Shown here piece by piece: positions 1 to 64,000 of a DNA stretch of 64,000 nt. The notes beneath the pieces are model-generated. The model was not told the DNA's origin, made no database searches, and worked only from the letters and a program-made list of their open reading frames with translations. Source of the stretch: Flavobacterium sp. 140616W15. Lineage in GTDB: Bacteria > Bacteroidota > Bacteroidia > Flavobacteriales > Flavobacteriaceae. The stretch spans positions 1,054,001-1,118,000 of the forward strand of contig NZ_CP033068.1 of assembly GCF_003668995.1 (NCBI RefSeq). The letters are read 5' to 3'. The stretch's first letter is position 1; each line of letters starts with the position of its first letter. A program made the position numbers and the translations under genes.

Positions 1-1010
1 TGTATAGTGTAACTATTAATAGTGACGGAAGTTTTGATACGCCTAAAAACTTGGGAGCCGCAATAAATACCGAAGGAAGAGAAACTTTTCCTTTTATATC
101 CGCAGATAATGAGCTGTATTTTGCCAGCGACGGACGACCAGGTTTGGGTGGATTAGATGTATTTGTGGTGACAATTAATAATAATGATAGTTTTCCTGAA
201 GTACAAAATATTGGTGCCCCGATAAACAGTAATAAGGATGATTTTGCTTTTATCATTAACAACGAAACCAAAGAGGGATTCTTTTCGTCAAACAGAGAAG
301 GCGGTATAGGCAACGATGATATTTACAAGCTCACTGAAACAAGAAAATTACTATGTGAGCAAAAATTGAAAGCAATTGTTGTTGACCAGGAAAACAATAA
401 GGTACTTGATAATGCCAAAATTACCCTGTTGGATGAAGAATTTAAAATCATAGACGAAGTTGTAACAGGAGTAGATGGAAGTTATAGCTTCACAGTAAAT
501 TGTAACGCAACTTACCATGTAAGAGCTGCGAAGCAAGATTATGAAACCAAAGAAATTCCAGTAATAATAAAAGCTGAAACAGGTGAAAAAAGCCTAACAA
601 TAGTACTAGAAAAAAGAATCAAAACAATAGGTGTAGGAACTGATCTGGCTAAAACGCTTAATATTCCGATTATCTATTTTGATTTGGATAAATCCTATAT
701 TCGAAAAGATGCAGCTTTTGAACTGGAGAAAATACTAGCGGTAATGAAACAATATCCAAAGTTAAAAATTGATGTTCGTTCGCATACTGATAGCCGTCAA
801 ACTGCCGCATATAACATTGCCTTATCTAACAGAAGAGCCAAAGCAACCATACAATGGTTAATTAAAAATGGTATTGCACCAAACCGATTAACCGGAACAG
901 GATATGGAGAGAGTCAGCTTAGAAATAACTGTTCCGATGGAGTCGATTGTACAGAGTCTGAGCATCAATTAAATAGGAGAAGTGAATTTATAATTATTGC
1001 TATGGAATAA
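1..1010 (+). CDS. OmpA-family outer membrane protein, C-terminal part
   Basis: The reading frame is open from the first complete codon at position 3, so the gene starts upstream of the window and only its last 336 or so codons are present. The first part has the pattern of PD40/WD40-like propeller repeats (FPFISADNELYFASDG followed by a GGLDVFV blade). Next comes a carboxypeptidase-regulatory-like beta-sandwich (DNAKITLLDEE..GSYSFTV). The C-terminus is an OmpA peptidoglycan-binding domain, with YFDLDKSYIRKDA, the VRSHTDSR motif and an SNRRA helix. This architecture is common in Bacteroidota next to PorP/SprF-like proteins and gliding or type IX secretion loci. It should sit at the outer membrane and bind peptidoglycan through the C-terminal domain. 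The exact partner cannot be read from this fragment. Confidence 0.85.
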   Translation, partial: YSVTINSDGSFDTPKNLGAAINTEGRETFPFISADNELYFASDGRPGLGGLDVFVVTINNNDSFPEVQNIGAPINSNKDDFAFIINNETKEGFFSSNREGGIGNDDIYKLTETRKLLCEQKLKAIVVDQENNKVLDNAKITLLDEEFKIIDEVVTGVDGSYSFTVNCNATYHVRAAKQDYETKEIPVIIKAETGEKSLTIVLEKRIKTIGVGTDLAKTLNIPIIYFDLDKSYIRKDAAFELEKILAVMKQYPKLKIDVRSHTDSRQTAAYNIALSNRRAKATIQWLIKNGIAPNRLTGTGYGESQLRNNCSDGVDCTESEHQLNRRSEFIIIAME

Positions 1011-1319
1011 TACGAATCATAGAATAATAAGCAATAGAATTGTAATTTTTTACACTTTATAATTACCACATAAAAACAACTGGAATTATTTTTATGTGGT
1101 ATTGTATTAAAATAAAGTGGCTTTTGTTGATATTTACAGTGGATATTTTTTACGACATAATAAGTGAGAATCTTGTTAAAACTCATAATTTTAAGATGTG
1201 TTACTAAAATGTTTAAATTTTGTAGGTAATAACATGATTTGATGTTAAATACTTTTTAGAATGTCTTATTTTAATTTTTATATTAACGTTCTAAGAGTGC
1301 AAAATTAAAAAGAATTAAA
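1011..1319. other. Intergenic region after the OmpA gene
   Basis: AT-rich spacer. No open frame here has credible coding character. A short inverted repeat (ATACCACATAAAAA-type arms around 1065-1105: CCACATAAAAACAACTGG then TTTTTATGTGG) could act as a transcription terminator for the OmpA gene. Confidence 0.35.
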
Positions 1320-1568
1320 ATGAAAAAAGCCATCACACTTCAGATTAGAAAAGAGAAATAATCAGCAACAAACTTAATATAATAAAATTAAAAGGAAGTT
1401 TAATTTCAAAATGGATTTATAGATATAATTTATATTGATGATTGCGACGATGAATTTCATATCAATTCGTTTTCTATTTTAATTAAAAATAGAAATGAAG
1501 TTCATGAGTTCATTAACTCATTTATAGATAAAGTAGAACTTTCAGACATCATTACAATTTTCAATTAA
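1320..1568 (+). pseudogene. Decayed copy of the small protein gene found at 12.3 kb
   Basis: Reading from the ATG and changing frame twice gives a protein that lines up along its length with the intact 85-residue product at 12320-12577. The matching blocks are MKKAITLQIRKE with MDKTIKLRVKKE, IIKLKGSLISK with VLQLKGSLITK, and DDEFHINSFS with NEDFYLNSFS. The first frame change falls just after the 12th codon and the second after SLISK. The gene is therefore broken by two small indels, unless the consensus sequence is wrong. Both members have unknown function. Their presence on either side of the accessory block suggests a small repeated gene family of mobile DNA. Confidence 0.6.
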
Positions 1569-1687
1569 CAAATTTTATTTTCTGAGTTATTAATTTTTTA
1601 ATTTTACTGCTAAAAACGAAGTTTTAATAATTAGATATCTTGCTAAATTATTATAGTATTTATAACTTTAGTTAAAAGACAATTATT

Positions 1688-1988
1688 ATGAATATAAGCT
1701 TGATTGATTTTTCTGAGAATATACTTCACGTACTTACAAGAAATCCTAAAAAAAGTTATTCCTTAGAAGAACTTGCGAAAATTTCATTCCCTTTTTCTGT
1801 TGATTTTTGTGAAACGGCTAATGCATTTTTTTTTAAAGAAAAAACGATGCAAGAATATTAGATGCTTTAATATTGTTAAATGATGAAGGTTTAGTCAACT
1901 TAATTGTGCGAGTGGTGAAAGCTCAATAAGTATCAATGGATTGATGGAAATAAATAAAAAGGTTTATTCTAATCTAATTAACTTGTAA
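1688..1988 (+). pseudogene. Broken small gene, unknown function
   Basis: An ATG at 1688 opens 57 codons (SLEELAKISFPFSVDF and onward) that stop at about 1861. Moving one base gives a further coding-like stretch (NDARILDALILLNDEGLVNLI), and another shift gives SSISINGLMEINKKVY ending at 1988. The pieces join into one plausible helical protein of about 98 residues that resembles a small winged-helix domain (LEELAK...ILDALILLNDEGLV). Two frame breaks in 300 bases point to a decayed gene or consensus errors. I do not recognise the family. Confidence 0.4.
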
Positions 1989-2009
1989 ACTAAAATTATA
2001 TCTGTAGGT

Positions 2010-3349
2010 TTATATTTTTAGTGTATTTTTATATATTACTCCATCTTTTATAATGATTAAAAAATTATTTTCAGGATCTTCTACTAATTTTATATTTTCT
2101 AATGGATTGCCATTAACTAAAATTATATCAGCATAAGCACCTTCTGTAATTTCGCCTAATTTACCATTTTGATATGGATCTCTTTTTCCACTCATTCTTA
2201 AGAGTTCTGCATTGGTTGAAGTAGCCATTTTTAAAATTTCATATGATGTATACCAACGTGTCATTTTCGATAACTGTATACCTTGTTTGGATGCTAACTT
2301 TGAATCAAAGAGTACATCTGTTCCCCAAGCAGTTTTAATATTGTATTTTTTGCTAAAGCATATGCTTTATCAGTTCCCAATGTCATTTCAATTTGTTTTA
2401 TTCGGTTTTTAGAACCTTCAGGTAAAGGATTTGCTTCTTCGTCATCTAAAAATGGTTGTAGACTCCACCAAATGCCTTTTTCTGCCATTAGTTTTGCAGT
2501 GGTATCATCGGCAAGTTGTCCGTGGTCAATGCATTTTACACCTGCGTTGATTGCAGTTTTAATTGCCAATGGTGTGTAAGCATGCACAGTTACATATGTT
2601 CCCCAATTTTCGGCTGCAGATACGGCTGCTTTAAATTCTGCTTCAGTATATTGTGTTACATCAAGTGGATCATAGTTTGATGTTACACCGCCTCCAGCCA
2701 TTAGTTTTATTTGGGTTGCTCCTTGGCGTAATTGTTCTCTGGTTCGCATTAATACGTTGTCTGCACCATCAGCAACGGCTACCATTCCGTTTCTTTCAGG
2801 ATACGAAAGTTCTCCTATTTTGCGAGGGACATCAGTAGGTAATCCAAAATCTCCGTGTCCACCGGTTTGGGAAATAAATGCTCCACTTGAATATACTCTA
2901 GGGCCTTTTACCAATCCCATCTCAATTGCTTTAGCAAGGGGTAATGAGCCACCTCCCAAATCTCGCACAGTTGTAAATCCCCTCATTAATTGTTTTTCAG
3001 CTGCTTGTGCTGCAATTAAATTCAGCATTGCAAAATCGCTCGTCATTGCTAGCATTTGAGGTACACTTTCAAGTAATAAATGAACATGTGCATCGATTAG
3101 ACCAGGCATTAAAAATTTGCCTTGTCCATCAATAATTTGAGTTGCACCACTTTGATCAGTAGGAATACGATCGATAGAAATTTTTGTAATAATATTGTTT
3201 TCTATAAGAACGTTACCCTTTATAGTTTTTTTGTCTTTACCGTTAAAAATTTCTACATTATTGATAAGTATTTTTGTCGGTTTTACTTGTGAAATAGCTG
3301 TTGTACAAACTAAAAGTAACAATGCAAAGAATAGGGCTGATAATTTCAT
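2010..3349 (-). pseudogene. Secreted metal-dependent amidohydrolase, frameshifted
   Basis: The protein begins with a signal peptide (MKLSALFFALLLLVCTTAISQ) and belongs to the imidazolonepropionase/prolidase-like amidohydrolases. These are TIM-barrel metalloenzymes that hydrolyse amide or peptide bonds. Visible metal ligands are the HxH of GLIDAHVHLLLES, the His of TVHAYTP and the His of CIDHGQ. The frame breaks near position 2346-2351, where a run of six T (A on the coding strand) seems one base short. With one base restored, AYALAKKYNIKTAWGTDVLF runs into the downstream frame (MTRWYTSYEILKMATSTNAELL ... GAYADIILVNGNPLEN), which carries the Asp of WGTD and the usual C-terminal beta-sandwich. 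The start at 3349 is chosen because it gives a clean signal peptide. An in-frame ATG 42 bases upstream adds a charged leader. If the break is real, the product lacks its last metal ligand. Confidence 0.8.
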
Positions 3350-4007
3350 GTTATTTATTTTATTTCTATTTAAGTGTATTTCATTAGGCAAAACTTCATG
3401 AACAATATCTATAAAATGATATCAAAGTTTTTTTTGTAGCTAATATAAGAAATATTTTTACTACCATTTATTAACTTTTTTAAAATAGGGATATAAATGA
3501 CTCTCATCATACTCCCATAGATATTTCCGAAGTGCTTTCTGTAATTAATGCTGCAAATGAAAAATTATAGTTAGTTTGATTTACTATATTCTATTATAAA
3601 ACGATTTAGTTGATTGTCTTTTTTGTTTGTATATTTAGTTGTTTAGATTATTTAATACTTATTATTTGTGATTGTTGAAATATCGTTTTTTGAGCTAAAA
3701 TTGTTTCCGTTGTAAGTTATATTCGTTTGTAATAGAATTTACTTAAGGAATTAGAAGTTCGCAAGTCCTTGTTTTGTGGAGCTCAAGAATTTTAGGTACA
3801 ATGGGGACCTAAAATCAGTAAATCATTTAACTCAGCTTACAATTTGAACATAACTATGTTAACTCTAGCTAATAAGCAAGTGATAATTTTGAATTAGCTT
3901 ACTTTTTGATCATTTTTGTTTCTCGTTTTCTTCTAAATAATTTAGTTATTTGCTTTTAAAAAGAGTAAGAATTAAGGTTTGAGGGTTTTAAACAAGTTTG
4001 AATTTCT
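3350..4007. other. Intergenic region with a 9-bp inverted repeat
   Basis: No credible gene. At 3789-3815 the arms ATTTTAGGT and ACCTAAAAT enclose a 9-base loop. No T tract follows, so this is more likely a protein-binding site or a decayed repeat than a terminator. The rest is AT-rich with no open frame of note. Confidence 0.4.
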
Positions 4008-4015
4008 TAACTTTG
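4008..4015 (+). promoter_or_regulatory. Candidate -7 element (TAACTTTG)
   Basis: The octamer matches the Bacteroidota -7 consensus TAnnTTTG and lies four bases before the ATG of the AraC-type gene, so a transcript from it would be almost leaderless. No well-spaced -33 TTG was found, so this is tentative. Confidence 0.3.
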
Positions 4016-4019
4016 CATA

Positions 4020-4897
4020 ATGAAAGAGAAGATAATAAGAGAAGTTTCCAAGTTTAATAATGAACTGAAACTGCAAGGATTTAAAGCATTTCAGATAGAA
4101 GATGATGGTGCCGAAACCAGAACTTACAGTAGAAAGGAGTTTTATAAAATCTGCCTGACAACTGGTAAAAGCAAGATTCATTATTCTGATAAGACCTATG
4201 AGCAGGAGGGGACTATTCTCTTTTTTGGAAATCCACACATTCCATATTCATGGGAAACCATTTCTACGACTTATGTTGGTTATACGATCTTATTTTCGGA
4301 AGAGTTTTTTAAAAACTCCGAGCGTTCTGAAAGTCTGCAGCAATCTTCTTTTTTAAAATTGGAGGAACACCAGTTTTGAAAATAACAGAAGAACAAAGAG
4401 GTTTTGTTAATACTATTTTTCATAAAATGATTTCGGAACAAAAAAGTGATTATGTTTTTAAAGATGAGCTGATTCGCAATTATATCAGTCTCATTATACA
4501 CGAATCTCTAAAGATGGAACCTTCTGAAAATTTCGAACAAAATAAGAATGCATCTTCCAGATTGTCATCAGTATTTTTGGAATTACTGGAAAGACAATTT
4601 CCAATTGAAACAACTTCCAATCCACTTCAATTAAGAACAGCACAACATTATGCACAACATTTGAATGTACATGCCAATTACTTAAACCGAGCCGTAAAAG
4701 AAGTTACAGGAAAATCGACAACAACTCATATTACCGAGCGGATTATAACAGAAGCCAAAGCGCTATTGCTCCATACTGATTGGAGTGTTTCTGAAATTGG
4801 TTATGCGCTTGGGTTTGAATATCCAACTTACTTTAATAATTTCTTCAAAAAGAATACCGGCACCAATCCTTCTGCATTTCGTCAATCGGAAGTTTGA
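4020..4897 (+). pseudogene. AraC-family regulator, frameshifted
   Basis: Two overlapping frames together form one AraC-type transcription factor. The first (4020-4379) carries a cupin-like N-terminal sensor (KICLTTGKSKIHYSDKTYEQEG..FFGNPHIPYSWE). The second continues it and ends in the double helix-turn-helix (AQHLNVHANYLNRAVKE and WSVSEIGYALGFEYPTYFNNFFKK). The junction is a run of six T at 4349-4354. One added T would read SSFFKIGGTPVLKITEEQ straight through. It is therefore a pseudogene in this strain, a slippage-dependent gene, or a consensus error. The acetyltransferase and hydrolase genes that follow on the same strand are the natural candidate targets. Confidence 0.8.
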
Positions 4898-4927
4898 ATT
4901 TCTTAATCTTTGGTTTGATAATCGTTA

Positions 4928-4946
4928 CTGCCTTGCTTAAAGGCAG
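4928..4946. promoter_or_regulatory. Inverted repeat upstream of the acetyltransferase gene
   Basis: CTGCCTT-gctta-AAGGCAG is a perfect 7-bp inverted repeat just upstream of TATCTTTG (4950-4957), which matches the Bacteroidota -7 element. It could be an operator for the neighbouring AraC-type regulator or a weak terminator for that gene. The position favours an operator. Confidence 0.35.
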
Positions 4947-4982
4947 TCTTATCTTTGTATCTGGTTATTTAATTCAAATATT

Positions 4983-5579
4983 ATGTCAGATTCAAACCTT
5001 ATTTCCGATGCTGCACCATTTCAAAAAGATATTTTTAAGAGACTTTTAGCAGGTGAAACCATACTTCCCAACGATTCGCAAATTGGCAGATTGAGAGAAG
5101 AAGCCTTTGCCGTGAAAGCATTACTTAATCAGATGAATAATGCTGTAAATCCTGAAGAAATCACGAAGATACTAAGCAGGATCTTAGATAAAGAACTTCA
5201 GGATGTTGCCGTATTTACACCTCTTTATATCAATTACGGAAAACATATTACAATTGGTAAAAATGTATTTATCAATTTTGACTGCACTTTTTTGGCATTG
5301 GGCGGAATCACCATTGAAGACGATGTTTTAATTGGTCCGAAAGTCAGCCTCATTACCGAAAATCATCCGCTACATCCTGAGGAAAGAAAAGGACTAACAG
5401 CTAAACCAATTCTCATCAAAAAAAATGCATGGATTGGTGCCAATGCTACGATTTTATCCGGCGTAACAATTGGAGAGAATGCAGTTGTCGCAGCAGGAGC
5501 AGTAGTCTCTAAAGATGTTTCTGATAATACCATCGTTGGTGGAATTCCTGCAAAATTCATTAAAAATGTTCAACCATAA
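4983..5579 (+). CDS. Maltose/galactoside-type O-acetyltransferase (hexapeptide repeat)
   Basis: A 198-residue left-handed beta-helix acetyltransferase of the LacA/Maa/NodL group, which moves an acetyl group from acetyl-CoA to a sugar hydroxyl in the cytoplasm. The N-terminal Mac domain (FKRLLAGETILPNDSQIGRLREEA) comes first. Hexapeptide repeats follow, with the typical NFDCTFLALGGITIEDDVLIGP and WIGANATILSGVTIGENAVVAAGAVV stretches. The conserved catalytic His lies in SLITENHPLHPEER. Length is normal for the family. The gene lies 85 bases after the AraC-type gene and just before the alpha/beta hydrolase gene on the same strand, so the three may be co-regulated. The real acceptor is unknown. 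Confidence 0.88.
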   Translation: MSDSNLISDAAPFQKDIFKRLLAGETILPNDSQIGRLREEAFAVKALLNQMNNAVNPEEITKILSRILDKELQDVAVFTPLYINYGKHITIGKNVFINFDCTFLALGGITIEDDVLIGPKVSLITENHPLHPEERKGLTAKPILIKKNAWIGANATILSGVTIGENAVVAAGAVVSKDVSDNTIVGGIPAKFIKNVQP

Positions 5580-5672
5580 AAGAGATAATTATGAAACTGA
5601 AATGTAGTTATGAAATTTTAAAACAATTAAAATCAAATGAAAAATATAAAATTGAAAGCAATTCAGAAGAAA

Positions 5673-6719
5673 ATGAAAAAAACATTCGCAATCGCAATAG
5701 TATTCCTGATAACAGGACAAGTATCTGCACAAAAACTACAATCAAATTTAGAAAAAATGAACACATCAAAAGAACATTATACATTTCAGCTTAGTGACAA
5801 AGTAATACGTCAAAAAGTGAGCTTCAAAAACCGTTACGGCATTACATTAAGTGGAGATTTATACTTTCCGAAAAACGCAGGAAACGAAAAATTGTCTGCA
5901 TTAGCTATTAGCGGACCTTTTGGAGCGGTGAAACAACAATCATCCGGATTATATGCCAATGAAATGGCAGAACGTGGTTTTATAGCTTTGGCTTTTGATC
6001 CATCTTATACAGGTGAAAGCGGAGGGGAGCCAAGAAACATGGCTTCTCCGGAAATCAATACAGAAGATTTTAGCGCTGCGGTTGATTTTTTAGGATTACA
6101 AAAGAACGTTGATAGAAATAAAATTGGTATCATTGGGATTTGTGGTTTTGGCGGTTTTGCATTAAATGCGACTGCTATTGATAAACGTGTAAAAGCCGTT
6201 GTTGCGACAAGTTTATACGATATGACCAGAGTAATATCAAAAGGTTACAATGATTCTGTAACATTAGAGCAAAGAACCAAAACATTGGAAGCTTTAGGTG
6301 AGCAGCGTTGGAAAGATGCCGAAAGGGGAAAACCGGCAGATGGACCAAGAAATTTGCAGGAAAAATTAAAAGGCGATGAACCGCAATTTGTAAAAGAATA
6401 TTTTGATTATTACAGAACGCCGCGTGGTTTTCAAGTTAATTCTGTGAATTCAAATGGAGCCTGGCTGGTAACCAATCCGATATCTTTTATGAATATGCCA
6501 ATACTTACTTATGTAAAAGAAATTTCGCCAAGACCAATGCTTTTAATTGCGGGAGAAAATGCGCACTCAAGATATTTTAGTGAAGATATTTTTAAAGAGG
6601 CAAATGAACCAAAAGAGTTAATAATTATCCCAAATGCAGTTCACGTCGATTTGTATGACAAAGTAGATGTGATTCCGTTTAATAAATTAGATGATTTTTT
6701 TAAAAAATATTTGAAGTAA
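5673..6719 (+). CDS. Secreted alpha/beta hydrolase (dienelactone hydrolase-like)
   Basis: A 348-residue alpha/beta-hydrolase. I place the start at 5673 because MKKTFAIAIVFLITGQVSAQ is a clean signal peptide; upstream in-frame codons would only add a lysine-rich leader. The fold is shown by SALAISGPFGAVKQQSSG, the GFIALAFDPSYTGES strand-loop, and the IGIIGICGFGGFALNA nucleophile elbow. The elbow has Cys rather than Ser (G-I-C-G-F-G), as in dienelactone hydrolases. The acid and His are probably in the C-terminal LLIAGENAHSR and IIPNAVHVDLYD segments. Relatives are often annotated as acetylxylan esterase or YcjY-like hydrolases in gene neighbourhoods with AraC regulators. The substrate is unknown. 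Confidence 0.82.
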   Translation: MKKTFAIAIVFLITGQVSAQKLQSNLEKMNTSKEHYTFQLSDKVIRQKVSFKNRYGITLSGDLYFPKNAGNEKLSALAISGPFGAVKQQSSGLYANEMAERGFIALAFDPSYTGESGGEPRNMASPEINTEDFSAAVDFLGLQKNVDRNKIGIIGICGFGGFALNATAIDKRVKAVVATSLYDMTRVISKGYNDSVTLEQRTKTLEALGEQRWKDAERGKPADGPRNLQEKLKGDEPQFVKEYFDYYRTPRGFQVNSVNSNGAWLVTNPISFMNMPILTYVKEISPRPMLLIAGENAHSRYFSEDIFKEANEPKELIIIPNAVHVDLYDKVDVIPFNKLDDFFKKYLK

Positions 6720-6733
6720 AAGCCAGATAAAAA

Positions 6734-6759
6734 AAACCGTTGACATTCATCAACGGTTT
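6734..6759. terminator. Bidirectional terminator between convergent genes
   Basis: A perfect 10-bp stem (AAACCGTTGA / TCAACGGTTT) with a 6-base loop lies between the convergent hydrolase and SnoaL-like genes. A run of A precedes it on this strand, so the reverse strand has the classic stem plus T-tract; the forward strand has TTTCTATATTT. Confidence 0.8.
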
Positions 6760-6785
6760 CTATATTTAAAACTAAAAATAGGGCT

Positions 6786-7247
6786 TTATTTCATAGCATC
6801 ATTTACCGTTTGACTATCTACAAACTGTTCAAAACTGATAATTTTTCGGTTTTCCAATTTCCAAAGGTGAACTACTCTGGCGGTGAATGATTTGCCTGTA
6901 ATTTTATAAGTGCCTGTGTAAGTTCCGTAAGCTACTACTTTGTCATCGCTGGCAACGTAATCTTCGGGAGTAAATTTATAATCAATCCATTCGCTTCCTA
7001 ATCGGCTAAAGACATTTTTGGTTATATTTTCTAAACCAATATAAGTTCCTGCATACGGAAAACCTTTAGCTTCTGTCCAGGAAATATCTTTGGTAACATA
7101 TTTAGCCAAATTTTGACCATTTTCTTCCGAAGCTTTTCCTTCGTAAGTACTTTTAACTATTTCAAGATTTGTCATTGTCTTTTTATTTAAAGAACAACCT
7201 GACAATGCAAAGAGTACTATCAGGCTGTAAATGATTGATTTTACCAT
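6786..7247 (-). CDS. SnoaL/NTF2-like lipoprotein
   Basis: A 153-residue protein with a lipobox (LFALSGCS), so probably a membrane-anchored lipoprotein. The mature part has the cone-shaped NTF2/SnoaL fold pattern: NLEIVKSTYEGKASEENG, ISWTEAKGFPYAGTYIG, a VVAYGTYTG strand and the C-terminal ARVVHLWKLENRKIISFEQFVD. Such proteins are often small-molecule isomerase or hydrolase-like, but many have no known reaction. Its start overlaps the end of the MBL-fold gene by 7 bases, which indicates translational coupling and a shared role. Confidence 0.8.
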   Translation of the reverse strand: MVKSIIYSLIVLFALSGCSLNKKTMTNLEIVKSTYEGKASEENGQNLAKYVTKDISWTEAKGFPYAGTYIGLENITKNVFSRLGSEWIDYKFTPEDYVASDDKVVAYGTYTGTYKITGKSFTARVVHLWKLENRKIISFEQFVDSQTVNDAMK

Positions 7248-8131
7248 TTCATTTCTCCAGTATTCACTTTTGCACCAATCATTAAGGCAGTTTCAAAAGT
7301 AAGTGTTGGATATTTTGTTTTCAAAGTAGAAATTAAAGCTTCTGATGTTTTATTTATTTTCAAAGCTTCTTCGTAGAATTGAATGTAACTTTTGGTATGA
7401 TTTACAGCAGCGATATCAAATGGAGAATTGGAATTAGCATGAGCCGGAATTACAATTTCAGGTTTCAAAGCCGAGATTTTATCTAAAACGGCAATCCAGT
7501 TTTTACGGGCTTCAGTAGTTTGAGCATCCGCCATCCAAAGATGGAAACTAGTTCCAAAAACATTAATTCCGCCTACAACTGCTTTGATAGAAGGAATCCA
7601 TACAAAAGTTTTATTCGGAAATTCTTCCAAACCAATGATTTCTAATTTCTGACCTTCCAATTCAATGCTGTTTCCCTTTAAAACCTGCGGCAAAACAACA
7701 TTTGACGTAATAGCTTTACCTAATCGTTCGCCCCAAACGTCTAATTTTTTTTGTGCTGTAGCCTTAATTGCTTCTACAGAAGCAGGTGATGCATAAGCAA
7801 CTACATCCGGGAAATATTTTTTAAATATTTCCATTCCAAAATAATAATCAGGGTCTGCGTGAGAAACAAAAATTGCGGTTAATTTTTTACCACTTGCTTT
7901 AATCTCCTGCGCTACTTTTTCGGCATCCGTCAAAGTAAATTGCGCGTCAATCAAAACTGCGTTTGTTTTCCCCGATACAATTACCGATGCTACACCAAAG
8001 CTGTTTTCTGATGCGTTGTAAACCTGAAGTTTTAAATCTTTAGTTTCGATTGTTTTGAAACTTTGTGCTTGTGATTCCATATTCAATAAAATTAAAATTG
8101 TTATAAATACTCTCGAGATAGTGTGTTTCAT
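7241..8131 (-). CDS. Secreted MBL-fold metallo-hydrolase with altered metal motif
   Basis: A 296-residue secreted protein (signal peptide ending around MESQAQS) with the metallo-beta-lactamase fold: VIVSGKTNAVLIDAQFT, then FVSHADPDYYFG, later VVGGINVFGT and IVIPAHANSNSP. The usual HxHxDH metal motif is replaced by H-A-D-P-D-Y, so two of the usual ligands differ. This variant is seen in a subgroup of MBL-like proteins and may mean altered or absent metal binding. It is followed by the overlapping SnoaL-like gene and preceded by the Crp/Fnr-type gene on the same strand, so the two enzymes probably act on the same unknown compound. Confidence 0.82.
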   Translation of the reverse strand: MKHTISRVFITILILLNMESQAQSFKTIETKDLKLQVYNASENSFGVASVIVSGKTNAVLIDAQFTLTDAEKVAQEIKASGKKLTAIFVSHADPDYYFGMEIFKKYFPDVVAYASPASVEAIKATAQKKLDVWGERLGKAITSNVVLPQVLKGNSIELEGQKLEIIGLEEFPNKTFVWIPSIKAVVGGINVFGTSFHLWMADAQTTEARKNWIAVLDKISALKPEIVIPAHANSNSPFDIAAVNHTKSYIQFYEEALKINKTSEALISTLKTKYPTLTFETALMIGAKVNTGEMKW

Positions 8132-8188
8132 TTCGTGTGCTGGTTTAAATTAATACTGCAAAGATGAAATGAAATGCGATCTTAAAAC

Positions 8189-8204
8189 ATTAAACTAGTT
8201 TAAT
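8189..8204. promoter_or_regulatory. 16-bp perfect palindrome upstream of the MBL gene
   Basis: ATTAAACTAGTTTAAT is a perfect palindrome 58 bases upstream of the MBL-fold gene start and 16 bases after the Crp/Fnr-like gene. Size and symmetry fit a dimeric helix-turn-helix regulator, and the neighbouring Crp/Fnr-type protein is the obvious candidate. Confidence 0.45.
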
Positions 8205-8219
8205 AAATAAAGGAAAATC

Positions 8220-8801
8220 TTATTTTTTGACAGCAATTTTCTTTCGAATATTACTCAAAAAAACATTGGTAATGCCTAAATAGGCAGCTATTTGTATGTT
8301 AGAAAGCCTTTGTGTTAGCTGAGGATATTTTTCTGTAAATTCTATATAACGGGATTCTGCTGTTTTACTAAGATTATCTATCATTCTTCGTTGAAGGGCA
8401 ACGTGGGTTTTTTGGGTCATTACCCGAAATAGCTTTTCGATTTTAGGCAAGTTAGCATAGGCAAACTCCTTATCTTTTTTAGAAATTACAAGTACTTCGC
8501 TGTCTTCGAGAGCTTCTATAAAAAGTTGTGATGGGTTTTCAGTAGTAAAGCTATCAATATCAGTAATCCACCAATTTTCAATAGCAAAATAGAGTATTTG
8601 TTCAAAACCATTTTTATCAATATGATAAACCCGAAAAAGTCCTTTGGTAACAAAACCTTCAAATTTGCAAATCTCGCCTTCTCTGAGTAAGAAGTTTTTT
8701 TTAGGGATTAATTTTTGCTCAAATAAATTGCAGAAATTTTCTATTTCATTTTCTGAAAGAGAAATATGTTTAGCTATATTTTCTTTTAAAAGTGCTTCCA
8801 T
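8220..8801 (-). CDS. Crp/Fnr-family transcriptional regulator
   Basis: A 193-residue protein with an N-terminal cyclic-nucleotide-binding-like beta-roll (KKNFLLREGEICKFEGFVTKGLFRVYHIDKNGFEQILYFA) and a C-terminal winged helix (LTQRLSNIQIAAYLGITNVFLSNIRKKIA). Length and layout match the many short Flavobacterium Crp-like regulators, which often lack residues needed for cAMP and sense unknown signals. No Fe-S cysteine cluster of the Fnr type is visible. It precedes the MBL-fold/SnoaL pair on the same strand, and the palindrome between them is a likely operator. Confidence 0.85.
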   Translation of the reverse strand: MEALLKENIAKHISLSENEIENFCNLFEQKLIPKKNFLLREGEICKFEGFVTKGLFRVYHIDKNGFEQILYFAIENWWITDIDSFTTENPSQLFIEALEDSEVLVISKKDKEFAYANLPKIEKLFRVMTQKTHVALQRRMIDNLSKTAESRYIEFTEKYPQLTQRLSNIQIAAYLGITNVFLSNIRKKIAVKK

Positions 8802-9179
8802 ATAAAAGTATATAAAAAATGCTTGAGAAGTATTTTTTAGCCTTGCTAAGGTACATAAATATTTAAGGCTTCTATATATTTGATTGTACCAACAAATTTC
8901 TTAATTAATTTAAGTTTGTGAATATCGCAATATCAATAGCTCCATTGGATATCCTAGTTAGAAACTAAACTTTGAATCTTTTTATAGTTTGTGCATTTAA
9001 GTATGTAATTATCATTAATTATATGAAGTCAGCCTATTTATAGGTTCTTGTAAGTACAGACGAACAAAAAAGAAAAGGGTACCCTCAACTCTCTGAAGAG
9101 TTCTTATAAAAAGTTGTATAAATGTCTCATGACTTCACACTTGTAAATATTGTTCTAAAACTACAAAGAGACTTCAAAA
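8802..9179. other. Intergenic region before the IS6-family element
   Basis: AT-rich and without a credible gene. It holds the upstream region of the Crp/Fnr-like gene and about 200 bases of unassigned DNA next to the insertion sequence. Confidence 0.4.
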
Positions 9180-9948
9180 GGTTCTGTCGCATCTTTGAAT
9201 AACTTTTATCTTTAGAATTTTAAACCGATCAAAAAATGAATATTAAAGGTCATTGTTATCCAAAATACATAATTCTTCAGACAGTATATTTCAAACTAAG
9301 ATTTACACTTAGTTACCGTGATGTTGAGGGAATAATGAAAATTAGAGGAGTTCATGTTGATTATGCTACTATTCAGCGTTGGGTCTATAAGTTTACACCT
9401 TTGCTTGAGTCGAAGATGAAGAAGAGAAAAGGCAGAGTGGGGGCTAGTTGGAGATTGGATGAGACCTATATCAAAGTAAAAGGTGTTTGGTGTTATTTAT
9501 ATCGAGCAGTAGATAAATTAGGCAATACAGTAGCCTTTCTTTTGACCAGAAAAAGACAAAGAATGAGCGCTCAGTCTTTTCTAATTAAAGCAATTGGTAA
9601 CAACTGGAGACCAAGAGTAATAAACATTGATAAAAGCGGTTCTAATACTGCAGCGATCAAAGTATATAACAAACGCTCGTTCTCAAAGATTAAAATCAGA
9701 CAGTGTAAATATCTCAATAATATTGTTAAACAGGATCATCGTTTTATCAATTAGCGCATACAAAACGCATTAGGCTTTAAAAGTTTTGAATCAGCCAAAC
9801 GAACTTTGAGTGGAATTGGTGCATATGCTGAGAAAGAATCAGATGGTTAGTCCAGGGATAACTATGTTTAAATCATTCTGTAAATAGGCAGGCTAACTTT
9901 TAAATTACTTGAATTCTTATATTTGTTTCTGACAGATGCGACAGAACC
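9180..9948 (+). mobile_element. IS6-family insertion sequence, inactive
   Basis: Perfect 15-bp terminal inverted repeats (GGTTCTGTCGCATCT at 9180-9194 and its reverse complement at 9934-9948) bound a 769-bp element with one transposase gene. Both length and ends are typical of the IS6/IS26 family. The flanking octamers (CTTCAAAA and AGCAGCGA) do not match, so there is no 8-bp target duplication. This fits a later deletion or recombination next to the element. Confidence 0.85.
9236..9887 (+). pseudogene. IS6-family transposase, broken
   Basis: The frame encodes an IS6-type DDE transposase (LSYRDVEGIMKIRGVHVDYATIQRWV, then WRLDETYIKVKG with the first Asp, and VINIDKSGSNTAA with the second). 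Three defects are visible. The family Glu in the NNIVEQDHR motif is Lys (NNIVKQDHR). The Trp codon after FIN is TAG at 9752-9754. A one-base shift is needed after LSGI to recover VHMLRKNQMV and the usual C-terminus ending at 9887. The product should be catalytically dead. Confidence 0.85.
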
Positions 9949-10044
9949 AGCAGCGAGTCTTTTGGATTAAAACAAAAGATAAGTTAGATTTATTCTTTAT
10001 TTTATTAGAAAAATAAAAGATTTATAAAAAAGTATACACGCAAC

Positions 10045-11760
10045 ATGTCCGAAGAGAATAAAAGATTTATAGAGGCTCTTAAAAGAGAAGAGTTACTTAT
10101 TGATAAACAATTGGAAGAATTGAAGTTATGGGAAAGGAGCTTTCAGACTAACATCTGCAATTCCTTTCTCCTTGTCGAGCAATCAGATTATTCAAATTCT
10201 CGTGATAAATCGTATAATTTTATTTCAAGACTTAGTGCACTATATGATATAATCGAAAAGAGGTCTAGAAGGGAAAAATTAACTGATACAACAACAGCCT
10301 TAATGACCACTGCTGGTGACATATCCTATCTCAAAGAGCTTAATCAACTTTATGCCTATGGACACTTTTGCATGCTGATGCCACAGTTGCACAAGGATGT
10401 ATTCAAGGTTGAGCTCAAGGCGAATAATTTTTATAGCTTGAGGTATCGTTCAGATGCACTTGAGCAAGCGGAAATAAAAGATAAAATTCTTAGTACTCTT
10501 GCTCAGCAAATCACAATACCATTTTCTGATTTACAAGACTTGAGAGACTATACAGATCTGAAAGCCGCACGGAAAATATTTGATTTAACAAATTATGATG
10601 AGGGGATGTTGAAGGTACTGTTCAATCACCACAAACAGAGTTTTCGAAGGGTTTTGGTTTTGGAAGATGCCCACCTCAAAGAATCACTTGGGTTTACCAA
10701 TAAGGATTATCAGCAATTTTCAGCTGGATTGCTTGCTATGTCGGAGTTTTTTCTGGAGCTGTCACGTTCCTTTAAAAGAGCAGCCGAATCATCCAATGAC
10801 CTTGATGAAGCTGAGATGCTAATGAGAGAATATCTTGACTGGTCAGTCTGTACATTGGACATTAAAATTTTAGATAGCCTAAGAGTTTTGACTGAGCTGG
10901 ATCAGGTTGTTTTTGACCGTTTGCTTTGTTATTATATTTTGGACTATGAAAAAAACACAAATACTGCTGTAACAGAATCTAAAACGCTTCCCAAGGATGG
11001 TTATTTTCCGCCACTAATCCTTGCTGGTGATTCGGTTATCTTTAGCCCACTGGCCTTGAGGTATATGTATGCGTTCAATAATATTTTATTTTCGGTTAAG
11101 GAAAAGCAACAGAGAGTCTTTGACCAGCAGATTTCCTGCCATCTTGAACCCACGCTCATTAGACAGGTGGAGCAGCTTTTTAGTTATTTTGGCAATATAC
11201 AATGTGCATCAAATGTTAATTATGATGGAGGGGAAGTTGACCTATTGGTATTGGATACTGTAAGTGAGGTTTGTCTAGCATTTCAGATTAAGGCTACTAT
11301 TGCGGCCGCATCCACAAGGGGTGTTTCCCGGGTTCAAGGGAGAAGTGAAGAAGGTATAAGACAAATAAAACGATGGCAGCAACTTGGACTCAGCAAACAG
11401 AAAAAAATAATAGAAAATGCTTTCAATACAACATTGAATTTAAATAAAGTTGGAGACGTTTTGTTGGTACGTTCCTCAGCAGGTCAAGAATCAGTATGGG
11501 AGAGTGGAGTCACGATTGTGAATTATGATTTCTTACGTGGACTGATGGGAAAAAAACTAACGGCTGGCAATCCCTCCCTGGAGAATTTTGATGTGGAAGT
11601 TTCTGCCTATATGCAGGAATTAATTACCATTTCGGAGGTAAAAACTCAAATCCAGTTGCTCTCTGTGGGACATCTGAATATTGAATTTCCCGATCAGGAG
11701 TTTAACGATAATCAACTCATTTATTTCAATCTGAAAATGGGGAGATCTTTGGAGGGGTGA
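10045..11760 (+). CDS. Unrecognised protein with PD-(D/E)XK nuclease-like C-terminal domain
   Basis: A 571-residue soluble protein; I do not recognise the family. Residues 1-340 are mostly helical with no motif I know. Around residues 395-418 there is a restriction-endonuclease-like core: GGEVDLLVLD, then CLAFQIKAT, giving E397-x-D399 and Q414-x-K416, with a possible helix Glu at about 376. That order (E..D..QxK) is the PD-(D/E)XK/NERD-like signature, so I infer DNA binding or cleavage. It is flanked by a dead IS6 element and by decayed small genes, and lies upstream of exonuclease VII. This could be a single-gene defence or repair nuclease. No membrane segment or signal peptide is visible. 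Confidence 0.6.
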   Translation: MSEENKRFIEALKREELLIDKQLEELKLWERSFQTNICNSFLLVEQSDYSNSRDKSYNFISRLSALYDIIEKRSRREKLTDTTTALMTTAGDISYLKELNQLYAYGHFCMLMPQLHKDVFKVELKANNFYSLRYRSDALEQAEIKDKILSTLAQQITIPFSDLQDLRDYTDLKAARKIFDLTNYDEGMLKVLFNHHKQSFRRVLVLEDAHLKESLGFTNKDYQQFSAGLLAMSEFFLELSRSFKRAAESSNDLDEAEMLMREYLDWSVCTLDIKILDSLRVLTELDQVVFDRLLCYYILDYEKNTNTAVTESKTLPKDGYFPPLILAGDSVIFSPLALRYMYAFNNILFSVKEKQQRVFDQQISCHLEPTLIRQVEQLFSYFGNIQCASNVNYDGGEVDLLVLDTVSEVCLAFQIKATIAAASTRGVSRVQGRSEEGIRQIKRWQQLGLSKQKKIIENAFNTTLNLNKVGDVLLVRSSAGQESVWESGVTIVNYDFLRGLMGKKLTAGNPSLENFDVEVSAYMQELITISEVKTQIQLLSVGHLNIEFPDQEFNDNQLIYFNLKMGRSLEG

Positions 11761-11771
11761 GAATCAGCATT

Positions 11772-11931
11772 ATAGCTTTTCGAAATGATAAGGAGACTTA
11801 AAATATACCTGCAATTTAGTATCACCCCGATAATTTATCACTGTAATTTTATAATGGGTATGGTCATATATTTCTGTTGCCCCTTTTACAGAGCTGCTAT
11901 CATAATTTAAGTTCTTTGATAAGAAGATTTA
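11772..11931 (-). pseudogene. Gene remnant, unknown
   Basis: The reverse strand has about 50 open codons with good coding character (VKGATEIYDHTHYKIT and NYRGDTKLQVYFKSPYHFE) ending at 11772, but no start codon. A one-base shift upstream gives NQINLLIKELKL, which looks like the missing N-terminus. It is probably the remains of a small gene of about 65 residues. Confidence 0.35.
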
Positions 11932-12319
11932 TTTGGTTAGTAAGTTAAATGAAGTGTAAAACATTAATTATAAGTTGATATGTTGTATCGATGCTTGGTA
12001 TTTTTTTTTCGTTGATAGAGCCTAGATGAATAGCAATTTGGCAACCCTTTTAGTCTGTTTTGAATCGAAATGGAATTAAATTTTAATTGTTCATATTTTT
12101 ATGCTTTTATCAAATCATGCTGTTTTGATTTTTAGTATTTTTAGGGATGTAAAATAGGAATAGACGAAAAGCCTCTTTAGAGAAGTTACTTGCCTGGGTT
12201 CTTGAGATAAGCAGGAAGTGAGGGACTTAATCGAGAGAGAAAACAAAAGAACTACCTTATGTTTTTTGACTTTTAAGTGTATTATTTTACAAGATAACAC
12301 AAAACTAAATACCAATAGC
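11932..12319. other. Intergenic region
   Basis: AT-rich spacer upstream of the small gene at 12320. A reverse-strand open frame here has no coding character. No repeat or RNA was identified. Confidence 0.35.
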
Positions 12320-12577
12320 ATGGATAAAACGATAAAGCTTAGAGTGAAGAAGGAGATTGACAATAGGAATGAGCTTAAGGTGTTACAACTAAAAGGGAGT
12401 TTGATTACCAAAGGGTATACCGAGATTATCCATATTGCCGATGAGAACGAAGATTTTTATCTCAATTCGTTTTCGACGGCTGCTGATCATAGAAAAGAGG
12501 CAGAAGATTTTGTACTGGACTATATTTCTAGTCATGATCTTACCTCTACCGTTACACTTTTGGGCACGGAGCGATAA
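12320..12577 (+). CDS. Small protein of unknown function
   Basis: An 85-residue acidic protein. I chose the ATG at 12320 because the product then starts MDKTIKLRVKKE, matching the start of the decayed paralogue at 1.3 kb (MKKAITLQIRKE). The conserved core is LQLKGSLITKGYTEIIHIADENEDFYLNSFS, shared with the paralogue in pieces. It looks like a compact alpha/beta protein with no signal peptide or membrane segment. It lies 114 bases upstream of xseA on the same strand, so it may be part of that transcript. Function unknown. Confidence 0.65.
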   Translation: MDKTIKLRVKKEIDNRNELKVLQLKGSLITKGYTEIIHIADENEDFYLNSFSTAADHRKEAEDFVLDYISSHDLTSTVTLLGTER

Positions 12578-12691
12578 GTACCGAACACATAATTTTTTTA
12601 AAGCAAATTCAGTCATTTTTTTTAAAGAACTATTGCATTTTCTATTGAATTTAGGATGATCTAAAAAGGAACGCTGAGTTCCTCACTTTTT

Positions 12692-14128
12692 ATGGAACCA
12701 GAAAAGCATATTAAACTCTCCGAGCTAAACAATAAAATTAGCGATGCCTTAGCAGACCGTTTTAAAGGGCAGACCTTTTGGGTTGTGGCTGATATTACCA
12801 ATCATTCCTATAAGGCGGATAAGAAAATCCATTACTTTGAACTGGTAGAAAAAGGAACGACATCCAACAGTATTGTTGCGAGAATTCTTGGGAAAGCCTG
12901 GGGAACAGGATCGATGCATCTTTCCGATTTTGAAAAAAATACAGGACAGCGTTTTACCAATAATATTAATGTACTTGTTTTGGTCAGTGTGGATTACCAC
13001 CCTTTGTTTGGTTTGTCACTGAATGTACTTGATATTGACACCAATTTTACACTTGGAATCTTGGAGCAGCAACGCAACGCCACCCTGAAAAGGCTTGTGG
13101 AAGAGAATGCTTTTATTGTTAAAGAAGCAGAACAATACATAACTCGAAACAATCAAATAAAGCTCAGGGCAGTAATCCAAAAAGTAGCGGTGATATCAGG
13201 GAGTAATTCCGCTGGTCTTGAAGATTTCAGACACACCCTTGAGAATAATGATTTCGGCTATGTTTTTGAGATAGATGATTATCCTACCATTGTTCAAGGG
13301 GATAATAATGCCAAGTTGTTTTTGGACAAACTAATTCAAGTGTATCGAAGTGGCAAATTGTATGACGCCGTTGTTATAACAAGAGGAGGAGGTGCGCAGT
13401 CCGATTTTTTGATCTTTGACAATTATAACATTGGGCGCGCCGTAGCTAAATTTCCCATTGCGATTATCACAGGAATAGGACATCAGAAAAATGTTAGCAT
13501 CGTGGATCTCATGGCGCATACCCAGACTAAGACTCCAACTAAAGCCGCTGAGTTTATCATTGCCCATAACCGCAGTTTTGAGCTGCATATCCTTTCGTTG
13601 CAACAAAATATTGTCATTAAATCGCAGCAGCTTTTTCTGCTGCATTATCAGAACCTTTCCCAACTTAAGAGCAGCCTTTCCAATAGTGCCAGGGAGCTTA
13701 TTTCTGGACACAAAGATGCTTTAATGGCTATTAATCAAAACACGATTAATAACTCCAAATCAATTCTGTATCAGGAACACCGTCTTTTGATGAATCTATC
13801 CCATCAAATTTCAGGTAAACCGCGGATTATCCTTTACAATAGGATTAATGATATTAGCAATACGATCAGTAATTTAAAAACATTCACAAATCAGTATCTT
13901 CGCAATCAAAAAGGATATCTGGCGCATTACAGTTCGAGTATCAGGATGATGTCCCCTGAGAATATCCTCAAAAAGGGTTATGCTATTGTCAAGGTCAATG
14001 ATAAAATAACCAGTAATGCTGATACTATAGCAGTGGGCGATACCATTGATGTGATACTGGCAGATTCGATTTTTAAAACTACGGTTAAAGAAAAAACAAA
14101 ATACAATGAAAGAGACACTGACTTATGA
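12692..14128 (+). CDS. xseA: Exodeoxyribonuclease VII large subunit
   Basis: A 478-residue XseA. With XseB it degrades single-stranded DNA from both ends in the cytoplasm during repair. The N-terminal OB-fold is IKLSELNNKISDAL..FWVVADITNHSYKADKKIHYFELVE. The catalytic core has AVISGSNSAGLEDF, VVITRGGGAQSDFLIFDN, FPIAIITGIGHQKNVSIVDLMAHTQTKTPTKAA (in consecutive pieces), and the C-terminal ENILKKGYAIVK. The usual RGGGS loop reads RGGGA, and the stretch before GHE reads GIGHQ; both are modest departures from the consensus. Its end overlaps xseB by 23 bases. Bacteroidota chromosomes normally carry xseA elsewhere, so this may be an accessory copy. Confidence 0.88.
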   Translation: MEPEKHIKLSELNNKISDALADRFKGQTFWVVADITNHSYKADKKIHYFELVEKGTTSNSIVARILGKAWGTGSMHLSDFEKNTGQRFTNNINVLVLVSVDYHPLFGLSLNVLDIDTNFTLGILEQQRNATLKRLVEENAFIVKEAEQYITRNNQIKLRAVIQKVAVISGSNSAGLEDFRHTLENNDFGYVFEIDDYPTIVQGDNNAKLFLDKLIQVYRSGKLYDAVVITRGGGAQSDFLIFDNYNIGRAVAKFPIAIITGIGHQKNVSIVDLMAHTQTKTPTKAAEFIIAHNRSFELHILSLQQNIVIKSQQLFLLHYQNLSQLKSSLSNSARELISGHKDALMAINQNTINNSKSILYQEHRLLMNLSHQISGKPRIILYNRINDISNTISNLKTFTNQYLRNQKGYLAHYSSSIRMMSPENILKKGYAIVKVNDKITSNADTIAVGDTIDVILADSIFKTTVKEKTKYNERDTDL

Positions 14129-14309
14129 AGCTGCTTATGCGGAACTTACAGCAATTGCAAAGGAAATAGAAAATGAAACCATTTCGGTTGATGTACTGGC
14201 TACAAAAGTCAAGAGGGCTTCCGAGCTTATTACTTTCTGCCAGACCAAACTCAAATCAACAGAAACTGAAGTAAACAAAATTATTGCCCAAATGGAGAAT
14301 CCTTCATAA
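14106..14309 (+). CDS. xseB: Exodeoxyribonuclease VII small subunit
   Basis: A 67-residue helical-hairpin protein with the XseB pattern: LTYEAAYAELTAIAKEIEN, then ISVDVLATKVKRASELITFC and a C-terminal helix. Several copies bind the long C-terminal helices of XseA to form the holoenzyme. Its ATG lies inside the 3' end of xseA in another frame, so the two should be translationally coupled. Confidence 0.88.
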   Translation: MKETLTYEAAYAELTAIAKEIENETISVDVLATKVKRASELITFCQTKLKSTETEVNKIIAQMENPS

Positions 14310-14465
14310 CTAAAGTTTTTTTTTGAAGATTACTAAAAAATAGAATACAATCTAAAAATAAAGCATGGAGTCAATTAAACAGGACTGTATATCGGTTTAA
14401 TTAAGAATTGATTATTGCATGTATATTGGAAAAGTTAGTCACTAACACAACTTATTAAAAAAACT

Positions 14466-15467
14466 TTACTTGAATTTGATAACAACTTTTCCTTTGGCAT
14501 GACCACTGCTAACATAGAGCATAGCCTGATTTAGTTGCTCAAATGGAAAAACCTTATCTATGACAGGACGAATGATATCTGTTTGAATTAAGGCACTAAT
14601 TTCAGACAACTGTTTTCCATTGGCTTGCATAAACAGAAACGAATAATCAACACCAAGTTGTCTGGCTTGTTTTCTGACTTTTCTACTCAAAAAAGAAATG
14701 GCTGTTTTCATAAACCACGACAGACCAATTTCTTTTGCAAAAGACACATCGGGCGGTCCTGAAATTGAAATTAGTTTTCCGCCAGATTTTAATATCCGTA
14801 GCGACTTTTCCAATGTTTTTTCGTCCTGACTGTTCAATACTACATCGTACTCATTGAGTATTGTTTCAAAATCTTGCGTTTTGTAATCTATCACAATATC
14901 AGCACCTAAACCTTTAACCAAATCAAAATTATCAGCACTTGTAGTTGTGGCTACTGTTGCCCCAAAATATTTTGCCAACTGTATTGCAATTGTTCCCACA
15001 CCACCCGAACCAGCTTGAATAAATACTTTCTGACCTTTCTCTAACTTTGCTTTTTCAACAAACGCCTGCCAAACCGTTAAGGCAACCAATGGAATGGAAG
15101 CGGCCTGTTCCATTGTTATATTTTTAGGTTTCAACGCGAGATCGTTTTCATTGACTGCAATATATTCTGCAAATGTACCAATCTTAAAATCAGCTGAACG
15201 AGCAAAAACTTCATCACCAACTTTGAAACGACTGACTTTTGAGCCTACTTTTGTTACAATCCCGGCAACATCGTGACCTAAAACCAAAGGGAATTTGTAA
15301 GGAAGTAACAATTTGAACTCACCACTTTTTAGTTTTACATCCAATTGATTAATACTTGCCGCATGTATTTGTATTAATACTTCATTGTCGTTAGCCACGG
15401 GTTCTGGCAATTCAACGAGTTGAAGCTGCTCTTTTTTGCTATAACGATTTATAATAAATGCTTTCAT
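14466..15467 (-). CDS. NADP-dependent quinone oxidoreductase-like protein (MDR family)
   Basis: A 333-residue medium-chain dehydrogenase/reductase of the zinc-free quinone reductase type. It has the N-terminal GroES-like domain (LPYKFPLVLGHDVAGIV, VGDEVFARSADF) and the nucleotide-binding loop GQKVFIQAGSGGVGTIAIQ. The catalytic-zinc cysteines of alcohol dehydrogenases are absent. It probably reduces quinones or enones with NADPH in the cytoplasm. It lies directly downstream of the short-chain dehydrogenase gene on the same strand (25 bases between), and that gene is divergent from an HxlR regulator. This arrangement is typical of redox- or aldehyde-stress operons. Confidence 0.88.
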   Translation of the reverse strand: MKAFIINRYSKKEQLQLVELPEPVANDNEVLIQIHAASINQLDVKLKSGEFKLLLPYKFPLVLGHDVAGIVTKVGSKVSRFKVGDEVFARSADFKIGTFAEYIAVNENDLALKPKNITMEQAASIPLVALTVWQAFVEKAKLEKGQKVFIQAGSGGVGTIAIQLAKYFGATVATTTSADNFDLVKGLGADIVIDYKTQDFETILNEYDVVLNSQDEKTLEKSLRILKSGGKLISISGPPDVSFAKEIGLSWFMKTAISFLSRKVRKQARQLGVDYSFLFMQANGKQLSEISALIQTDIIRPVIDKVFPFEQLNQAMLYVSSGHAKGKVVIKFK

Positions 15468-15492
15468 TTTTTAGCGTTTTTTATTAAAGGTA

Positions 15493-16257
15493 CTATTCTA
15501 AAAATTTATCTGCTTTCTTTGGATTAACTAATCTAAAAGCGAATTTAGGAAAAAGACGGTTGAGGATATAAACTACTTTTGTATCTCCTACACGAATGGT
15601 GTATCGGTCTTTTTTAAGCCCTGCAATCAATTCTTTTACCAGAGCTTCGGGGCTAATTTTCTTATCATTTCGGCTTGCGGTCATTTCTGTTGCTACCAAT
15701 GGAGGCAAGAGTTCGAAAACTTTTACATTGCTGTTAGCGATACGTAAATGTTCTCTAAGCGATTTTGTATAAAATGCCAAAGCGGTTTTCGATGCTGAAT
15801 ATGTAGGTTCAAGTAACGAAGGCACATAACTCAATATAGATGTAGTATTAATAATGGCACTTTCTTTTCTTGATTGCAGCATATCCAAAAAAAGATTGTT
15901 CAGACGAACAACCCCCAAATAATTAATATTCATTTCGTATGTTGCGTTTTCCAAATGCTTGTCATTGGCAATTCCTAAATTTAATGGCATTACACCCACA
16001 CCTGCATTGTTATAAAGAATATCAATTCCACCTAATTCTTTAACCTGACGCAAAAGAGAAATTGCATCTTCTCCACTGGCAACATCACTTTTTATAGCAA
16101 TTATATTAGGATACCTTTTTTTTGCGGCATCTAATTTTTCCTGATTTCTACCTGTAATGATAACATTTGCATTATTTTCAAGAAACTGTTTAGCGGCTTC
16201 AAGTCCAATACCGGCACCACCACCTGTTATCAATATTGTTTTGTTCTTTAAGTCCAT
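15493..16257 (-). CDS. Short-chain dehydrogenase/reductase
   Basis: A 254-residue Rossmann-fold SDR, close to the DltE/YbbO-like group. The start at 16257 gives MDLKNKTILITGGGAGIG, the usual N-terminus; the longer frame would add a basic leader that covers the promoter. It has the cofactor loop TGGGAGIG, the NNAG motif (LYNNAGVGVMP), the catalytic Ser in TTSILSYVP and the YSASK catalytic Tyr/Lys. Its substrate is unknown. It is the first gene of a two-gene unit with the quinone reductase and is divergent from the HxlR gene. Confidence 0.88.
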   Translation of the reverse strand: MDLKNKTILITGGGAGIGLEAAKQFLENNANVIITGRNQEKLDAAKKRYPNIIAIKSDVASGEDAISLLRQVKELGGIDILYNNAGVGVMPLNLGIANDKHLENATYEMNINYLGVVRLNNLFLDMLQSRKESAIINTTSILSYVPSLLEPTYSASKTALAFYTKSLREHLRIANSNVKVFELLPPLVATEMTASRNDKKISPEALVKELIAGLKKDRYTIRVGDTKVVYILNRLFPKFAFRLVNPKKADKFLE

Positions 16258-16290
16258 ATTTTTTCTTTGTTTGTAAAATTTGTATATTTG

Positions 16291-16305
16291 CTTGCGAATT
16301 GCAAG
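16291..16305. promoter_or_regulatory. Candidate HxlR operator
   Basis: CTTGC-gaatt-GCAAG is an inverted repeat in the 100-base gap between the divergent SDR and HxlR genes. It directly follows TATATTTG (16283-16290), which fits the -7 consensus for the HxlR gene, and a second GCAAG half-site follows at about 16335. The placement suggests that the regulator represses both directions. Confidence 0.45.
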
Positions 16306-16357
16306 TGCAAATCTAATAAACAACTTTCATTTCGCAAGTGATTTTAAGAAAAATTTT

Positions 16358-16771
16358 ATGACAGATACTAAAAAAAGGTCGGATTGCCCTGTTAGTTGTT
16401 CTCTTGATGTTTGGGGAGACAAGTGGTCCTTGTTAATTGTACGGGATTTAATGTTCAGTAAACAGTGCACCTACGGCGACTTTCTGAAATCGGATGAAAA
16501 AATTGCAACCAACATTTTAGCTTCACGTCTACAAACGCTTGAAGCAAACGGAATAATAAGCAAATCTGACCACCCCGAGAGTAAGGCAAAAGTTTTATAC
16601 AAACTCACTCCAAAAGGAATTGATTTGGTGCCTATAATGATTGAAATAAATTTATGGGCAGAAAAGTATTTTACTATCCCAAGTGAGCAAAAATTAATGC
16701 TGAAAGAGGTAAAAAAAGACAAAGAAGCTTTTATTAAAACAGCAAAAAGGGATTTGAAGAAAGGGATTTGA
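16358..16771 (+). CDS. HxlR-family transcriptional regulator
   Basis: A 137-residue winged-helix regulator. The start at 16358 gives MTDTKKRSDCPVSCSLDVWG, in line with the family. The core is WGDKWSLLIVRDLMFSKQCTYGDF followed by the recognition region IATNILASRLQTLEANGII and the wing YKLTPKGIDLVPI. The N-terminal cysteines (DCPVSC) are of the kind that sense aldehydes, quinones or hypochlorite in HypR/YodB-type proteins. This fits the divergent redox genes it most likely controls. Confidence 0.88.
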   Translation: MTDTKKRSDCPVSCSLDVWGDKWSLLIVRDLMFSKQCTYGDFLKSDEKIATNILASRLQTLEANGIISKSDHPESKAKVLYKLTPKGIDLVPIMIEINLWAEKYFTIPSEQKLMLKEVKKDKEAFIKTAKRDLKKGI

Positions 16772-16963
16772 AACAAAACGGTAAGAACAAGCATTGGTAA
16801 AACTTCTATAAAGTTAGAGCGTCAGATTCTGTTTTAAATGTCTGAAATTCTACATTGATTTTTTCAATTTCAAGAGGCTATTAGTCCGCGTAATCACCTG
16901 AATTAGGAGTGGTATTATGGAATAAAACTATAAAAGTGGTATAGTTATTGAAAAAAGGATGGC

Positions 16964-17179
16964 ATGAAAAAATTTGGAATCAAAAAAGCAGGAGAAAATA
17001 AATGGGTAGTTAGCCATTATGAATTTCCAAAATTCACCTGTACTTTTGAAAATAGAAAATTTCATAACAGCTCGAAAATAAAAGGGTTATTTGACCCTAC
17101 AGGGGATCTAAAAGAAGTCTTGGTTTTGCAGCTTATGGAAGACTGGCTAGGTAAAAACCATCCCGATAAAATAAGCTAA
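16964..17179 (+). CDS. Small protein of unknown function
   Basis: A 71-residue soluble protein (KKFGIKKAGENKWVVSHY, CTFENRKFHNSSKIKGLFDP). No motif is recognised. It has coding character and stands alone between the HxlR gene and the convergent exonuclease gene. Confidence 0.5.
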   Translation: MKKFGIKKAGENKWVVSHYEFPKFTCTFENRKFHNSSKIKGLFDPTGDLKEVLVLQLMEDWLGKNHPDKIS

Positions 17180-17283
17180 TGGATCAATTTATTTTATTAG
17201 GATTCCACTAGTCTTTCAAAACGTTTTGGGTACAATAGTATTATGGTAACAGTGGAATTAATAATAGATTAAATTTGTAGAAA

Positions 17284-18651
17284 TCATTTCGAAAGAAAAA
17301 CTTTCTTGGGGTATTTTGCTGCATAGGCAGTTATCAACTGCATTAGGTAGTGGTTGCTTCTATAGGATACGACATGCTCTTTTAGCTCAGTAACCTGTGT
17401 TAGGGCAGCATCAGAAGGAATATAGCCCATACCATGAAAGTGTCCTTTTTCGACCCAGATACAGCTGTGTTCCTCTGCAACGCGGCCTTTATCGATAATA
17501 GCAAAACTTTTCCTGCTAGTTAACAAAAAATCAATGGCAGATTCAACTTGGTGGTTGTGTTGTAAAACATCGGGAAAATTGGTATGGTCATTATTTTGAA
17601 AAGGTACAGTATCTTCAGTTGTGCCGTATTTACAGAAACGATGGTCAATTTCAAACTGCTGGGCCAAACTACGTAGTACATTTATTCCTTCGTATAGGCT
17701 ATTGAAGGATTCAATGGTAGTCTGAAACTTTCCCATTTTCCCAATGGCAAGATAACAGTATCCATTTCGGGCTTCATAACTATAGAGTCCATATTTGGGT
17801 TCAAAACGCTTTAAGGCTCTGTTGTATTTAGGCCAGAGCTTTTGAATCTCACTACATTCTAAAAGTAATGCCATGAGTTCAGTGGCACAAATTTCAAAAG
17901 AGATTCTGTAAATATCACGCAAGAAGTTTTGTCGTTGTGGATTGATGTTGTGCCCACTGAAATGGGAAGCCACTCTTTTTTTTATATTGATGGCCTTTCC
18001 TACATAGATTACTTTTTTTTGCTGGTCATAAAAATAGTATACTCCAGGCTTTTCTGGCAATTGTTCAAAGTCACAAGGAGGTAGGTTGGGTGGCAAGCGT
18101 TGATCCTGGGCTGTATTTTTAATCATCTTTACGATTTCTCCTTCGTGATCCCATTGCAGTAATCTAGCAAACAATATAGCCGTAGCATCGGCATCTCCCC
18201 CAGCGCGGTGGCGGTTCTCTATGGGTATATCAAGGGAGGAGCAGAGTTTGCCTAAACTATAAGAACCAAGTCCAGGTCTAATTTTTCTTGCGGCACGAAC
18301 AGTACATAGCTTTCTGGCTGTCCACTTGAATCCTGATTTTTCCAATTCATGACGGACGAAGGAGTAATCAAAATTGACATTGTGTGCCACAAAGATCCGA
18401 TCTGTAAGCAGCTCTAGCACCTTGTTTGCTATATCATCAAATAGAGGCGCATCACGTACCATTTCATTGTTGATGCCTGTTAAAGCAAAAATAGGAAGTG
18501 GAATTTCCTTCTGAGGGTTGACAAGTGTTTGATAACGATCGATTGCCTTTTTACCGTCATGGATGATAATGGCAATCTCCGTAATGCAACTGCCACTGGC
18601 ATTACCGCCTGTGGTTTCGATATCTACGATGGCATATTGTACTTTTTTCAT
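17284..18651 (-). CDS. DEDDh exonuclease fused to a GIY-YIG nuclease domain
   Basis: A 455-residue fusion. Residues 1-165 are a DnaQ-type 3'-5' exonuclease with Exo I (AIVDIETTGG), Exo II (FVAHNVNFDYSF) and Exo III with the DEDDh His (HRAGGDADATA). Residues from about 195 are a GIY-YIG endonuclease (EKPGVYYFYDQQKKVIYVGKAI and NIKKRVASHFSG) like the UvrC N-domain and Cho. The rest is a family-specific tail. Such fusions are widespread in Bacteroidota and are thought to act in DNA repair. It lies downstream of the DnaE-like polymerase gene on the same strand with a 148-base gap, so it has its own promoter or reads from the mutagenesis cassette. Confidence 0.88.
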   Translation of the reverse strand: MKKVQYAIVDIETTGGNASGSCITEIAIIIHDGKKAIDRYQTLVNPQKEIPLPIFALTGINNEMVRDAPLFDDIANKVLELLTDRIFVAHNVNFDYSFVRHELEKSGFKWTARKLCTVRAARKIRPGLGSYSLGKLCSSLDIPIENRHRAGGDADATAILFARLLQWDHEGEIVKMIKNTAQDQRLPPNLPPCDFEQLPEKPGVYYFYDQQKKVIYVGKAINIKKRVASHFSGHNINPQRQNFLRDIYRISFEICATELMALLLECSEIQKLWPKYNRALKRFEPKYGLYSYEARNGYCYLAIGKMGKFQTTIESFNSLYEGINVLRSLAQQFEIDHRFCKYGTTEDTVPFQNNDHTNFPDVLQHNHQVESAIDFLLTSRKSFAIIDKGRVAEEHSCIWVEKGHFHGMGYIPSDAALTQVTELKEHVVSYRSNHYLMQLITAYAAKYPKKVFLSK

Positions 18652-18799
18652 CTTTAGTTCTATAACGTAAAAACGATTCTTGTTCTTACAAGTAACACCC
18701 TATTACCTAATTTTATTATTGATTTACTTTCTAACAGGTTTTGACACCTGAACCGTATGTTCTTTTCTTTAGAAAACAAGTTAGGTTTATTTTGATTTT

Positions 18800-21700
18800 T
18801 CATGGAGTCATTTTCTGCCTTGGAATATTAATCTCATGCTCCTGTGGATAAGGAGCCCGATGGGTCATACTCACATCTTCTCGTAACTGCTGATGAGCAG
18901 TGTACTGTTTCTCTGAAGCATTAGAATAGCGAGGATCAGCAATAAAGGGCATCTTTGCCATTTTAGTTATAGTCACCGTTGGAAAATGATAATCGACTTC
19001 CACGGTACCTAAGAGCAGGTAACAACCACCGCCCAAAAACGGATACTGCCCCAGGCTATCAGGAAAATGCACCGTATCGAAATAATCCCCTTTGTTATCT
19101 ATCCAGGTTCCAAAATACATGGTGCCTCTTTTGGTGGGTACGTGTTTTCTGGAGATGAGGTAGGCGAGCATTTTTATTGTTTTTTTATGATGACTAATTA
19201 GATCCTTAACTAGTACAGATCCTCTGTATTTGGTCTGTAACAAATCGAATGGGGTACAGGATACGGGGAAACTCAGCAGTTCAATTTCATCGAAAGCATC
19301 TTCAAAAGCAGAGCGTTCCAGTACAGGCAATTTATAAGCTTTAACCGGCTCTTGCAGTAACATCAGATTTCTGTTTTCAGGTTTGAAATTCACTAGTATG
19401 AGTCGGGCGATTACCAATAATTGATTTTTGGATTGTCCTGTAAATCGGAAGGCACCGATAAAAATCAAGATTTGGATGCCTTCAATACCAATGGGAATAC
19501 GATTGATGAAGTTTTCCAAAGACAGGAAGGCACCATGGGCTTCACGCTCTGTAATAATTAGTTGCGCCAGTTTGGTTTCTAAACCCTCAAGATGCATGAA
19601 GCCCAAATAGACATCGGTGCCATATAATGTAGTTTCATAATCGCTTTTGTTGACGCACGGATTGTGCAGGGTAGCGCCTGACATCTTCGCTTCATGCACA
19701 TACACTTCAGTTCTATAAAAGCCTCCCTGATTATTAATTACTGCTACCATGAATTCCACAGGATAATGTACCTTGAGATATAAACTCTGATAGCTCTCCA
19801 CGGCGTAGGAAGCAGAATGTGCCTTGCAAAAGGAATAGCCAGCAAAGGATTCGATCTGGCGGTATATTTCTTGACTCAGTAGCTCAGGATGCCCTTTCTG
19901 CAGACAGGAAGCAAAGAAATTATCTTTTACTTTTTGCAAGGCTGCTTTGGATCGGCCTTTACCACTCATGGCACGACGCAATATATCTCCATCGGCAGCG
20001 GGTAATCCTCCATAATGCAAGGCAATTTTAATCACATCTTCCTGATAGACCATAATGCCATAGGTTTCTCCGAGTTGCTCTTTAAAAACCTCGTGAAAAT
20101 ATTCGAATTTATCGGGATGGTTGTGACGAAAAATGTATTCTTTCATCATACCAGACTGTGCTACTCCGGGGCGGATAATGGAAGAGGCCGCCACGAGTAT
20201 TTTATAATTATCACAATTCAAACGGCGCAGTAGCCCACGCATGGCGGGACTTTCGATATAAAAGCACCCAATGGTCTTGCCAGTGGCCAAGTAGGTATTG
20301 CATAAGGCTTCGTCTTTAGAAAGCGCTGTATTGCGAATATCTACCGTAATCCCGCGGTTCTTTTGGATGAGTTTCACACTATCATCGATATGGCCAATGC
20401 CACGCTGGCTCAGGATATCAAATTTTTCAAAACCTATATCCTCGGCGATGTGCATATCAAAGAGCACAATAGGGAATCCTTTTGGCGGCATCTCCAGCGG
20501 GGTATAATTGGTGATAGGCTCTTCAGAGATGATGATTCCACAGGAGTGCATGCTGCGCTGGTTGGGATATTTTTCGAGTAACATTCCATACTGCTGAACA
20601 TATTTAACGATAGTATTGGTCTCGTGTAGTGCCATGGGATTCTTGGCCAGCATATCGAGTTCTTCTTTTGGGAGTCCAAATACTTTACCCACTTCGCGAA
20701 ATATCGAGCGGTATTTGAATTCTACATTGGTGCCGCAAAAAGCAACGTGATCCGCGCCATAGCGTTTGAAGATATATTCCAGGATGGTATTGCGCTCTTT
20801 CCACGACCAGTCGATATCAAAATCGGGAGGCGTTTTACGGTTGAGGTTCAGAAAACGTTCAAAATACAAATCAAGTTCAATTGGGCAGATGTCGGTTATG
20901 CCCAAACAATAACTTACGATACTGTTGGCACCGCTCCCTCTACCGATATGCATAAAACCGCAGCTATTGCTGTACTGGATGATGTCCCAAGTAATTAGAA
21001 AATAGCCACTGAACTGCAATTCATCGATGACTTTTAGCTCTTTTTCCACGCGTGCCTTAGCCACCAGGTTATCGGCTCCATAACGCCACTCTAGCCCCTC
21101 AAAGGCCAATTGAGTGAGCAAGGCAATATCGGTTTCTCTACTCTGGGTATAAAATTTTTTATTTTTGGGTGTTTTGAAATCAAATTCAAAATTACAGTCT
21201 TCGATTACTTTTTGAGTGTTGGCTATAATCTCGGGGTACTCTGTAAAAGGTAATAGTAATTGCTCCAAGGGAATCATCACATCTGAAGTTTTACACACAT
21301 CCTCCTGGGTAAGTTTAGATAGTAAGGCATTAATGTCAATAGCCCGAAGGATACGGTGTAAATTAAATTCTCTTTTGGTTCGAAAAACTACAGGTTGCAG
21401 GATGACCATTTTATGCAACAGGGCTTTCCACTGGGCATGGAAAAGTTTGGGAAGCTGCTCGGGACGTATGCCGATGTATTCATTTTCTTTTAAAACATCA
21501 GGTATATTCTCCAGGGGATAGATAACTACCACATCTTCCCATCGGGGTGCAGAAAAGGGAAGGGGTGTTCCATCGAAATTATGATCGGTAAGAAAACGGT
21601 TCATTTGTCCCAGACCGTTTCGGTTCTTGGCCAAGGCAATATAACGAAGCTGACCATCAAAGCGTAATTCCATACCCACAATTGGTTTTATACCAACTTC

Positions 21701-21856
21701 ATTACAGGCTTTTACAAAATCATAAATTCCTGTTACGGTATTGATATCGGTGAGCGCCATTGCCTTTACATTGCAAGCCACAGCCTGTTGTACCAACTCT
21801 TCGAGTGGTATGGTTCCGTAGCGCAGGGAATGAAAAGAATGACAATTGAGGTACAT
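18800..21856 (-). CDS. DnaE-type DNA polymerase (error-prone DnaE2-like)
   Basis: A 1018-residue C-family polymerase. It has an N-terminal PHP domain (LNCHSFHSLRYGTIPLEELV), the polymerase palm with GRGSGANSIVSYCLGIT and PPDFDIDW (D347 and D349, with D345 before them), and later GILRRAMSGKGR-like and SFCKAHSASYA motifs. It is shorter than a replicative DnaE and appears to lack the tau-binding tail, as in DnaE2/ImuC translesion polymerases. Its place downstream of a Y-family polymerase and an S24 repressor makes an SOS-mutagenesis role very likely. The intergenic gap to the polymerase Y gene is 50 bases, so they are co-transcribed. A remnant of a second related gene is at 40.9 kb. Confidence 0.88.
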   Translation of the reverse strand: MYLNCHSFHSLRYGTIPLEELVQQAVACNVKAMALTDINTVTGIYDFVKACNEVGIKPIVGMELRFDGQLRYIALAKNRNGLGQMNRFLTDHNFDGTPLPFSAPRWEDVVVIYPLENIPDVLKENEYIGIRPEQLPKLFHAQWKALLHKMVILQPVVFRTKREFNLHRILRAIDINALLSKLTQEDVCKTSDVMIPLEQLLLPFTEYPEIIANTQKVIEDCNFEFDFKTPKNKKFYTQSRETDIALLTQLAFEGLEWRYGADNLVAKARVEKELKVIDELQFSGYFLITWDIIQYSNSCGFMHIGRGSGANSIVSYCLGITDICPIELDLYFERFLNLNRKTPPDFDIDWSWKERNTILEYIFKRYGADHVAFCGTNVEFKYRSIFREVGKVFGLPKEELDMLAKNPMALHETNTIVKYVQQYGMLLEKYPNQRSMHSCGIIISEEPITNYTPLEMPPKGFPIVLFDMHIAEDIGFEKFDILSQRGIGHIDDSVKLIQKNRGITVDIRNTALSKDEALCNTYLATGKTIGCFYIESPAMRGLLRRLNCDNYKILVAASSIIRPGVAQSGMMKEYIFRHNHPDKFEYFHEVFKEQLGETYGIMVYQEDVIKIALHYGGLPAADGDILRRAMSGKGRSKAALQKVKDNFFASCLQKGHPELLSQEIYRQIESFAGYSFCKAHSASYAVESYQSLYLKVHYPVEFMVAVINNQGGFYRTEVYVHEAKMSGATLHNPCVNKSDYETTLYGTDVYLGFMHLEGLETKLAQLIITEREAHGAFLSLENFINRIPIGIEGIQILIFIGAFRFTGQSKNQLLVIARLILVNFKPENRNLMLLQEPVKAYKLPVLERSAFEDAFDEIELLSFPVSCTPFDLLQTKYRGSVLVKDLISHHKKTIKMLAYLISRKHVPTKRGTMYFGTWIDNKGDYFDTVHFPDSLGQYPFLGGGCYLLLGTVEVDYHFPTVTITKMAKMPFIADPRYSNASEKQYTAHQQLREDVSMTHRAPYPQEHEINIPRQKMTP

Positions 21857-21906
21857 CAGCTAGTGTATTTAAAAAATAGTACTTACTAAAAGGGATATTT
21901 TGAATT

Positions 21907-23088
21907 TTAGACCTTACGTTTTAAAATTTCATTTTTGGTATTGGGTTTAAAACTCGCTCCGGCGCAGCGCATAACGGCATCGAAGCCATAGCGACTTTTC
22001 ATTTTGTCTATAGCCTGATATAAGGAAAGCATTTCTTCGGTATCCTCAAAGAGGTTAATCTGATAGGTACCACGAACGAGTCCACTGAACCGAATTCCAA
22101 TCAGGCGCAGACGCATCCGGCGCTGGTAGAGTTTATCAAAGAGATCGGTTACGTTTTTGGTCAGCGTATGATCGGCAGAGGTATAGGCGATACGGCATTG
22201 TTTGGTCTCAGTATCAAAATTAGCGTAGCGGATTTTGATCACTACAGTTGAGGTAAGCCACTGTTCAGAACGCAGTTGAAAGGCCAATTTTTCGACCATA
22301 CCAACCAAGATGCGTTTGAGTTTTATAATGTCAATGGTATCCTGGGAGAACGTATGTTCGGTTGATATAGACTTTCTCTCCGTGTAAGGTTCTACAGGAT
22401 TATGATCTATACCGTTGGCTTTCTTCCAGAGTTCCGTGCCGTTTTTTCCAATCATTTGCTGCAAGACTTCTGAAGGCATTTCAGAGAGCGTCTGAATGGT
22501 TCGAATTCCAATTCGGGAGAGCAGCTGAAAGGTTTTATCTCCTACCATCGGGATTTTCTGTATGGATAATGGATTTAAAAAGGGTTGTACCATATGCTCA
22601 GGAATCTCCAAATTCTGTTTTTGTTTGCCCTCTCCAGTGCCAATTTTAGAAACTGTTTTATTCACTGATAAAGCAAAAGTCAGTGGCAATCCTGTTTCTT
22701 TGGTAATGGTTTGAGCCAGTTCACTCGTCCATTTATAACTACCATAGAATTTATCCATACCGGTTATGTCCAAATAAAATTCATCAATACTCGCTTTTTC
22801 GACTATTGGAGCTTTTTCCTGAATTATTTCTGTAATGGTATGTGATAAAGTGGAATATAATTCCATATCGCCTTTCATTACTTTTGCCTGAGGGCAAAGC
22901 CGAAGTGCCATCTTGATCGGCATGGCGGATCGCACGCCAAAAGTACGCGCTTCATAGGAGCAAGAAGCAACGACACCACGGTCTCCACCTCCAATAATAA
23001 GAGGCACTCCGTTTAACTCAGAATTGGTTAACCTTTCGCAGGATACAAAAAACGTATTCATATCGATATGTACAATTGACCTTCCCAT
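21907..23088 (-). CDS. Y-family DNA polymerase (UmuC/DinB-like)
   Basis: A 393-residue translesion polymerase. The start at 23088 is chosen because it gives MGRSIVHIDMNTFFVSCE, the canonical N-terminus with the first catalytic Asp; the longer frame would run through the operator region. The palm continues with YEARTFGVRSAMP and KASIDEFYLDITGMD (catalytic DE). The thumb has IPMVGDKTFQLLSRIGI, and the little-finger region ends in LFEDTEEMLSLYQAID. It bypasses lesions at a cost in accuracy. It is the first gene of the polymerase pair and is divergent from the S24 regulator, and so is probably induced on DNA damage. Confidence 0.9.
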   Translation of the reverse strand: MGRSIVHIDMNTFFVSCERLTNSELNGVPLIIGGGDRGVVASCSYEARTFGVRSAMPIKMALRLCPQAKVMKGDMELYSTLSHTITEIIQEKAPIVEKASIDEFYLDITGMDKFYGSYKWTSELAQTITKETGLPLTFALSVNKTVSKIGTGEGKQKQNLEIPEHMVQPFLNPLSIQKIPMVGDKTFQLLSRIGIRTIQTLSEMPSEVLQQMIGKNGTELWKKANGIDHNPVEPYTERKSISTEHTFSQDTIDIIKLKRILVGMVEKLAFQLRSEQWLTSTVVIKIRYANFDTETKQCRIAYTSADHTLTKNVTDLFDKLYQRRMRLRLIGIRFSGLVRGTYQINLFEDTEEMLSLYQAIDKMKSRYGFDAVMRCAGASFKPNTKNEILKRKV

Positions 23089-23109
23089 AAGCTTCTTCCT
23101 TTTATACGG

Positions 23110-23172
23110 AACAAAATTAGTACAGATTATAACAAAATTAATTACCTTTGTTGCTACAAATTGTAACAAAAT
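23110..23172. promoter_or_regulatory. Divergent SOS-type control region with repeated operator-like motifs
   Basis: The 88-base gap between the polymerase and repressor genes holds two near-identical direct repeats, TACAGATTATAACAAAAT (23121-23138) and TACAAATTGTAACAAAAT (23155-23172), and a third AACAAAAT at 23110-23117. The second repeat sits inside a longer near-palindrome TTTGTTgc..gtAACAAA. It directly follows TACCTTTG (23143-23150), a -7 match for the repressor gene. On the reverse strand two TAATTTTG elements fit the polymerase direction. I infer binding sites for the S24 repressor. Confidence 0.55.
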
Positions 23173-23176
23173 CAAC

Positions 23177-23941
23177 ATGTCTTTATTTTCCGACAACATC
23201 AGAAGCCTTAGGGCAAAAAGGAAGATTTCTCAGGAAAAAGTGGCTGAAAGTCTTCTAATCACACGGGGGAGGTATGCCAAATACGAAGAGGGTACCTCTG
23301 AAGCGCCGTATGAAATTCTAAAGAAAATAGCACATTATTATCAAATCAGTATTGATCTGTTACTCTCTGTAGATGTTCGAAAAATCCCGATGGATGATTT
23401 ACTAAAATTAGAAAACAACAGACTATTGTTACCTATTACCGTTGATGCAGCAGGAAATGATTTTGTTGAAATCGTGACCCAAAAAGCAAAAGCAGGCTAC
23501 TTGAATGGATACGGCGATCCTGAATATATCGAGAGTCTGCAACAAATGGCGTTGCCTTTTTTGGGACCTGGGAAACACCGGGGTTTTCCAGTGGAAGGAG
23601 ATTCAATGCCACCGCATGAGGATGGTTCAATTATCATTGGCCGTTATGTGGAAAGGCTGGGAGAGGTGCTCGATGGTAAAACGTATATTCTGATTACTAA
23701 AAACGAGGGCATGGTGTATAAACGCCTGAATAAAAACAAAAAAAATGCACTTGTTTTAGCATCTGATAATCCTTTCTATCCTAATTACGAAGTAAAGGCT
23801 TCGGATATTCTGGAAATCTGGGAATATGAGTGCAATATCGGACGTACCGATAAAAAGCAGGAGTTATCAGAAACCCAAAGTATGAAAGATTTAATCCTTG
23901 AGATAAAAAGAGAGGTGCTGGAACTAAAGAATAGGGCTTAA
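23177..23941 (+). CDS. XRE-type HTH / S24 LexA-like autorepressor
   Basis: A 254-residue regulator. The start at 23177 gives MSLFSDNIRSLRAKRKISQE. The N-terminal helix-turn-helix is QEKVAESLLITRGRYAKYEEG. The C-terminal S24 peptidase domain has the predicted self-cleavage site A106-G107 (KAKAGYLNGYG), the catalytic Ser143 (VEGDSMPP) and Lys182 (MVYKRL). It should act like LexA or phage CI: repress the divergent polymerase operon until RecA filaments trigger self-cleavage. The C-terminal helix (SMKDLILEIKREVLELKN) may add a coiled-coil dimer contact. Confidence 0.88.
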   Translation: MSLFSDNIRSLRAKRKISQEKVAESLLITRGRYAKYEEGTSEAPYEILKKIAHYYQISIDLLLSVDVRKIPMDDLLKLENNRLLLPITVDAAGNDFVEIVTQKAKAGYLNGYGDPEYIESLQQMALPFLGPGKHRGFPVEGDSMPPHEDGSIIIGRYVERLGEVLDGKTYILITKNEGMVYKRLNKNKKNALVLASDNPFYPNYEVKASDILEIWEYECNIGRTDKKQELSETQSMKDLILEIKREVLELKNRA

Positions 23942-24176
23942 TTTTTTAATACTCGTAAAAAAATGTATTTTCAAATTGGAGGCAAATAGCGCTGGAATTT
24001 GTATTTCAACAATAAATGTAACTTATTTATTTTAAGCTATATATGTTTCCATGAAAAACATTAGTTTTATTTATTTTAATGATTCGTTAAGTGCTTATTT
24101 TCTATCTCTATATAAACTTTTTTCTTTCTATTCTTTCTTTTTTGAGTGATCAGCATCATTAATTTTAATATTTTTT
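23942..24176. other. Intergenic region
   Basis: AT-rich DNA after the S24 gene with no open frame of note. It leads into the first copy of intergenic repeat family 1. Confidence 0.35.
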
Positions 24177-24258
24177 TTAGGAGCTCTTCCCGCTATACGT
24201 TGCAATCTTTTGCGCCGAACCCCGGCACAAAAGGATTTCCACTGCTATCGGGGCTAGG
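24177..24258 (+). repeat. Intergenic repeat family 1, copy A
   Basis: Begins TAGGAGCTCTTCCCGCTATA and ends ATCGGGGCTAGGG. The core is an inverted repeat TTTTGCGCC-gaacccc-GGCACAAAA. All eight copies in the window have the same orientation and lie between genes. The stem and the flanking CCCG/CGGG blocks suggest a folded RNA or single-stranded DNA structure. Confidence 0.75.
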
Positions 24259-24470
24259 GTAGGACCATATTTTGTTCTGCTGTCATCAAAGTATAATAAC
24301 TTATCGGTTTAATTTTAATTATAATATAGATAATAATTAATAAGCCGTTGAGAAAAATTTGACCTTTAATTCTTTTCTTTTTTATAATTTCAAAGATGCC
24401 TAATGAAGTTATCGATATTATAATTCGGTAGATAAATAGCTTAGTATTTCGAAACTGTAAAATCAGCAGT

Positions 24471-24872
24471 TTATTCTTTTATTGGATTTCTAAATTCATT
24501 TTTAATTTCAGTAGGTGAATCACTAAACTCAATAGCTTTTAATTCAGTTTTTAAACTCAAAAGTGTTTCCACCATAAACTTATCCAAGTCGGATGGGATT
24601 TCCATTTTATTATCTCTGAATTGCTTAATTAAAATGTCTAAATAATCTAAAATTGTTTTTTGTCCGTCAGCATCTAGAAACATTTCTTGAAGCCAATAAT
24701 TCATTGTAGTCATTTTTATTTTTCCGTCAACGCCTTTTTCCAATAAAGTGATTTGTTCAGGATTCAACCAATTCCATTTTTTTATTCGCACAAAGTATTT
24801 CTCTTTATCAGAATATGATTTAATAAAGTCAAATTCTGGTAAATCTTTTTTCTTTTTTAAAAAGCTAAACAT
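24471..24872 (-). CDS. Hypothetical protein
   Basis: A 133-residue soluble protein with no recognised motif (SFLKKKKDLPEFDFIKSYSD at the start; helical KTILDYLDILIKQFRDNKME in the middle). The run of lysines near the N-terminus might place it at the membrane surface, but no membrane segment is present. It is a lone gene between two repeat copies, as accessory cargo often is. Confidence 0.6.
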   Translation of the reverse strand: MFSFLKKKKDLPEFDFIKSYSDKEKYFVRIKKWNWLNPEQITLLEKGVDGKIKMTTMNYWLQEMFLDADGQKTILDYLDILIKQFRDNKMEIPSDLDKFMVETLLSLKTELKAIEFSDSPTEIKNEFRNPIKE

Positions 24873-24919
24873 ATTAAATTCAGATTGATTTTGGTTTTTC
24901 TAAAATTCCTTACTTTGTC

Positions 24920-25040
24920 CTAGTAATACAGCGGGTTTTGGACAAAATTAAGGTTTATTTTTCGCTTTAACGGTGATTTTCCAAATACAAGATCAATTTT
25001 AAATCCAGCCTAAAACAATCTTGCCAAATGAGGGGTAGCG
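24920..25040 (+). repeat. Intergenic repeat family 2, copy 1 (diverged)
   Basis: Shares TTTTTCG..TTTAAC, ATTTTCCAAATACAA, CCTAAAAC and TGCCAAA blocks in order with the copy at 63.8 kb. The spacing is similar but identity is only moderate. It ends at the left end of the IS4-family element. Confidence 0.5.
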
Positions 25041-25042
25041 GC

Positions 25043-26504
25043 CAATGTCATTAAGTTAAGATGTTAATCTGTTTATTTTAAATGAATTAAGGTGTTTTTA
25101 TTTTGTTATTTTGTGTTAATTTTCTTATATTTAATCTGTAATTTTACAGATTTTAAATATGCAGAAGAATTCAATTTTAATCATCAAAAAATTGAGAGAA
25201 GAGATTTTTAGTAAAGATATAATATCCAATTATAAAGTGAATGAACAAGATTTTACTAGAAAGCGAAAACAGTCTTTTGATCAGGTTTTACTGTTTATGT
25301 TGATCTATTAAGAAAAAGTATGGCTATAGAAATTAATAATTTTCTAGAGTACTTAAATTCAAAATTAGAGTTTCAGAAAATTGAGAGTTTCACATCGAGT
25401 GCTTTTGTGCAAAAAAGGAAAAAAATAAAACCAGAGGTTTTTAATCATTTATCATCAGTCATTACTGATAATTATTATGTGCAGGGCAATCAAAATATTA
25501 AACGATTTAAGGATTTTAGAGTTTTAGCCGTTGATGGTTCAAAGATAACTCTTCCATTTACTGAGCAATTAAAAATGTCTTTTGGGGAATCTAAAAACCA
25601 GACCAATACATCAATAGTTCAAGCAAGATCCTCGGTATTATATGATGTGTTAAATCGATTAGTTTTAGATTCAGTTTTAGAAAACATAAAAACAGGAGAG
25701 CGAGAGTTAGCCTTAAACCATAAAGGACACTGGAAAGAAGGCGATTTAATAATTTATGATAGAGGATATCCTTCTTACGACTTTAAATACGAGCATATTA
25801 AGGCAGGGATTAATTATTTGATAAGAGTACAGAAAAATCATAGCAAGATTGTAAGTTCATTTATATCAAGTGAGAAAAGAACACTGATTGTTGATGTTTT
25901 TCCACAGGAAAAGCACTTATTTACAGGAAAAGATTATGACAAATCCACCAGTATAAAAGTTCGTTTGGTACGGGTTGATTTACCTAGCGGAGAAATTGAA
26001 ATATTGATGACTTCTTTATTGGACAGTCAAATTTACCCATCAGGTATATTTAAAGAATTATACTTTTTAAGATGGGGAATTGAGACCTTTTACGACGAAT
26101 TAAAAAACAAATTGAAAGTAGAATATTTTACCGGTTATTCTAAAATGAGTATTGAGCAGGATTTTTTCTGTGCTGTATTTATCAGTAATCTGCAGTCGAT
26201 TATTGTAAACGATTTAGAAGAAGAACTAAAGGCTAAAAATCAAAATACAAAATTAGATTATAAAGTAAACACGAATTTGTCTTATGGTTTTTTAAAAAAC
26301 CGAATTTTAGAATTACTTTTTAAAGAAGCTCCTTTGGAAGAAGTATTCAAAGAATTAGAAAATTTGTTTCTTCAAAATACAATTCCAATTCGATTAAATC
26401 GGAATAATAAACGTGAAGCAGGTAAATACAGAACTAGAGTAAGACCTTTAGTACTTAAAAATCAAAAAGATGCAATATAAAAATCCCTTAACTTAATGAC
26501 ATTG
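25043..26504 (+). mobile_element. IS4-family insertion sequence
   Basis: Perfect 18-bp terminal inverted repeats (CAATGTCATTAAGTTAAG at 25043-25060 and its reverse complement at 26487-26504) bound a 1462-bp element with one transposase gene. The flanking bases do not form a target duplication. The left flank is a family-2 repeat and the right flank is a family-1 repeat, so it sits at a junction of two repeats. Confidence 0.88.
25159..26480 (+). pseudogene. IS4-family transposase, frameshifted near the start
   Basis: The ATG at 25159 opens MQKNSILIIKKLREEIFSKD and runs to FDQVLLFMLIY before a stop at about 25310. One added base near 25305 would join it to the long frame (LLRKSMAIEINNFLEYL), whose first internal ATG is at 25320. 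The rest is a complete IS4-type DDE transposase: first Asp in VLAVDGSKITLPF, second in IIYDRGYPSYDF, and the Glu in ETFYDELKNKLKVEYFTGYS. The N-terminal HTH-like segment is therefore cut off, unless a shorter product or frameshifting restores it. Confidence 0.8.
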
Positions 26505-26611
26505 CCCGAGCGCAAGCGAACTGGCGAAGCAATCTTTGTGCCCAGCCCCGACACAAAAGGATTTCCACTGCACACGAGCAAAGCGAACTGGCGAAGCAAT
26601 CGGGGCTAGGG
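26505..26611 (+). repeat. Intergenic repeat family 1, copy B
   Basis: The left end is replaced by CGAGCGCAAGCGAACTGGCG-AAGCAATC, then the common core TTTGTGCCcagccccgaCACAAAAGG follows, then a second copy of the same module (ACGAGCAAAGCGAACTGGCG), and the common end ATCGGGGCTAGGG. The ~27-base module thus occurs twice here. Confidence 0.7.
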
Positions 26612-26672
26612 CTGTTGTGGGACTATTTTGTAGATATAAAGATATGGGTAAAGCAGGGCTGAAATTTAAAGT

Positions 26673-26909
26673 TTATTCCGATTGATTTTCGCTTTTGTCT
26701 TGCTGTGAACCTCGTCGTACAAGCATATAAAACTCTTTCAGATGCCACCATGCCGGGCACATATCAAGGCTTCCTTTGTAATTGTTTATAGTGGAGTAAC
26801 AGCTTTTAAGAAAAAGTTGAGAATCGGTAATTTTTGCCCAGGGTTTCCAATCCACTTCCTGAGGCGGAGCAGTGGCTTCAAAATAGCGTTTTATTTCTTC
26901 TGGGGTCAT
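26673..26909 (-). CDS. Small conserved protein (probably DUF6965-like)
   Basis: A 78-residue protein with MTPEEIKRYFEATAPPQEVD, WAKITDSQLFLKSCYSTINNY and a CPAWWHLKEFYMLV C-terminus. I associate this pattern with DUF6965, small proteins frequent in Bacteroidota mobile DNA, but I cannot verify the name here. It lies between copies of the intergenic repeat. Function unknown. Confidence 0.65.
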   Translation of the reverse strand: MTPEEIKRYFEATAPPQEVDWKPWAKITDSQLFLKSCYSTINNYKGSLDMCPAWWHLKEFYMLVRRGSQQDKSENQSE

Positions 26910-27138
26910 GGGGCAAAATTAGGTAAAAAATCTAGATAGGGCAAGGGGTGAGGGGGGGTACTGATTAAGTATTTTTACTGTTTTGGGGTTGTTTTCTGCA
27001 ACGATACTGGCAGTCATAGAATTACCTTTCCGATTTTATTTTTACTTTTTGCAATCTCTTTTTTCTACTGGTCCTGGTCTTGCGACGCCCCTTTTGGAAT
27101 TCATGTCGGTGCTGCATGTTTTACTTCCTTAATGTTCT
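26910..27138. other. Intergenic region
   Basis: Includes a G-rich stretch (GGGTGAGGGGGGGT near 26948). No open frame with coding character is present, and it leads into two repeat copies. Confidence 0.3.
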
Positions 27139-27205
27139 TTTTTAGGAGCTCTTCCCACTATGCGTTACAATCTTTTTTACCGATTCCCGTGTCAATTGTA
27201 TATAG
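27139..27205 (+). repeat. Intergenic repeat family 1, copy C (partial)
   Basis: Only the left half is well kept (TAGGAGCTCTTCCCACTATG then CGTTACAATCTTTTT). The stem and right half are degenerate. It is followed directly by copy D, so the two form a tandem. Confidence 0.55.
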
Positions 27206-27208
27206 TGC

Positions 27209-27297
27209 TATTTTTAGGAGCTTTTTCCCGCTATACGTTACAATCTTTTGTGCCCAGTCTCGGCACAAAAGGATTTTCACTGCTATCGGGGCTAAAG
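27209..27297 (+). repeat. Intergenic repeat family 1, copy D
   Basis: Full copy. The loop of the core stem differs from other copies (TTTTGTGCC-cagtctc-GGCACAAAA) while the stem is perfect. It ends ATCGGGGCTAAAGGG. Confidence 0.75.
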
Positions 27298-27609
27298 GGT
27301 TGAATTCATTCTTAATGTTTTGATTTTTAGTTTTTTAATAATAATTTCATAAGCCCAATACTATCTTTTTGATCATTTATAATAAAAAAAAAGATATATT
27401 TGAAATAAATAATGTGTACTAATTATCACATATATCTACCCCAATTTGCTTGGGTTTGTGTAGTTTTATAACACATATATAAAAAAGTTGTGTGTCATGC
27501 AATCGCCAATATCGACAGAATAGACTTGAAATTGACAGTTAAAAAAAACTTTGATATATCAGGGAAGCTGAAAACTGAATAGAGTAAGCGAATGAAAACT
27601 TAAACAAAA
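27298..27609. other. Upstream region of the secreted pair
   Basis: No gene is visible. The two following genes are close together, so their promoter must lie here, but no clear TAnnTTTG/-33 pair was found. Confidence 0.3.
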
Positions 27610-28245
27610 ATGAGAAAATTATTACTTATGTACCTTTTAGGTTTGTACTCCTTATCTTCATATGCGCAAGACAAGGCAACATTGACAAAAGACGAAACGA
27701 TTAACTATGTACAGAAAAAATTAAATGAAGGGATTGGTCATAAAGGGGGAGATTTTGAATTGAAGAATATAGACATTAGTATATCTGAATGCAAAATTAC
27801 CGTTACTCGAAAAGTTAAAAATAGTGGTGAAGATTTAGGATATAGTACTACAACTTATTCCAGCTATAAGAGTTACAATAGCGTATATACTTTTGATCCT
27901 AGGCTCATAAGTAGTGTTACAGAAACATCTCCTGAATCTGGTTCAATAAAATGGTTAACCATAAAACTCAAAAGCAAATCCGGAACATATAGCTACTGGA
28001 ATGAATATTATGCTACTAGGGAAAAAAGGGAATGGGCGGGTTTCGGTTACGGCGATGGTGGTGGGAATTATAGATATTCTAATTATTATGTAATAGTTGA
28101 TAATAAAGATAATAAGGTAGAGTCCACAGATTCTATAATTTTATATTTTTTAGGAAGCGATACCACCAACTTCAATAAATTAAAAAAAGCTTTTGAACAC
28201 CTGCGCGATTTATGTTCAGCCGAAGATGATCCATTTGGAGAATAA
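27610..28245 (+). CDS. Secreted hypothetical protein
   Basis: A 211-residue protein with a signal peptide (MRKLLLMYLLGLYSLSSYAQ). The mature part is beta-rich (ISISECKITVTRKVKNSG, WLTIKLKSKSGTYSYWNEYY) with a Gly/Tyr-rich stretch (WAGFGYGDGGGNYRYSNYY) and a helical acidic tail. I do not recognise a family. It is followed 19 bases later by a secreted coiled-coil gene, so the two form an operon and are likely partners in the periplasm or at the surface. Confidence 0.6.
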   Translation: MRKLLLMYLLGLYSLSSYAQDKATLTKDETINYVQKKLNEGIGHKGGDFELKNIDISISECKITVTRKVKNSGEDLGYSTTTYSSYKSYNSVYTFDPRLISSVTETSPESGSIKWLTIKLKSKSGTYSYWNEYYATREKREWAGFGYGDGGGNYRYSNYYVIVDNKDNKVESTDSIILYFLGSDTTNFNKLKKAFEHLRDLCSAEDDPFGE

Positions 28246-28264
28246 TTAAAACATTACACATAAA

Positions 28265-29809
28265 ATGATAAAACGTTTTTATACATATTGTCTGTTGATA
28301 GCAGTAATGTCTTCTGTAAATACATATGCTCAAACTGTAGGCATTAGTGATGTAGTAAGTATTGAATCAAAAGCATTATCATACGAAAACAATAAAATAA
28401 AAATAGCTCAATATAAAGAAGAGCTGTTAAGTCTTGATGCCCTACGTAAGGATAAGGTCCAGAAGTTAAAAGGCGAATTATCTGCTCTTTACAAAGAAAG
28501 AGATGATTTGATTGCTGATATGAAGGTGGGTGCTAAATGTAGTCAATGTGGAAAATACAAATCAGAATTTGAAAAAGAAGGTAAAAGCTTTGAACAACAT
28601 TTAGGAGAAGTAAAAGGTTATGCAATACCTGCTACAACGGCAGAACTGGAAGCAACAAGAAAAAGGTTCACTGAAAAGATTGCACTGAAAAAAGTACAAA
28701 TTCAAAATTTGGAAAAAGGTGATAATGCCGTTAACAGAAAACTCAATGACATTGGTAATTTAGAGAAAGGTAATGAGAATTTATGTAAGGAAATAACTAA
28801 CCATAGTAAAAGCTATGAAACAAACGTATTTTCAGAGGCTAAATCAAAACATGATAATTGGGTAAACGATTTGATGGGTTATGCTACTAATATTCTTATT
28901 ACAGATGATAATATAACAATTTTCAAAGCTAGAATAATCCGATACGAGCAGGAATTTCAAAAGGAAAGTGTGGCAATAAAAGAGCAAATAAAAAAAGAAA
29001 ATTTAGAAGCACAAAATGAGAAAAAAGCCAAGATAGTTACTAATGAGCAACAAATTAAAGAAATTCAAGTTGAGCAAGCCAATTATCTAGCTCCTTTGGA
29101 AATTAATCTTATTAAATTAAAAGAGCAAAAGAATGAAACTGAAAAAGAGTTAATCAAATTGGCTATTACTGAAAGTATTAAAGCAACACTTACGGCTAGC
29201 TTGAATCAAATAATTGTGCAAATTACTTCACTTGAAAAAGACATACTTGACTACAACACAAACGTAAAAAATAAGATTACCTCATTAGAGAGTGAGAATA
29301 AAAAATTGACAACTGAAGTCTTTCAATTAAATACAAATTTACCTAAACAACAGGCACAAGAAATTGCAAAGATTAAACAAATATATGACCAAAAGAAATT
29401 AGATGCAAGTCAGTCAGTGTCCAAATCAACAACTGAACTTGCAAATGCAAGAAAATTATATATAGAAAAAGCAGAGTTCTATAAAAAACAAAACCAGCTT
29501 TATATCGAACAAGTAATTTCAGAAAGTAACAGAATGCTAATTGCAGGACAAAAAATTAGCTGTCCAATTTGGAATGAAGTAAGATTTAAAGTTATGACTA
29601 ACTGGAATCAAGTATTTCCTTGCGTCAACAAACTAACAACTATGGCAAAACCTTATAGTTATAACGTTTTCAACTCATATTGTCCAGACAAATCATCGGC
29701 TTCATACATGGCACAGTATAAAAATTTTGTAAATGGTCTTGATCAAGAAGATAAAAAAGCTGTGAAAGGAAACAGTAATGTATTTTGGTTTGAGTTGATT
29801 ACTCAATAG
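28265..29809 (+). CDS. Secreted coiled-coil protein
   Basis: A 514-residue protein with a signal peptide (MIKRFYTYCLLIAVMSSVNTYAQ, split after YAQ). Most of the mature chain is predicted long coiled coil (heptad-rich K/E/L/I/Q stretches such as LEINLIKLKEQKNETEKELI and IVQITSLEKDILDYNTNVKN). A CxxC pair (GAKCSQCGKYK) lies near the start of the coil and two more Cys near the end (KISCPIWNEV, VFPCVNKL), so disulphides are possible. It lies directly after the smaller secreted gene. Function unknown; a scaffold or spacer role is an inference. Confidence 0.6.
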   Translation: MIKRFYTYCLLIAVMSSVNTYAQTVGISDVVSIESKALSYENNKIKIAQYKEELLSLDALRKDKVQKLKGELSALYKERDDLIADMKVGAKCSQCGKYKSEFEKEGKSFEQHLGEVKGYAIPATTAELEATRKRFTEKIALKKVQIQNLEKGDNAVNRKLNDIGNLEKGNENLCKEITNHSKSYETNVFSEAKSKHDNWVNDLMGYATNILITDDNITIFKARIIRYEQEFQKESVAIKEQIKKENLEAQNEKKAKIVTNEQQIKEIQVEQANYLAPLEINLIKLKEQKNETEKELIKLAITESIKATLTASLNQIIVQITSLEKDILDYNTNVKNKITSLESENKKLTTEVFQLNTNLPKQQAQEIAKIKQIYDQKKLDASQSVSKSTTELANARKLYIEKAEFYKKQNQLYIEQVISESNRMLIAGQKISCPIWNEVRFKVMTNWNQVFPCVNKLTTMAKPYSYNVFNSYCPDKSSASYMAQYKNFVNGLDQEDKKAVKGNSNVFWFELITQ

Positions 29810-29864
29810 AGGAAAACGATAGGACACAGAAGTACAAAGTTACAGCAGCTACTACAACGGATTT

Positions 29865-29965
29865 GGGCAATTGTATTAATGGAAAGTTGGTTTTGTATTT
29901 GGGAAATTTATACTTAACCGAAAAATCCCGCCTCTTTATTGCTCAACCGTGCCAAGGGCCAGAAC
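29865..29965 (-). repeat. Intergenic repeat family 2, copy 2
   Basis: On the reverse strand it reads TTGAGCAATAAAGAGGCGGG then ATTTTTCGGTTAA and CCCAAATACAAAACCAACTTT, closely matching the copy at 63.8 kb (TTGAGGAATAAAGAGGCGAG, and the same following blocks). Confidence 0.65.
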
Positions 29966-30038
29966 TTTAGCGGTACTATTGCCAAAAAAAATGTGGTTAG
30001 ATAAAATTGCCTTATTGAATTTTAAAAAAAATCTTACT

Positions 30039-30442
30039 ATGAACAAAACAGTGATTCTATTTTTTTAGCACTTCTTTTATTTTCTTGTAAAGAAAGTAAG
30101 GATAATTTAAATGACGATTCGACAAAAAAAGTTGCATCAATTCAAACAAAATTAAATCCAAATCAAATAGGGTATATGGAAAGTTTCTTTGAAATTAAAG
30201 AACGATCTTGGATTGGATATTTTAGTATTATTGAGTTTAAAAAAGAAGGTAATTCGATAGTTCAATATGAATATTTGGAAAACTTAAAAGTTGACAAAAG
30301 AAAAATGGAATTAAAGATTATGAACGATGATACCATTTTTAGCATTCCTAAAAAAGGAAAATCATTCCAAGTGACTAAGGAGGGTGACTTGAAAGTATAT
30401 GAAAACAAAAAGCTTGTTTACCTACTGGAAAAAAATAAATAA
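30039..30442 (+). pseudogene. Lipoprotein gene with a one-base loss in a T tract
   Basis: The ATG at 30039 starts MNKTVILFF and stops at once. One added T in the T7 run (30060-30066) joins it to a frame reading LALLLFSCKESKDNLNDDST, giving a normal signal peptide with a lipobox (LFSC). The mature part of about 105 residues (WIGYFSIIEFKKEGNS, VYENKKLVYLLEKNK) is beta-rich and unrecognised. The break lies in the signal sequence, so the strain makes no exported product, unless the tract is a consensus error or slips during transcription. Confidence 0.65.
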
Positions 30443-30511
30443 TACCGCTAACTATTACGCTTTGCACCATGACGCGACGCGCCCCTTGTGCGTTCCTCTT
30501 CCTTTAGCTCC

Positions 30512-30793
30512 TCACAGCCTAGTCCCCTTATTTCGAATTCCCTTATGAACGGGATGATCCTTTTCGGGCTGGGTGGTTTGAAGGGCTGTGTCTTTAGGAT
30601 TGTCGCTTCCCTGAGTATCCCTAGCAGTTTCAAACCCTTTAGAAGAGGCATTATCTATAAGATCCTCTTGGGTTATATCTTTGGATGTACTGCCGGATTC
30701 CTGGTCAAGGTTCTCTGAATCATAAGGGTTTCTCTTTGGACCTGTGTTTTTTTGGGTCTGCGTCCAGGTTTTGAGAATTACGGTCATCTCCAA
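30512..30793 (-). CDS. Small disordered hypothetical protein
   Basis: A 93-residue very polar protein (Asn/Asp/Gln/Ser/Thr rich; NLDQESGSTSKDITQEDLID and SSKGFETARDTQGSDNPKDT). The composition suggests intrinsic disorder. I recall similar short proteins in Flavobacterium mobile regions but cannot name a family. The start may be the second Met (MTVILK). No obvious partner gene. Confidence 0.5.
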   Translation of the reverse strand: MEMTVILKTWTQTQKNTGPKRNPYDSENLDQESGSTSKDITQEDLIDNASSKGFETARDTQGSDNPKDTALQTTQPEKDHPVHKGIRNKGTRL

Positions 30794-31120
30794 GGTAATT
30801 TTATGGCGCGTCTGAATTTGGTATTTTATCTTTTTAAATTAGATTAGTACTGTGGTTTTTTTTAAAGGGGTGTCGCGGGGCAGGTTGGGCGGTAGTTCCG
30901 GGTTTGTTCTACTTTGTACTTTGTATTTTGTTCTTTGTGCTATGTCAAATGTAAAAAGGATGGCAGCACTTTTTTTACAGAATAATGATTTGTATTTATA
31001 AAATAGTGATCAGGTGATCCGCAGGTAGAATTAATCGGGTATTAGGAATTTTTAGTGGAATCTAATTGAAGTGATTAGTATAGTCAATTGTATTTAATAT
31101 TATTTAGGTTTAATACTATT
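30794..31120. other. Intergenic region
   Basis: No credible gene. Locally GC-rich around 30866-30900, then AT-rich. It leads to repeat copy E. Confidence 0.3.
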
Positions 31121-31233
31121 TTTTGGGAGCTTTTTCCCGCTATACGTTCCAATCTTTTGCGCCGAACCCAGGCACAAAAGGATTTCCACTGCACACGAGC
31201 GAAGCGTACTGGCGAAGCAATCGGGGCTAGGGC
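31121..31233 (+). repeat. Intergenic repeat family 1, copy E
   Basis: Full copy with the extra module (ACGAGCGAAGCGTACTGGCG) inserted between CCACTGC and ATCGGGGCTAGGG, as in copy B. Core stem TTTTGCGCC / GGCACAAAA with one C-A mismatch. Confidence 0.75.
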
Positions 31234-31310
31234 AGCTCCAAACCACTCTAAAAAAAAGAGGACTATAAGTCCCCTTGAAATTCTAAAACTCATTATACGA
31301 TAACTCCACA

Positions 31311-31397
31311 GTTGCCAGAGATGTAATCGGCTCCGTTCAACAGGAGTTTCATTGTAGGCTTTTCAAGCCTAACGAAACTCTAGCAATTGGCAGTAAC
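31311..31397. repeat. Long imperfect hairpin downstream of the PLD-like gene
   Basis: An inner stem GAGTTTC..TAGGCTT-ttc-AAGCCTA..GAAACTC (31344-31380) is enclosed by outer arms GTTGCCA (31311) and TTGGCAGTAAC (31387-31397). No T tract follows on either strand. A two-tier palindrome at the end of a single accessory gene recalls integron attC sites, but the R-box consensus is not met, so I call only the structure. Confidence 0.55.
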
Positions 31398-31407
31398 TTT
31401 TTTTCTT

Positions 31408-32265
31408 TTACAATATTGGTTTACGCATTGATGTTTTTCCATTCGATGGATTTCCTGTTTTGTGACAAAAGTTTTCAGGATAGTTATCGTTTCTAAAAGA
31501 AGCCCAACTTCTATATGCTTGATATGAAAATGGCTTTTTTAAATTAAACTCTATTTTTTCTCCAGTTCTTATGCAGAAACCATTTATTGGATTTTCTATT
31601 TCCGCTCTGTTTGGTCTACTATTTTGTTCTGAACCCAATTCCAGTTCGAAAGGAAAATCCTCTAATGTTTTTATTTGATTATCTCGATTTCTAATCGATG
31701 AAGAATAAAACTTTTCAGTTGTGTCTTGTAAAGTATCAGATTTTATATAATTTTTACCAAGCAATGAACTCAATATTTTCTTTTCAAAAACAGGTCTTTT
31801 TATGAAAATAGCTTCACTTTTTTCTGCAAGTTCATAACAAGTTTGCCATGCTTCATTGTCTGTATTTCTTGTGAATTTTGATAAAATATTTATTTCAGAA
31901 TAAACACCAAATTCAACATTGTTTTTAAATGAATAATCATATAAATTTATTGAAGTAATTACTCCTTTCTTTTCATTTCCATAATATTTTGCGTGAAGAT
32001 TTGGAATATAAACTATGCTTATGTTGAGAAATTTTTTGAAATAGTCAAAATCATTTTTGCTTAAACTTCTACTTACTTCTCTTTCGTTTTTACCAAAAAC
32101 AATTAAAATATGTAGTTTTGGATTATTCATATGCTTGTCAAAAAGTCTTTTGAAATAATCATCAAGTTTAATAAATGGAGAAACAATTAAAAGACTGCTT
32201 TCTGCTTCCCAAATTATTTCATAAACTGCATTTTCAAGATTTTCTCCGGTAATAAATTTTGCCAT
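31408..32265 (-). CDS. PLD-like nuclease/phosphodiesterase domain protein
   Basis: A 285-residue protein. The first 170 residues have the phospholipase-D-like fold: SLLIVSPFIKLDDYFKRLF, ILIVFGKNEREVS, then IPNLHAKYYGNEKKGVITSI with H91-x-K93, followed by an Asn and a D in SINLYDYS. Only one HKD-like motif is present, so the enzyme should act as a dimer, as in bacterial Nuc-type nucleases and restriction-associated PLD enzymes. The C-terminal third is unrecognised and has two His/Cys-containing stretches (GFCIRTGEKIEF, ENFCHKTGNPSNGK) that might form a small metal site. It is probably a stand-alone nuclease. The flanking hairpin and repeats mark it as accessory cargo. Confidence 0.7.
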   Translation of the reverse strand: MAKFITGENLENAVYEIIWEAESSLLIVSPFIKLDDYFKRLFDKHMNNPKLHILIVFGKNEREVSRSLSKNDFDYFKKFLNISIVYIPNLHAKYYGNEKKGVITSINLYDYSFKNNVEFGVYSEINILSKFTRNTDNEAWQTCYELAEKSEAIFIKRPVFEKKILSSLLGKNYIKSDTLQDTTEKFYSSSIRNRDNQIKTLEDFPFELELGSEQNSRPNRAEIENPINGFCIRTGEKIEFNLKKPFSYQAYRSWASFRNDNYPENFCHKTGNPSNGKTSMRKPIL

Positions 32266-32777
32266 TTTCTATTTCAATTTTCTTTTTCTACGATTTTCTC
32301 TAAAGCTACTGCCAGCTAATCTATACCGGCCATGAAATGACTCCAATACGGCTTTTATAGTTGGCTTTATGCCATTAGTAAGATTTTTAAACGAATATAA
32401 GAATAAATACCAAATCTTTTTAGTTGTCAAACAATAGTTGTCACTAAGTATTTTTTTGACTCGTATCCTTCACAATACTTCGTAGGTTCAGTGTCCAACT
32501 TTTGTAATTCACCCTCAAGCTGTCTGCTTTTTTCCTTAATGCTCTTTATCCATAGAATCCCAATTGCTTCCCTTCTTCCTTTTTACCTAAGACCCTGTAT
32601 GCTTTTGTCTTATTTCAGGAGCAAAGGTAGTCCGTGTCCATAAGCCAAAGCAAGGTCGGGCCTTTCAGGTCTTGCCAAAAATCTCCACCCATGCGGTTTT
32701 TTTTAGCTCATAAGAGACCTTTATAAACTTGCCTATATTGAAAATTGGATTGATTAGCGGAGTGTATTTAATATTAT
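32266..32777. other. Intergenic region with possible gene remnant
   Basis: On the reverse strand 32427-32537 encodes about 36 coding-like codons (IKEKSRQLEGELQKLDTEPT, then KYCEGYESKKYLVTTIV, stop at 32427) with no start. From 32640 to 32715 the DNA is more GC-rich than its surroundings and non-coding. Together with the partial gene copy at 32983, this may be the debris of a conjugative element. Confidence 0.35.
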
Positions 32778-32911
32778 TTTTTAGGAGCCCTTCCTGCTAT
32801 ACGCTGCAAACGAAGTTCACTGAACTCCAATAAAATAAAAGTATAGTGAAGTAATCTTTTGTGAACACCGGCACAAAAGGATTTTCACTTCTATCGGGGC
32901 TAGGGCTACCG
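32778..32911 (+). repeat. Intergenic repeat family 1, copy F
   Basis: Has the family ends (TTAGGAGCCCTTCCTGCTATA and ATCGGGGCTAGGG, with the first arm slightly altered), but about 45 extra bases separate the left part from the core (TTTTGTGaacaccggCACAAAA). The DNA just after it (GGAGAACTGCA..) is also found after copy G. Confidence 0.65.
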
Positions 32912-32982
32912 GAGAACCCTTTTTTGTTTTGGAGAACTGCACATTGCAACCCAATTGTTGTACTTGTAATCAATACTGCGAT

Positions 32983-33169
32983 TTTTAGTAAACTCTTAAA
33001 CGGTGAAATAAATTATGCTCTTCTGATTTCTATTTCTCTTTGGAAGATAATTTATATAACCGTAATCATTCAGGTCTCTGATACATCTATGGTAGGTAAC
33101 AGGGCCGCTTATTTTAGCAATCTTCATAATTTCATGCCTATATGCTTTAATAGGATTAACATAGCCTGC
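32983..33169 (-). pseudogene. Duplicated 3' fragment of the winged-helix-like gene at 41.7 kb
   Basis: These 187 bases match 41660-41846 with two mismatches that I can see (near 32990 and 33141) and in the same orientation. The part within the gene encodes the last 57 or so residues of the 94-residue protein (from AGYVNPIKAYRHEIMKIAKI to the stop at 32996). The N-terminal half is missing and the join falls in unrelated DNA. It is a direct repeat bracketing 8.7 kb. Confidence 0.85.
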
Positions 33170-33191
33170 ATAGAACAGCGGTCAGGTTATC

Positions 33192-33202
33192 GGGGGGGGG
33201 GG
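33192..33202. repeat. G11 homopolymer
   Basis: A run of eleven G in AT-rich non-coding DNA between the duplicated fragment and repeat copy G. It is not in a gene, so phase variation of a coding frame is unlikely. Confidence 0.6.
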
Positions 33203-33264
33203 AGGTGCAGTATTATATACAATGACCATGCTGATCAGTGGGTTTTTAGGTTTGATTTGTTATT

Positions 33265-33353
33265 TTTTCAGGAGCTTTTCCCGCTATCCGTTTCAATCTA
33301 TGTGCCGGAACCCCCGGCGCATAGGATTTTCACTGCTATCGGGGCTAGGGCTG
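33265..33353 (+). repeat. Intergenic repeat family 1, copy G (covarying stem)
   Basis: The core stem reads CTATGTGCC-ggaaccccc-GGCGCATAG instead of TTTTGTGCC / GGCACAAAA. Both arms changed together and pairing is kept (one G-U). This is the best sign that the fold matters. Confidence 0.75.
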
Positions 33354-33742
33354 CCAGAGAGACGTGTTTTGTTTAGGAGAACTGCATATGAGCGCAAAAT
33401 GTTGTATTTCTAATCAATACTCATTTTTTTAATACCATACGCCACGATTTTACCACAGAACTTACAATATCGTTTTCAGGTGAGTTTTTGTCGGTTACAA
33501 TGAGTTGAAATCATCACTTCATAAACTGTTTAATTAGACTTTTAATACTTCGCAACAATTTTACTTTTTGATAAACTTCAATTATTGCTCTCTAAGTTTG
33601 ATAATCAGTAAAATACAGGTGGAAATACCTATATAGCTTTCTTGTAATTTGTTTACATTTATGGCTATTTAAATTTTGTAGACAAAATCTTTTAGATTAC
33701 TTCATCCACGAAAATTTGTTAAAAATTAAACTTTGATTTTTT
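33354..33742. other. Upstream region of the EAD-protease operon
   Basis: About 390 bases of AT-rich DNA with no gene. The promoter of the five-gene system must lie here or upstream. I found no clear -33/-7 pair close to the first ATG. Confidence 0.35.
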
Positions 33743-34777
33743 ATGACTCAGGAAAATTTAATTCCGGCAATTGAAACACTTTTAAATGTTGTAAATCAAA
33801 TAGTTCAAGAGGATAAGCTTGTAGAGGCCCTGGAGCTTATGGATGAGAAATTTTCAAATATCTCGCTGGATGTAAAGAACTCGATAATAATGAATAAAGC
33901 TAGATTAAAAAGACTCGAGAATAAAATTATCGCAGCTACCATTTCTAATGAAAATGCCGATGTTGAAAGGGCGAGTATTGCCAGTAATCTTCTAAGAATT
34001 AATAATAACGTTCCATCTGAAATTCATACAGTGCAGTTGTTAGGAAAGATGAAAAGCATTTATGTTGCAAGTGAAGAGACACATTTAGAAAAGATTATTG
34101 GCCCATATAATAATCTGGTAAAAATAAAGTGGCTTCAGCAAGCTATTGAATGTGCTAAGAGTGTTTGCCAGGTAGTGCGGACCGATGGTGTAAAAGGAAC
34201 AGGATTCGTACTGGAAGGCGGCTATTTGATGACTAATTTTCATATACTTCCCTCTGAAGAAAAAATAAAGAATGCTAAAATAGTATTTGACTATGAAGAA
34301 GATTTTTTGGGAAATGCTAGAAGTACCTCAGAATTCCTTTTGGACGCCACCAATTGGAAAGGCAGTCCAATTCAGGAAATGGATTACGCCTATGTTAAGA
34401 TAATTGACAACCCTTCTAATCCGATTGCAAAGTGGGGATTTCTTGAATTAGACACATTTACAGAACCACAAAATGGTTCTCCTGTTACGATAATACAGCA
34501 TCCTTTAGGTCAAACCAAGCAAATTGCCCTTACCGCAAATTCAATAATCAATGTTGATGGAAGAAAGATTTTCTATGAAACAGATACCGAAAAAGGATCG
34601 AGTGGGTCTCCGGTTTTTAATAATGATTGGAAAGTGATTGCCTTGCACCATGCCGGAAAAACAGAAGATGAAGGGGGATTACTAATTAATTCACAAACTG
34701 GCGAAAGTCGGGGAGCAAATGAAGGGATCTTGATTAAATATATTGCTGAGATGCTCTGGCCCAATATTCCATCTTAA
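33743..34777 (+). CDS. EAD-like domain fused to trypsin-like serine protease
   Basis: A 344-residue protein. Residues 1-90 form a helical effector-associated-like domain: repeated LNVVNQIVQEDKLVEALELM, then the IIMNKARLKRLENKIIAATI / SNENADVERASIASNLLRI pattern (N..R..RLE....GTIS...A..ER), close to what I know as EAD11. Residues 135-340 are a trypsin-like peptidase with a full triad: His167 (MTNFHILP), Asp214 (MDYAYVKI) and Ser287 (KGSSGSPVF). No signal peptide is present, so it acts in the cytoplasm. Proteases with such adaptor domains are effectors in NTPase-controlled conflict systems, where the adaptor pairs with the same domain on another protein. A matching domain is on the P-loop protein at 37045. 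It is the first gene of a five-gene co-directional set. Confidence 0.75.
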   Translation: MTQENLIPAIETLLNVVNQIVQEDKLVEALELMDEKFSNISLDVKNSIIMNKARLKRLENKIIAATISNENADVERASIASNLLRINNNVPSEIHTVQLLGKMKSIYVASEETHLEKIIGPYNNLVKIKWLQQAIECAKSVCQVVRTDGVKGTGFVLEGGYLMTNFHILPSEEKIKNAKIVFDYEEDFLGNARSTSEFLLDATNWKGSPIQEMDYAYVKIIDNPSNPIAKWGFLELDTFTEPQNGSPVTIIQHPLGQTKQIALTANSIINVDGRKIFYETDTEKGSSGSPVFNNDWKVIALHHAGKTEDEGGLLINSQTGESRGANEGILIKYIAEMLWPNIPS

Positions 34778-34828
34778 CGATTGATTTAATTTTCATCAAA
34801 TATTTTCTACCAACTAAATTATAAAAAT

Positions 34829-36142
34829 ATGACAGTAAATGAATTTATAACCACAGCCCGACAGGTCATTAGTGATGATCCTAAAACACGACTCTCTGCA
34901 AAGGCAAAGCAGGCCATTACTGATAAAGAGTGTATAATTGATATTCATACTCATATTTTTGACAGAAGATGCTTGAGTACCGGTTATGTTTTGCTTCGAA
35001 TGCTTAAGAGCAAATTAAAAGATTTACTTGGTTTAGAATCTTTTGAGGTAGATAGTCTTCTCATTAAAACAGAAGAGGAAATTTATGAGGAAATTAAAGC
35101 CAATGATTTAAACTCGGAAGCAGACTGGGAGAAATTAGAATCCGACCTGGAAACAGTTGCTGAGCTTACATCTGAAATAGAGTTTTTAGGACTTGATATA
35201 AGGGAAGCCTTAAGAGTATTGAAAAAAGGAAGTATGAGAGAAGTTCTGGATCATTACGTTGATAATTTTTCGGTTGTACAGCTACCATCGTATAAGAACA
35301 GGCCTTTTTTAACAGGGGTTTTAATGATGGATTTAGCAACAGGGTGGGATATGAAACCACGTAAATGTTTAAGCGCACAGATTGACGAAATTAAAGCCAT
35401 CATGGCCGATCGACCGATCTTACCTTTTTTGGCCATCGATCCCAGAAGAGTATCATTAAATGACAAAGAAGAAAACATTTATGATCTATTTATAAAAGCA
35501 TTTAACGATCGTCAGGCACCTTTTTTTGGTGTAAAATGCTACCCGTCGATGGGCTATTTGCCAACTGATGTAAGGTTGGATCCAATTTTTAAAATTTGTG
35601 CTGAGAAAAACATACCTGTTGTTTCGCATTGTGGGGGCGAGTCGGTATCTACATTTGAGAAAAGTATTGTGGTAGAAGATCAGACCGGGGTGCATAACTT
35701 CGTGATTCCCGGTAATTCAAGACCTGAAAGAGCGCGGTATTTAAATAATCCCGAAGCCTGGATACCAGTGCTTGAGAAATATCCAAAACTAAAATTAAAT
35801 CTGGCACATTTTGGCGGAGATGATTTTTGGTTAAATCACAGTAAAACTAATTTGGGAGATGTAAGAGTGAAAAAAATAATTGCAATGCTAAAGAATCCTA
35901 ATTGGAATGTGTACACAGATTTTTCCTTTAATTTAGTAGAAAGTGAGCTTTTTGAAACTTTTAAAAAAGAACTTGATGCCAATGCTGAGATTCAGAGCAA
36001 AGTAATGTTTGGAACTGATTATTGGGTGGTTTTACCTGCAGGAGATCTTCTGAATACACAAGGTGAATTTTTGGATCAATTAACGGACTATAGTGATAGA
36101 ATGATCAGTACTGCGCCATTAGATTTTATACTTAAGATATAA
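34829..36142 (+). CDS. TIM-barrel amidohydrolase-like metalloenzyme
   Basis: A 437-residue protein of the amidohydrolase_2-like group. Metal ligands are visible in order: HxH at 40-42 (IIDIHTHIFD), a possible bridging Lys236 (FFGVKCYPSMGY), His267 (PVVSHCGGES), His327 (LNLAHFGGDD) and Asp397 (MFGTDYWVV). The set is complete, so it should bind one or two metals and be active. Residues 55-150 form an unusual helical insert. Its placement between the EAD-protease and the NTPase genes (gaps of 51 and 18 bases) makes it a component of the same system: an effector that destroys a metabolite or nucleotide, or an enzyme that produces a signal. Which it is cannot be told from the sequence. Confidence 0.72.
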   Translation: MTVNEFITTARQVISDDPKTRLSAKAKQAITDKECIIDIHTHIFDRRCLSTGYVLLRMLKSKLKDLLGLESFEVDSLLIKTEEEIYEEIKANDLNSEADWEKLESDLETVAELTSEIEFLGLDIREALRVLKKGSMREVLDHYVDNFSVVQLPSYKNRPFLTGVLMMDLATGWDMKPRKCLSAQIDEIKAIMADRPILPFLAIDPRRVSLNDKEENIYDLFIKAFNDRQAPFFGVKCYPSMGYLPTDVRLDPIFKICAEKNIPVVSHCGGESVSTFEKSIVVEDQTGVHNFVIPGNSRPERARYLNNPEAWIPVLEKYPKLKLNLAHFGGDDFWLNHSKTNLGDVRVKKIIAMLKNPNWNVYTDFSFNLVESELFETFKKELDANAEIQSKVMFGTDYWVVLPAGDLLNTQGEFLDQLTDYSDRMISTAPLDFILKI

Positions 36143-36160
36143 CTGCTAAAATTTATAAAT

Positions 36161-36910
36161 ATGAACGAATTAGAAGCTTATATAACGGGACTTGAACTGT
36201 ACGATTCAGAAAATAAACTACCATTCACGGTACGAAAAGTTACAGATGATCTTTATGAAGGTACCGAAGAGGAAAGTGCAACTATTAATTTTAAGAGTGT
36301 ACAGTCTTTTGAGGCAGGAGTATCTGCTGAACGCCAGGAAGATGTTTTAAATTCACTTTTACTGGCCCAAAGAGTAGCAACAAAAGCTTTTCCAGACGAT
36401 GAGCAATTGATGGATTGGCATAAGAGGTACTTTGAAGTTTTAGAAAGACTCGGATGGGTATTTGCAAATACCGGATTTGACTCCTATGAGAGTCAAAGCA
36501 ATTTATTTGGAATTGAAAAAAATTTACTCGAAGTGCTGGGAACTGTCCTGACCGGAAATCAATTGGCAATAATAGTCAAATCGATACAGGCTCTGAAATC
36601 ACTGAGCAGCGAGGATAAACGCTTTGTTGCCTTTGAAAAGAATACACACTCGCTCAATAAGGGTAATTTTCAGATAGGAATTGCTACAGAGCAGAATAAT
36701 GTTTTGTCTATTTCTTCCACCGCCTTTGTTGTCAAAGCGAGCAAAAAGTTTTCCAGAATTTTATTTTTTAGTACAGAGAAAGAAAATGTCGAATTTAAGT
36801 ATTGTGATATAAAAGCCATACTTAATGAGGCGCAGTTTGCCACAGGAAGAGATAGTCTTAAAAAAAAGCTGGGCGACACAAGTGAATATATTGCAGACCT
36901 GGACATATGA
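36161..36910 (+). CDS. Unrecognised protein of the EAD/NTPase operon
   Basis: A 249-residue soluble protein, no family recognised. The N-terminal third is beta-rich (NKLPFTVRKVTDDLYEGTEE). The middle is helical (QRVATKAFPDDEQLMDWHKR, LFGIEKNLLEVLGTVLTGN). The C-terminus returns to strands (FQIGIATEQNNVLSISSTAF, FSRILFFSTEKENVEFKYCD). The last helix is KKKLGDTSEYIADLD. No catalytic motif, signal peptide or membrane segment is visible. It lies 18 bases after the amidohydrolase gene and is followed by a 134-base gap, the longest in the set, which may hold an internal promoter. Confidence 0.6.
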   Translation: MNELEAYITGLELYDSENKLPFTVRKVTDDLYEGTEEESATINFKSVQSFEAGVSAERQEDVLNSLLLAQRVATKAFPDDEQLMDWHKRYFEVLERLGWVFANTGFDSYESQSNLFGIEKNLLEVLGTVLTGNQLAIIVKSIQALKSLSSEDKRFVAFEKNTHSLNKGNFQIGIATEQNNVLSISSTAFVVKASKKFSRILFFSTEKENVEFKYCDIKAILNEAQFATGRDSLKKKLGDTSEYIADLDI

Positions 36911-37044
36911 TAGTTTAACAAGGTAAGTTTTGTTCTAGTTGGCGGAATTTCGCCAATTCTATCCCGGTGCTATCTGGCTTTAATTTTGAAACATTTCGCA
37001 CAAAGGTTAATTCAAACACATTTTCACCAATAAAAAAAGGAATT

Positions 37045-38085
37045 ATGACCCCTCTTGAAACGATACAACATCTTTTAACGCAGGATAAGTTGGAAGATGC
37101 ATTGAAATTGTTGATCTTAGAATCGCCAAAATTTTCATCTGGATTTCATATTCAAACGATGCAACTTAATGGCAGGCTATCAAAAGATAACAATGATAAA
37201 GTTAGTAACGTATCTGATCCACTAGAACGCGATAGAATAAGATACGCGACTCTGGGATTAACCCAAACACTAATGGGCTTTCCTACTGTATCAGGTCAAG
37301 TTGTAGCAACCTCAGCCGATCATCTTTTAAATAATAAATGTTATCCCTTTATAGATCGTATCCAATTCAGGGAATTTCTGAAGAGGCAGATTCATGGAAA
37401 TGGAGCCAAAATGATTTTCATTAATGGGCCATCAAAATCAGGGATGTCTTATCTGGAGAATTATTTGATCCATTTGAGTACTCTCAACAGTTTGTTTTCA
37501 GTAGTGCGAATTAATGCTGCTGTTGATTTAAATGGACCTGAACCATTTAAAGGAGTCAGTCTGGCCAAATTGCTTGGTATAGAATTGGGACTCGATTTAA
37601 ATCTGGACACTGATGAACTAGATCAATTTAAGTTTACTAGATTTGGTATTAAATTAAAAGAAAAATTGCTTGCAAATGATACAATTCCATTGATATTTAT
37701 TCACGATTTTCATCACCTGCAAGCCACTCCGGACATCGCTAAATTTATTTTAAAACTTGCAGATGTGTTCCGCCAGGATTTTCCCAAAGTGATTTTTCTA
37801 ATTGCCGGGATGGACTATGAAAAGTTACCAAATTGGGAGTCGAGTTTGAGAATGCATTGCTCGGTTTACCACATTGAAACTATTGACAGGGTAAATGTGG
37901 AAGTATGTCTAGACGGGATTTTTGATTATTATCAGCCAAAAATACTGGCCTTAGGAGATAGTTCTATAACTAAGACGGAATATGTTAACGGAATGATTAG
38001 TCGCCTAATTCCAGATGAAAACAATATCAATCTTGCCAGTGTTGGCTATATGATTTCAGATCATTTAATGCAATTAAACAATTAA
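37045..38085 (+). CDS. EAD-like domain fused to a P-loop domain with altered Walker A
   Basis: A 346-residue protein. The start at 37045 gives MTPLETIQHLLTQDKLEDAL; the longer frame adds an unrelated leader. Residues 1-80 form an EAD-like helical domain (KLLILESPKFSSGF, QLNGRLSKDNN, DPLERDRIRYATLGLTQTLM) of the same kind as that on the protease at 33743. From about 118 an AAA/STAND-like core follows: MIFINGPSKSGMSYL at 124-137 is a P-loop whose Lys is Met134, IPLIFIHDFHHLQ is Walker B, and LIAGMDYEK follows. Loss of the P-loop Lys suggests weak or no ATP hydrolysis, so this may be an adaptor that links protease and the large NTPase. Confidence 0.72.
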   Translation: MTPLETIQHLLTQDKLEDALKLLILESPKFSSGFHIQTMQLNGRLSKDNNDKVSNVSDPLERDRIRYATLGLTQTLMGFPTVSGQVVATSADHLLNNKCYPFIDRIQFREFLKRQIHGNGAKMIFINGPSKSGMSYLENYLIHLSTLNSLFSVVRINAAVDLNGPEPFKGVSLAKLLGIELGLDLNLDTDELDQFKFTRFGIKLKEKLLANDTIPLIFIHDFHHLQATPDIAKFILKLADVFRQDFPKVIFLIAGMDYEKLPNWESSLRMHCSVYHIETIDRVNVEVCLDGIFDYYQPKILALGDSSITKTEYVNGMISRLIPDENNINLASVGYMISDHLMQLNN

Positions 38086-38097
38086 ATTTTGAAAGAT

Positions 38098-40701
38098 ATG
38101 CAGCAGTCAGCATTTAATTTTGATAAGTTGTTCAGCAACCTTGAACAAAAAGAAGCCAAAGACTTCAATAAGGAAGTTTTTATCAGAGCCTCTTTATTGT
38201 TTGAGTTTAGTATTGAATCCGATTTTCCGAATTGCAACAAAGATGATCTCGAATTATTGAAAATTGAATCCTGTTTAAAAAAGGATGGCAGGTATTTTTT
38301 AAAGGACCCAATCAGAGCTAAAATTCTCACCGAAACAATAGGTATTGGAAACATACAAAAGGAGATAGAAAAATATAATATTGGGGGAGATTATGCCCGA
38401 TTGCTAATTTTACTTTTGAATAGTAAAAAAATTCAATACGATAATTTTAGGGATGATGAAATATATTATCTTTTAAAATTAGCTGACCTCTTCCCTGATA
38501 AACTAGATTTGGAAGTGCTCAAAAATGACCTTTTAAGGAGGAATTATTTTGTTCCTTTTAGAGAAATTACCAAAAATTTTGCAGGAAGAAAAAAGGAACT
38601 TGCAGCTATAAATGACTATATAGATTGGCTCCCAAAACAAGGTCTGGTTAATAAAACCTTGGGATTTGTTAGAAATGCCATTAACTGGCATGATAAATTG
38701 CCCATTTTAATTCAGGGAATCGGAGGAATCGGCAAGTCATCATTAATATCAAAAATAATTATAGATAATAATGAGTTGAGAAAAGTGGGGAAACTGCCTT
38801 TTGTTTATATCGATTTTGATGTGCCAGGATTTTCACTTGTAGAGCCGATGGGTTTATTGCTCGAGGCAATTCGTCAATTGTCATTTCAATTTCCTAAAAA
38901 TAAAGATATTTTTTCAAAAGTTGCCAGGGAGATTTCAAGTAAAACATCTTTTGAATATGAAGCGAATCATTCAACACAATCCCATAGAGGAAATATATAT
39001 AATTCTATAGATAATTTATTGTACCAATATGAGCTTGTATTAAATCAAATCAAAGACCCGATCTTGGTGGTGTTTGATTCTTTTGAGGAAATTCAGTATA
39101 AGGCATCCCGAACAGAACTCTCTAATTTTTTTAGTTTCATACGGGAAATTTCTGAAAAACTGCCCCGCATTCGAATAGTATTTGTGGGCAGATCTGAAAT
39201 TGATGAAAGTTTGGCAGATTTTAAATTTGATAAAATTGTTTTGGCAGAATTTGATGAGGATTCAGCTTTGTCATTACTGGAGAAGTATAAGATTACAAAT
39301 AAAGCCGATAGAATTAAAATTTTTAATGATTTTGGAGGAAATCCATTGCTGCTTTCACTTGCTGCTGATTTAGTTGAAAAAGATCCCTCAGCACTGGAGA
39401 ACTTAAGTAAAATAACAGAGAAGAAGGAGAAATACCTTGTAAATCGTATTTTGGAACATATTCATGATCCGGAAGTACGCGAAATGGCAGTTCCCGGATT
39501 ACTCGTTAGAAGAATCACTCTCGATGTGATAAAACATGTTTTGGCACCGCCATGTCGTTTGGGTAATATTTCCATAGAGAGAGCCACTGAATTATTTGAT
39601 GAACTCAAAAAAGAAGTTGCCCTTATTTCCAGATCTTCTGAGGCTGATGAAATTATTTTTCGTCAGGATTTACGTATGGCATGTGAAGATACTGTCAAAT
39701 CAAGCTATCCAACGGCATCACAACATATAATTCGTAACGCCATAGCGTATTATGATCGTATGAAAGAAGAGGGTGAGAAATACGAAGCGGAATTCTATTT
39801 TCATATTTTAAAAGAGGAAGAAGATATTGAAAGACTTACAAAACCAGATTATCTGCGACTACGCACAAAATTAGAATCTGCTTTGGTTGAATTGCCAGAT
39901 GCTTCGAAATTGTACCTTCGAACTCTTTTGGGCTCGCAAGCAGAAACCAATATAGTAAATAACTCAAAAGATTATAATTGGTCAAATTATTTTATTCCTC
40001 AAATGAAGGAAGGATTAAATTCAAACTTGGACTTTTTGAAAAAGCTTGATCAAGAAATAAGTAGTCGAGATTATGATATGCAAATAATTGATCCCGATTT
40101 CTTAATTTATGATGTTTTATTAAAACAGCGGTTAAACAAGATTTCACAATCGAACGATTTAATAGAGCGATTTATCAAAGTGAAAGATGACTTACGAAAT
40201 AGCAGTCAAAATTTTGTAATGACGTACTATCAGCTTTGTTTTTTAAAAGCTCAAAATCATGAATATAATGGAGAATATCAGCTCGCCATTGAAATATGTC
40301 AGGAAAATTACAATACTATGTTGATAAAGGATCGCCTACTGAATGAAAAATTCGCATTTCTATTAACCCGATTACGAGCCAGAACTGGCAAACTGCCCCA
40401 GAAAATAGTAAAAGATAGTTATAATTTGCAGCATAAATACAATGACAGGTTTAATAATGAGTTTAAAGATACAAACTGGAATTATGTATTAAGCAATACA
40501 ATTAATTATCACTTTTTTAATAGTGATGATTTTATTCATTTGAGCAGAAAATATCAATTAGTACTCACAGATATTTCAATTCTGGAAGATCATTGTTATA
40601 AAACACTCGGTGTCTATTTAAAGGATATTGCACTGGCAGGGGACTTTCAGGTTTTGTTAAATGATTACTTATTGGCATTAGAAGTAAGAAGATTGCTTTG
40701 A
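38098..40701 (+). CDS. STAND/NACHT-like NTPase with C-terminal helical repeats
   Basis: An 867-residue protein starting at ATG 38098 (an upstream TTG would add three residues). Residues 1-150 are helical and unrecognised. The NTPase begins near 165 (NFAGRKKELAAINDYIDWL). Walker A is 207-214 (QGIGGIGKSSLI), Walker B is near 325 (DPILVVFDSFEE), and a sensor-like RIVFVGRSE ends at about 367. A winged-helix-like part (VRRITLDVIKHVLAPP) and TPR-like helices follow to the end (YQLCFLKAQNHEYNGEYQLA). The full P-loop means active ATP hydrolysis. By analogy with Avs and other STAND proteins, the C-terminal part should sense a ligand and the NTPase assemble an activated complex. It is the last gene of the five-gene set, 12 bases after the adaptor. 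Confidence 0.75.
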   Translation: MQQSAFNFDKLFSNLEQKEAKDFNKEVFIRASLLFEFSIESDFPNCNKDDLELLKIESCLKKDGRYFLKDPIRAKILTETIGIGNIQKEIEKYNIGGDYARLLILLLNSKKIQYDNFRDDEIYYLLKLADLFPDKLDLEVLKNDLLRRNYFVPFREITKNFAGRKKELAAINDYIDWLPKQGLVNKTLGFVRNAINWHDKLPILIQGIGGIGKSSLISKIIIDNNELRKVGKLPFVYIDFDVPGFSLVEPMGLLLEAIRQLSFQFPKNKDIFSKVAREISSKTSFEYEANHSTQSHRGNIYNSIDNLLYQYELVLNQIKDPILVVFDSFEEIQYKASRTELSNFFSFIREISEKLPRIRIVFVGRSEIDESLADFKFDKIVLAEFDEDSALSLLEKYKITNKADRIKIFNDFGGNPLLLSLAADLVEKDPSALENLSKITEKKEKYLVNRILEHIHDPEVREMAVPGLLVRRITLDVIKHVLAPPCRLGNISIERATELFDELKKEVALISRSSEADEIIFRQDLRMACEDTVKSSYPTASQHIIRNAIAYYDRMKEEGEKYEAEFYFHILKEEEDIERLTKPDYLRLRTKLESALVELPDASKLYLRTLLGSQAETNIVNNSKDYNWSNYFIPQMKEGLNSNLDFLKKLDQEISSRDYDMQIIDPDFLIYDVLLKQRLNKISQSNDLIERFIKVKDDLRNSSQNFVMTYYQLCFLKAQNHEYNGEYQLAIEICQENYNTMLIKDRLLNEKFAFLLTRLRARTGKLPQKIVKDSYNLQHKYNDRFNNEFKDTNWNYVLSNTINYHFFNSDDFIHLSRKYQLVLTDISILEDHCYKTLGVYLKDIALAGDFQVLLNDYLLALEVRRLL

Positions 40702-40891
40702 TTGCCGTATTTGTGAAGGAGATTTAAATTCAGACTTTTTCTGCTATAAATAGTATTTGAATTATTATGCTCGCAGGTTTTTTTCAATACGCGATGTAAT
40801 TTCGGTGTTCCGAAGATTTTGAGATTCCGGCCTAATATTAGTACCTTAGCCATAGATAAGAAATTCCCATCAATGGAACCCCAGCAGTCAA

Positions 40892-41062
40892 ACGTCGAAG
40901 CAGTCCATGCATAGCCTGGCTTTCAATATAAAAGCATCCTATTGTCTTTCCTTCTTCCAGAAACTTGTTGGCTGACTGCTCGTTTTTTGATAATGATGTA
41001 TCGCGGATATTGATGCGCAATCCCCTGTTTTTTTCAATAAGTTTCACTGTATCGTCAATATG
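40892..41062 (-). pseudogene. Remnant of a DnaE-like polymerase gene
   Basis: The reverse strand reads HIDDTVKLIEKNRGLRINI, then RDTSLSKNEQSANKFLEEG and KTIGCFYIESQAMHGLLRRL. It aligns with HIDDSVKLIQKNRG...GCFYIESPAMRGLLRRL in the intact polymerase at 18.8-21.9 kb. Only about 57 codons remain and the homology stops abruptly at both ends. It must come from a second, different copy, since identity is well below that of a recent duplication. Confidence 0.8.
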
Positions 41063-41149
41063 GGCACAGATTGCAAATCTGCGCTAACGGGTTTTCATCA
41101 GAAATAGGTATTTGTTAAGACTCACCTCTGTTGGTTTAAATTAAATGAA

Positions 41150-41173
41150 AAGAGGGCCGATTAAGGCCCCCTT
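41150..41173 (-). terminator. Terminator after the tRNA gene
   Basis: On the reverse strand GGGGGCC-ttaat-CGGCCCTC (stem AGGGCC/GGCCCC type) is followed by TTTTCATTT, about 11 bases after the tRNA 3' end. Confidence 0.6.
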
Positions 41174-41183
41174 AGGTATTATG

Positions 41184-41265
41184 TGCTGGATATGGGATTC
41201 GAACCCACACATCTTTCGATAATCGTTTTCAAGACGATCGCGTCTACCAATTTCGCCAATCCTAA
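41184..41265 (-). tRNA. tRNA with Ser(UGA) anticodon on a Leu-like body
   Basis: On the reverse strand an 82-base sequence folds as a class II tRNA. The D arm GGCGAAATTGGTAGACGCG is typical of tRNA-Leu. The anticodon arm is ATCGT-CTTGAAA-ACGAT (anticodon UGA at 41231-41229). The long variable arm is ATC-GAAA-GAT, and the T arm is GTGGG-TTCGAAT-CCCAT. Base 73 is A, as in Leu rather than Ser tRNAs. The acceptor stem pairs only at its inner four positions (GGAT/ATCC); the 5' end TTA does not match GC..A at the 3' side, where GCT would pair perfectly. CCA is not encoded. It is either a real tRNA with an odd identity or one damaged at the 5' end by recombination. A terminator follows. Confidence 0.7.
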
Positions 41266-41489
41266 AAAAATATTAACATATTTTCTTAGGATTGAGATTG
41301 CAAAGGTAAGTAAAAAATATCCTCACCTGATTACGGGTTTCCGTAAGAGCCACAAAAAATTCTAGATATTTTTTTAAAGCTACTCTTAGAATGAATTAAT
41401 TCTTACAATAAATTTCATGATTCGACTTCTTTATTAATATTTGTACAGATATTTTCCTATATTTTATAAATAAAAAAAATAAAAAAGTT
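41266..41489. other. Region upstream of the tRNA
   Basis: CAATCCTAA at the tRNA 5' end is repeated inverted as TTAGGATTG at about 41283, giving a 9-bp inverted repeat with a 19-base spacer. It may be a recombination scar or part of the tRNA promoter. No gene. Confidence 0.4.
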
Positions 41490-41606
41490 ATGACAGATTT
41501 TGACAGAGAAGAAATAATTAGACATAATCGAGTTGCAAGATTATTGTGGTTTGGAATTGGTTTTGTATTAGCATTAGTTTTAATGAAGCTCGTCTCTGTT
41601 GTATAA
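41490..41606 (+). CDS. Small membrane protein (38 residues)
   Basis: MTDFDREEIIRHNRVARLL opens a charged amphipathic helix, then one hydrophobic segment (WFGIGFVLALVLMKLVSVV) ends the protein. The layout (short charged helix plus one membrane span) is typical of real small membrane proteins, but nothing else supports it. It could be a type I toxin-like peptide or cargo of the element. Confidence 0.4.
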   Translation: MTDFDREEIIRHNRVARLLWFGIGFVLALVLMKLVSVV

Positions 41607-41672
41607 GATAAAAAACTCAAGTTCCTCATAAAAACAGCTTTGCTATCTTTTACTGAGAATTTTAGTGAACTC

Positions 41673-41957
41673 TTAAACGGTGAAATAAATTATGCTCTTC
41701 TGATTTCTATTTCTCTTTGGAAGATAATTTATATAACCGTAATCATTCAGGTCTCTGATACATCTATGGTAGGTAACAGGGCCGCTTATTTTAGCAATCT
41801 TCATAATTTCATGCCTATAGGCTTTAATAGGATTAACATAGCCTGCGGCAGTTCTGAATTGTAGTAATGCCGCAAAAATTCCAATATGCGTAATGCTGAT
41901 ACGTTGATCTTTTTCTATTGCTTTGAAGAATTGCGTTAAAGGATTTAGCTGGTCCAT
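41673..41957 (-). CDS. Winged-helix-like protein of the conjugative element
   Basis: A 94-residue protein (MDQLNPLTQFFKAIEKDQRI, THIGIFAALLQFRTAAGYVN, then IMKIAKISGPVTYHRCIRDL and DYGYINYLPKRNRN). The middle reads as a helix-turn-helix (AKISGPVTYHRCIRDLNDYG) followed by a wing. It resembles the MarR/replication-type winged helix often at the end of Bacteroidota tra operons. It is the last gene of the reverse-strand cluster, 12 bases after the preceding one. Its 3' half is duplicated at 33.0 kb. It may regulate the element. Confidence 0.7.
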   Translation of the reverse strand: MDQLNPLTQFFKAIEKDQRISITHIGIFAALLQFRTAAGYVNPIKAYRHEIMKIAKISGPVTYHRCIRDLNDYGYINYLPKRNRNQKSIIYFTV

Positions 41958-41969
41958 TACTCTTGTTAT

Positions 41970-43013
41970 TTAGATTTTTATTCCGGTTCTTCTCGACTGA
42001 TTTTGTTTGGGTAATTTAAGATTCTGATTTTGTTCATGATTTTTTTGCAGCTCTGTTCGTAATGAAGTTATATCTACTTTACGTAAATGCTGATCGTAGA
42101 TTGTTAAAGATTTAAAATGAGGATCAGCCTCAATATGGAATAGCTGTTCTTTTCCATTTTTAATCAATACTGCTGATATCCTGTCACCTTGCTTTAAAGT
42201 ATTTTTTAGTTTCTCAAATTCAAATTTATTTGAGGCAGCTTTTAAAGGAACAGCTTTTAATGTCTTTTCTAAATCGTAACCATATCCATTTCGAAATTCT
42301 TTCAGATGATTATTTCCTGCGGCATCTTTATCGTTAAAGTCTATCTGGAACCATGATTCATTATGATATACCGAGCGGCCGGATAATAAATTATGGACCC
42401 CATGCAGTTTGAAATTGTATCCCTGCTCATTTTTAAAATAATACTGTCTGTTTTCTTCTGAAATAATATTATTATACAGGCTGCTTTTGTATCCTTCAAG
42501 CTCAAAATATCCTTCAGCATTTTTAGAAAACGTAAGGTTGTGATTAATTTTTTCTGTTTCATTAATGTAATAGGATAGAGATAGACTAAAGTTTTCTTGC
42601 GCTTTTTCAATAAGCATTTTTAATTTCTCTGAGAGGTCAGGAAATCCAATTCGCTGCATCTGCTCCTGCAGCGAATTGAAATTTTTTTCTGCTTTTTTAA
42701 CATCACTGCGAATGGAAACCTGATTTTGTGAAGCAGTAATTATTTTTCTGAAAAAGCGGGAAATTAAACCCGGATACAGCTGCTTTGACATTCTGTTGCT
42801 TTCCATTTTAAGAATTCGAAGGGAATGCTGCTCTTCTATATTTTTTGAAGATTTGTATTTAGCCCTGATTCTTTCAAACTGGCGCAGTTTCTCTGCAAGT
42901 AAAGATTTATTATCAGCCGGTGTAATTGAAAACAAGGTACTGAAGCGTTCTTCTCTGGCTTTCCACTGTCTGAATTCTATTTCTACTCTGTTTATGGGAA
43001 ACTGCTCATTCAT
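41970..43013 (-). CDS. Conjugative-element protein, paralogue of the next gene upstream
   Basis: A 347-residue protein. Residues 1-165 are helical and charged (FRQWKAREERFSTLFSITPA, LQEQMQRIGFPDLSEKLKML). Residues from about 165 share an ordered motif set with the 266-residue protein encoded just upstream: HNLLSGRSVYHNESWFQIDF, NGYGYDLEKTLKAVP, LKQGDRISAVLIKNGKEQLF and HIEADPHFKSLTIYDQHLRKV. This module is of the DUF3945/DUF4099-like kind in Bacteroidota elements (name unverified). Basic C-terminal tail (KLPKQNQSRRTGIKI). It lies 27 bases after the paralogue. Function unknown. Confidence 0.65.
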   Translation of the reverse strand: MNEQFPINRVEIEFRQWKAREERFSTLFSITPADNKSLLAEKLRQFERIRAKYKSSKNIEEQHSLRILKMESNRMSKQLYPGLISRFFRKIITASQNQVSIRSDVKKAEKNFNSLQEQMQRIGFPDLSEKLKMLIEKAQENFSLSLSYYINETEKINHNLTFSKNAEGYFELEGYKSSLYNNIISEENRQYYFKNEQGYNFKLHGVHNLLSGRSVYHNESWFQIDFNDKDAAGNNHLKEFRNGYGYDLEKTLKAVPLKAASNKFEFEKLKNTLKQGDRISAVLIKNGKEQLFHIEADPHFKSLTIYDQHLRKVDITSLRTELQKNHEQNQNLKLPKQNQSRRTGIKI

Positions 43014-43040
43014 GACTTAAGGTTTAATTCTCCAGAATTT

Positions 43041-43841
43041 CTAAACTGAGTTAGATTGTTTTCTTTTTTTTTTGTTTGCGGCAGGGGTTTCGGTGCTGTC
43101 TTCAGTAGTTTGAGATTGTTTTGTGGCAGATTGCTTTTCCGATGTTTTTTCTCCTTCGGCCTGCTTCTGGTCTTTACTTTCACGTTGGTTAATTCTCTGG
43201 AAACTGCAATCATAAACATTTACTGTTTTAAACTGCGGATTAGCTTCAACATACATTTTTGTTTCCGTACCGCCCACCGTAAAAGTTACCGACTGCAGAT
43301 TTCCTTTTTTAAGAGAATTTATAAGGTCTTCTTTGTATTTGGGAGTTTGAAGCTCTTTAATGGAATGTTTTTCAAGACTGGCCTGAAGATCATAGCCATA
43401 ATTCTGGTGGTACTGATTTAATTTGAAGCTGCCCGAATTTTCGGTTTGCTTAAAGTCGATTTTGATCCAGGCGTTGTACGCTTCGCCTTCTTTAGTTTTC
43501 AGGTCTTTGTTCACCGAACGTCCCTGCATTAAATTATAAGCTTCCTTGAGTGTGATACTCGTACCGTCATTATTGATATAAAAAGTCTGCCCAAGTGCTT
43601 CCTTTGAATCCTCTTTTTTTAAATTCACATGATAGGAATTAAAAAAATACATGTCGGTCTGGTCTGATTTCTTAAAGTTTAGATCAACCGACATTGTATC
43701 TTTATTATAGACACCATTATGAGTGATTTTAAATTCTTTTTCTCCTTTGGCCATACGCTCTCTCAGTTCAGTATCGAACGTTTCTCCAAAACCGGTATAT
43801 TTCAACTGATCTTTCAGGTACTCTATATTTTTCTGATTCAT
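43041..43841 (-). CDS. Conjugative-element protein with shared DUF-like module
   Basis: A 266-residue protein. Residues 1-215 carry the module in shorter form: YNLMQGRSVNKDLKTKEGEA, NAWIKIDFKQTENSG, YGYDLQASLEKHSIKEL, LKKGNLQSVTFTVGGTETKM and YVEANPQFKTVNVYDCSFQR. The tail is lysine/threonine rich and disordered (KKKRKQSNSV at the end). The paired module in two adjacent genes indicates an old duplication. It lies between TraN and the second paralogue. It probably belongs to DNA processing or regulation, but no catalytic residue is visible. Confidence 0.65.
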   Translation of the reverse strand: MNQKNIEYLKDQLKYTGFGETFDTELRERMAKGEKEFKITHNGVYNKDTMSVDLNFKKSDQTDMYFFNSYHVNLKKEDSKEALGQTFYINNDGTSITLKEAYNLMQGRSVNKDLKTKEGEAYNAWIKIDFKQTENSGSFKLNQYHQNYGYDLQASLEKHSIKELQTPKYKEDLINSLKKGNLQSVTFTVGGTETKMYVEANPQFKTVNVYDCSFQRINQRESKDQKQAEGEKTSEKQSATKQSQTTEDSTETPAANKKKRKQSNSV

Positions 43842-43870
43842 GGTACAATTATTTTAAAGTTATTACTGAT

Positions 43871-44719
43871 TTAAAAACCGTTAAGAATATCCAGATGTGT
43901 TAAATGGCTATTCTTTATATTTGTTGCTATGTGCCTGCCGCCGTTTTTCTCCATAAGCTGAATAGTGAGGTATTTTTTCTCCGGGATAGTAAACTTTGAA
44001 AAAGCATATACCATGCTGACTTCGGATTTATCCGCAATAACAGACGAGCTGTAGGTGGAATAAAGAGGCAGTATCTCGATTTCCTGGGAAGCGGTGCGTT
44101 TTGACTTTTTCTGGTCTCGTATAAAAAATCGCAGCTGGTCAATATCGTAATTAATCTTTGAGGCATTACCTAGGGCTATTCTCAGGTATAGCACATCCTG
44201 ATGGATGAAAATGCCATTAACCATAATCTTCATTTCATATTTCTCCCTTTTAAGCCCGCTTATTTTTTTATTTTTAGATAAGGCAAGCCTGGCATTCTGC
44301 TCAATTTTCTTCTGGTTTTCATTATCCAGCGAAAACAGGATATCGTCATTTACAACAGCGGTATGATCAGCCTTTATATTTAAATGCGGACAGGCGTCAT
44401 CATAATTTAAAATAAATACATAAAGCCGGCTGTCGGCTGTAACAACCGTTAGATTGGTCTGCGGGAAATTTTGTTTTGCCGCTTTTAGAAGAAGGATGTT
44501 TTCAGCTCCTCTGGCTTTCTGAATTAAAATATCCGCACTTCCCTTGTCTGCACTTTTTACGGCATAGGGAAAAACGATGCTTGTGGTTTTAGAGTAGCCG
44601 ATCTGCAGGTTTTTATACTTATCTTCATTATAACCTGCATTCTTAGTAATGAACTGTGCATATCCTGATAAACAGCTCAGAAGTATGCAGGCCGTAACCA
44701 GCCATTTATAGTTTTTCAT
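43871..44719 (-). CDS. traN: Conjugative transposon protein TraN
   Basis: A 282-residue secreted protein (MKNYKWLVTACILLSCLSGYA signal) with the TraN/DUF4138 pattern: QIGYSKTTSIVFPYAVKSAD, GAENILLLKAAKQNFPQTNL, TVVTADSRLYVFILNYDDA. TraN is the VirB9-like part of the CTnDOT-type mating channel at the outer membrane side. It follows TraM by 12 bases, which matches the M-N order of the operon. Confidence 0.85.
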   Translation of the reverse strand: MKNYKWLVTACILLSCLSGYAQFITKNAGYNEDKYKNLQIGYSKTTSIVFPYAVKSADKGSADILIQKARGAENILLLKAAKQNFPQTNLTVVTADSRLYVFILNYDDACPHLNIKADHTAVVNDDILFSLDNENQKKIEQNARLALSKNKKISGLKREKYEMKIMVNGIFIHQDVLYLRIALGNASKINYDIDQLRFFIRDQKKSKRTASQEIEILPLYSTYSSSVIADKSEVSMVYAFSKFTIPEKKYLTIQLMEKNGGRHIATNIKNSHLTHLDILNGF

Positions 44720-44731
44720 ATTTATTTCTTT

Positions 44732-46018
44732 TTATTGGTTGAAATTCTTTTGTTTCTCATCGTAGAGCAGTACCTGATATCCAGCTTTAACCTGAACTTT
44801 TATGAGTTTTACCTTTTTGCTCATCAGGCTTTTGGCCGCTTCAATTCCCATCCCTGCCGCCTGTGCTCCAAAGGAATCCGTGATGCCGGTAAGTCCCAGA
44901 GTCTGGATGGAGCGGTCTGCAGAAGCCTTGGCTGAATCTCTGTCAATAGTTCCCGGGACATAAATTCCCTCAATGCCGTCAATGTCATAAACTGATAATT
45001 GAATGGGGAAAATCGAGCTGCGGTATTGAATGTTGTCGATTTTGACCTCAAGTCTTTCCCCTTTTAAAGCCGCAGTGCCGTATAAAAAAGTGTTTTTTGG
45101 AATAACGTTTCCCTGGAGTGTCACATCATTATTCAGGCGAAACTTAACGATTGATCCGTTTACAATAGTCTGGGTTTCGTGAATGACGGCCTCAATTGAA
45201 TTCTGCTGCTGTGAATCTAGATCCTCCTCAATGGTATAAAAAGAGTTTGGTTTTACAGCTGTAGCAACCGGACCCTGCTCCAGAGAGGAAAAATTATTTT
45301 CTGCTTTTTTATGGTTTACTGCATATGTTTTTCCCTTTTTACTCTCGGATGATTGTTTTAAACGTTCCTGAACCCTTGAAGGATGCTGGATATCGAGTAT
45401 GTTTTCCAGCATGCCGCCAAGCTGAGCGAGTTCAGCATCAGGCTGTGTGGATTCTCCCATCGCCGACATCATCTTTTCAAGGTGCTGCATTTCATCGGTT
45501 ACACCTTTTGATGACCCGTAGTTTTCAAACTCGCGCATATCATAGACGTGCTTATCCAGCACTGTCTGCTGGTTGACCGCTTTTTGAAGCGCCTGGAGTT
45601 TTTCATAGATTTTCTGCTCATTTCTGTCCTGAAGAGGTTTTGAATTCAGACCTGTTCTGTTTTTTGAAAAGCCCTGCGTACTAAAATCTGATTTTGTAAA
45701 ATCATTCAAAGATTCTTCCAGAATTTTTTGATTGGAGTAATTGGGGTCTTTTTTAATCTGCTCTTGCAGTTTTACAGAATCGACAGCTGCCTGATCGTAG
45801 TAACTCATTTTATCCAGAGAAGAATCTTCTTTGAATTTTGGAATTGGAAGAGTAAAGTTGAATCCTTTTTTGATTTTACTTTCAGCTTCTGCTTCTTCCA
45901 TTGTGCCTCCTCCCAAAATATAAAACAGCAGGGTTATAAAAGGAAGCGTAGTGACCGGCATTACCAGCAGCATCTGGCGTTTTTTAGATGCTCTAAGAGA
46001 TATTGTTTTTGTTTCCAT
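44732..46018 (-). CDS. traM: Conjugative transposon protein TraM
   Basis: A 428-residue protein (METKTISLRASKKRQMLLVM start) with one N-terminal membrane span (LLVMPVTTLPFITLLFYILG), a long charged, probably disordered middle, and a C-terminal globular part (IVKFRLNNDVTLQGNVIPKN, LYGTAALKGERLEVKIDNIQ, GMGIEAAKSLMSKKVKLIKV). This is the VirB10-like layout of Bacteroidota TraM, which spans the inner membrane and reaches the outer one. It follows the small TraL-like gene by 11 bases. Confidence 0.85.
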   Translation of the reverse strand: METKTISLRASKKRQMLLVMPVTTLPFITLLFYILGGGTMEEAEAESKIKKGFNFTLPIPKFKEDSSLDKMSYYDQAAVDSVKLQEQIKKDPNYSNQKILEESLNDFTKSDFSTQGFSKNRTGLNSKPLQDRNEQKIYEKLQALQKAVNQQTVLDKHVYDMREFENYGSSKGVTDEMQHLEKMMSAMGESTQPDAELAQLGGMLENILDIQHPSRVQERLKQSSESKKGKTYAVNHKKAENNFSSLEQGPVATAVKPNSFYTIEEDLDSQQQNSIEAVIHETQTIVNGSIVKFRLNNDVTLQGNVIPKNTFLYGTAALKGERLEVKIDNIQYRSSIFPIQLSVYDIDGIEGIYVPGTIDRDSAKASADRSIQTLGLTGITDSFGAQAAGMGIEAAKSLMSKKVKLIKVQVKAGYQVLLYDEKQKNFNQ

Positions 46019-46029
46019 GTTCTTGTTTT

Positions 46030-46287
46030 TTATTGGATTTTCTTAATTTTTGTAGCCGCATCTGCCTTTGTAAGTGATGCAGGGCAGCTATCTGTGAACG
46101 AATTGTAAATGTTATAGAGAAAATAACCGGTTGTTAAAGCAGTAAACAACACCAGTAGCAAAAGGAGTTTTCTTCTGGAAAGCCCTTGTGTCAGTCTGCT
46201 CATTTTCTCAGTCCATTTGTGCTGGGCGGCAGTGTAATATTTATTATAAACAAATGGAATTTCCTTTTTTCTAAACAGTGATTTCAT
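46030..46287 (-). CDS. TraL-like small membrane protein
   Basis: An 85-residue protein: basic N-terminus (MKSLFRKKEIPFVYNKYYTA), one membrane span (LLLLLVLFTALTTGYFLYNI), short periplasmic tail with one Cys. Position between TraK and TraM and size fit TraL (DUF3989). It overlaps neither neighbour but lies within 6 and 11 bases of them, so it is translated with them. Confidence 0.7.
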   Translation of the reverse strand: MKSLFRKKEIPFVYNKYYTAAQHKWTEKMSRLTQGLSRRKLLLLLVLFTALTTGYFLYNIYNSFTDSCPASLTKADAATKIKKIQ

Positions 46288-46292
46288 AAGAT

Positions 46293-46913
46293 TTATTTTC
46301 TGTTTTCAACCGCTAAATCGGTATTCTCAATAGTATTGAAGCGTTCAATTAAAAAACCATGAGGATTGTTGTCACTTCTCGATACATTGCGAAGGCTCCC
46401 TTCCGTAATCAGGTTTCTTTTCAAAATGCTCGTGGTTCTGATAATGTTCTGTCTGGCAAAACATTTAAATCGGTAGGGATAGTCTTTGATATCAACAGCA
46501 ATACTATCTATCTGAATGGTCTGGCTGATATTCCCTGAAATTATTCCCGAGTAAAAGCCATTTTCTTTCAGGTCGTCATAAATCCGCTTGGCGCTTTCAT
46601 CAGCCAGATAAAGGGCCTTGGTAATATTGGTTTTAATTACTTTGTCATCAGGATCAAGGGTGAAGAAAAACTTATGAAAAGTCTTGACGTGATCCCTGGC
46701 TTCCACAGGCAGGTTATCCTTTCTCTCAGAAGCATATACCTCCAGCGCTTTTCCGGCGGCAAGGATATATACCTTGTCCTGCATTTTAGCGACGGTCTGA
46801 AAACTTTTGTGAAGCGTAAAACAGCATATCACAACGCAGCCCGCAATAACCAGCATTGTAAAGCCTCTCACGTATTTAAATGCGGTATCTATATTTTTCA
46901 TTTTGCTGAACAT
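46293..46913 (-). CDS. traK: Conjugative transposon protein TraK
   Basis: A 206-residue protein with the TraK N-terminus (MFSKMKNIDTAFKYVRGFTM) and one membrane span (MLVIAGCVVICCFTLHKSFQ), followed by a periplasmic VirB8-like domain (AAGKALEVYASERKDNLPVE, ARDHVKTFHKFFFTLDPDDK). TraK helps assemble the channel and links to TraM. It lies 17 bases after TraJ. A start at the second Met is possible. Confidence 0.85.
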   Translation of the reverse strand: MFSKMKNIDTAFKYVRGFTMLVIAGCVVICCFTLHKSFQTVAKMQDKVYILAAGKALEVYASERKDNLPVEARDHVKTFHKFFFTLDPDDKVIKTNITKALYLADESAKRIYDDLKENGFYSGIISGNISQTIQIDSIAVDIKDYPYRFKCFARQNIIRTTSILKRNLITEGSLRNVSRSDNNPHGFLIERFNTIENTDLAVENRK

Positions 46914-46930
46914 GGGATGATCTTTTACGT

Positions 46931-48127
46931 TTATTTTGAATTCCCTTTAAGCCTGTTGCTCATGTAATTTCCTTTCTCTTCAAAATAGGGAGCCGAAGCG
47001 CCCGATGCCGACATACTCTGTGACATTCTTCCTGCTGCATTCCCCATGGAATCCATAACCATTGCAGTTCCCTGTGATGTTTTGGAAACCACAGAGACCG
47101 CTGAGGTGCTAAGTAGGGTAGTGGCTTTCTGGCTCAGGGCCCCGCCGCCGCCTGCATGCACGATGTAGTTAGCCACTGAAGGCACAGTGAAGTAGCCTAT
47201 AATGCCGATAATCATAAATATCAAATAAGCAATGTCAGTACTACTGAAAAAGGTGTCCCCGGTGGACTGCACCTGGGACAAATCCAGCTTGAGCATCAGT
47301 TCCTGTATCTTTCCGATTATGCTTCCAAAAATATTAGCCACAGGAAGCCACAGGTATATATTTATGTATCTGGCCAGCCAGACCGTCAGTGTATGCTGGA
47401 ACCCGTCAAAAACGGCAATGCCGAAAACAAGCGGGCCGAGAATGGAGAGCACCACAAGTTGAAAGGTCCTGAGTGTATCAATGCAGAGGGCCGCCGATTC
47501 AAATAAAATCCTAAGCACCTCGCTCATCCATTCCTTGATGGAATTCCTAAAACTATAGGACGCTTTTTCCATGGCAAATTTCACATCATTGCCTATGCCC
47601 GCCAGCATGCTTTCATCAGATGGGACCGCACCGTCATGGGTGTACTTGTACCATTTATCGCGGTCTCCGGTCCCTGTCGCGCCTACATACATTTTCCAGG
47701 GATCGGTCTGCTGAACTGTCTTTTCTTTTTCTTTTAAAAGAACGGCAACAGCATTATTGGATCCTGTTACCATAGCAGCTGTTGCGGTAACAGTGGGTTT
47801 CATAACTCCGTTGATAAGGGCCAGCACCGAAGGGAAAATCATAATGCAGAACCCAATTACAAAAGGGCGGAACAGCGGATAAAAATCAATTGGCTCCGCT
47901 GCTGCAATATGTCTCCAGACACGCGAAGCGACGTACCAGAGGGTCCCAAATCCTGCAATTCCCTGTCCGACAGCCAGCAGATTGCCACACAGAGGCATCA
48001 TCTCATCATAAAGCTGGTCCAGCACCAAGTGCAGGCTTTGCATGTTATCGCCCAGCCCCTGTGCTCGACTTAAAAAAGGAAGCAGCATAGCTGAGAGAAC
48101 AATTTTGTTTTTTATTGGCAGTTTCAT
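46931..48127 (-). CDS. traJ: Conjugative transposon protein TraJ
   Basis: A 398-residue polytopic membrane protein. The start at 48127 gives MKLPIKNKIVLSAMLLPFLS, a signal-like N-terminus; the longer frame adds a lysine/cysteine leader that would overlap the upstream gene. It has several spans (FVIGFCIMIFPSVLALI, LVVLSILGPLVFGIAVF, IAYLIFMIIGIIGYFTV) and the typical AGGGGALSQKA segment near the end. It is the VirB6-like polytopic subunit of the inner-membrane complex. The preceding small secreted gene ends 4 bases upstream. Confidence 0.85.
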   Translation of the reverse strand: MKLPIKNKIVLSAMLLPFLSRAQGLGDNMQSLHLVLDQLYDEMMPLCGNLLAVGQGIAGFGTLWYVASRVWRHIAAAEPIDFYPLFRPFVIGFCIMIFPSVLALINGVMKPTVTATAAMVTGSNNAVAVLLKEKEKTVQQTDPWKMYVGATGTGDRDKWYKYTHDGAVPSDESMLAGIGNDVKFAMEKASYSFRNSIKEWMSEVLRILFESAALCIDTLRTFQLVVLSILGPLVFGIAVFDGFQHTLTVWLARYINIYLWLPVANIFGSIIGKIQELMLKLDLSQVQSTGDTFFSSTDIAYLIFMIIGIIGYFTVPSVANYIVHAGGGGALSQKATTLLSTSAVSVVSKTSQGTAMVMDSMGNAAGRMSQSMSASGASAPYFEEKGNYMSNRLKGNSK

Positions 48128-48131
48128 CTCT

Positions 48132-48767
48132 TTAGTTTTTAAGTTCCTGCAGCTCTTTGGAAGCATAAACATCATTTTTCTCTTTTGCCCGCTGCAGTGC
48201 CAGGATATTTGAAGAAGCATTAAAATTTCGAAGAAAAAGCAGCTTATCCTGCATCTGTAGATAGATCATATCCACCGATTGTAGTCTTTCATCATCGGAC
48301 ATCCTGAGTTTATCAGCAGTAACGGTCATAGTGAGTTCATCAAGATTCCGTAGGCTCTGGCTGAGCAGATTCCCGTAAACCCTTTCAAAATATCCAATTT
48401 CCTGCGCGCTGAAGCTGCCGCTTCGCGCAAACCGGTTCAGTCCGTTTCTGCTTTCCTTTATCAGCAGTATTTGAAAATTTATAATTTCACCCACTCTTTT
48501 GTAATTCTTTACCGCCGGGCTTACCTGCATAAGGGCGTCTAAAAAAGTTTTATGCAGGCTGAAGTTGCCCTGAGACATATCCTTCACTGTTTTATAACCT
48601 CCCGAGAGCAGTTCATAGCCCTTTTTCATATCACTGAGGATCTTTTTAAACTGGGAGAGTTTTTCAATGTTCAGGATCAGCTGTTGTATTTCTGCTGACT
48701 GGGCGCGAACTTTGCCTGGTATCATAGACAGGCAGATAAGCAGTCCTAAAATCAATATCTTTTTCAT
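48132..48767 (-). CDS. TraI/VirB5-like secreted paralogue 3
   Basis: A 211-residue exported helical protein (signal MKKILILGLLICLSMIPGKV). It shares the layout of the two genes upstream: long helix, then INFQILLIKESRNGLNRFAR, EIGYFERVYGNLLSQSLRNL, and a C-terminal ILALQRAKEKNDVYA. The ALQRAK motif is in paralogue 1 as SLQRAKTE and in paralogue 2 as ALSKAADQ. It is probably a pilus or channel-tip minor component. Third in a tandem of three, 11 bases after the second. Confidence 0.65.
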   Translation of the reverse strand: MKKILILGLLICLSMIPGKVRAQSAEIQQLILNIEKLSQFKKILSDMKKGYELLSGGYKTVKDMSQGNFSLHKTFLDALMQVSPAVKNYKRVGEIINFQILLIKESRNGLNRFARSGSFSAQEIGYFERVYGNLLSQSLRNLDELTMTVTADKLRMSDDERLQSVDMIYLQMQDKLLFLRNFNASSNILALQRAKEKNDVYASKELQELKN

Positions 48768-48778
48768 TATTTTTAAGT

Positions 48779-49393
48779 TTATAATCCGTAAAGTGTATCC
48801 ATATCCTTAGCGTCTTTTTGATCTGCCGCCTTTGACAGTGCAAGCAGTTTGGCATCACGGCTGAAAGAAATGCAGAAATTGTAATCCTCTAGCATGGTTT
48901 TATGCAGTTCATCAATCCTCTGAATTCTATGATCATCCTTAAGTTCCAGCTTTAAATCAGTCATAATTACCAAAAGCTGGTCAAGCGTATCGCTACAGTT
49001 CTGAAGCAGCCTTTCAAAGGAACGTTCTATATAATCCAGTTCACTGCCGTGAAACAGGTCACCTGTCTTAAGATCGGCACAGGTCTTTTTATAGAGGTTC
49101 ATTATTTTAATCTGCATCGAAACAATCTCGGCTGCTTTATAATAATTCCTGACTCTGGGATTAATTTTCAAAAGCGAGGTAAAATAATCACCATGAAGAT
49201 TCAATTCTCCCCTCTTCGCATCCCCGATAAAATTGAGTCCTTTGGATACGGCTGAATAGCCCTTCTTGGCATAATCAATGTAGACCTGAAGCGCTGCAAT
49301 CTGCAGCAGGAGTTCCTTTCGCTGCTTTGCCTGTCCATGAATCCCCTGCTGTAAAACCATTATCGCTGATAATAATAAAACCACTTTTTTCAT
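48779..49393 (-). CDS. TraI/VirB5-like secreted paralogue 2
   Basis: A 204-residue exported helical protein (signal MKKVVLLLSAIMVLQQGIHG). Shared features are YIDYAKKGYSAVSKGLNFIG, AEIVSMQIKIMNLYKKTCAD, SELDYIERSFERLLQNCSDT and LLALSKAADQKDA. Three Cys in the mature part (KTCAD, QNCSD, NFCIS) set it apart from the others. Middle of the three tandem genes, 16 bases after paralogue 1. Confidence 0.65.
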   Translation of the reverse strand: MKKVVLLLSAIMVLQQGIHGQAKQRKELLLQIAALQVYIDYAKKGYSAVSKGLNFIGDAKRGELNLHGDYFTSLLKINPRVRNYYKAAEIVSMQIKIMNLYKKTCADLKTGDLFHGSELDYIERSFERLLQNCSDTLDQLLVIMTDLKLELKDDHRIQRIDELHKTMLEDYNFCISFSRDAKLLALSKAADQKDAKDMDTLYGL

Positions 49394-49409
49394 GATATTT
49401 TTCTTTGCA

Positions 49410-50093
49410 TTACGGAATTCCGTAAAATTGTTTCACGCGGGCTGCATCTGCTTCAGTTTTGGCCCTCTGAAGGCTGAGCAGTATATTCTGCTGATTAAAC
49501 ATCTTAAGGTCATCATAGCTGGCATCAATCTGGTCAGCTGCGGTATTGATGATTTCAAGTCTTTTGAGATCACTCATCTGTGTGGTAAAGGAATCCAGTA
49601 TTAAAAAGATCTGTTCAATGTTCTTGATACTTTCTTCCAGAATACCTGTGTAAACACGCTCCATATACTGGATCTCGCTGTCCTTAAAATGGGTATCCTG
49701 TCTGAGCAGGTTCCACGCCCTTTCGTATTCCTGCACAAGTTTTGTCTGTTTTTTGGTAATATCTTTTATCCTCTGGTAATGCGTAATAATAGATTTTACT
49801 TTTCCCAGTTCTTCGTAGTACCCTTTATAGAGGTCTTTCTGTTTCTGTGTCCAGTCCGAGATTTCATCCAACTTTAGTTTGGAGAGCACATTTTCAACCT
49901 GTTTCTGGGCATTCTGAAGCCAGATGGTTTTGTTCTGCAGTTTTTGGATCCTCAGGTCAATGGCTTTGATGACCTTTTTTGTGACTGCTTTTACGATTTC
50001 CAATATCGGCAGTGCCGCGGTCTTTTCAGCAGGTCTTGCCGGAGTGCTGATAAGCAGCAGCAAAATCAGGCAGGTAATTAGTTTCTTTTTCAT
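49410..50093 (-). CDS. traI: TraI-like conjugation protein (DUF4141-like), paralogue 1
   Basis: A 227-residue exported helical protein (MKKKLITCLILLLLISTPAR signal). Core: AVTKKVIKAIDLRIQKLQNK, TIWLQNAQKQVENVLSKLKL, then TKQTKLVQEYERAWNLLRQD and EIQYMERVYTGILEESIKNI, and the C-terminal LLSLQRAKTEADAARVKQFY. TQNAQKQVENVLSKL-type sequence and its place right after the VirB4-like ATPase fit TraI/VirB5-like. It lies 13 bases after traG. Confidence 0.75.
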   Translation of the reverse strand: MKKKLITCLILLLLISTPARPAEKTAALPILEIVKAVTKKVIKAIDLRIQKLQNKTIWLQNAQKQVENVLSKLKLDEISDWTQKQKDLYKGYYEELGKVKSIITHYQRIKDITKKQTKLVQEYERAWNLLRQDTHFKDSEIQYMERVYTGILEESIKNIEQIFLILDSFTTQMSDLKRLEIINTAADQIDASYDDLKMFNQQNILLSLQRAKTEADAARVKQFYGIP

Positions 50094-50106
50094 TGTTCAT
50101 TTTCAT

Positions 50107-52575
50107 TTAAATTCCGTTTCTCATGTCCTCAGCCAGTGCTGCAATGCCTTTTTCGATGTCGCCCCCGAACTTTGCTGCATAAGCATTCATTTTCACTTTC
50201 TCGCTTTCCTCGGTGGTGTAAGCCAGATATTCGTTTAAAGAAACCTCGGTTCTGTATACTTTTGATGACATTCCTCCCAGAGAAATAAAGACTTCCTTGT
50301 ATTTCTTGTCAGGATCGTTTGCCTTATTGACCGACAGCACGAGCGCTTTTTCTTTTTCCGTGAGCCCCAGCAGTTCCTGTATCTGATCAAATTTATTCTG
50401 GTATTTGCTCTGGTCCAGCAAGATCTTGCAGTCGCTGTTATTGATAATGGCCTGCTTGACCACAGGAGAAGAAATAATATCTTCTACTTCCTGGGTGACT
50501 ACGACGGCCTCCCCGAAGAATTTACGAACAGTCTTAAATAAATACCGTAAATATTCCGCCATTCCTTCCTTGGCTATGGCTTTCCAGGCTTCTTCAATCA
50601 GGATCATCTTGCGGATGCCTTTGAGTTTTCTCATTTTACTGATAAAAACTTCCATTATAATGATCGTGACCACAGGAAATAAAATAGGGTGGTCTTTGAT
50701 ATTGTCAAGCTCAAAGACAATAAACCGCTCTTTTAAAAGATTAAGATTCTCTGTGGCATTCAAAAGGTAATCAAACTCGCCTCCCTGATAGTACGGGCGC
50801 AGCACGTAGAGAAAATTATTAATATCAAAGTCTTTTTCTTTCACCTTGTCACCTTCCAAAATGGAAACAAAATCATCTTTCAAAAACTCGTAGAAGCTGT
50901 TAAAGCATGGAAAGAGATTGGAATTGATCTCCAGCTTTTCATAATACAGCTGAAGTGCATTTGATAAAGCTACATACTCGCTCCGGTTAAAAGTTTCGTC
51001 GTCTTTTTTCCACAGCGCCAGCAGCAGTGTTTTGATGCTTTCTTTTTTCTCAGTATCCAGAGTATCGCCTTCCGAGATATAAAAGGGATTAAAACGGATC
51101 GGGTTCTTTTCATCATACGTGAAATAATACCCTTTTACCATATCGCAGAGCCCTTTATAACTGTGGCCTACATCTACCAGTACAATATGGGTCCCTTGCT
51201 CATAATAGCTTCGGACCATATGATTGGTAAAAAAAGATTTACCGCTCCCCGAAGGACCCAGAATAAATTTGTTACGGTTGGTGCAGATTCCCATTTTCAC
51301 AGGTTCATCACTAATGTCGACATGGACAGGTTTTCCCGTTAGGCGGTCTCCAAGTCTGATGCCTGTAGGGCTCAATGAAGATCTGTAACCTGTTTCCATA
51401 TTTAGAAAACAAACGGCCTGCTCGGTGAACGTATCAAAGGTGTCATTCATGGGAAAGTCGGCTTCATTTCCCGGCATTCCCGCCCAGTAAATCTGAGGAG
51501 CTCCAACAGTTTCGTGTTTAGCTGCTGCATCCATCTGGGCCAGTGCTGAGGATACTTTGTTCTTAATTTCCTTCCCCTCTTGGGTATCGGTGCTCCACGC
51601 CAGCACATTAAAATGGGCTTTAACCGACAGCCGCTGCTGGGAAACCGCCTCATTGAGAAAATCATTAGTGGCATCCCGGGCAATCATATTCTCCCTGCTG
51701 TACGCCGATAAAGACTGCAGGCGTAATCTTTTGCTTTCCAGTTTCTGGATGGTTTTCTGCGCATCTTCAATAAATAAATACTGATTATAGATATGGTTGC
51801 AGGATAAAAGCTGCCCAAGGGTGGATGCAAAACCAATACTGAACTTGGTTTTATCAGTGGAATACCGGTCAAAATTAATCCTTGAACCGCACAGCGCCGG
51901 AAGATCAGCGGCGTCGCCCAGGGTAAAAAGCTGGCAGTGTTTATCACCCACCTCGAGGCCCTGATCAAATTTAATGTCATTAAAGACAAAGGAATCTTCC
52001 CTCTCAGAAAGAAAACAGTACTGCTCAATAAGTCCTTTTTTTCTGCTGTCGCTTTTGAGTTCGTTATTTTTCAGACGGGTGAGTTTTACAAAACCGCTGT
52101 CCTCCATAATTCTTTTAAACTGTCCCGTGCAGTCAATAAAATCCTGTAGTAGCTGCGTATTTAAAGTTTCTTGTGGGACGATGGAACTTCTCAAAAGATT
52201 TGAAAAAAGGGAGCTTGAACTTTTTCTGCCGTTGGGTTTCTTGGTCAGCATGATATAGCAGGAATGATCCAGAAAAGGTCTTTCATTGAAAAACTGCTCG
52301 CTGCTTCGTGTCAGAAAACTGCTGTCGTCACTTGTAAAATCGGCCTTGTAATTGTTTTCTAAAAACCAGTCCTGCTTATGAAACACACAGAATTTTGGAA
52401 GTATCTTGACAGCTTTGATCCACGACTGGTGGAATGCTTCATATTCTTGATCCGACAAAGTAAAAATCTCAGGCAGTTCTGCCTTGTATACTACCGTAAC
52501 ATCACCCTGTTTGGATACAATACAGTCGTGTTCCACTGCCATAACAGGCAGTACGTTTTCGATCCTTTTCTCCAT
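50107..52575 (-). CDS. traG: TraG-type conjugation ATPase (VirB4-like)
   Basis: An 822-residue cytoplasmic ATPase. Its N-terminal third is the VirB4-type domain (VLPVMAVEHDCIVSKQGDVT, VVYKAELPEIFTLSDQEYEA). Walker A is at residues 440-447 (FILGPSGSGKSFFTNHMV), Walker B is MILIEEAWKAIAKEGMAEYL near 670, and the C-terminal VVTQEVEDIISSP and LGLTEKEKALVLSV motifs follow. It energises mating-channel assembly and DNA transfer. Full length and all motifs are intact. It sits between TraF and the first TraI-like gene. Confidence 0.9.
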   Translation of the reverse strand: MEKRIENVLPVMAVEHDCIVSKQGDVTVVYKAELPEIFTLSDQEYEAFHQSWIKAVKILPKFCVFHKQDWFLENNYKADFTSDDSSFLTRSSEQFFNERPFLDHSCYIMLTKKPNGRKSSSSLFSNLLRSSIVPQETLNTQLLQDFIDCTGQFKRIMEDSGFVKLTRLKNNELKSDSRKKGLIEQYCFLSEREDSFVFNDIKFDQGLEVGDKHCQLFTLGDAADLPALCGSRINFDRYSTDKTKFSIGFASTLGQLLSCNHIYNQYLFIEDAQKTIQKLESKRLRLQSLSAYSRENMIARDATNDFLNEAVSQQRLSVKAHFNVLAWSTDTQEGKEIKNKVSSALAQMDAAAKHETVGAPQIYWAGMPGNEADFPMNDTFDTFTEQAVCFLNMETGYRSSLSPTGIRLGDRLTGKPVHVDISDEPVKMGICTNRNKFILGPSGSGKSFFTNHMVRSYYEQGTHIVLVDVGHSYKGLCDMVKGYYFTYDEKNPIRFNPFYISEGDTLDTEKKESIKTLLLALWKKDDETFNRSEYVALSNALQLYYEKLEINSNLFPCFNSFYEFLKDDFVSILEGDKVKEKDFDINNFLYVLRPYYQGGEFDYLLNATENLNLLKERFIVFELDNIKDHPILFPVVTIIIMEVFISKMRKLKGIRKMILIEEAWKAIAKEGMAEYLRYLFKTVRKFFGEAVVVTQEVEDIISSPVVKQAIINNSDCKILLDQSKYQNKFDQIQELLGLTEKEKALVLSVNKANDPDKKYKEVFISLGGMSSKVYRTEVSLNEYLAYTTEESEKVKMNAYAAKFGGDIEKGIAALAEDMRNGI

Positions 52576-52608
52576 TTCTCCTTCATTTTTATTTCAAACG
52601 TTCTATAA

Positions 52609-52923
52609 CTATATCTTAATGAAAACAGACCTGCTGTACACTTTAATACATTTTGGAATCTGTTTTTTCGCTAGTGCCTTCATCATGCCGTACTCTCCAT
52701 ACTTATTACTCATTCTATAAATCTTCAGCACAAGAAAGGCTCCTGCTGTTCCTATCAAACCAACACATAGGAGGGAAGGCAGACCGATAATGTACATAAT
52801 GGCAAAAAGGATCATAAGGGCGACAACCCCGCCTCCTAAATACCAGATGTACTGCGCTTTTAATCCCTTGAATTCTATGCTTTGGTTGATTCCCTTGTTG
52901 ATCTGGTAAACACTGCTGCCCAT
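52609..52923 (-). CDS. traF: Conjugative transposon protein TraF
   Basis: A 104-residue protein with two membrane segments (YIWYLGGGVVALMILFAIMY and LLCVGLIGTAGAFLVLKIYR) and the TraF/DUF4133 start (SSVYQINKGINQSIEFKGLK). Position between TraE and TraG is the standard E-F-G order. Probably VirB3-like inner-membrane subunit. Confidence 0.88.
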   Translation of the reverse strand: MGSSVYQINKGINQSIEFKGLKAQYIWYLGGGVVALMILFAIMYIIGLPSLLCVGLIGTAGAFLVLKIYRMSNKYGEYGMMKALAKKQIPKCIKVYSRSVFIKI

Positions 52924-52936
52924 TGCCTCTTTGCCT

Positions 52937-53278
52937 TTAAACCCCGAAAAAGGATTTAATTACCGTTGCCACAACAACCAGAAAAACACAGCTACCGAAC
53001 CATGCTGCCGCCACTTTTCCCGTATCAGGATCCCCGGCATTCCATTTCTGGTAGACTTTTACTGCGCCGATAAGACCCAGTATGGCACCCACGGCATACA
53101 TCAGTTCTGTACCCGCATCAAAATAGCTTCTGACTTTCTGGTTTGCCTCATTAATCCCGGCAACACCGTCCTGTGCGTAGCCTGTTCCATTAATTAATAA
53201 TAACATAAAAAATGAAGTGGCAAGCACCTTATTCTTTTTCCAAATACGCTTTAAATTTCTTTTACATTTTCTCATCAT
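52937..53278 (-). CDS. traE: Conjugative transposon protein TraE
   Basis: A 113-residue exported membrane protein of the TraE/DUF4134 family, VirB2-like (pilin-like): signal or first span VLATSFFMLLLINGTGYAQD, then GVAGINEANQKVRSYFDAGT and YAVGAILGLIGAVKVYQKWN, then a second span (AAWFGSCVFLVVVATVIKSF). It lies 13 bases upstream of TraF. Confidence 0.88.
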   Translation of the reverse strand: MMRKCKRNLKRIWKKNKVLATSFFMLLLINGTGYAQDGVAGINEANQKVRSYFDAGTELMYAVGAILGLIGAVKVYQKWNAGDPDTGKVAAAWFGSCVFLVVVATVIKSFFGV

Positions 53279-53335
53279 ACATCATTTTAAAGTTTTGATT
53301 ATTATAAAAAGCAGAGGAACACCGCCGTTACAGCT

Positions 53336-53422
53336 CTATTTTCTTGTCACATAAAGCCATACCGCACCAGAGAGAACAGGGATAATTCCTCCGCTGAATT
53401 TTAAAAAGCAGTTCCTTCCCAA
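53336..53422 (-). CDS. Possible 28-residue membrane peptide
   Basis: A reverse-strand frame with a TTG start (53422) inside the end of the 153-residue gene reads a hydrophobic GGIIPVLSGAVWLYV segment followed by TRK. Two stacked start possibilities exist and none is an ATG. It might be a small tra-operon membrane peptide, but support is only hydrophobicity and position between two tra genes. Confidence 0.25.
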   Translation of the reverse strand: MGRNCFLKFSGGIIPVLSGAVWLYVTRK

Positions 53423-53862
53423 AGATTGTCAGCCTCGCTTAAGGTTAAAAGCAGAGTCGGGTGTTTTTTAGATTCCGAGACTATAAGTTTATTGATACTT
53501 TCACGCAGGGAAGAGATCTTTACATAGGGATACTCTTCGAGCACCATCGACAGGTAGTTTTGAAACTGCTCTTTTGATAATTTTTTTTCAGCACTTTCCT
53601 GGGCAGCTTGTGTAATTCTTGAAGCAAGCGCTTCAGCATCATCAAGGGTATCGAATGATTCCGAAAAAGAAGCTGAGATAGATTTTGGCTCTTTTGAATT
53701 TTGGCTGTTGTTTTTAAAAGAGGGAATTTTAAGTTTCTTTTCCCCTGATACCATTTTCTTTAAATCGGTATTGTAAAATTTAAGTAGTATAACCAGATAC
53801 CAGATTATGACCAGTATGCCTATGACAGTCAGATAACTGCTCCATGGAATATTCGTAAACAT
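53401..53862 (-). CDS. Conjugative-element membrane protein, unnamed
   Basis: A 153-residue protein with one N-terminal span (YLTVIGILVIIWYLVILLKF) and a cytoplasmic helical part (NSKEPKSISASFSESFDTLD, EALASRITQAAQESAEKKLS). It is the first gene of the tra cluster and upstream of TraE. Similar short one-span proteins with a KKM..GEKKLK stretch lie at this place in other Flavobacterium elements. Function unknown. Confidence 0.6.
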   Translation of the reverse strand: MFTNIPWSSYLTVIGILVIIWYLVILLKFYNTDLKKMVSGEKKLKIPSFKNNSQNSKEPKSISASFSESFDTLDDAEALASRITQAAQESAEKKLSKEQFQNYLSMVLEEYPYVKISSLRESINKLIVSESKKHPTLLLTLSEADNLWEGTAF

Positions 53863-54174
53863 AGTTTTTCATTTTATCGTTCAACATTTATCTCCCTGTA
53901 AAAATCATGACCACTTAATGGGGTTATGATTTATTAACGAGTCAAAGGAACAATAGGAATCACCTCGCTACAAGTCCAGCTTTTCGCTGTACCCCGTCTG
54001 GACTTCACTGGACCTCCAGTAAAATCTGGAAAAAATAATTTAAAAAAATACAAAATTTTTCAGTGTTTGATTTATTGCTAGAAAAATGGAAGACTTATAA
54101 TTACCCGATACGGGGTATAATGCTGGTTTGAATATGCTGCTGGGAGTTGTAATTTGAAATGCGCAGTAAAATAT
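53863..54174. promoter_or_regulatory. Upstream region of the tra operon with an inverted repeat
   Basis: About 310 bases without a gene. At 53972-54005 the arms AAGTCCAG and CTGGACTT enclose 18 bases, and a smaller ACTGG/CCAGT repeat follows to 54020. It lies 110-143 bases upstream of the first tra gene start and could be an operator for one of the regulators upstream. Confidence 0.4.
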
Positions 54175-54207
54175 AAAGAGCAGAAGACTTCAAGTTTTCT
54201 GCTCTTT
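54175..54207 (-). terminator. Terminator of the 401-residue gene
   Basis: Arms AAAGAGCAGAA and TTCTGCTCTTT pair perfectly over 11 bp with a 11-base loop, just after the stop codon. On the reverse strand an AT-rich stretch (TATATTTTAC) follows, with no pure T tract. It separates the upstream gene from the tra operon. Confidence 0.55.
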
Positions 54208-54214
54208 GTGGTTA

Positions 54215-55420
54215 TTAATATTCCCGTATTTGTTTAATGATCCGCTGCAGGGTTTCCACAGCGATCTCCTTATCCCTTTCCTCTGCGACATAAGCTTTAC
54301 TGCGCATCGAATCAAAGGAGAGGTTCTTTTTAAATGGTGTTGATAGAAACGGCACAATGGTTTTAAAAACATGGTTCATTGATTTTGAAACAAGAATTTC
54401 AAGTTCCTGGCAGGCTCGAAGTATCAGTGCGGTCTGGTCGGTAGATAACCGGCATAGGATCTTTTCTTCTCTGCTGACTTGATTTTGCTGTGAAACTTTT
54501 TTATTTTCAGAAGGAAAGCAAACAACAGCTTTAAGATTTTCCTTTTTTTCAAGAAAATTAATTTCCTGTTTAAACCAGTCCAGCAGTGCTTTCTTTACAT
54601 TTTGATGGTCACAATTAAGGGCCGCGGTCGCGTTAGCTGCAATTTGGTTAAGCTCTTTAGCATACAGCAGCAGCCATCCAATGCTGTCGGATGCCTGTTC
54701 AAATTGGCTGATTTTCATAGATATGGCCTGGGTATAAAAGTTGATAAAAAGTTTGCTGTTGAAATTCATATAAATAAGCGTCTGCATTAAATCGGTATGA
54801 ATCAGGTCTTCTCTTTTATTTATTTTCAGCGATTCAAGTTCTTTAAGCAGCTCTTTATAGTAGAGTATTTCTCTAAGGGAGACTTTTTTATTTTCTTTAG
54901 CATTAGCAAAGCAGTACAGCGTATTAAAAACAATCTCTGCAAGCATCTTTTCGTCCGGGTCAAAATGCAGACTGGTTCTGAGTTTATCGATTCTGAGTTT
55001 TATTTTCTTATAGGATATACTAAGATAGGAAACAGGTATCTCGGAATCTAAACTTATAAAGCGGGCAAATCTCGACTCCAGAAAATTTAAGAGTTCGTCC
55101 AAAGCAGCAAGCAGGGCAGTAGTGACTTCTTTGAGATCCTTTCTTTCTGTATGGGTGCTTTTATTGATAACAATCAGCTGATCCCAAAGACTGATCAGTG
55201 CGGAATGATAATTTTTTACCAGCACCTTAATATGCTTTTTTTTACTGAGTGAAAAAACGCGGATAGTAAACTGCGTTTGTATGAATTGTGTTTGCTCTGC
55301 AGCCTTATTGATTATGGCTTTAGACTCAAGGGGAGTAAGGTTGCTTATGGCGCTTTTTTTCGGATTTAAATTCAGCGTCACTACTGAGTCCAGCCATTCT
55401 AAAAGATAGGTTTGATTCAT
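54215..55420 (-). CDS. Hypothetical protein of the conjugative element, possibly RteC-like
   Basis: A 401-residue, almost all-helical protein. The C-terminal part (LSTDQTALILRACQELEILV, NHVFKTIVPFLSTPFKKNLS, DSMRSKAYVAEERDKEIAVE then LQRIIKQIREY) resembles the C-terminal domain of RteC-like regulators in which a cell of helices ends with an FxTKxxxxISxxSLxxKYY-type block. The rest is not recognised. RteC acts in the excision control of CTnDOT, so a control role is possible but unproved. It lies upstream of the tra operon with a terminator between. Confidence 0.5.
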   Translation of the reverse strand: MNQTYLLEWLDSVVTLNLNPKKSAISNLTPLESKAIINKAAEQTQFIQTQFTIRVFSLSKKKHIKVLVKNYHSALISLWDQLIVINKSTHTERKDLKEVTTALLAALDELLNFLESRFARFISLDSEIPVSYLSISYKKIKLRIDKLRTSLHFDPDEKMLAEIVFNTLYCFANAKENKKVSLREILYYKELLKELESLKINKREDLIHTDLMQTLIYMNFNSKLFINFYTQAISMKISQFEQASDSIGWLLLYAKELNQIAANATAALNCDHQNVKKALLDWFKQEINFLEKKENLKAVVCFPSENKKVSQQNQVSREEKILCRLSTDQTALILRACQELEILVSKSMNHVFKTIVPFLSTPFKKNLSFDSMRSKAYVAEERDKEIAVETLQRIIKQIREY

Positions 55421-55513
55421 GTTGCTTCATTTTTAAGTAAATATTATTTCAATATTGTATTGAAAATACTCCAAATCAATGTCTGTACACATATCAAACC
55501 CAAATGGAATTAT

Positions 55514-56374
55514 TTAGTACTGGTTCAGCCTTATTCGGTATTCAGATGGAGATAAAGAAGTATGCTTTTTAAAAAAATTACTAAAGAAAGAAGTGTTTGC
55601 AAATTTTAGTTCTTCAGAGATTTTAAGAATGGTTAAATCACTGTTTTGAAGCAGAATCTTAGCTTCGAGAATTAATGCATTTTCAATGCACTGCTTGGCC
55701 GTTATCTCTGTAATTTGTTTGATTGTTTTAGTGAGATGCCCTGAGGATATATTCAGGGCATCCGCGTAAAACTTGACACTATGCTGTGTTCGGCAGTGGA
55801 TTTCCAGTAATCTGAAAAAATGGACTGCTGTTTTTTCCGTGCTGGAATATTTTACCCTTTCATGCCAGGTAGCTTTATAATAATGGCTGGCAAGTTCATA
55901 GAGAAACAGATTAAAACTCAGCAGAATCAGCTCTTTTTTAAAAAACCTTAAATCAGGCATTAACAGCCTGGAGTTCACTATTTCCAGTAAAACCATCAGG
56001 TTATTCATCTCCTTTTTCTTTAAGAAAATTTTAGAGGCATACTGGGCAGTGAAGAAATTAAAATATCCGATATGAGGCCATCTGATGCTGTTTTCCAATG
56101 CAAATTCTGATGTAAAAGATACAATCGAAATGCATAATTCCCTGCTCATTAGCAGAATTTCGCAGTTTGCTTTTTTAGGAATAACTGCTGATTCGTTAAT
56201 GAATAAGTGTACTTTTCTGCTGTTGATGCTCATCGCCGCCGCGCCTTTATTTACAAGCAGCACAGTAGAATGATCTTCCGGAATCAAATTCTTTAATGCG
56301 CGCTTGGAGGTTAAACTTTCAAAAACGCACAATTGAATCCCTTCAGTTTTATAGTTTGATTTTCTAAATTCCAA
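55514..56374 (-). CDS. AraC-family transcriptional regulator
   Basis: A 286-residue regulator with a cupin-like sensor (EDHSTVLLVNKGAAAMSINSRKVHLFINESAVIP, split in two) and a C-terminal AraC DNA-binding domain: KFYADALNISSGHLTKTIKQ and ILKISEELKFANTSFFSNFF (KKHTSLSPSEYRIRL). It is complete. It lies upstream of the RteC-like and tra genes on the same strand and may control them; the inverted repeat at 53972-54005 is a possible site. Confidence 0.85.
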   Translation of the reverse strand: MEFRKSNYKTEGIQLCVFESLTSKRALKNLIPEDHSTVLLVNKGAAAMSINSRKVHLFINESAVIPKKANCEILLMSRELCISIVSFTSEFALENSIRWPHIGYFNFFTAQYASKIFLKKKEMNNLMVLLEIVNSRLLMPDLRFFKKELILLSFNLFLYELASHYYKATWHERVKYSSTEKTAVHFFRLLEIHCRTQHSVKFYADALNISSGHLTKTIKQITEITAKQCIENALILEAKILLQNSDLTILKISEELKFANTSFFSNFFKKHTSLSPSEYRIRLNQY

Positions 56375-56406
56375 AGTGTTTTTTTTTAAGATTAAAGGCC
56401 TATTTT

Positions 56407-56652
56407 CTAACTGTATAGTTTTGCGATCAGCGAAACACAGATAAACAGCATATTTGACATCCCATTTATAAATAAGAGATATATCAATTTCCTGAGGGAA
56501 TCCATTTTAAGGGTCTCTGCAAGAGAGACACAGATGAAATCATTATCAAACAGTATGGATAAGATGAGGTATATCGTTGTCAAATTAAATAGTATCAGAA
56601 AAACGTAATAACTGTATACTATCTGTTTTTCAAAAAGTAAAATCCAGTCCAT
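56407..56652 (-). CDS. Small membrane protein
   Basis: An 81-residue protein with two or three hydrophobic segments (YYVFLILFNLTTIYLILSIL, KLIYLLFINGMSNMLFICVS). It is 5 bases downstream of the lipoprotein gene on the same strand, so they are co-transcribed. Function unknown. Confidence 0.55.
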   Translation of the reverse strand: MDWILLFEKQIVYSYYVFLILFNLTTIYLILSILFDNDFICVSLAETLKMDSLRKLIYLLFINGMSNMLFICVSLIAKLYS

Positions 56653-56657
56653 GATTT

Positions 56658-57368
56658 TTATTCTGTAGTGTTGCTGCTGAGAATCCCCGCGAGTAGTGAT
56701 CTAGTAACTGCAGTGGCAGAATTGCTTAAGGCTCCCTGAACGGCACCCACCCTGTTTCCCACAGAGGTTTCCCAGTCTTTGTCTTTGCGTTCTGATGTGT
56801 AATAAAGAGAATATCGGGTGATGGCTGATGAAGTAAGGATTATTCGTTTTTCTTCAGCTGTAAACTGCTGGTTATTGGTAACAGCTGCCTCAAAAGAGAT
56901 GATGGATTGATGAATGACATCATAGTCATTGTTCTGCCAGAGTGCGGCAGAGAACATAAAATCTGACAGACAGTTTTTTGAAGTCGTGGACATCGAAGAA
57001 TTTGCAATAATCTGCTCAAGCTGCACTTCAGGGGAATCGACCATTTCTTGTATTTCCTGGAGATTGGCGGGATAATAAGAAGGCAGGTTTTGAAGATCGC
57101 TGTTCAGAAATGAAATAGAATCAATTTTATTGCTGACAGCATTTATAGTGTTATCCGAAAAATTGCCCGAAAGATAGGCGTCCAGTAAGTCATTGTGAAT
57201 TTTCCCAGCAATGTCATACGCATTGGCCATATTCTCAGGATTCAGCCCTGTATACTTTTTTGAAGTGGCATCCTTTTTTTTGAAAGTAGAAATTGAATCT
57301 TCACGAGCATAGTCGTTGGTGCATGAAAGGGCCAGTACCGCCAGCATGCTGATTAAAAAGGTTTTCAT
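56658..57368 (-). CDS. Lipoprotein, unknown function
   Basis: A 236-residue protein with a lipobox (LAVLALSC) followed by a helical mature part: PENMANAYDIAGKIHNDLLDAYLSGN in consecutive blocks, then LDSPEVQLEQIIANSSMS-like and VIHQSIISFEAAVTNNQQFT. It ends with an Ala/Ser/Thr-rich segment (AVQGALSNSATAVTRSLLAG) that might be a second membrane contact. First of a two-gene unit and divergent from the TPR-AraC gene, which may regulate it. Confidence 0.6.
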   Translation of the reverse strand: MKTFLISMLAVLALSCTNDYAREDSISTFKKKDATSKKYTGLNPENMANAYDIAGKIHNDLLDAYLSGNFSDNTINAVSNKIDSISFLNSDLQNLPSYYPANLQEIQEMVDSPEVQLEQIIANSSMSTTSKNCLSDFMFSAALWQNNDYDVIHQSIISFEAAVTNNQQFTAEEKRIILTSSAITRYSLYYTSERKDKDWETSVGNRVGAVQGALSNSATAVTRSLLAGILSSNTTE

Positions 57369-57718
57369 GATTAAAGTGTGTTAAATGGAAGGACTTTTCA
57401 GTCAGTTCATTTCACCCGGGTAAGCAGAACTTTAAAACAGCACGATGCCGTTTTTCTTGCTTTTGAATTCACCGCAAATCTATCATCATCAATTCAGCCC
57501 TGCAACCTCTTAGCTGTGGATTTTCGGAATTTCAACTATGGATTTTCCGAAAATCAACACCCTGTTTTTTAAAAGTTAATCCTTTGTTATCAATATATTA
57601 CGTTATATTTGAAGCTCTTTTTTACAGAATGCTTTACTTATGATCTGCTGATCTGAAAATTGTATTAAGGAAAAGCATTTTTTTGATAAATATTGTTTCA
57701 TTTTTTAATTATCAGCCT
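57369..57718. promoter_or_regulatory. Divergent intergenic region
   Basis: 350 bases between the lipoprotein gene and the TPR-AraC gene with no gene. TGTGGATTTTCGGAATTTCA and a partner TGGATTTTCCGAAAATC form overlapping repeats near 57510-57555 (GATTTTC / GAAAATC inverted). This may be an operator. Confidence 0.4.
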
Positions 57719-59386
57719 ATGCTTAAAATACAATTAGGACTTCTTTTTTTGTGTCTGGCCCAGCAGGTTGCTGCCGGCTGGAACCCGCTGAAATCACCTG
57801 ACACGCTTCAGGGTAAATCCTACGATTATTTATTTGATCGGATTGAAGAATTTGAGGACAGCAACAGCCAGCCGGTTTATCTTGCGTATTTCCTGGGAAA
57901 AGCCAAAAGGGAAAAAAATGAGCAGGAAATCATAAACGGATATAAAAACTACCTTCATTATGCCCCTGATAAATTAAAACTGGTTTATGCCGACAGTATG
58001 ATCTATACCGCCAGAAAGTCTGGAAATGATGTGCTGATCGGTTCGGCTTATCTCTCAAAGGGAATTGTCTTTTACTCCTTTAAAAGATATAAGCAGGCTT
58101 TAGACCATTATCTTACAGCGGATAATTTTATTTCTAAAACAAAAGATGATTACCTAATTTATAAAGTCAGGTATAATATAGCCCAGATTAAGTATTACTT
58201 AGGGTTTTATGATGAAGCTGTTCCTTTATTTAAACAGTGTATTGCGTATTTCCACGCACATAACGCCAGAGCGTACCTCAATTCATTACACTGCCTTGGC
58301 CTGTGTTATAACAGGATGGGAAATTACGGCCTCTGCTCTGAAATAAACGAAAAAGGGATTCAGGAGGGCCGCAGACTCTCCAATGAGGATATGAAAGTGT
58401 ATTTTATGCACTCGGAAGGAATCAATCAGTATTTTAAAAACAACTATGCTGATGCCTTAAAAAACATCAATGCATCAATTCCCGGAATAATTAAAAATAA
58501 AGATTTTGCAAATGAATCTGTGGGCTGGTTCTACATCGGAAAAAGTTACTGGGATCTTCACAAACAAGAAAAGGCACTCCCTTACTTTATGAAAGTAGAC
58601 AGGATTTTTAAAAGAAAAAATTACATTCGTCCGGATCTTAGGCAGAATTATGAACTTCTTATAAAATATTACAAAAGCCGGCAGGATCTCAGTAAAGAAC
58701 TTTTTTACATCAAAAAACTACTCAAAGCCGACAGTGTGCTCAGTAGCCGATATGTTTATCTCTCGGGCAGAATACACAAAGTCTATGATACAAAAGTGCT
58801 GATAGCCGATAAAAACAAAATTGAGTATTTATTTAATAAAAGAAAGCACAATGATATTATTTTCAGCAGTATTACCATTGTGCTGTTTTCAGGACTGCTC
58901 TATTTTGCCGTAACACATTTCAGGAGTAAAAAAAATTACAAATTAAAATTTGAAGAAATAATGAATAAAAAGGCTTCTTTGCAGCCTCGAGTGCAGAGCA
59001 GAAACGGAGGAAAAGTCATAGATGATATCAGTAAAGAAACAGTAGCGCAGATACTGCGCAAACTCGATAAATTTGAAAGCGATAAAAAATTTCTTTTAAA
59101 AGACCTAAATGCAACCAAACTTGCGGCAATTATAAATTCTAATCCGAAATATTTATCTAGTGTGATAAGGAACCATAAAGGTAAAAAGTTTGTAACCTAT
59201 ATCAGTGATCTTAAGATCGATCATATTATTACTTTATTGAAGGAAGATAAAAAAACAAGAAAATATTCAAATAAGGCGCTCGCTGATGAAGCGGGATTTA
59301 GCACTACCCAGAAATTCGTGCAGACTTTTCATGCCAAAACCGGATGCCCGCCCTCCTTTTTTATTAAGGAAATTAACAGGCTATAG
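57719..59386 (+). CDS. TPR / transmembrane / AraC-type HTH regulator
   Basis: A 555-residue protein. The start at 57719 gives MLKIQLGLLFLCLAQQVAAG, a signal peptide. A periplasmic array of about six TPR-like repeats follows (YLSKGIVFYSFKRYKQALDH, YNIAQIKYYLGFYDEAVPLF, FYIGKSYWDLHKQEKALPYF). One span (IIFSSITIVLFSGLLYFAVT) leads to a cytoplasmic AraC-type domain (AAIINSNPKYLSSVIRNHKG, FVTYISDLKIDHIITLLKED, KALADEAGFSTTQKFVQTFH). This one-component membrane regulator layout is frequent in Flavobacteria. It is divergent from the lipoprotein unit, its likely target. Confidence 0.85.
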   Translation: MLKIQLGLLFLCLAQQVAAGWNPLKSPDTLQGKSYDYLFDRIEEFEDSNSQPVYLAYFLGKAKREKNEQEIINGYKNYLHYAPDKLKLVYADSMIYTARKSGNDVLIGSAYLSKGIVFYSFKRYKQALDHYLTADNFISKTKDDYLIYKVRYNIAQIKYYLGFYDEAVPLFKQCIAYFHAHNARAYLNSLHCLGLCYNRMGNYGLCSEINEKGIQEGRRLSNEDMKVYFMHSEGINQYFKNNYADALKNINASIPGIIKNKDFANESVGWFYIGKSYWDLHKQEKALPYFMKVDRIFKRKNYIRPDLRQNYELLIKYYKSRQDLSKELFYIKKLLKADSVLSSRYVYLSGRIHKVYDTKVLIADKNKIEYLFNKRKHNDIIFSSITIVLFSGLLYFAVTHFRSKKNYKLKFEEIMNKKASLQPRVQSRNGGKVIDDISKETVAQILRKLDKFESDKKFLLKDLNATKLAAIINSNPKYLSSVIRNHKGKKFVTYISDLKIDHIITLLKEDKKTRKYSNKALADEAGFSTTQKFVQTFHAKTGCPPSFFIKEINRL

Positions 59387-59502
59387 GTATAGAAAAATTG
59401 TTTTTTACAACAGTCAGTACTGATCTGTGCAGTTTTATGCTTGTGGTTTGATAAACTGAAGTAAAAAGCTATTTTTGCGGTCTTAATTTAATATAAAACA
59501 TC

Positions 59503-59679
59503 ATGAACGATTTACTAGTAAAAATCAACGCGGAACTTGAAATATTCAAAACAGAATCTGAATCTTTAATTGAAAAAGGTGTTAAAGCGGCAGGGGCAAG
59601 AGCCCGCAAATCAACACTGGAAATTGAAAAACTGTTGAAAGAGTTTAGAAAGGTTTCTATTGAGGAGTCTAAGAAATAA
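59503..59679 (+). CDS. Histone-H1-like (Hc1-like) small basic protein
   Basis: A 58-residue helical, lysine/alanine-rich protein: MNDLLVKINAELEIFKTESE, SLIEKGVKAAGARARKSTLE, then KLLKEFRKVSIEESKK. It matches the Bacteroidota Hc1/H1-like pattern that binds DNA without sequence preference and compacts the nucleoid. The ATG follows an AT-rich upstream region and a strong terminator follows the stop. Confidence 0.75.
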   Translation: MNDLLVKINAELEIFKTESESLIEKGVKAAGARARKSTLEIEKLLKEFRKVSIEESKK

Positions 59680-59713
59680 TTTTTAGCAGTCTTACTTACT
59701 TTTAAAAGAAGAG

Positions 59714-59742
59714 AATGGGGTTTTTAAGCCCCATTTTTTTTT
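59714..59742 (+). terminator. Rho-independent terminator
   Basis: AATGGGG-tttttaag-CCCCATT followed by a run of T (nine), 35 bases after the H1-like gene. Confidence 0.85.
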
Positions 59743-59847
59743 ATGCTGTTTTTATTTTTTTAATCTGATTCTGCCGGTTGATTCTTCATATTTTTCTTAA
59801 GAGGAACAATAGCATTGCTTTTAATCAGGATTATTATGTTTTTTCAT

Positions 59848-59935
59848 TAGGCAGCCTCTCCCGCTTTACGCTGCAATCTTTTGTGTCGAACTCCGGCACA
59901 AAAGGATTTCCGCTGCAATCGGGGCTGGAGAGAAA
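59848..59935 (+). repeat. Intergenic repeat family 1, copy H
   Basis: Begins TAGGCAGCCTCTCCCGCTTT and ends ATCGGGGCTGGAGAG. Core stem TTTTGTGTC / GGCACAAAA with one G-U. In this copy CTCTCC at the 5' side pairs with GGAGAG at the 3' end, which other copies only approximate. It lies 16 kb or more from the others. Confidence 0.7.
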
Positions 59936-59977
59936 ACATTGTACTTTTAAGCAAAATTTGTTTTTTAGTGTCTACAG

Positions 59978-60553
59978 CTAGCTAAATTTTATTTTAACAT
60001 CTAATCTTTCTTCCATCTTGTCTGCTTTTTTATTTACTTTTTGAACGATGTAGTTTGAACAATGTTCAAAAAGACCAAAGAATTTTTCATAGTCGCTCAC
60101 TGGTTCCTTGTAAGTTATGGTCTGGCTTAAAGTAATTTCATCTTCGACTTTTTTCTGAAAAACTATTGCAAGTTCAAAATCACTATCGCCATTATGTGCT
60201 ATGTATTCATTACGCATATCCATTAAGTCCAAATGAATTTCTTTTAATTTCGGTTCATTTTTGAAAACATCTTTGGGATCCAAAGATACTTTTCCGCTAC
60301 CAGAACTTGAAAAACATTTTGCATAGGAGAGGATTGAATTTTTAAACATTCCATGAGACAGAACAAATTCTTCAAATTTATCGAAAGGATATTTTTCGTT
60401 GAATGTTTTAGAGAATTCTAGCGAATGCTGCGCTTCCAAAATCTGCATTGCTAAATTTGTCCAGGAATTTAAATACTTGGTTTCATCTTCGCTGATGACA
60501 AAATTTTGATCAGTTAAGCTTTTTAAATTCTCAGTTAGATCTTCTTTTTGCAT
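59978..60553 (-). CDS. Hypothetical protein
   Basis: A 191-residue helical soluble protein (MQKEDLTENLKSLTDQNFVI, YLNSWTNLAMQILEAQHSLE, LKEIHLDLMDMRNEYIAHNG). The MRNEYIAHNGDSDFELAIVF stretch resembles the HEPN-like R-x4-6-H pattern (R..YIAHNG), but the spacing is not exact, so I only note it. It follows the PLD-like gene by 36 bases on the same strand and may be a partner. Confidence 0.55.
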   Translation of the reverse strand: MQKEDLTENLKSLTDQNFVISEDETKYLNSWTNLAMQILEAQHSLEFSKTFNEKYPFDKFEEFVLSHGMFKNSILSYAKCFSSSGSGKVSLDPKDVFKNEPKLKEIHLDLMDMRNEYIAHNGDSDFELAIVFQKKVEDEITLSQTITYKEPVSDYEKFFGLFEHCSNYIVQKVNKKADKMEERLDVKIKFS

Positions 60554-60589
60554 AGTTTATTTCTTTAAGCACTATTAGTTAATCTAATT

Positions 60590-61459
60590 TTAGTTGTCGT
60601 AATAAACTCCAAAATCATGATCCAGTGAATCTGGCAGTCTATCCCCTACGAATTTATTTTTCCAGAGAATGCGGGTTTCAACGTCGTCATTATCCTGCCA
60701 GTCAACAGTTGACTTTACTTTACCGATTGCATGAATATCTAAATCTGAATGGGATGCTAAATGCTGATAAAGATATTCTTCAATATGATCGTATTCAAAG
60801 TCATCGCTGGCTCCGCTTAATTCATTAATAAGTGTGTATATCTGGCTGTCCTGAACGCATTCTTCGATTTTATCAAATTCCAGACAATTGTTACATACGC
60901 AGATTACATCTCCGTATGTTTCGGAATATTCTGTGCTTTGCTCGCTGAACACTAAAACGTTTAAAAGCTCACCATCGATGCAGTTTTTGCAGCGCGAAAA
61001 TTTCTGTAATTTTTTTATTGTTTCCTTTTCAATTTTTAGAATAGCATCGAATTCGCGAAGAAACTTTTTAGCTTCTGAATTGCAATTCTCAATTACAGTC
61101 AGATTTTCAAAACTTTTTGCTGCGTTAAGCGACCAGTTAAAAGAACCATTTAAAATAGTTACTCCATCAATTATAGCAAATTTGTGATGCATATGATTAT
61201 TGTTACTGGGCATTTGCAGTAATTTTATCACCGCACCTTTTTTTTGAAGGTTTTTGATACAATCCATATATCTTCGATTAGACGGATTGTCCGTGCAGAT
61301 AATTTTAAGTTGAATTTCTCTTTCTAAAAGAGCAATAAAGACATCATTGTACAGTTCAAAGTTTATCCATGCTACCGCTGCCACAACTTCTTTTTTTGCC
61401 TTTTTTAATTCTTCTTCTATTATATTTTTATGATCTTCGAAATAGGCAGTTACTTTCAT
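60590..61459 (-). CDS. PLD-like protein with a Cys cluster
   Basis: A 289-residue protein. Residues 1-140 are a phospholipase-D-like domain with one HKD-like motif (HMHHKFAIIDGVTILNGSFN: H91-x-K93, D98), so it should dimerise to be active. Residues 155-200 have a Cys cluster (RCKNCIDGELL, then ICVCNNCLEFD), a likely zinc ribbon. The acidic C-terminus (DDFEYDHIEEYLYQHLASHS) is unrecognised. PLD-fold proteins of this size are often nucleases of defence or plasmid systems. It sits in a reverse-strand run with the SLATT pair. Confidence 0.7.
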   Translation of the reverse strand: MKVTAYFEDHKNIIEEELKKAKKEVVAAVAWINFELYNDVFIALLEREIQLKIICTDNPSNRRYMDCIKNLQKKGAVIKLLQMPSNNNHMHHKFAIIDGVTILNGSFNWSLNAAKSFENLTVIENCNSEAKKFLREFDAILKIEKETIKKLQKFSRCKNCIDGELLNVLVFSEQSTEYSETYGDVICVCNNCLEFDKIEECVQDSQIYTLINELSGASDDFEYDHIEEYLYQHLASHSDLDIHAIGKVKSTVDWQDNDDVETRILWKNKFVGDRLPDSLDHDFGVYYDN

Positions 61460-61527
61460 TTTTTTAATATTTAAATTCTATTTTTTTAGACTATGTGCGA
61501 CATTATTGCCAACGTTAATTAAGAGTA

Positions 61528-62079
61528 CTAATTAACTATAGTCTCTGTTTTTTTTTGATTAGGAAGAAAACCAAGCTCTTCGGGATATTTGTTTAATGAT
61601 TTTACACGTTTTTTTCCTTTCTCAAAATTACGTGGCGAGACATTCAAATATTCCATGTTTTCCCAATCCTTCCTGATAGATTCAATTTTTTGATTGAGCT
61701 CGTATTCTAATAAATTTCCAGTCAAAACGGTTTCAATTTTATGTCTAAGTTTTTCATAGCTATTGCCTAATTTTCTATGCGCTTCTGATTTTTCGCCCGG
61801 TTTAAGAAATGTTTGTAAGCCCGTCAGAATTGCTACGATTGTAGTTAACAGCGGGATCATAAACTCATGTTTCAAAAGGATTGGAAGTTTTTGAAATGTA
61901 TCTGGCTCAAGTCCAGGAAATCTGTAAGAACAAGCAATTAAAGTGGATAAGGCAAATGCCGAAATACCAATATATTTTTCACGATTTGACCAATAAATTG
62001 ATTGATCTATATTGGCATACTCAAGTTGATGGATTTTTCTCATCCAGTCCAAAATCATTTTACGCTTTTCGTCAGTCAT
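61528..62079 (-). CDS. SLATT-type two-transmembrane protein
   Basis: A 183-residue protein with two membrane spans (YIGISAFALSTLIACSYRFP at about 36 and FMIPLLTTIVAILTGLQTFL at about 93) between cytoplasmic helices. The TFLKPGEKSEAHRKLGNSYEKL-type stretch (in two pieces: TFLKPGEKSEAHRKLG, NSYEKLRHKIETVL) is the SLATT/DUF4231-like signature. SLATT proteins are membrane effectors that are paired with signal-producing enzymes in conflict systems and are thought to form pores. Here the start overlaps the end of the upstream gene by 4 bases, so the two are coupled. A missing nucleotidyltransferase makes this pair unusual. Confidence 0.75.
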   Translation of the reverse strand: MTDEKRKMILDWMRKIHQLEYANIDQSIYWSNREKYIGISAFALSTLIACSYRFPGLEPDTFQKLPILLKHEFMIPLLTTIVAILTGLQTFLKPGEKSEAHRKLGNSYEKLRHKIETVLTGNLLEYELNQKIESIRKDWENMEYLNVSPRNFEKGKKRVKSLNKYPEELGFLPNQKKTETIVN

Positions 62080-62978
62080 AATAGGTCAATTTGTTTTTTT
62101 TCAATTTTATCAAGTAGGTATTTTGGGTCAATATGCATTCTTCGATTGATTTCTGATTCTTTCTGATTTGTCGGACCAACCACGAAAGAACGATCCACCA
62201 ATCCATTTTTAGCAGTAAAACAAAAGAATGCTGCAGAAAGACCATCATCGTCAGCAGTACCAGAATTATGATAATTTTCGGCTTTAATCTGATAACTACC
62301 TCCGCTCATATAAATCTCGTGACTAATCTGCTTTATATTTACATAAATATCATCGTTTGATGCGGTTGAAGTATGTCGATTAATGTCGCTTAAAGATTTA
62401 TTGTAATTTATCGTAAATCTTATATTTGAAGCAGGCACTTTTGATTCTTCAACTAAATACCGATCGTTAATTGTTTTCCCTGTAATAATCCAACTGTGTG
62501 CATGGAATGAATGTGTGTGAATAGAGAAATTTTTTGACGCATTCTGGTCAATATATTGGTCCAATGACTTATCCCAAATGTGCAAACGAATAAATTCAAA
62601 CTCAGACATCGGCTCAGTTACTTTAAATAAAGGTATTGAGAGGAAACCTTGAGAGCCAATTGACGAAATAGTGTCTTCACTTCTTATTATCCTAATAGAA
62701 GAAGAAATATACTTCCATGTTTGCTTAAGATTCAATATCATATCGTCTTCTCTGGATTTTTGAATCATAAAGACGCCTAAAATTCTATAAGCTAAAGATG
62801 CTAGATAAACATCATCGGTGTTTTTAGCCAATTCTTCAAGTTTATAAATATCTAGTTTATCGTTTAGAAATAAATCTCCCGGAAAGTTCTTTAAAGTCGG
62901 TAGTTTGTTTTGGCAATCAGGAGGATAACAGGTTTTAATACCCTTAATATAAAGTTTAAAATTTTCAATGTTTATCAT
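62076..62978 (-). CDS. Partner of the SLATT protein with a histidine cluster
   Basis: A 300-residue soluble protein; no family recognised. A His cluster at 154-161 (SIHTHSFHAHSWII) reads H-x-H-x2-H-x-H and may bind a metal in a beta-barrel fold (alternate strands GFLSIPLFKV, HSWIITGKTI, DRYLVEE); a further His is H133. It also has CYPPDCQ near the start and GGSYQIKAENYHNSGTADDD and FFCFTAKNGLVDRSFVVG later. The last four bases of its frame overlap the SLATT gene, which suggests a two-component unit. It could be the sensor or signal producer, or an immunity factor. Confidence 0.55.
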   Translation of the reverse strand: MINIENFKLYIKGIKTCYPPDCQNKLPTLKNFPGDLFLNDKLDIYKLEELAKNTDDVYLASLAYRILGVFMIQKSREDDMILNLKQTWKYISSSIRIIRSEDTISSIGSQGFLSIPLFKVTEPMSEFEFIRLHIWDKSLDQYIDQNASKNFSIHTHSFHAHSWIITGKTINDRYLVEESKVPASNIRFTINYNKSLSDINRHTSTASNDDIYVNIKQISHEIYMSGGSYQIKAENYHNSGTADDDGLSAAFFCFTAKNGLVDRSFVVGPTNQKESEINRRMHIDPKYLLDKIEKKQIDLL

Positions 62979-63234
62979 TTATTGTTATTTTGGATTTTCA
63001 AAATATTACTTCACATTCTGATACTACGGACGATTGGTGATTAAATTAAGCCCTGTTTTGGGATTTGTCAAATCATCCCAAGTATAAAACCAACTTTCCA
63101 TTCAGCGAAACCCAAATTGCTTGTAGTGTGCGTTACGCGTTGTGCTTATATCTACAAGGTTTCTCATTTCAATTTTAGGTTCAGCAGGCAGTTTTAATTT
63201 TCGCTTTTTGTTATTAAGACAATTTGCTTGTTAT
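62979..63234. repeat. Intergenic region with diverged repeat family 2 copy
   Basis: At 63070-63140 the forward strand carries CCCAAGTATAAAACCAACTT then TCCATT..CCCAAATTGC, matching copy 2 (CCCAAATACAAAACCAACTT). The rest, including GTGTGCGTTACGCG near 63127, has no open frame of note. Confidence 0.45.
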
Positions 63235-63750
63235 TTAAGTAAGTTTTTTACATTTTTGAATTATTTCCTCTATATTTTCTTTTGAACCATTTAGAAAAAA
63301 TAAAGAAATTAGTAGAGGAATAGCTAATATAAATAAGTAAGATAATGAAACAAATAAAAAAGTACCAATGTCATCTGCATCTTGATAATAATAAATAGTA
63401 AACTTAATAATGCCGTAAAATGCTAAAATAGAGGTTGATATGCTTATTAGGAATCTAAATATTAATTCTAAAAAGGATTTTTTTCTTGTTTCTATTTTTG
63501 GCTGTTTTCTTGATGAATGATATGTTTCAGAAGGCTTTGTATTATTTGCATTTTCTTGATTCCTTTGAAGAGAAAAAGTATAAGCAAAAATTATCGTAAA
63601 AAATTGTAAAATCATTAATGGAGATGTATTAACCATACAAATGGTAAATATTATTAGGAGGAAGGAAACAATATTCAAACTTTTAAAACTAATAAATCCT
63701 CCAAAATAAATAATTAAAAAGACGACAATTTGGAATATTAATACTTGCAT
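63235..63750 (-). CDS. Membrane protein, unknown function
   Basis: A 171-residue protein with about five hydrophobic segments (LIFQIVVFLIIYFGGFISF, IVSFLLIIFTICMVNTSPL, MILQFFTIIFAYTFSLQRNQ, FLISISTSILAFYGIIKFTI, FVSLSYLFILAIPLLISLFF) and a polar loop in the middle (RNQENANNTKPSETYHSSRK). Single accessory gene between copies of repeat family 2. Function unknown. Confidence 0.6.
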   Translation of the reverse strand: MQVLIFQIVVFLIIYFGGFISFKSLNIVSFLLIIFTICMVNTSPLMILQFFTIIFAYTFSLQRNQENANNTKPSETYHSSRKQPKIETRKKSFLELIFRFLISISTSILAFYGIIKFTIYYYQDADDIGTFLFVSLSYLFILAIPLLISLFFLNGSKENIEEIIQKCKKLT

Positions 63751-63810
63751 TTTTGCTATTTAAAATTTATTTTAGTTTTCTGATTATTAGTTATTTGTGG
63801 TGGATAACGC

Positions 63811-63950
63811 ATAACGTCTTGGCGCTTGATTGAGGAATAAAGAGGCGAGATTTTTCGGTTAAACACAAATTTTCCAAATACAAAACCATCTTTAAGTTCA
63901 TCCTAAAACCCCAATCTCGCCAAAGGGCTGTTGCCGGTTCGTTCTTCTCT
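63811..63950 (+). repeat. Intergenic repeat family 2, copy 3 (best preserved)
   Basis: Contains TTGATTGAGGAATAAAGAGG, ATTTTTCGGTTAAACACA and ATTTTCCAAATACAAAACCA. GGCGAGATT (63842 area) and AATCTCGCC (63910 area) form an inverted repeat, and outer TTGGCG/CGCCAA blocks extend the palindrome. It lies upstream of the window end, so a further gene may follow. Confidence 0.6.
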
Positions 63951-64000
63951 TCTGCGACCATGTGCCCATTAGTTAAGTAATTTTGTTTTAAAAACGTCAA

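Follow-up and report, generated by a model that had tools for sequence, protein, structure and literature searches.

A five-gene EAD11, protease and STAND NTPase operon of Flavobacterium encodes a predicted Cyt-fold protein, a candidate pro-cytolysin

Introduction

Through the gasdermins, a death logic of protease plus pore is common to bacterial and animal cells. CARD-NLR systems with bacterial gasdermins were reportedly described by Wein in 2025. LypABC, as its published account has it, is a CARD-NLR-like operon through which Caulobacter cells lyse and release gene-transfer agents (PMC13236601). In the parts of the EAD literature on which we draw, the "EAD principle" places one EAD copy on an enzyme and one on a core component (Kaur et al. 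2020, PMC7159879), and some STAND modules that carry EADs and have trypsin partners are reported to be inactive (Kaur et al., PMC7159879; PMC8195603). The same literature describes a two-STAND system with GT4 or HEPN effectors, where the motifs of one STAND protein are eroded (Kaur et al. 2021, PMC8195603). Hachiman, AVAST, Lamassu and DRT are given as cases in which a trypsin-like protease lies beside a pro-effector gene and the pair is taken up by unrelated immune cores (PMC12799240). Proteolysis is also described as the activating step for Cyt1Aa (PMC7052140).

Here we analyze five genes, g1 to g5, from Flavobacterium sp. 140616W15. The window is the whole stretch of DNA that was analyzed, 64,000 nucleotides long, and its features are as follows.

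33743..34777, + strand: g1, EAD11 plus trypsin-like protease (Pfam, triad alignment, PDB sequence matches)
33791-34012, + strand: EAD11 of g1 (Pfam EAD11, 2.3e-11)
34196-34645, + strand: trypsin-like protease domain of g1 (Pfam Trypsin_2, 1.7e-19; triad H167/D214/S287)
34829..36142, + strand: g2, Amidohydro_2 metal-dependent hydrolase (Pfam, 8.5e-13), putative second effector or auxiliary enzyme
36161..36910, + strand: g3, predicted Cyt/volvatoxin/Evf-fold protein, candidate pro-cytolysin (AlphaFold2 model)
36167-36190, + strand: N-terminal helix of g3
36236-36265, + strand: low-confidence linker of g3
about 36272-36874, + strand: core of g3
37045..38085, + strand: g4, EAD11 plus AAA+ ORC/STAND-type domain (Pfam, AlphaFold2 model, PDB matches, Walker A comparison)
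37054-37266, + strand: EAD11 of g4 (Pfam, 9.2e-4; 19.6 of 26 bits, below the cut-off)
about 37327-38082, + strand: AAA+ ORC/STAND-type domain of g4 (AlphaFold2, pLDDT 85.7)
37426-37449, + strand: Walker A place of g4, GPSKSGMS, lysine lost
38098..40701, + strand: g5, STAND NTPase, putative sensor (NPHP3_N, 9e-6; NACHT/nSTAND1 weak; motifs)

Like the EAD-coupled NTPase systems as far as their accounts reach, the operon has the same EAD on a trypsin-like enzyme (g1) and on a core NTPase-type component (g4, where the match is below the curated cut-off), and this EAD11 pair fits the published principle (PMC7159879). Unlike those systems, the operon includes a predicted Cyt-fold protein and an amidohydrolase, and Pfam found no MoxR-vWA pair among its five genes. 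For lack of that pair, we dropped an identification as the iSTAND ternary system. The two-STAND system is described with GT4 or HEPN effectors (PMC8195603), and the main texts of PMC7159879 and PMC8195603 make no mention of amidohydrolase, Cyt1, endotoxin or cytolysin.

With the CARD-NLR gasdermin systems and LypABC, in what is described of them, the operon shares a helical adaptor on a trypsin-like protease together with an NLR-like NTPase (g1 and g5); cell lysis is the outcome there and would be the outcome here. It differs in having EAD11 for CARD and a predicted Cyt/volvatoxin-like fold for gasdermin, and it adds an eroded STAND protein and the amidohydrolase. By analogy, the logic of the protease-gasdermin modules may apply to g1 and g3 with another pore former. 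The nuclease-protease pairs, as presented in PMC12799240, have an MBL-fold nuclease as pro-effector, whereas the protein here is predicted to be membrane damaging. Cyt delta-endotoxins, volvatoxin A2 and Evf share the predicted fold of g3; unlike them, g3 lies within an NTPase-protease operon. Among the matches listed from the open-licence literature, we did not find a Cyt-fold effector in bacterial immunity.

Results

Reading of the ORFs gave five intact, co-directional genes on the + strand from 33743 to 40701, with gaps of 51, 18, 134 and 12 bases when g4 is read from ATG 37045 and g5 from ATG 38098. Both g4 and g5 have alternative starts, and g5 has 870 residues from a TTG or 867 from the ATG. 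In Chryseobacterium sp. JM1 (L006), all five genes occur in identical order, likewise with two EAD11 matches, and four other Bacteroidota loci carry incomplete versions of the operon. The order in JM1 answers the concern that the genes are together by chance; thus, the tight five-gene set of the preliminary description stands, and its genes do co-occur outside this strain. The G+C content of the operon (0.33 to 0.36) is similar to that of its surroundings. Promoter-like sites were no more frequent than in shuffled sequence (31 against a mean of 32.6), and so no promoter is claimed; terminator-like sites numbered 8 against 4.7 in shuffles, and none was taken as evidence. A tRNA-Ser adjoins the operon. 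With up to 2 mismatches allowed, the genome holds a single copy of a 19-base stretch from close to the 3' end of this tRNA gene, which gives no hint of a duplicated attachment site. A block with conjugative transposon genes (TraM, TraG) lies about 1 kb from the end of the operon. When the five genes were searched with PADLOC, two RT-Protease_XI models matched the protease part of g1, g3 gave a weak WYL match (0.011), and g2, g4 and g5 gave no match.

The H167/D214/S287 triad of g1 is kept in 6/6 aligned proteases; among PDB sequences, g1 comes closest to Spl/V8-type serine proteases (2.5e-5). By sequence profile, Pfam assigns EAD11 to g1, and no CARD model matched at E≤1. EAD11 was matched twice in the whole 4.94 Mb genome (E≤0.001), both times in the operon. 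A single pairwise hhalign comparison, run without the g4 rows of L005, L049 and P0176, aligned the g1 copy with the g4 copy (E 2.1e-6, probability 78%). The EAD-like domain fused to an intact protease, and its relatedness to a second such domain on g4, had been proposed from the DNA and both hold, the latter with a g4 match below the Pfam cut-off. Precomputed PF19964 annotation was present in 6 of the 14 g4 clusters listed.

The second EAD-like domain had been placed on a P-loop protein. This part of the proposal did not stand: g4 has no lysine at the Walker A place, and 16 of the 17 AAA-type g4 proteins lack it (18 rows were compared, and the L026 protein was excluded as not alignable as AAA). 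The g4 model matches ORC/Cdc6, CED-4 and Dark in the PDB. Sequence and model together indicate that the AAA+/STAND-type domain of g4 is eroded and does not work as a P-loop NTPase; this combination of a STAND-type fold with an eroded NTP-binding motif is that of iSTAND and iSTAND2. As to a described iSTAND sequence family, HMMER against Pfam at E≤1 matched nothing in g4 beyond EAD11. In g5, we found Walker A (GIGGIGKS), Walker B (VVFDSFEE) and GGNP motifs, and the Walker A, Walker B and GGxP motifs are present in 5/5 aligned g5 proteins, in agreement with the 867-residue NTPase described earlier. Judged by these motifs, g5 is an active-looking STAND NTPase. No confident Pfam family was found for its N-terminal or C-terminal region, and the single sequence had no match at E≤0.1 among PDB sequences.

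The metallohydrolase noted between g1 and g3 is likewise borne out, with D38, H40, H42, K236, H267, H327, D364 and D397 of g2 invariant in 82/82 aligned sequences; its profile had no match among PDB sequences at E≤0.001. Compared by eye, the longest contig of 15 of 41 non-self g3 clusters is equally long as that of one of at least 120 g2 clusters listed, which suggests that g2 and g3 are neighbors there (one further equal size was dropped because the contig was too short for both genes). In L005, L009 and L049, the protease and STAND genes are retained while the ORFs shown around g3 include no relative of g2, which makes g2 the dispensable member.

The previously unnamed g3 appears to be the decisive piece of the operon, since its predicted fold is that of the membrane-damaging Cyt/volvatoxin/Evf proteins. 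For its AlphaFold2 model (pLDDT 89.9), the top 11 Foldseek rows are all Cyt delta-endotoxins, volvatoxin A2 or Evf; the next rows are class D beta-lactamases of low probability, taken as noise. Gasdermins are absent among the best 50 structure matches listed and among the matches of a second listing. Because of those top 11 rows, we dropped a gasdermin relationship. The window's g3 matched no Pfam family at E≤1 and no NCBIfam family. Across 28 members of the g3 family, Pfam at E≤1 gave 13 families, each in one to three members, and no Cyt or pore-forming model was among them; the best match (Pox_int_trans, 1.3e-4, one member) was taken as chance. Against PDB sequences, the g3 profile had a single weak match, a designed miniprotein (E 0.18). 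By eye, the start of g3 lacks a signal peptide, which suggests a cytoplasmic protein.

We then counted the genes around g3 in 52 loci, of which L027, L028 and L039 were dropped because no g3 ORF was called, leaving 29 Bacteroidota and 20 others as assigned by us from record titles; the partial g3 ORFs of L026, L036, L052 and L054 were included. In 23/29 Bacteroidota loci, g3 has a gene for a caspase, trypsin, CHAT protein or subtilase no more than two genes away, and in 18/29 such a gene is its direct neighbor. Caspase and CHAT belong to one clan. The controls were ORFs of 150 residues or more that lie five or more ORFs away from g3; they gave 1/125 in Bacteroidota loci and 0/68 in the others. 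The PADLOC "caspase" model fits the caspases of L007 (8e-54) and L010 (5.3e-66), and PADLOC had no match on two g3 relatives. Neighbors of g3 also include peptidoglycan amidase and lipase domains. In many non-Bacteroidota loci, g3 has tandem paralogues and a protease was not detected.

In a loose first look at 395 genomes of the same order, with candidates scored in part, g2 (E≤1e-60) and g3 were each found as their own copy alone, and g4 as its own copy plus one weak match of 25% identity that was disregarded. For g3, 46 stretches in viral contigs fit the pattern and 0 were confirmed, and phage records gave no match. Its relatives occur in 49 plasmid records, 45 of them from Sinorhizobium; no protease is listed near g3 for two inspected plasmid regions in the PLSDB gene table, which is incomplete. 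The L059 plasmid region has a g3-sized gene after g3.

Discussion

We propose, with a probability of about 0.5, that the operon encodes a death system of NLR-like type, coupled through EADs, in which a STAND protein senses, the EAD11 protease cuts g3 and the cell's own membrane is perforated. We infer the cleavage of g3, pore formation and phage defence. In this scheme, g5, alone or with g4, would sense an invader signal and oligomerize, and the EAD11 of g4 would collect g1 through like-with-like contact and so activate it. The protease would then cleave g3, probably within the flexible N-terminal linker, and the freed core would perforate the membrane and kill the infected cell from inside, with g2 acting as an auxiliary enzyme or a second effector. 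The preliminary mechanism of a shared EAD on g1 and g4 survives in this scheme; given the predicted fold of g3, however, the protease is more likely an activator than the final effector.

It is unlikely that g1 is instead the executioner, cutting host or phage proteins, with g3 as a non-lytic regulator or a substrate-presenting or lipid-binding protein. The fully conserved triad and the protease-free tandem paralogues would suit such a role, and not every Cyt-fold protein has to be lytic; however, g3 sits beside trypsin, subtilase, caspase and CHAT proteases alike, as expected of a common substrate or effector, and its amidase and lipase neighbors also speak against it. We also consider unlikely a role outside phage defence, as a switch for self-lysis or developmental death or in the release of a mobile element. 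LypABC, by its description (PMC13236601), offers a precedent and the nearby TraM and TraG genes are consistent with release, whereas the STAND/EAD architecture is mostly linked to conflict in what PMC7159879 describes. That g2 is the main effector, with g3 as its partner or inhibitor, seems improbable: its invariant catalytic residues and possible proximity to g3 in 15 of 41 clusters favor an effector, but in three loci that keep the protease and STAND genes, the ORFs shown around g3 include no relative of it.

Returning to g3 as a candidate pro-cytolysin, we suggest tentatively that it may found a family of membrane executioners that have a Cyt fold, act inside the cell and are activated by a protease. 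Such a family would be a structural alternative to gasdermin, built as a module into EAD-trypsin-STAND, caspase, CHAT-nSTAND and subtilase systems across Bacteroidota, and the peptidoglycan hydrolase or lipase domains often found next to it would complete lysis. With two matches in this genome, the EAD11 family gains a closed test case for the hypothesis of EAD-EAD contact. If g3 is a pro-cytolysin, bacteria would have reached the protease-plus-pore death logic through another fold, and insecticidal, fungal and virulence toxins would share that fold with an intracellular suicide device.

Layout and domains of the five-gene operon

Five complete ORFs, here g1 to g5, fill positions 33743 to 40701 of the plus strand, and with in-frame ATG starts at 37045 (g4) and 38098 (g5) the gaps from g1 to g5 are 51, 18, 134, and 12 bases.

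Pfam matches of the five genes
g1: EAD11 (2.3e-11) and Trypsin_2 (1.7e-19)
g2, amidohydrolase: Amidohydro_2 (8.5e-13)
g3, predicted Cyt delta-endotoxin-type fold: no Pfam family matched
g4: EAD11 (9.2e-4, 19.6 bits, under the cut-off of 26)
g5, STAND NTPase: NPHP3_N (9e-6), with NACHT and nSTAND1 weaker

The preliminary description had assigned the protease triad serine to S287, an amidohydrolase metal histidine to H40, and intact Walker motifs to g5, and all three assignments were right. H167, D214, and S287 are kept in 6/6 aligned proteases; D38, H40, H42, K236, H267, H327, D364, and D397 are present in all 82 aligned g2 sequences; and Walker A, Walker B, and GGxP are kept in five of five aligned g5 proteins. 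It also held that the N-terminal domains of g1 and g4 are both EAD-like. They are EADs and related to each other, with an E value of 2.1e-6 and a probability of 78% in one single pairwise profile-profile comparison.

The P-loop it gave to g4 is not intact: the motif reads GPSKSGMS and lacks the Walker A lysine. That lysine is absent from 16 of the 17 AAA-type g4 members; the sole one keeping it (GEKGAGKS) is at L049, a Saprospiraceae locus. The predicted g4 model (pLDDT 85.7) begins with a helical domain, followed by an AAA+ domain that in structure comparison is closest to ORC/Cdc6, with CED-4, Dark, and Roq1 lower in the lists. NTP hydrolysis by g4 cannot be expected. The lost lysine fits the inactive STAND modules of EAD systems described in two papers (PMC7159879, PMC8195603); in the second there is also an account of a system with two STAND proteins, one of them eroded. 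The window's operon has no MoxR-vWA pair.

Conservation of the operon

The preliminary description had proposed these genes as a conflict system, and their order does recur outside this strain (L-numbers are loci of other genomes holding relatives).

Gene content of related loci
L006 (Chryseobacterium sp. JM1): g1-g2-g3-g4-g5, same order
L026: g1-g2-g3 (g3 in pieces only), plus an EAD11 protein lacking the AAA part typical of g4
L005: g3, amidase, protease, g4, g5
L049: g3, protease, g4, g5
L009: g3, protease, a 197-residue ORF containing masked bases, STAND

Because g2 was not seen beside g3 in L005, L009, and L049, it is the dispensable member. By eye, the longest contig of 15 of the 41 non-self g3 clusters equals in length that of one of the 120 listed g2 clusters, and the same holds between 6/13 non-self g4 clusters and a g3 cluster; these equalities imply, without proving, g3-g2 and g4-g3 adjacency. 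The system has a sparse, patchy distribution: g3 occurs in 2/395 genomes of the phylum (own genome included) and, among 395 genomes of the order, in its own only.

The window's genome has two EAD11 matches, both inside the operon, and L006's genome likewise has exactly two, both in the corresponding operon (its g4 at 5.2e-5, under the cut-off). The L026 EAD11 protein matches at 3.1e-5, also under the cut-off, and precomputed EAD11 is found on 6/14 g4 clusters among those listed. Five of six other genomes tested via their loci lack EAD11 (L005, L007, L009, L023, L041); that of L049 has 31 matches. These are scattered across the genome, compared with two in the window's genome. The L009 protease bears EAD1 (2.4e-7, over the cut-off), the L049 protease a weak EAD1 (0.0033, under it), and the L049 STAND protein a C-terminal EAD11 (1.7e-18). 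The predicted adaptor thus differs between relatives' systems.

Proteases and wall or lipid enzymes near g3

Using models built from Pfam-defined domains, we looked around g3 for genes of the caspase, trypsin, CHAT, and subtilase kinds. In 23/29 Bacteroidota loci (11/12 in Dyadobacter, 12/17 elsewhere) at least one lies no more than two ORFs away, the six others being L013, L015, L017, L032, L046, and L052. Such a gene directly adjoins g3 in 18 of the 29, compared with 1/125 control ORFs at least five genes away; as the kinds and seeds were chosen from g3 surroundings already seen, the count is controlled but descriptive and does not amount to an independent test. Eleven of the 18 share the strand of g3; the other seven, all Dyadobacter, are opposite. 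The same models detected none near g3 in 20 non-Bacteroidota loci. In the two of these 20 whose g3 neighbors were run against Pfam, L044 has a Trypsin_2 match and L038 a matrixin-type peptidase.

Twelve loci, from Dyadobacter, Fibrella, and Spirosoma, have matches to all three of the Amidase_2, caspase, and GDSL lipase models at most two genes from g3. One of these arrangements is a single 1,325-residue fusion of the three directly before g3 (L010:4908-8885; GDSL just under its Pfam cut-off), and in L005 an N-acetylmuramoyl amidase gene sits between g3 and the protease. Because membrane, wall, and lipid enzymes neighbor one another here, they suggest lysis.

At L023:8827-14365, g3 lies next to a protease that fuses trypsin and subtilase and to a gene for an M19-type dipeptidase. 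Outside Bacteroidota, g3 relatives are often tandem (L030, L033, L035, L037, L038, L040, L043, L044, L045, L055, L056, and, judged by gene size only, L059). Second copies were aligned for L030 and L055, and neither has the N-terminal helix or the linker; the tandem copies are possibly a two-component version.

Genes around the operon

31408 to 32265, minus strand: PLD-like protein upstream of the operon (Pfam 2.7e-4, under the cut-off)
41183 to 41265: tRNA-Ser, between the operon and the minus-strand block
41673 to 53862, minus strand: gene block that includes conjugative transposon genes, downstream, beginning about 1 kb beyond g5
60590 to 62978, minus strand: PLD-domain protein (Pfam 1.2e-15) near a 183-residue and a 300-residue protein

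The upstream PLD-like protein has weak similarity to DrmC models (1.5e-5) and is possibly another defense-related gene. Three genes of the minus-strand block were checked with Pfam, giving TraM (5e-52), the TraG P-loop domain (3.2e-235), and a third without a family. A 19-base piece near the tRNA-Ser 3' end has no second copy in the genome. Neither the 183- nor the 300-residue protein has a Pfam match at E ≤ 0.001; the former apparently has two transmembrane segments and presumably resembles SLATT-type effectors.

Proposed mechanism

From its STAND architecture, g5 would sense and then oligomerize. By the EAD principle, the EAD11 that g4 carries in its sequence would be displayed to gather the EAD11-protease g1, cleavage of g3 by g1, probably in the flexible N-terminal linker, would follow, and the g3 core, judging from its fold, may perforate the cell's own membrane. 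Several observations count against this scheme. We see no invariant site at which g3 could be cut, and 5/42 linkers lack K/R. Residue 281 of g1, which we take, by eye, to be trypsin's specificity-aspartate position, is D in g1, L006, and L026 and N in the other three aligned proteases. The L005 protease and g4 have no EAD at E ≤ 0.1 (Pfam). Cyt1Aa is activated by proteolysis, yet a Cyt1Aa protoxin mutant makes membrane oligomers without it (PMC7052140). On the other side, two papers establish a protease activating a neighbor's product, for the pro-nuclease in Hachiman and AVAST (PMC12799240), and the combination of protease, NLR, and lysis for a CARD-NLR-like system (PMC13236601).

The EAD11, trypsin, and STAND parts are of an already known kind; in the open-licence literature we found no Cyt-fold putative executioner common to several protease-centered systems. 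We give the mechanism as a whole even odds. The broader reading of the five genes as an NLR-like conflict operon coupled through EADs is probable (about 0.8).
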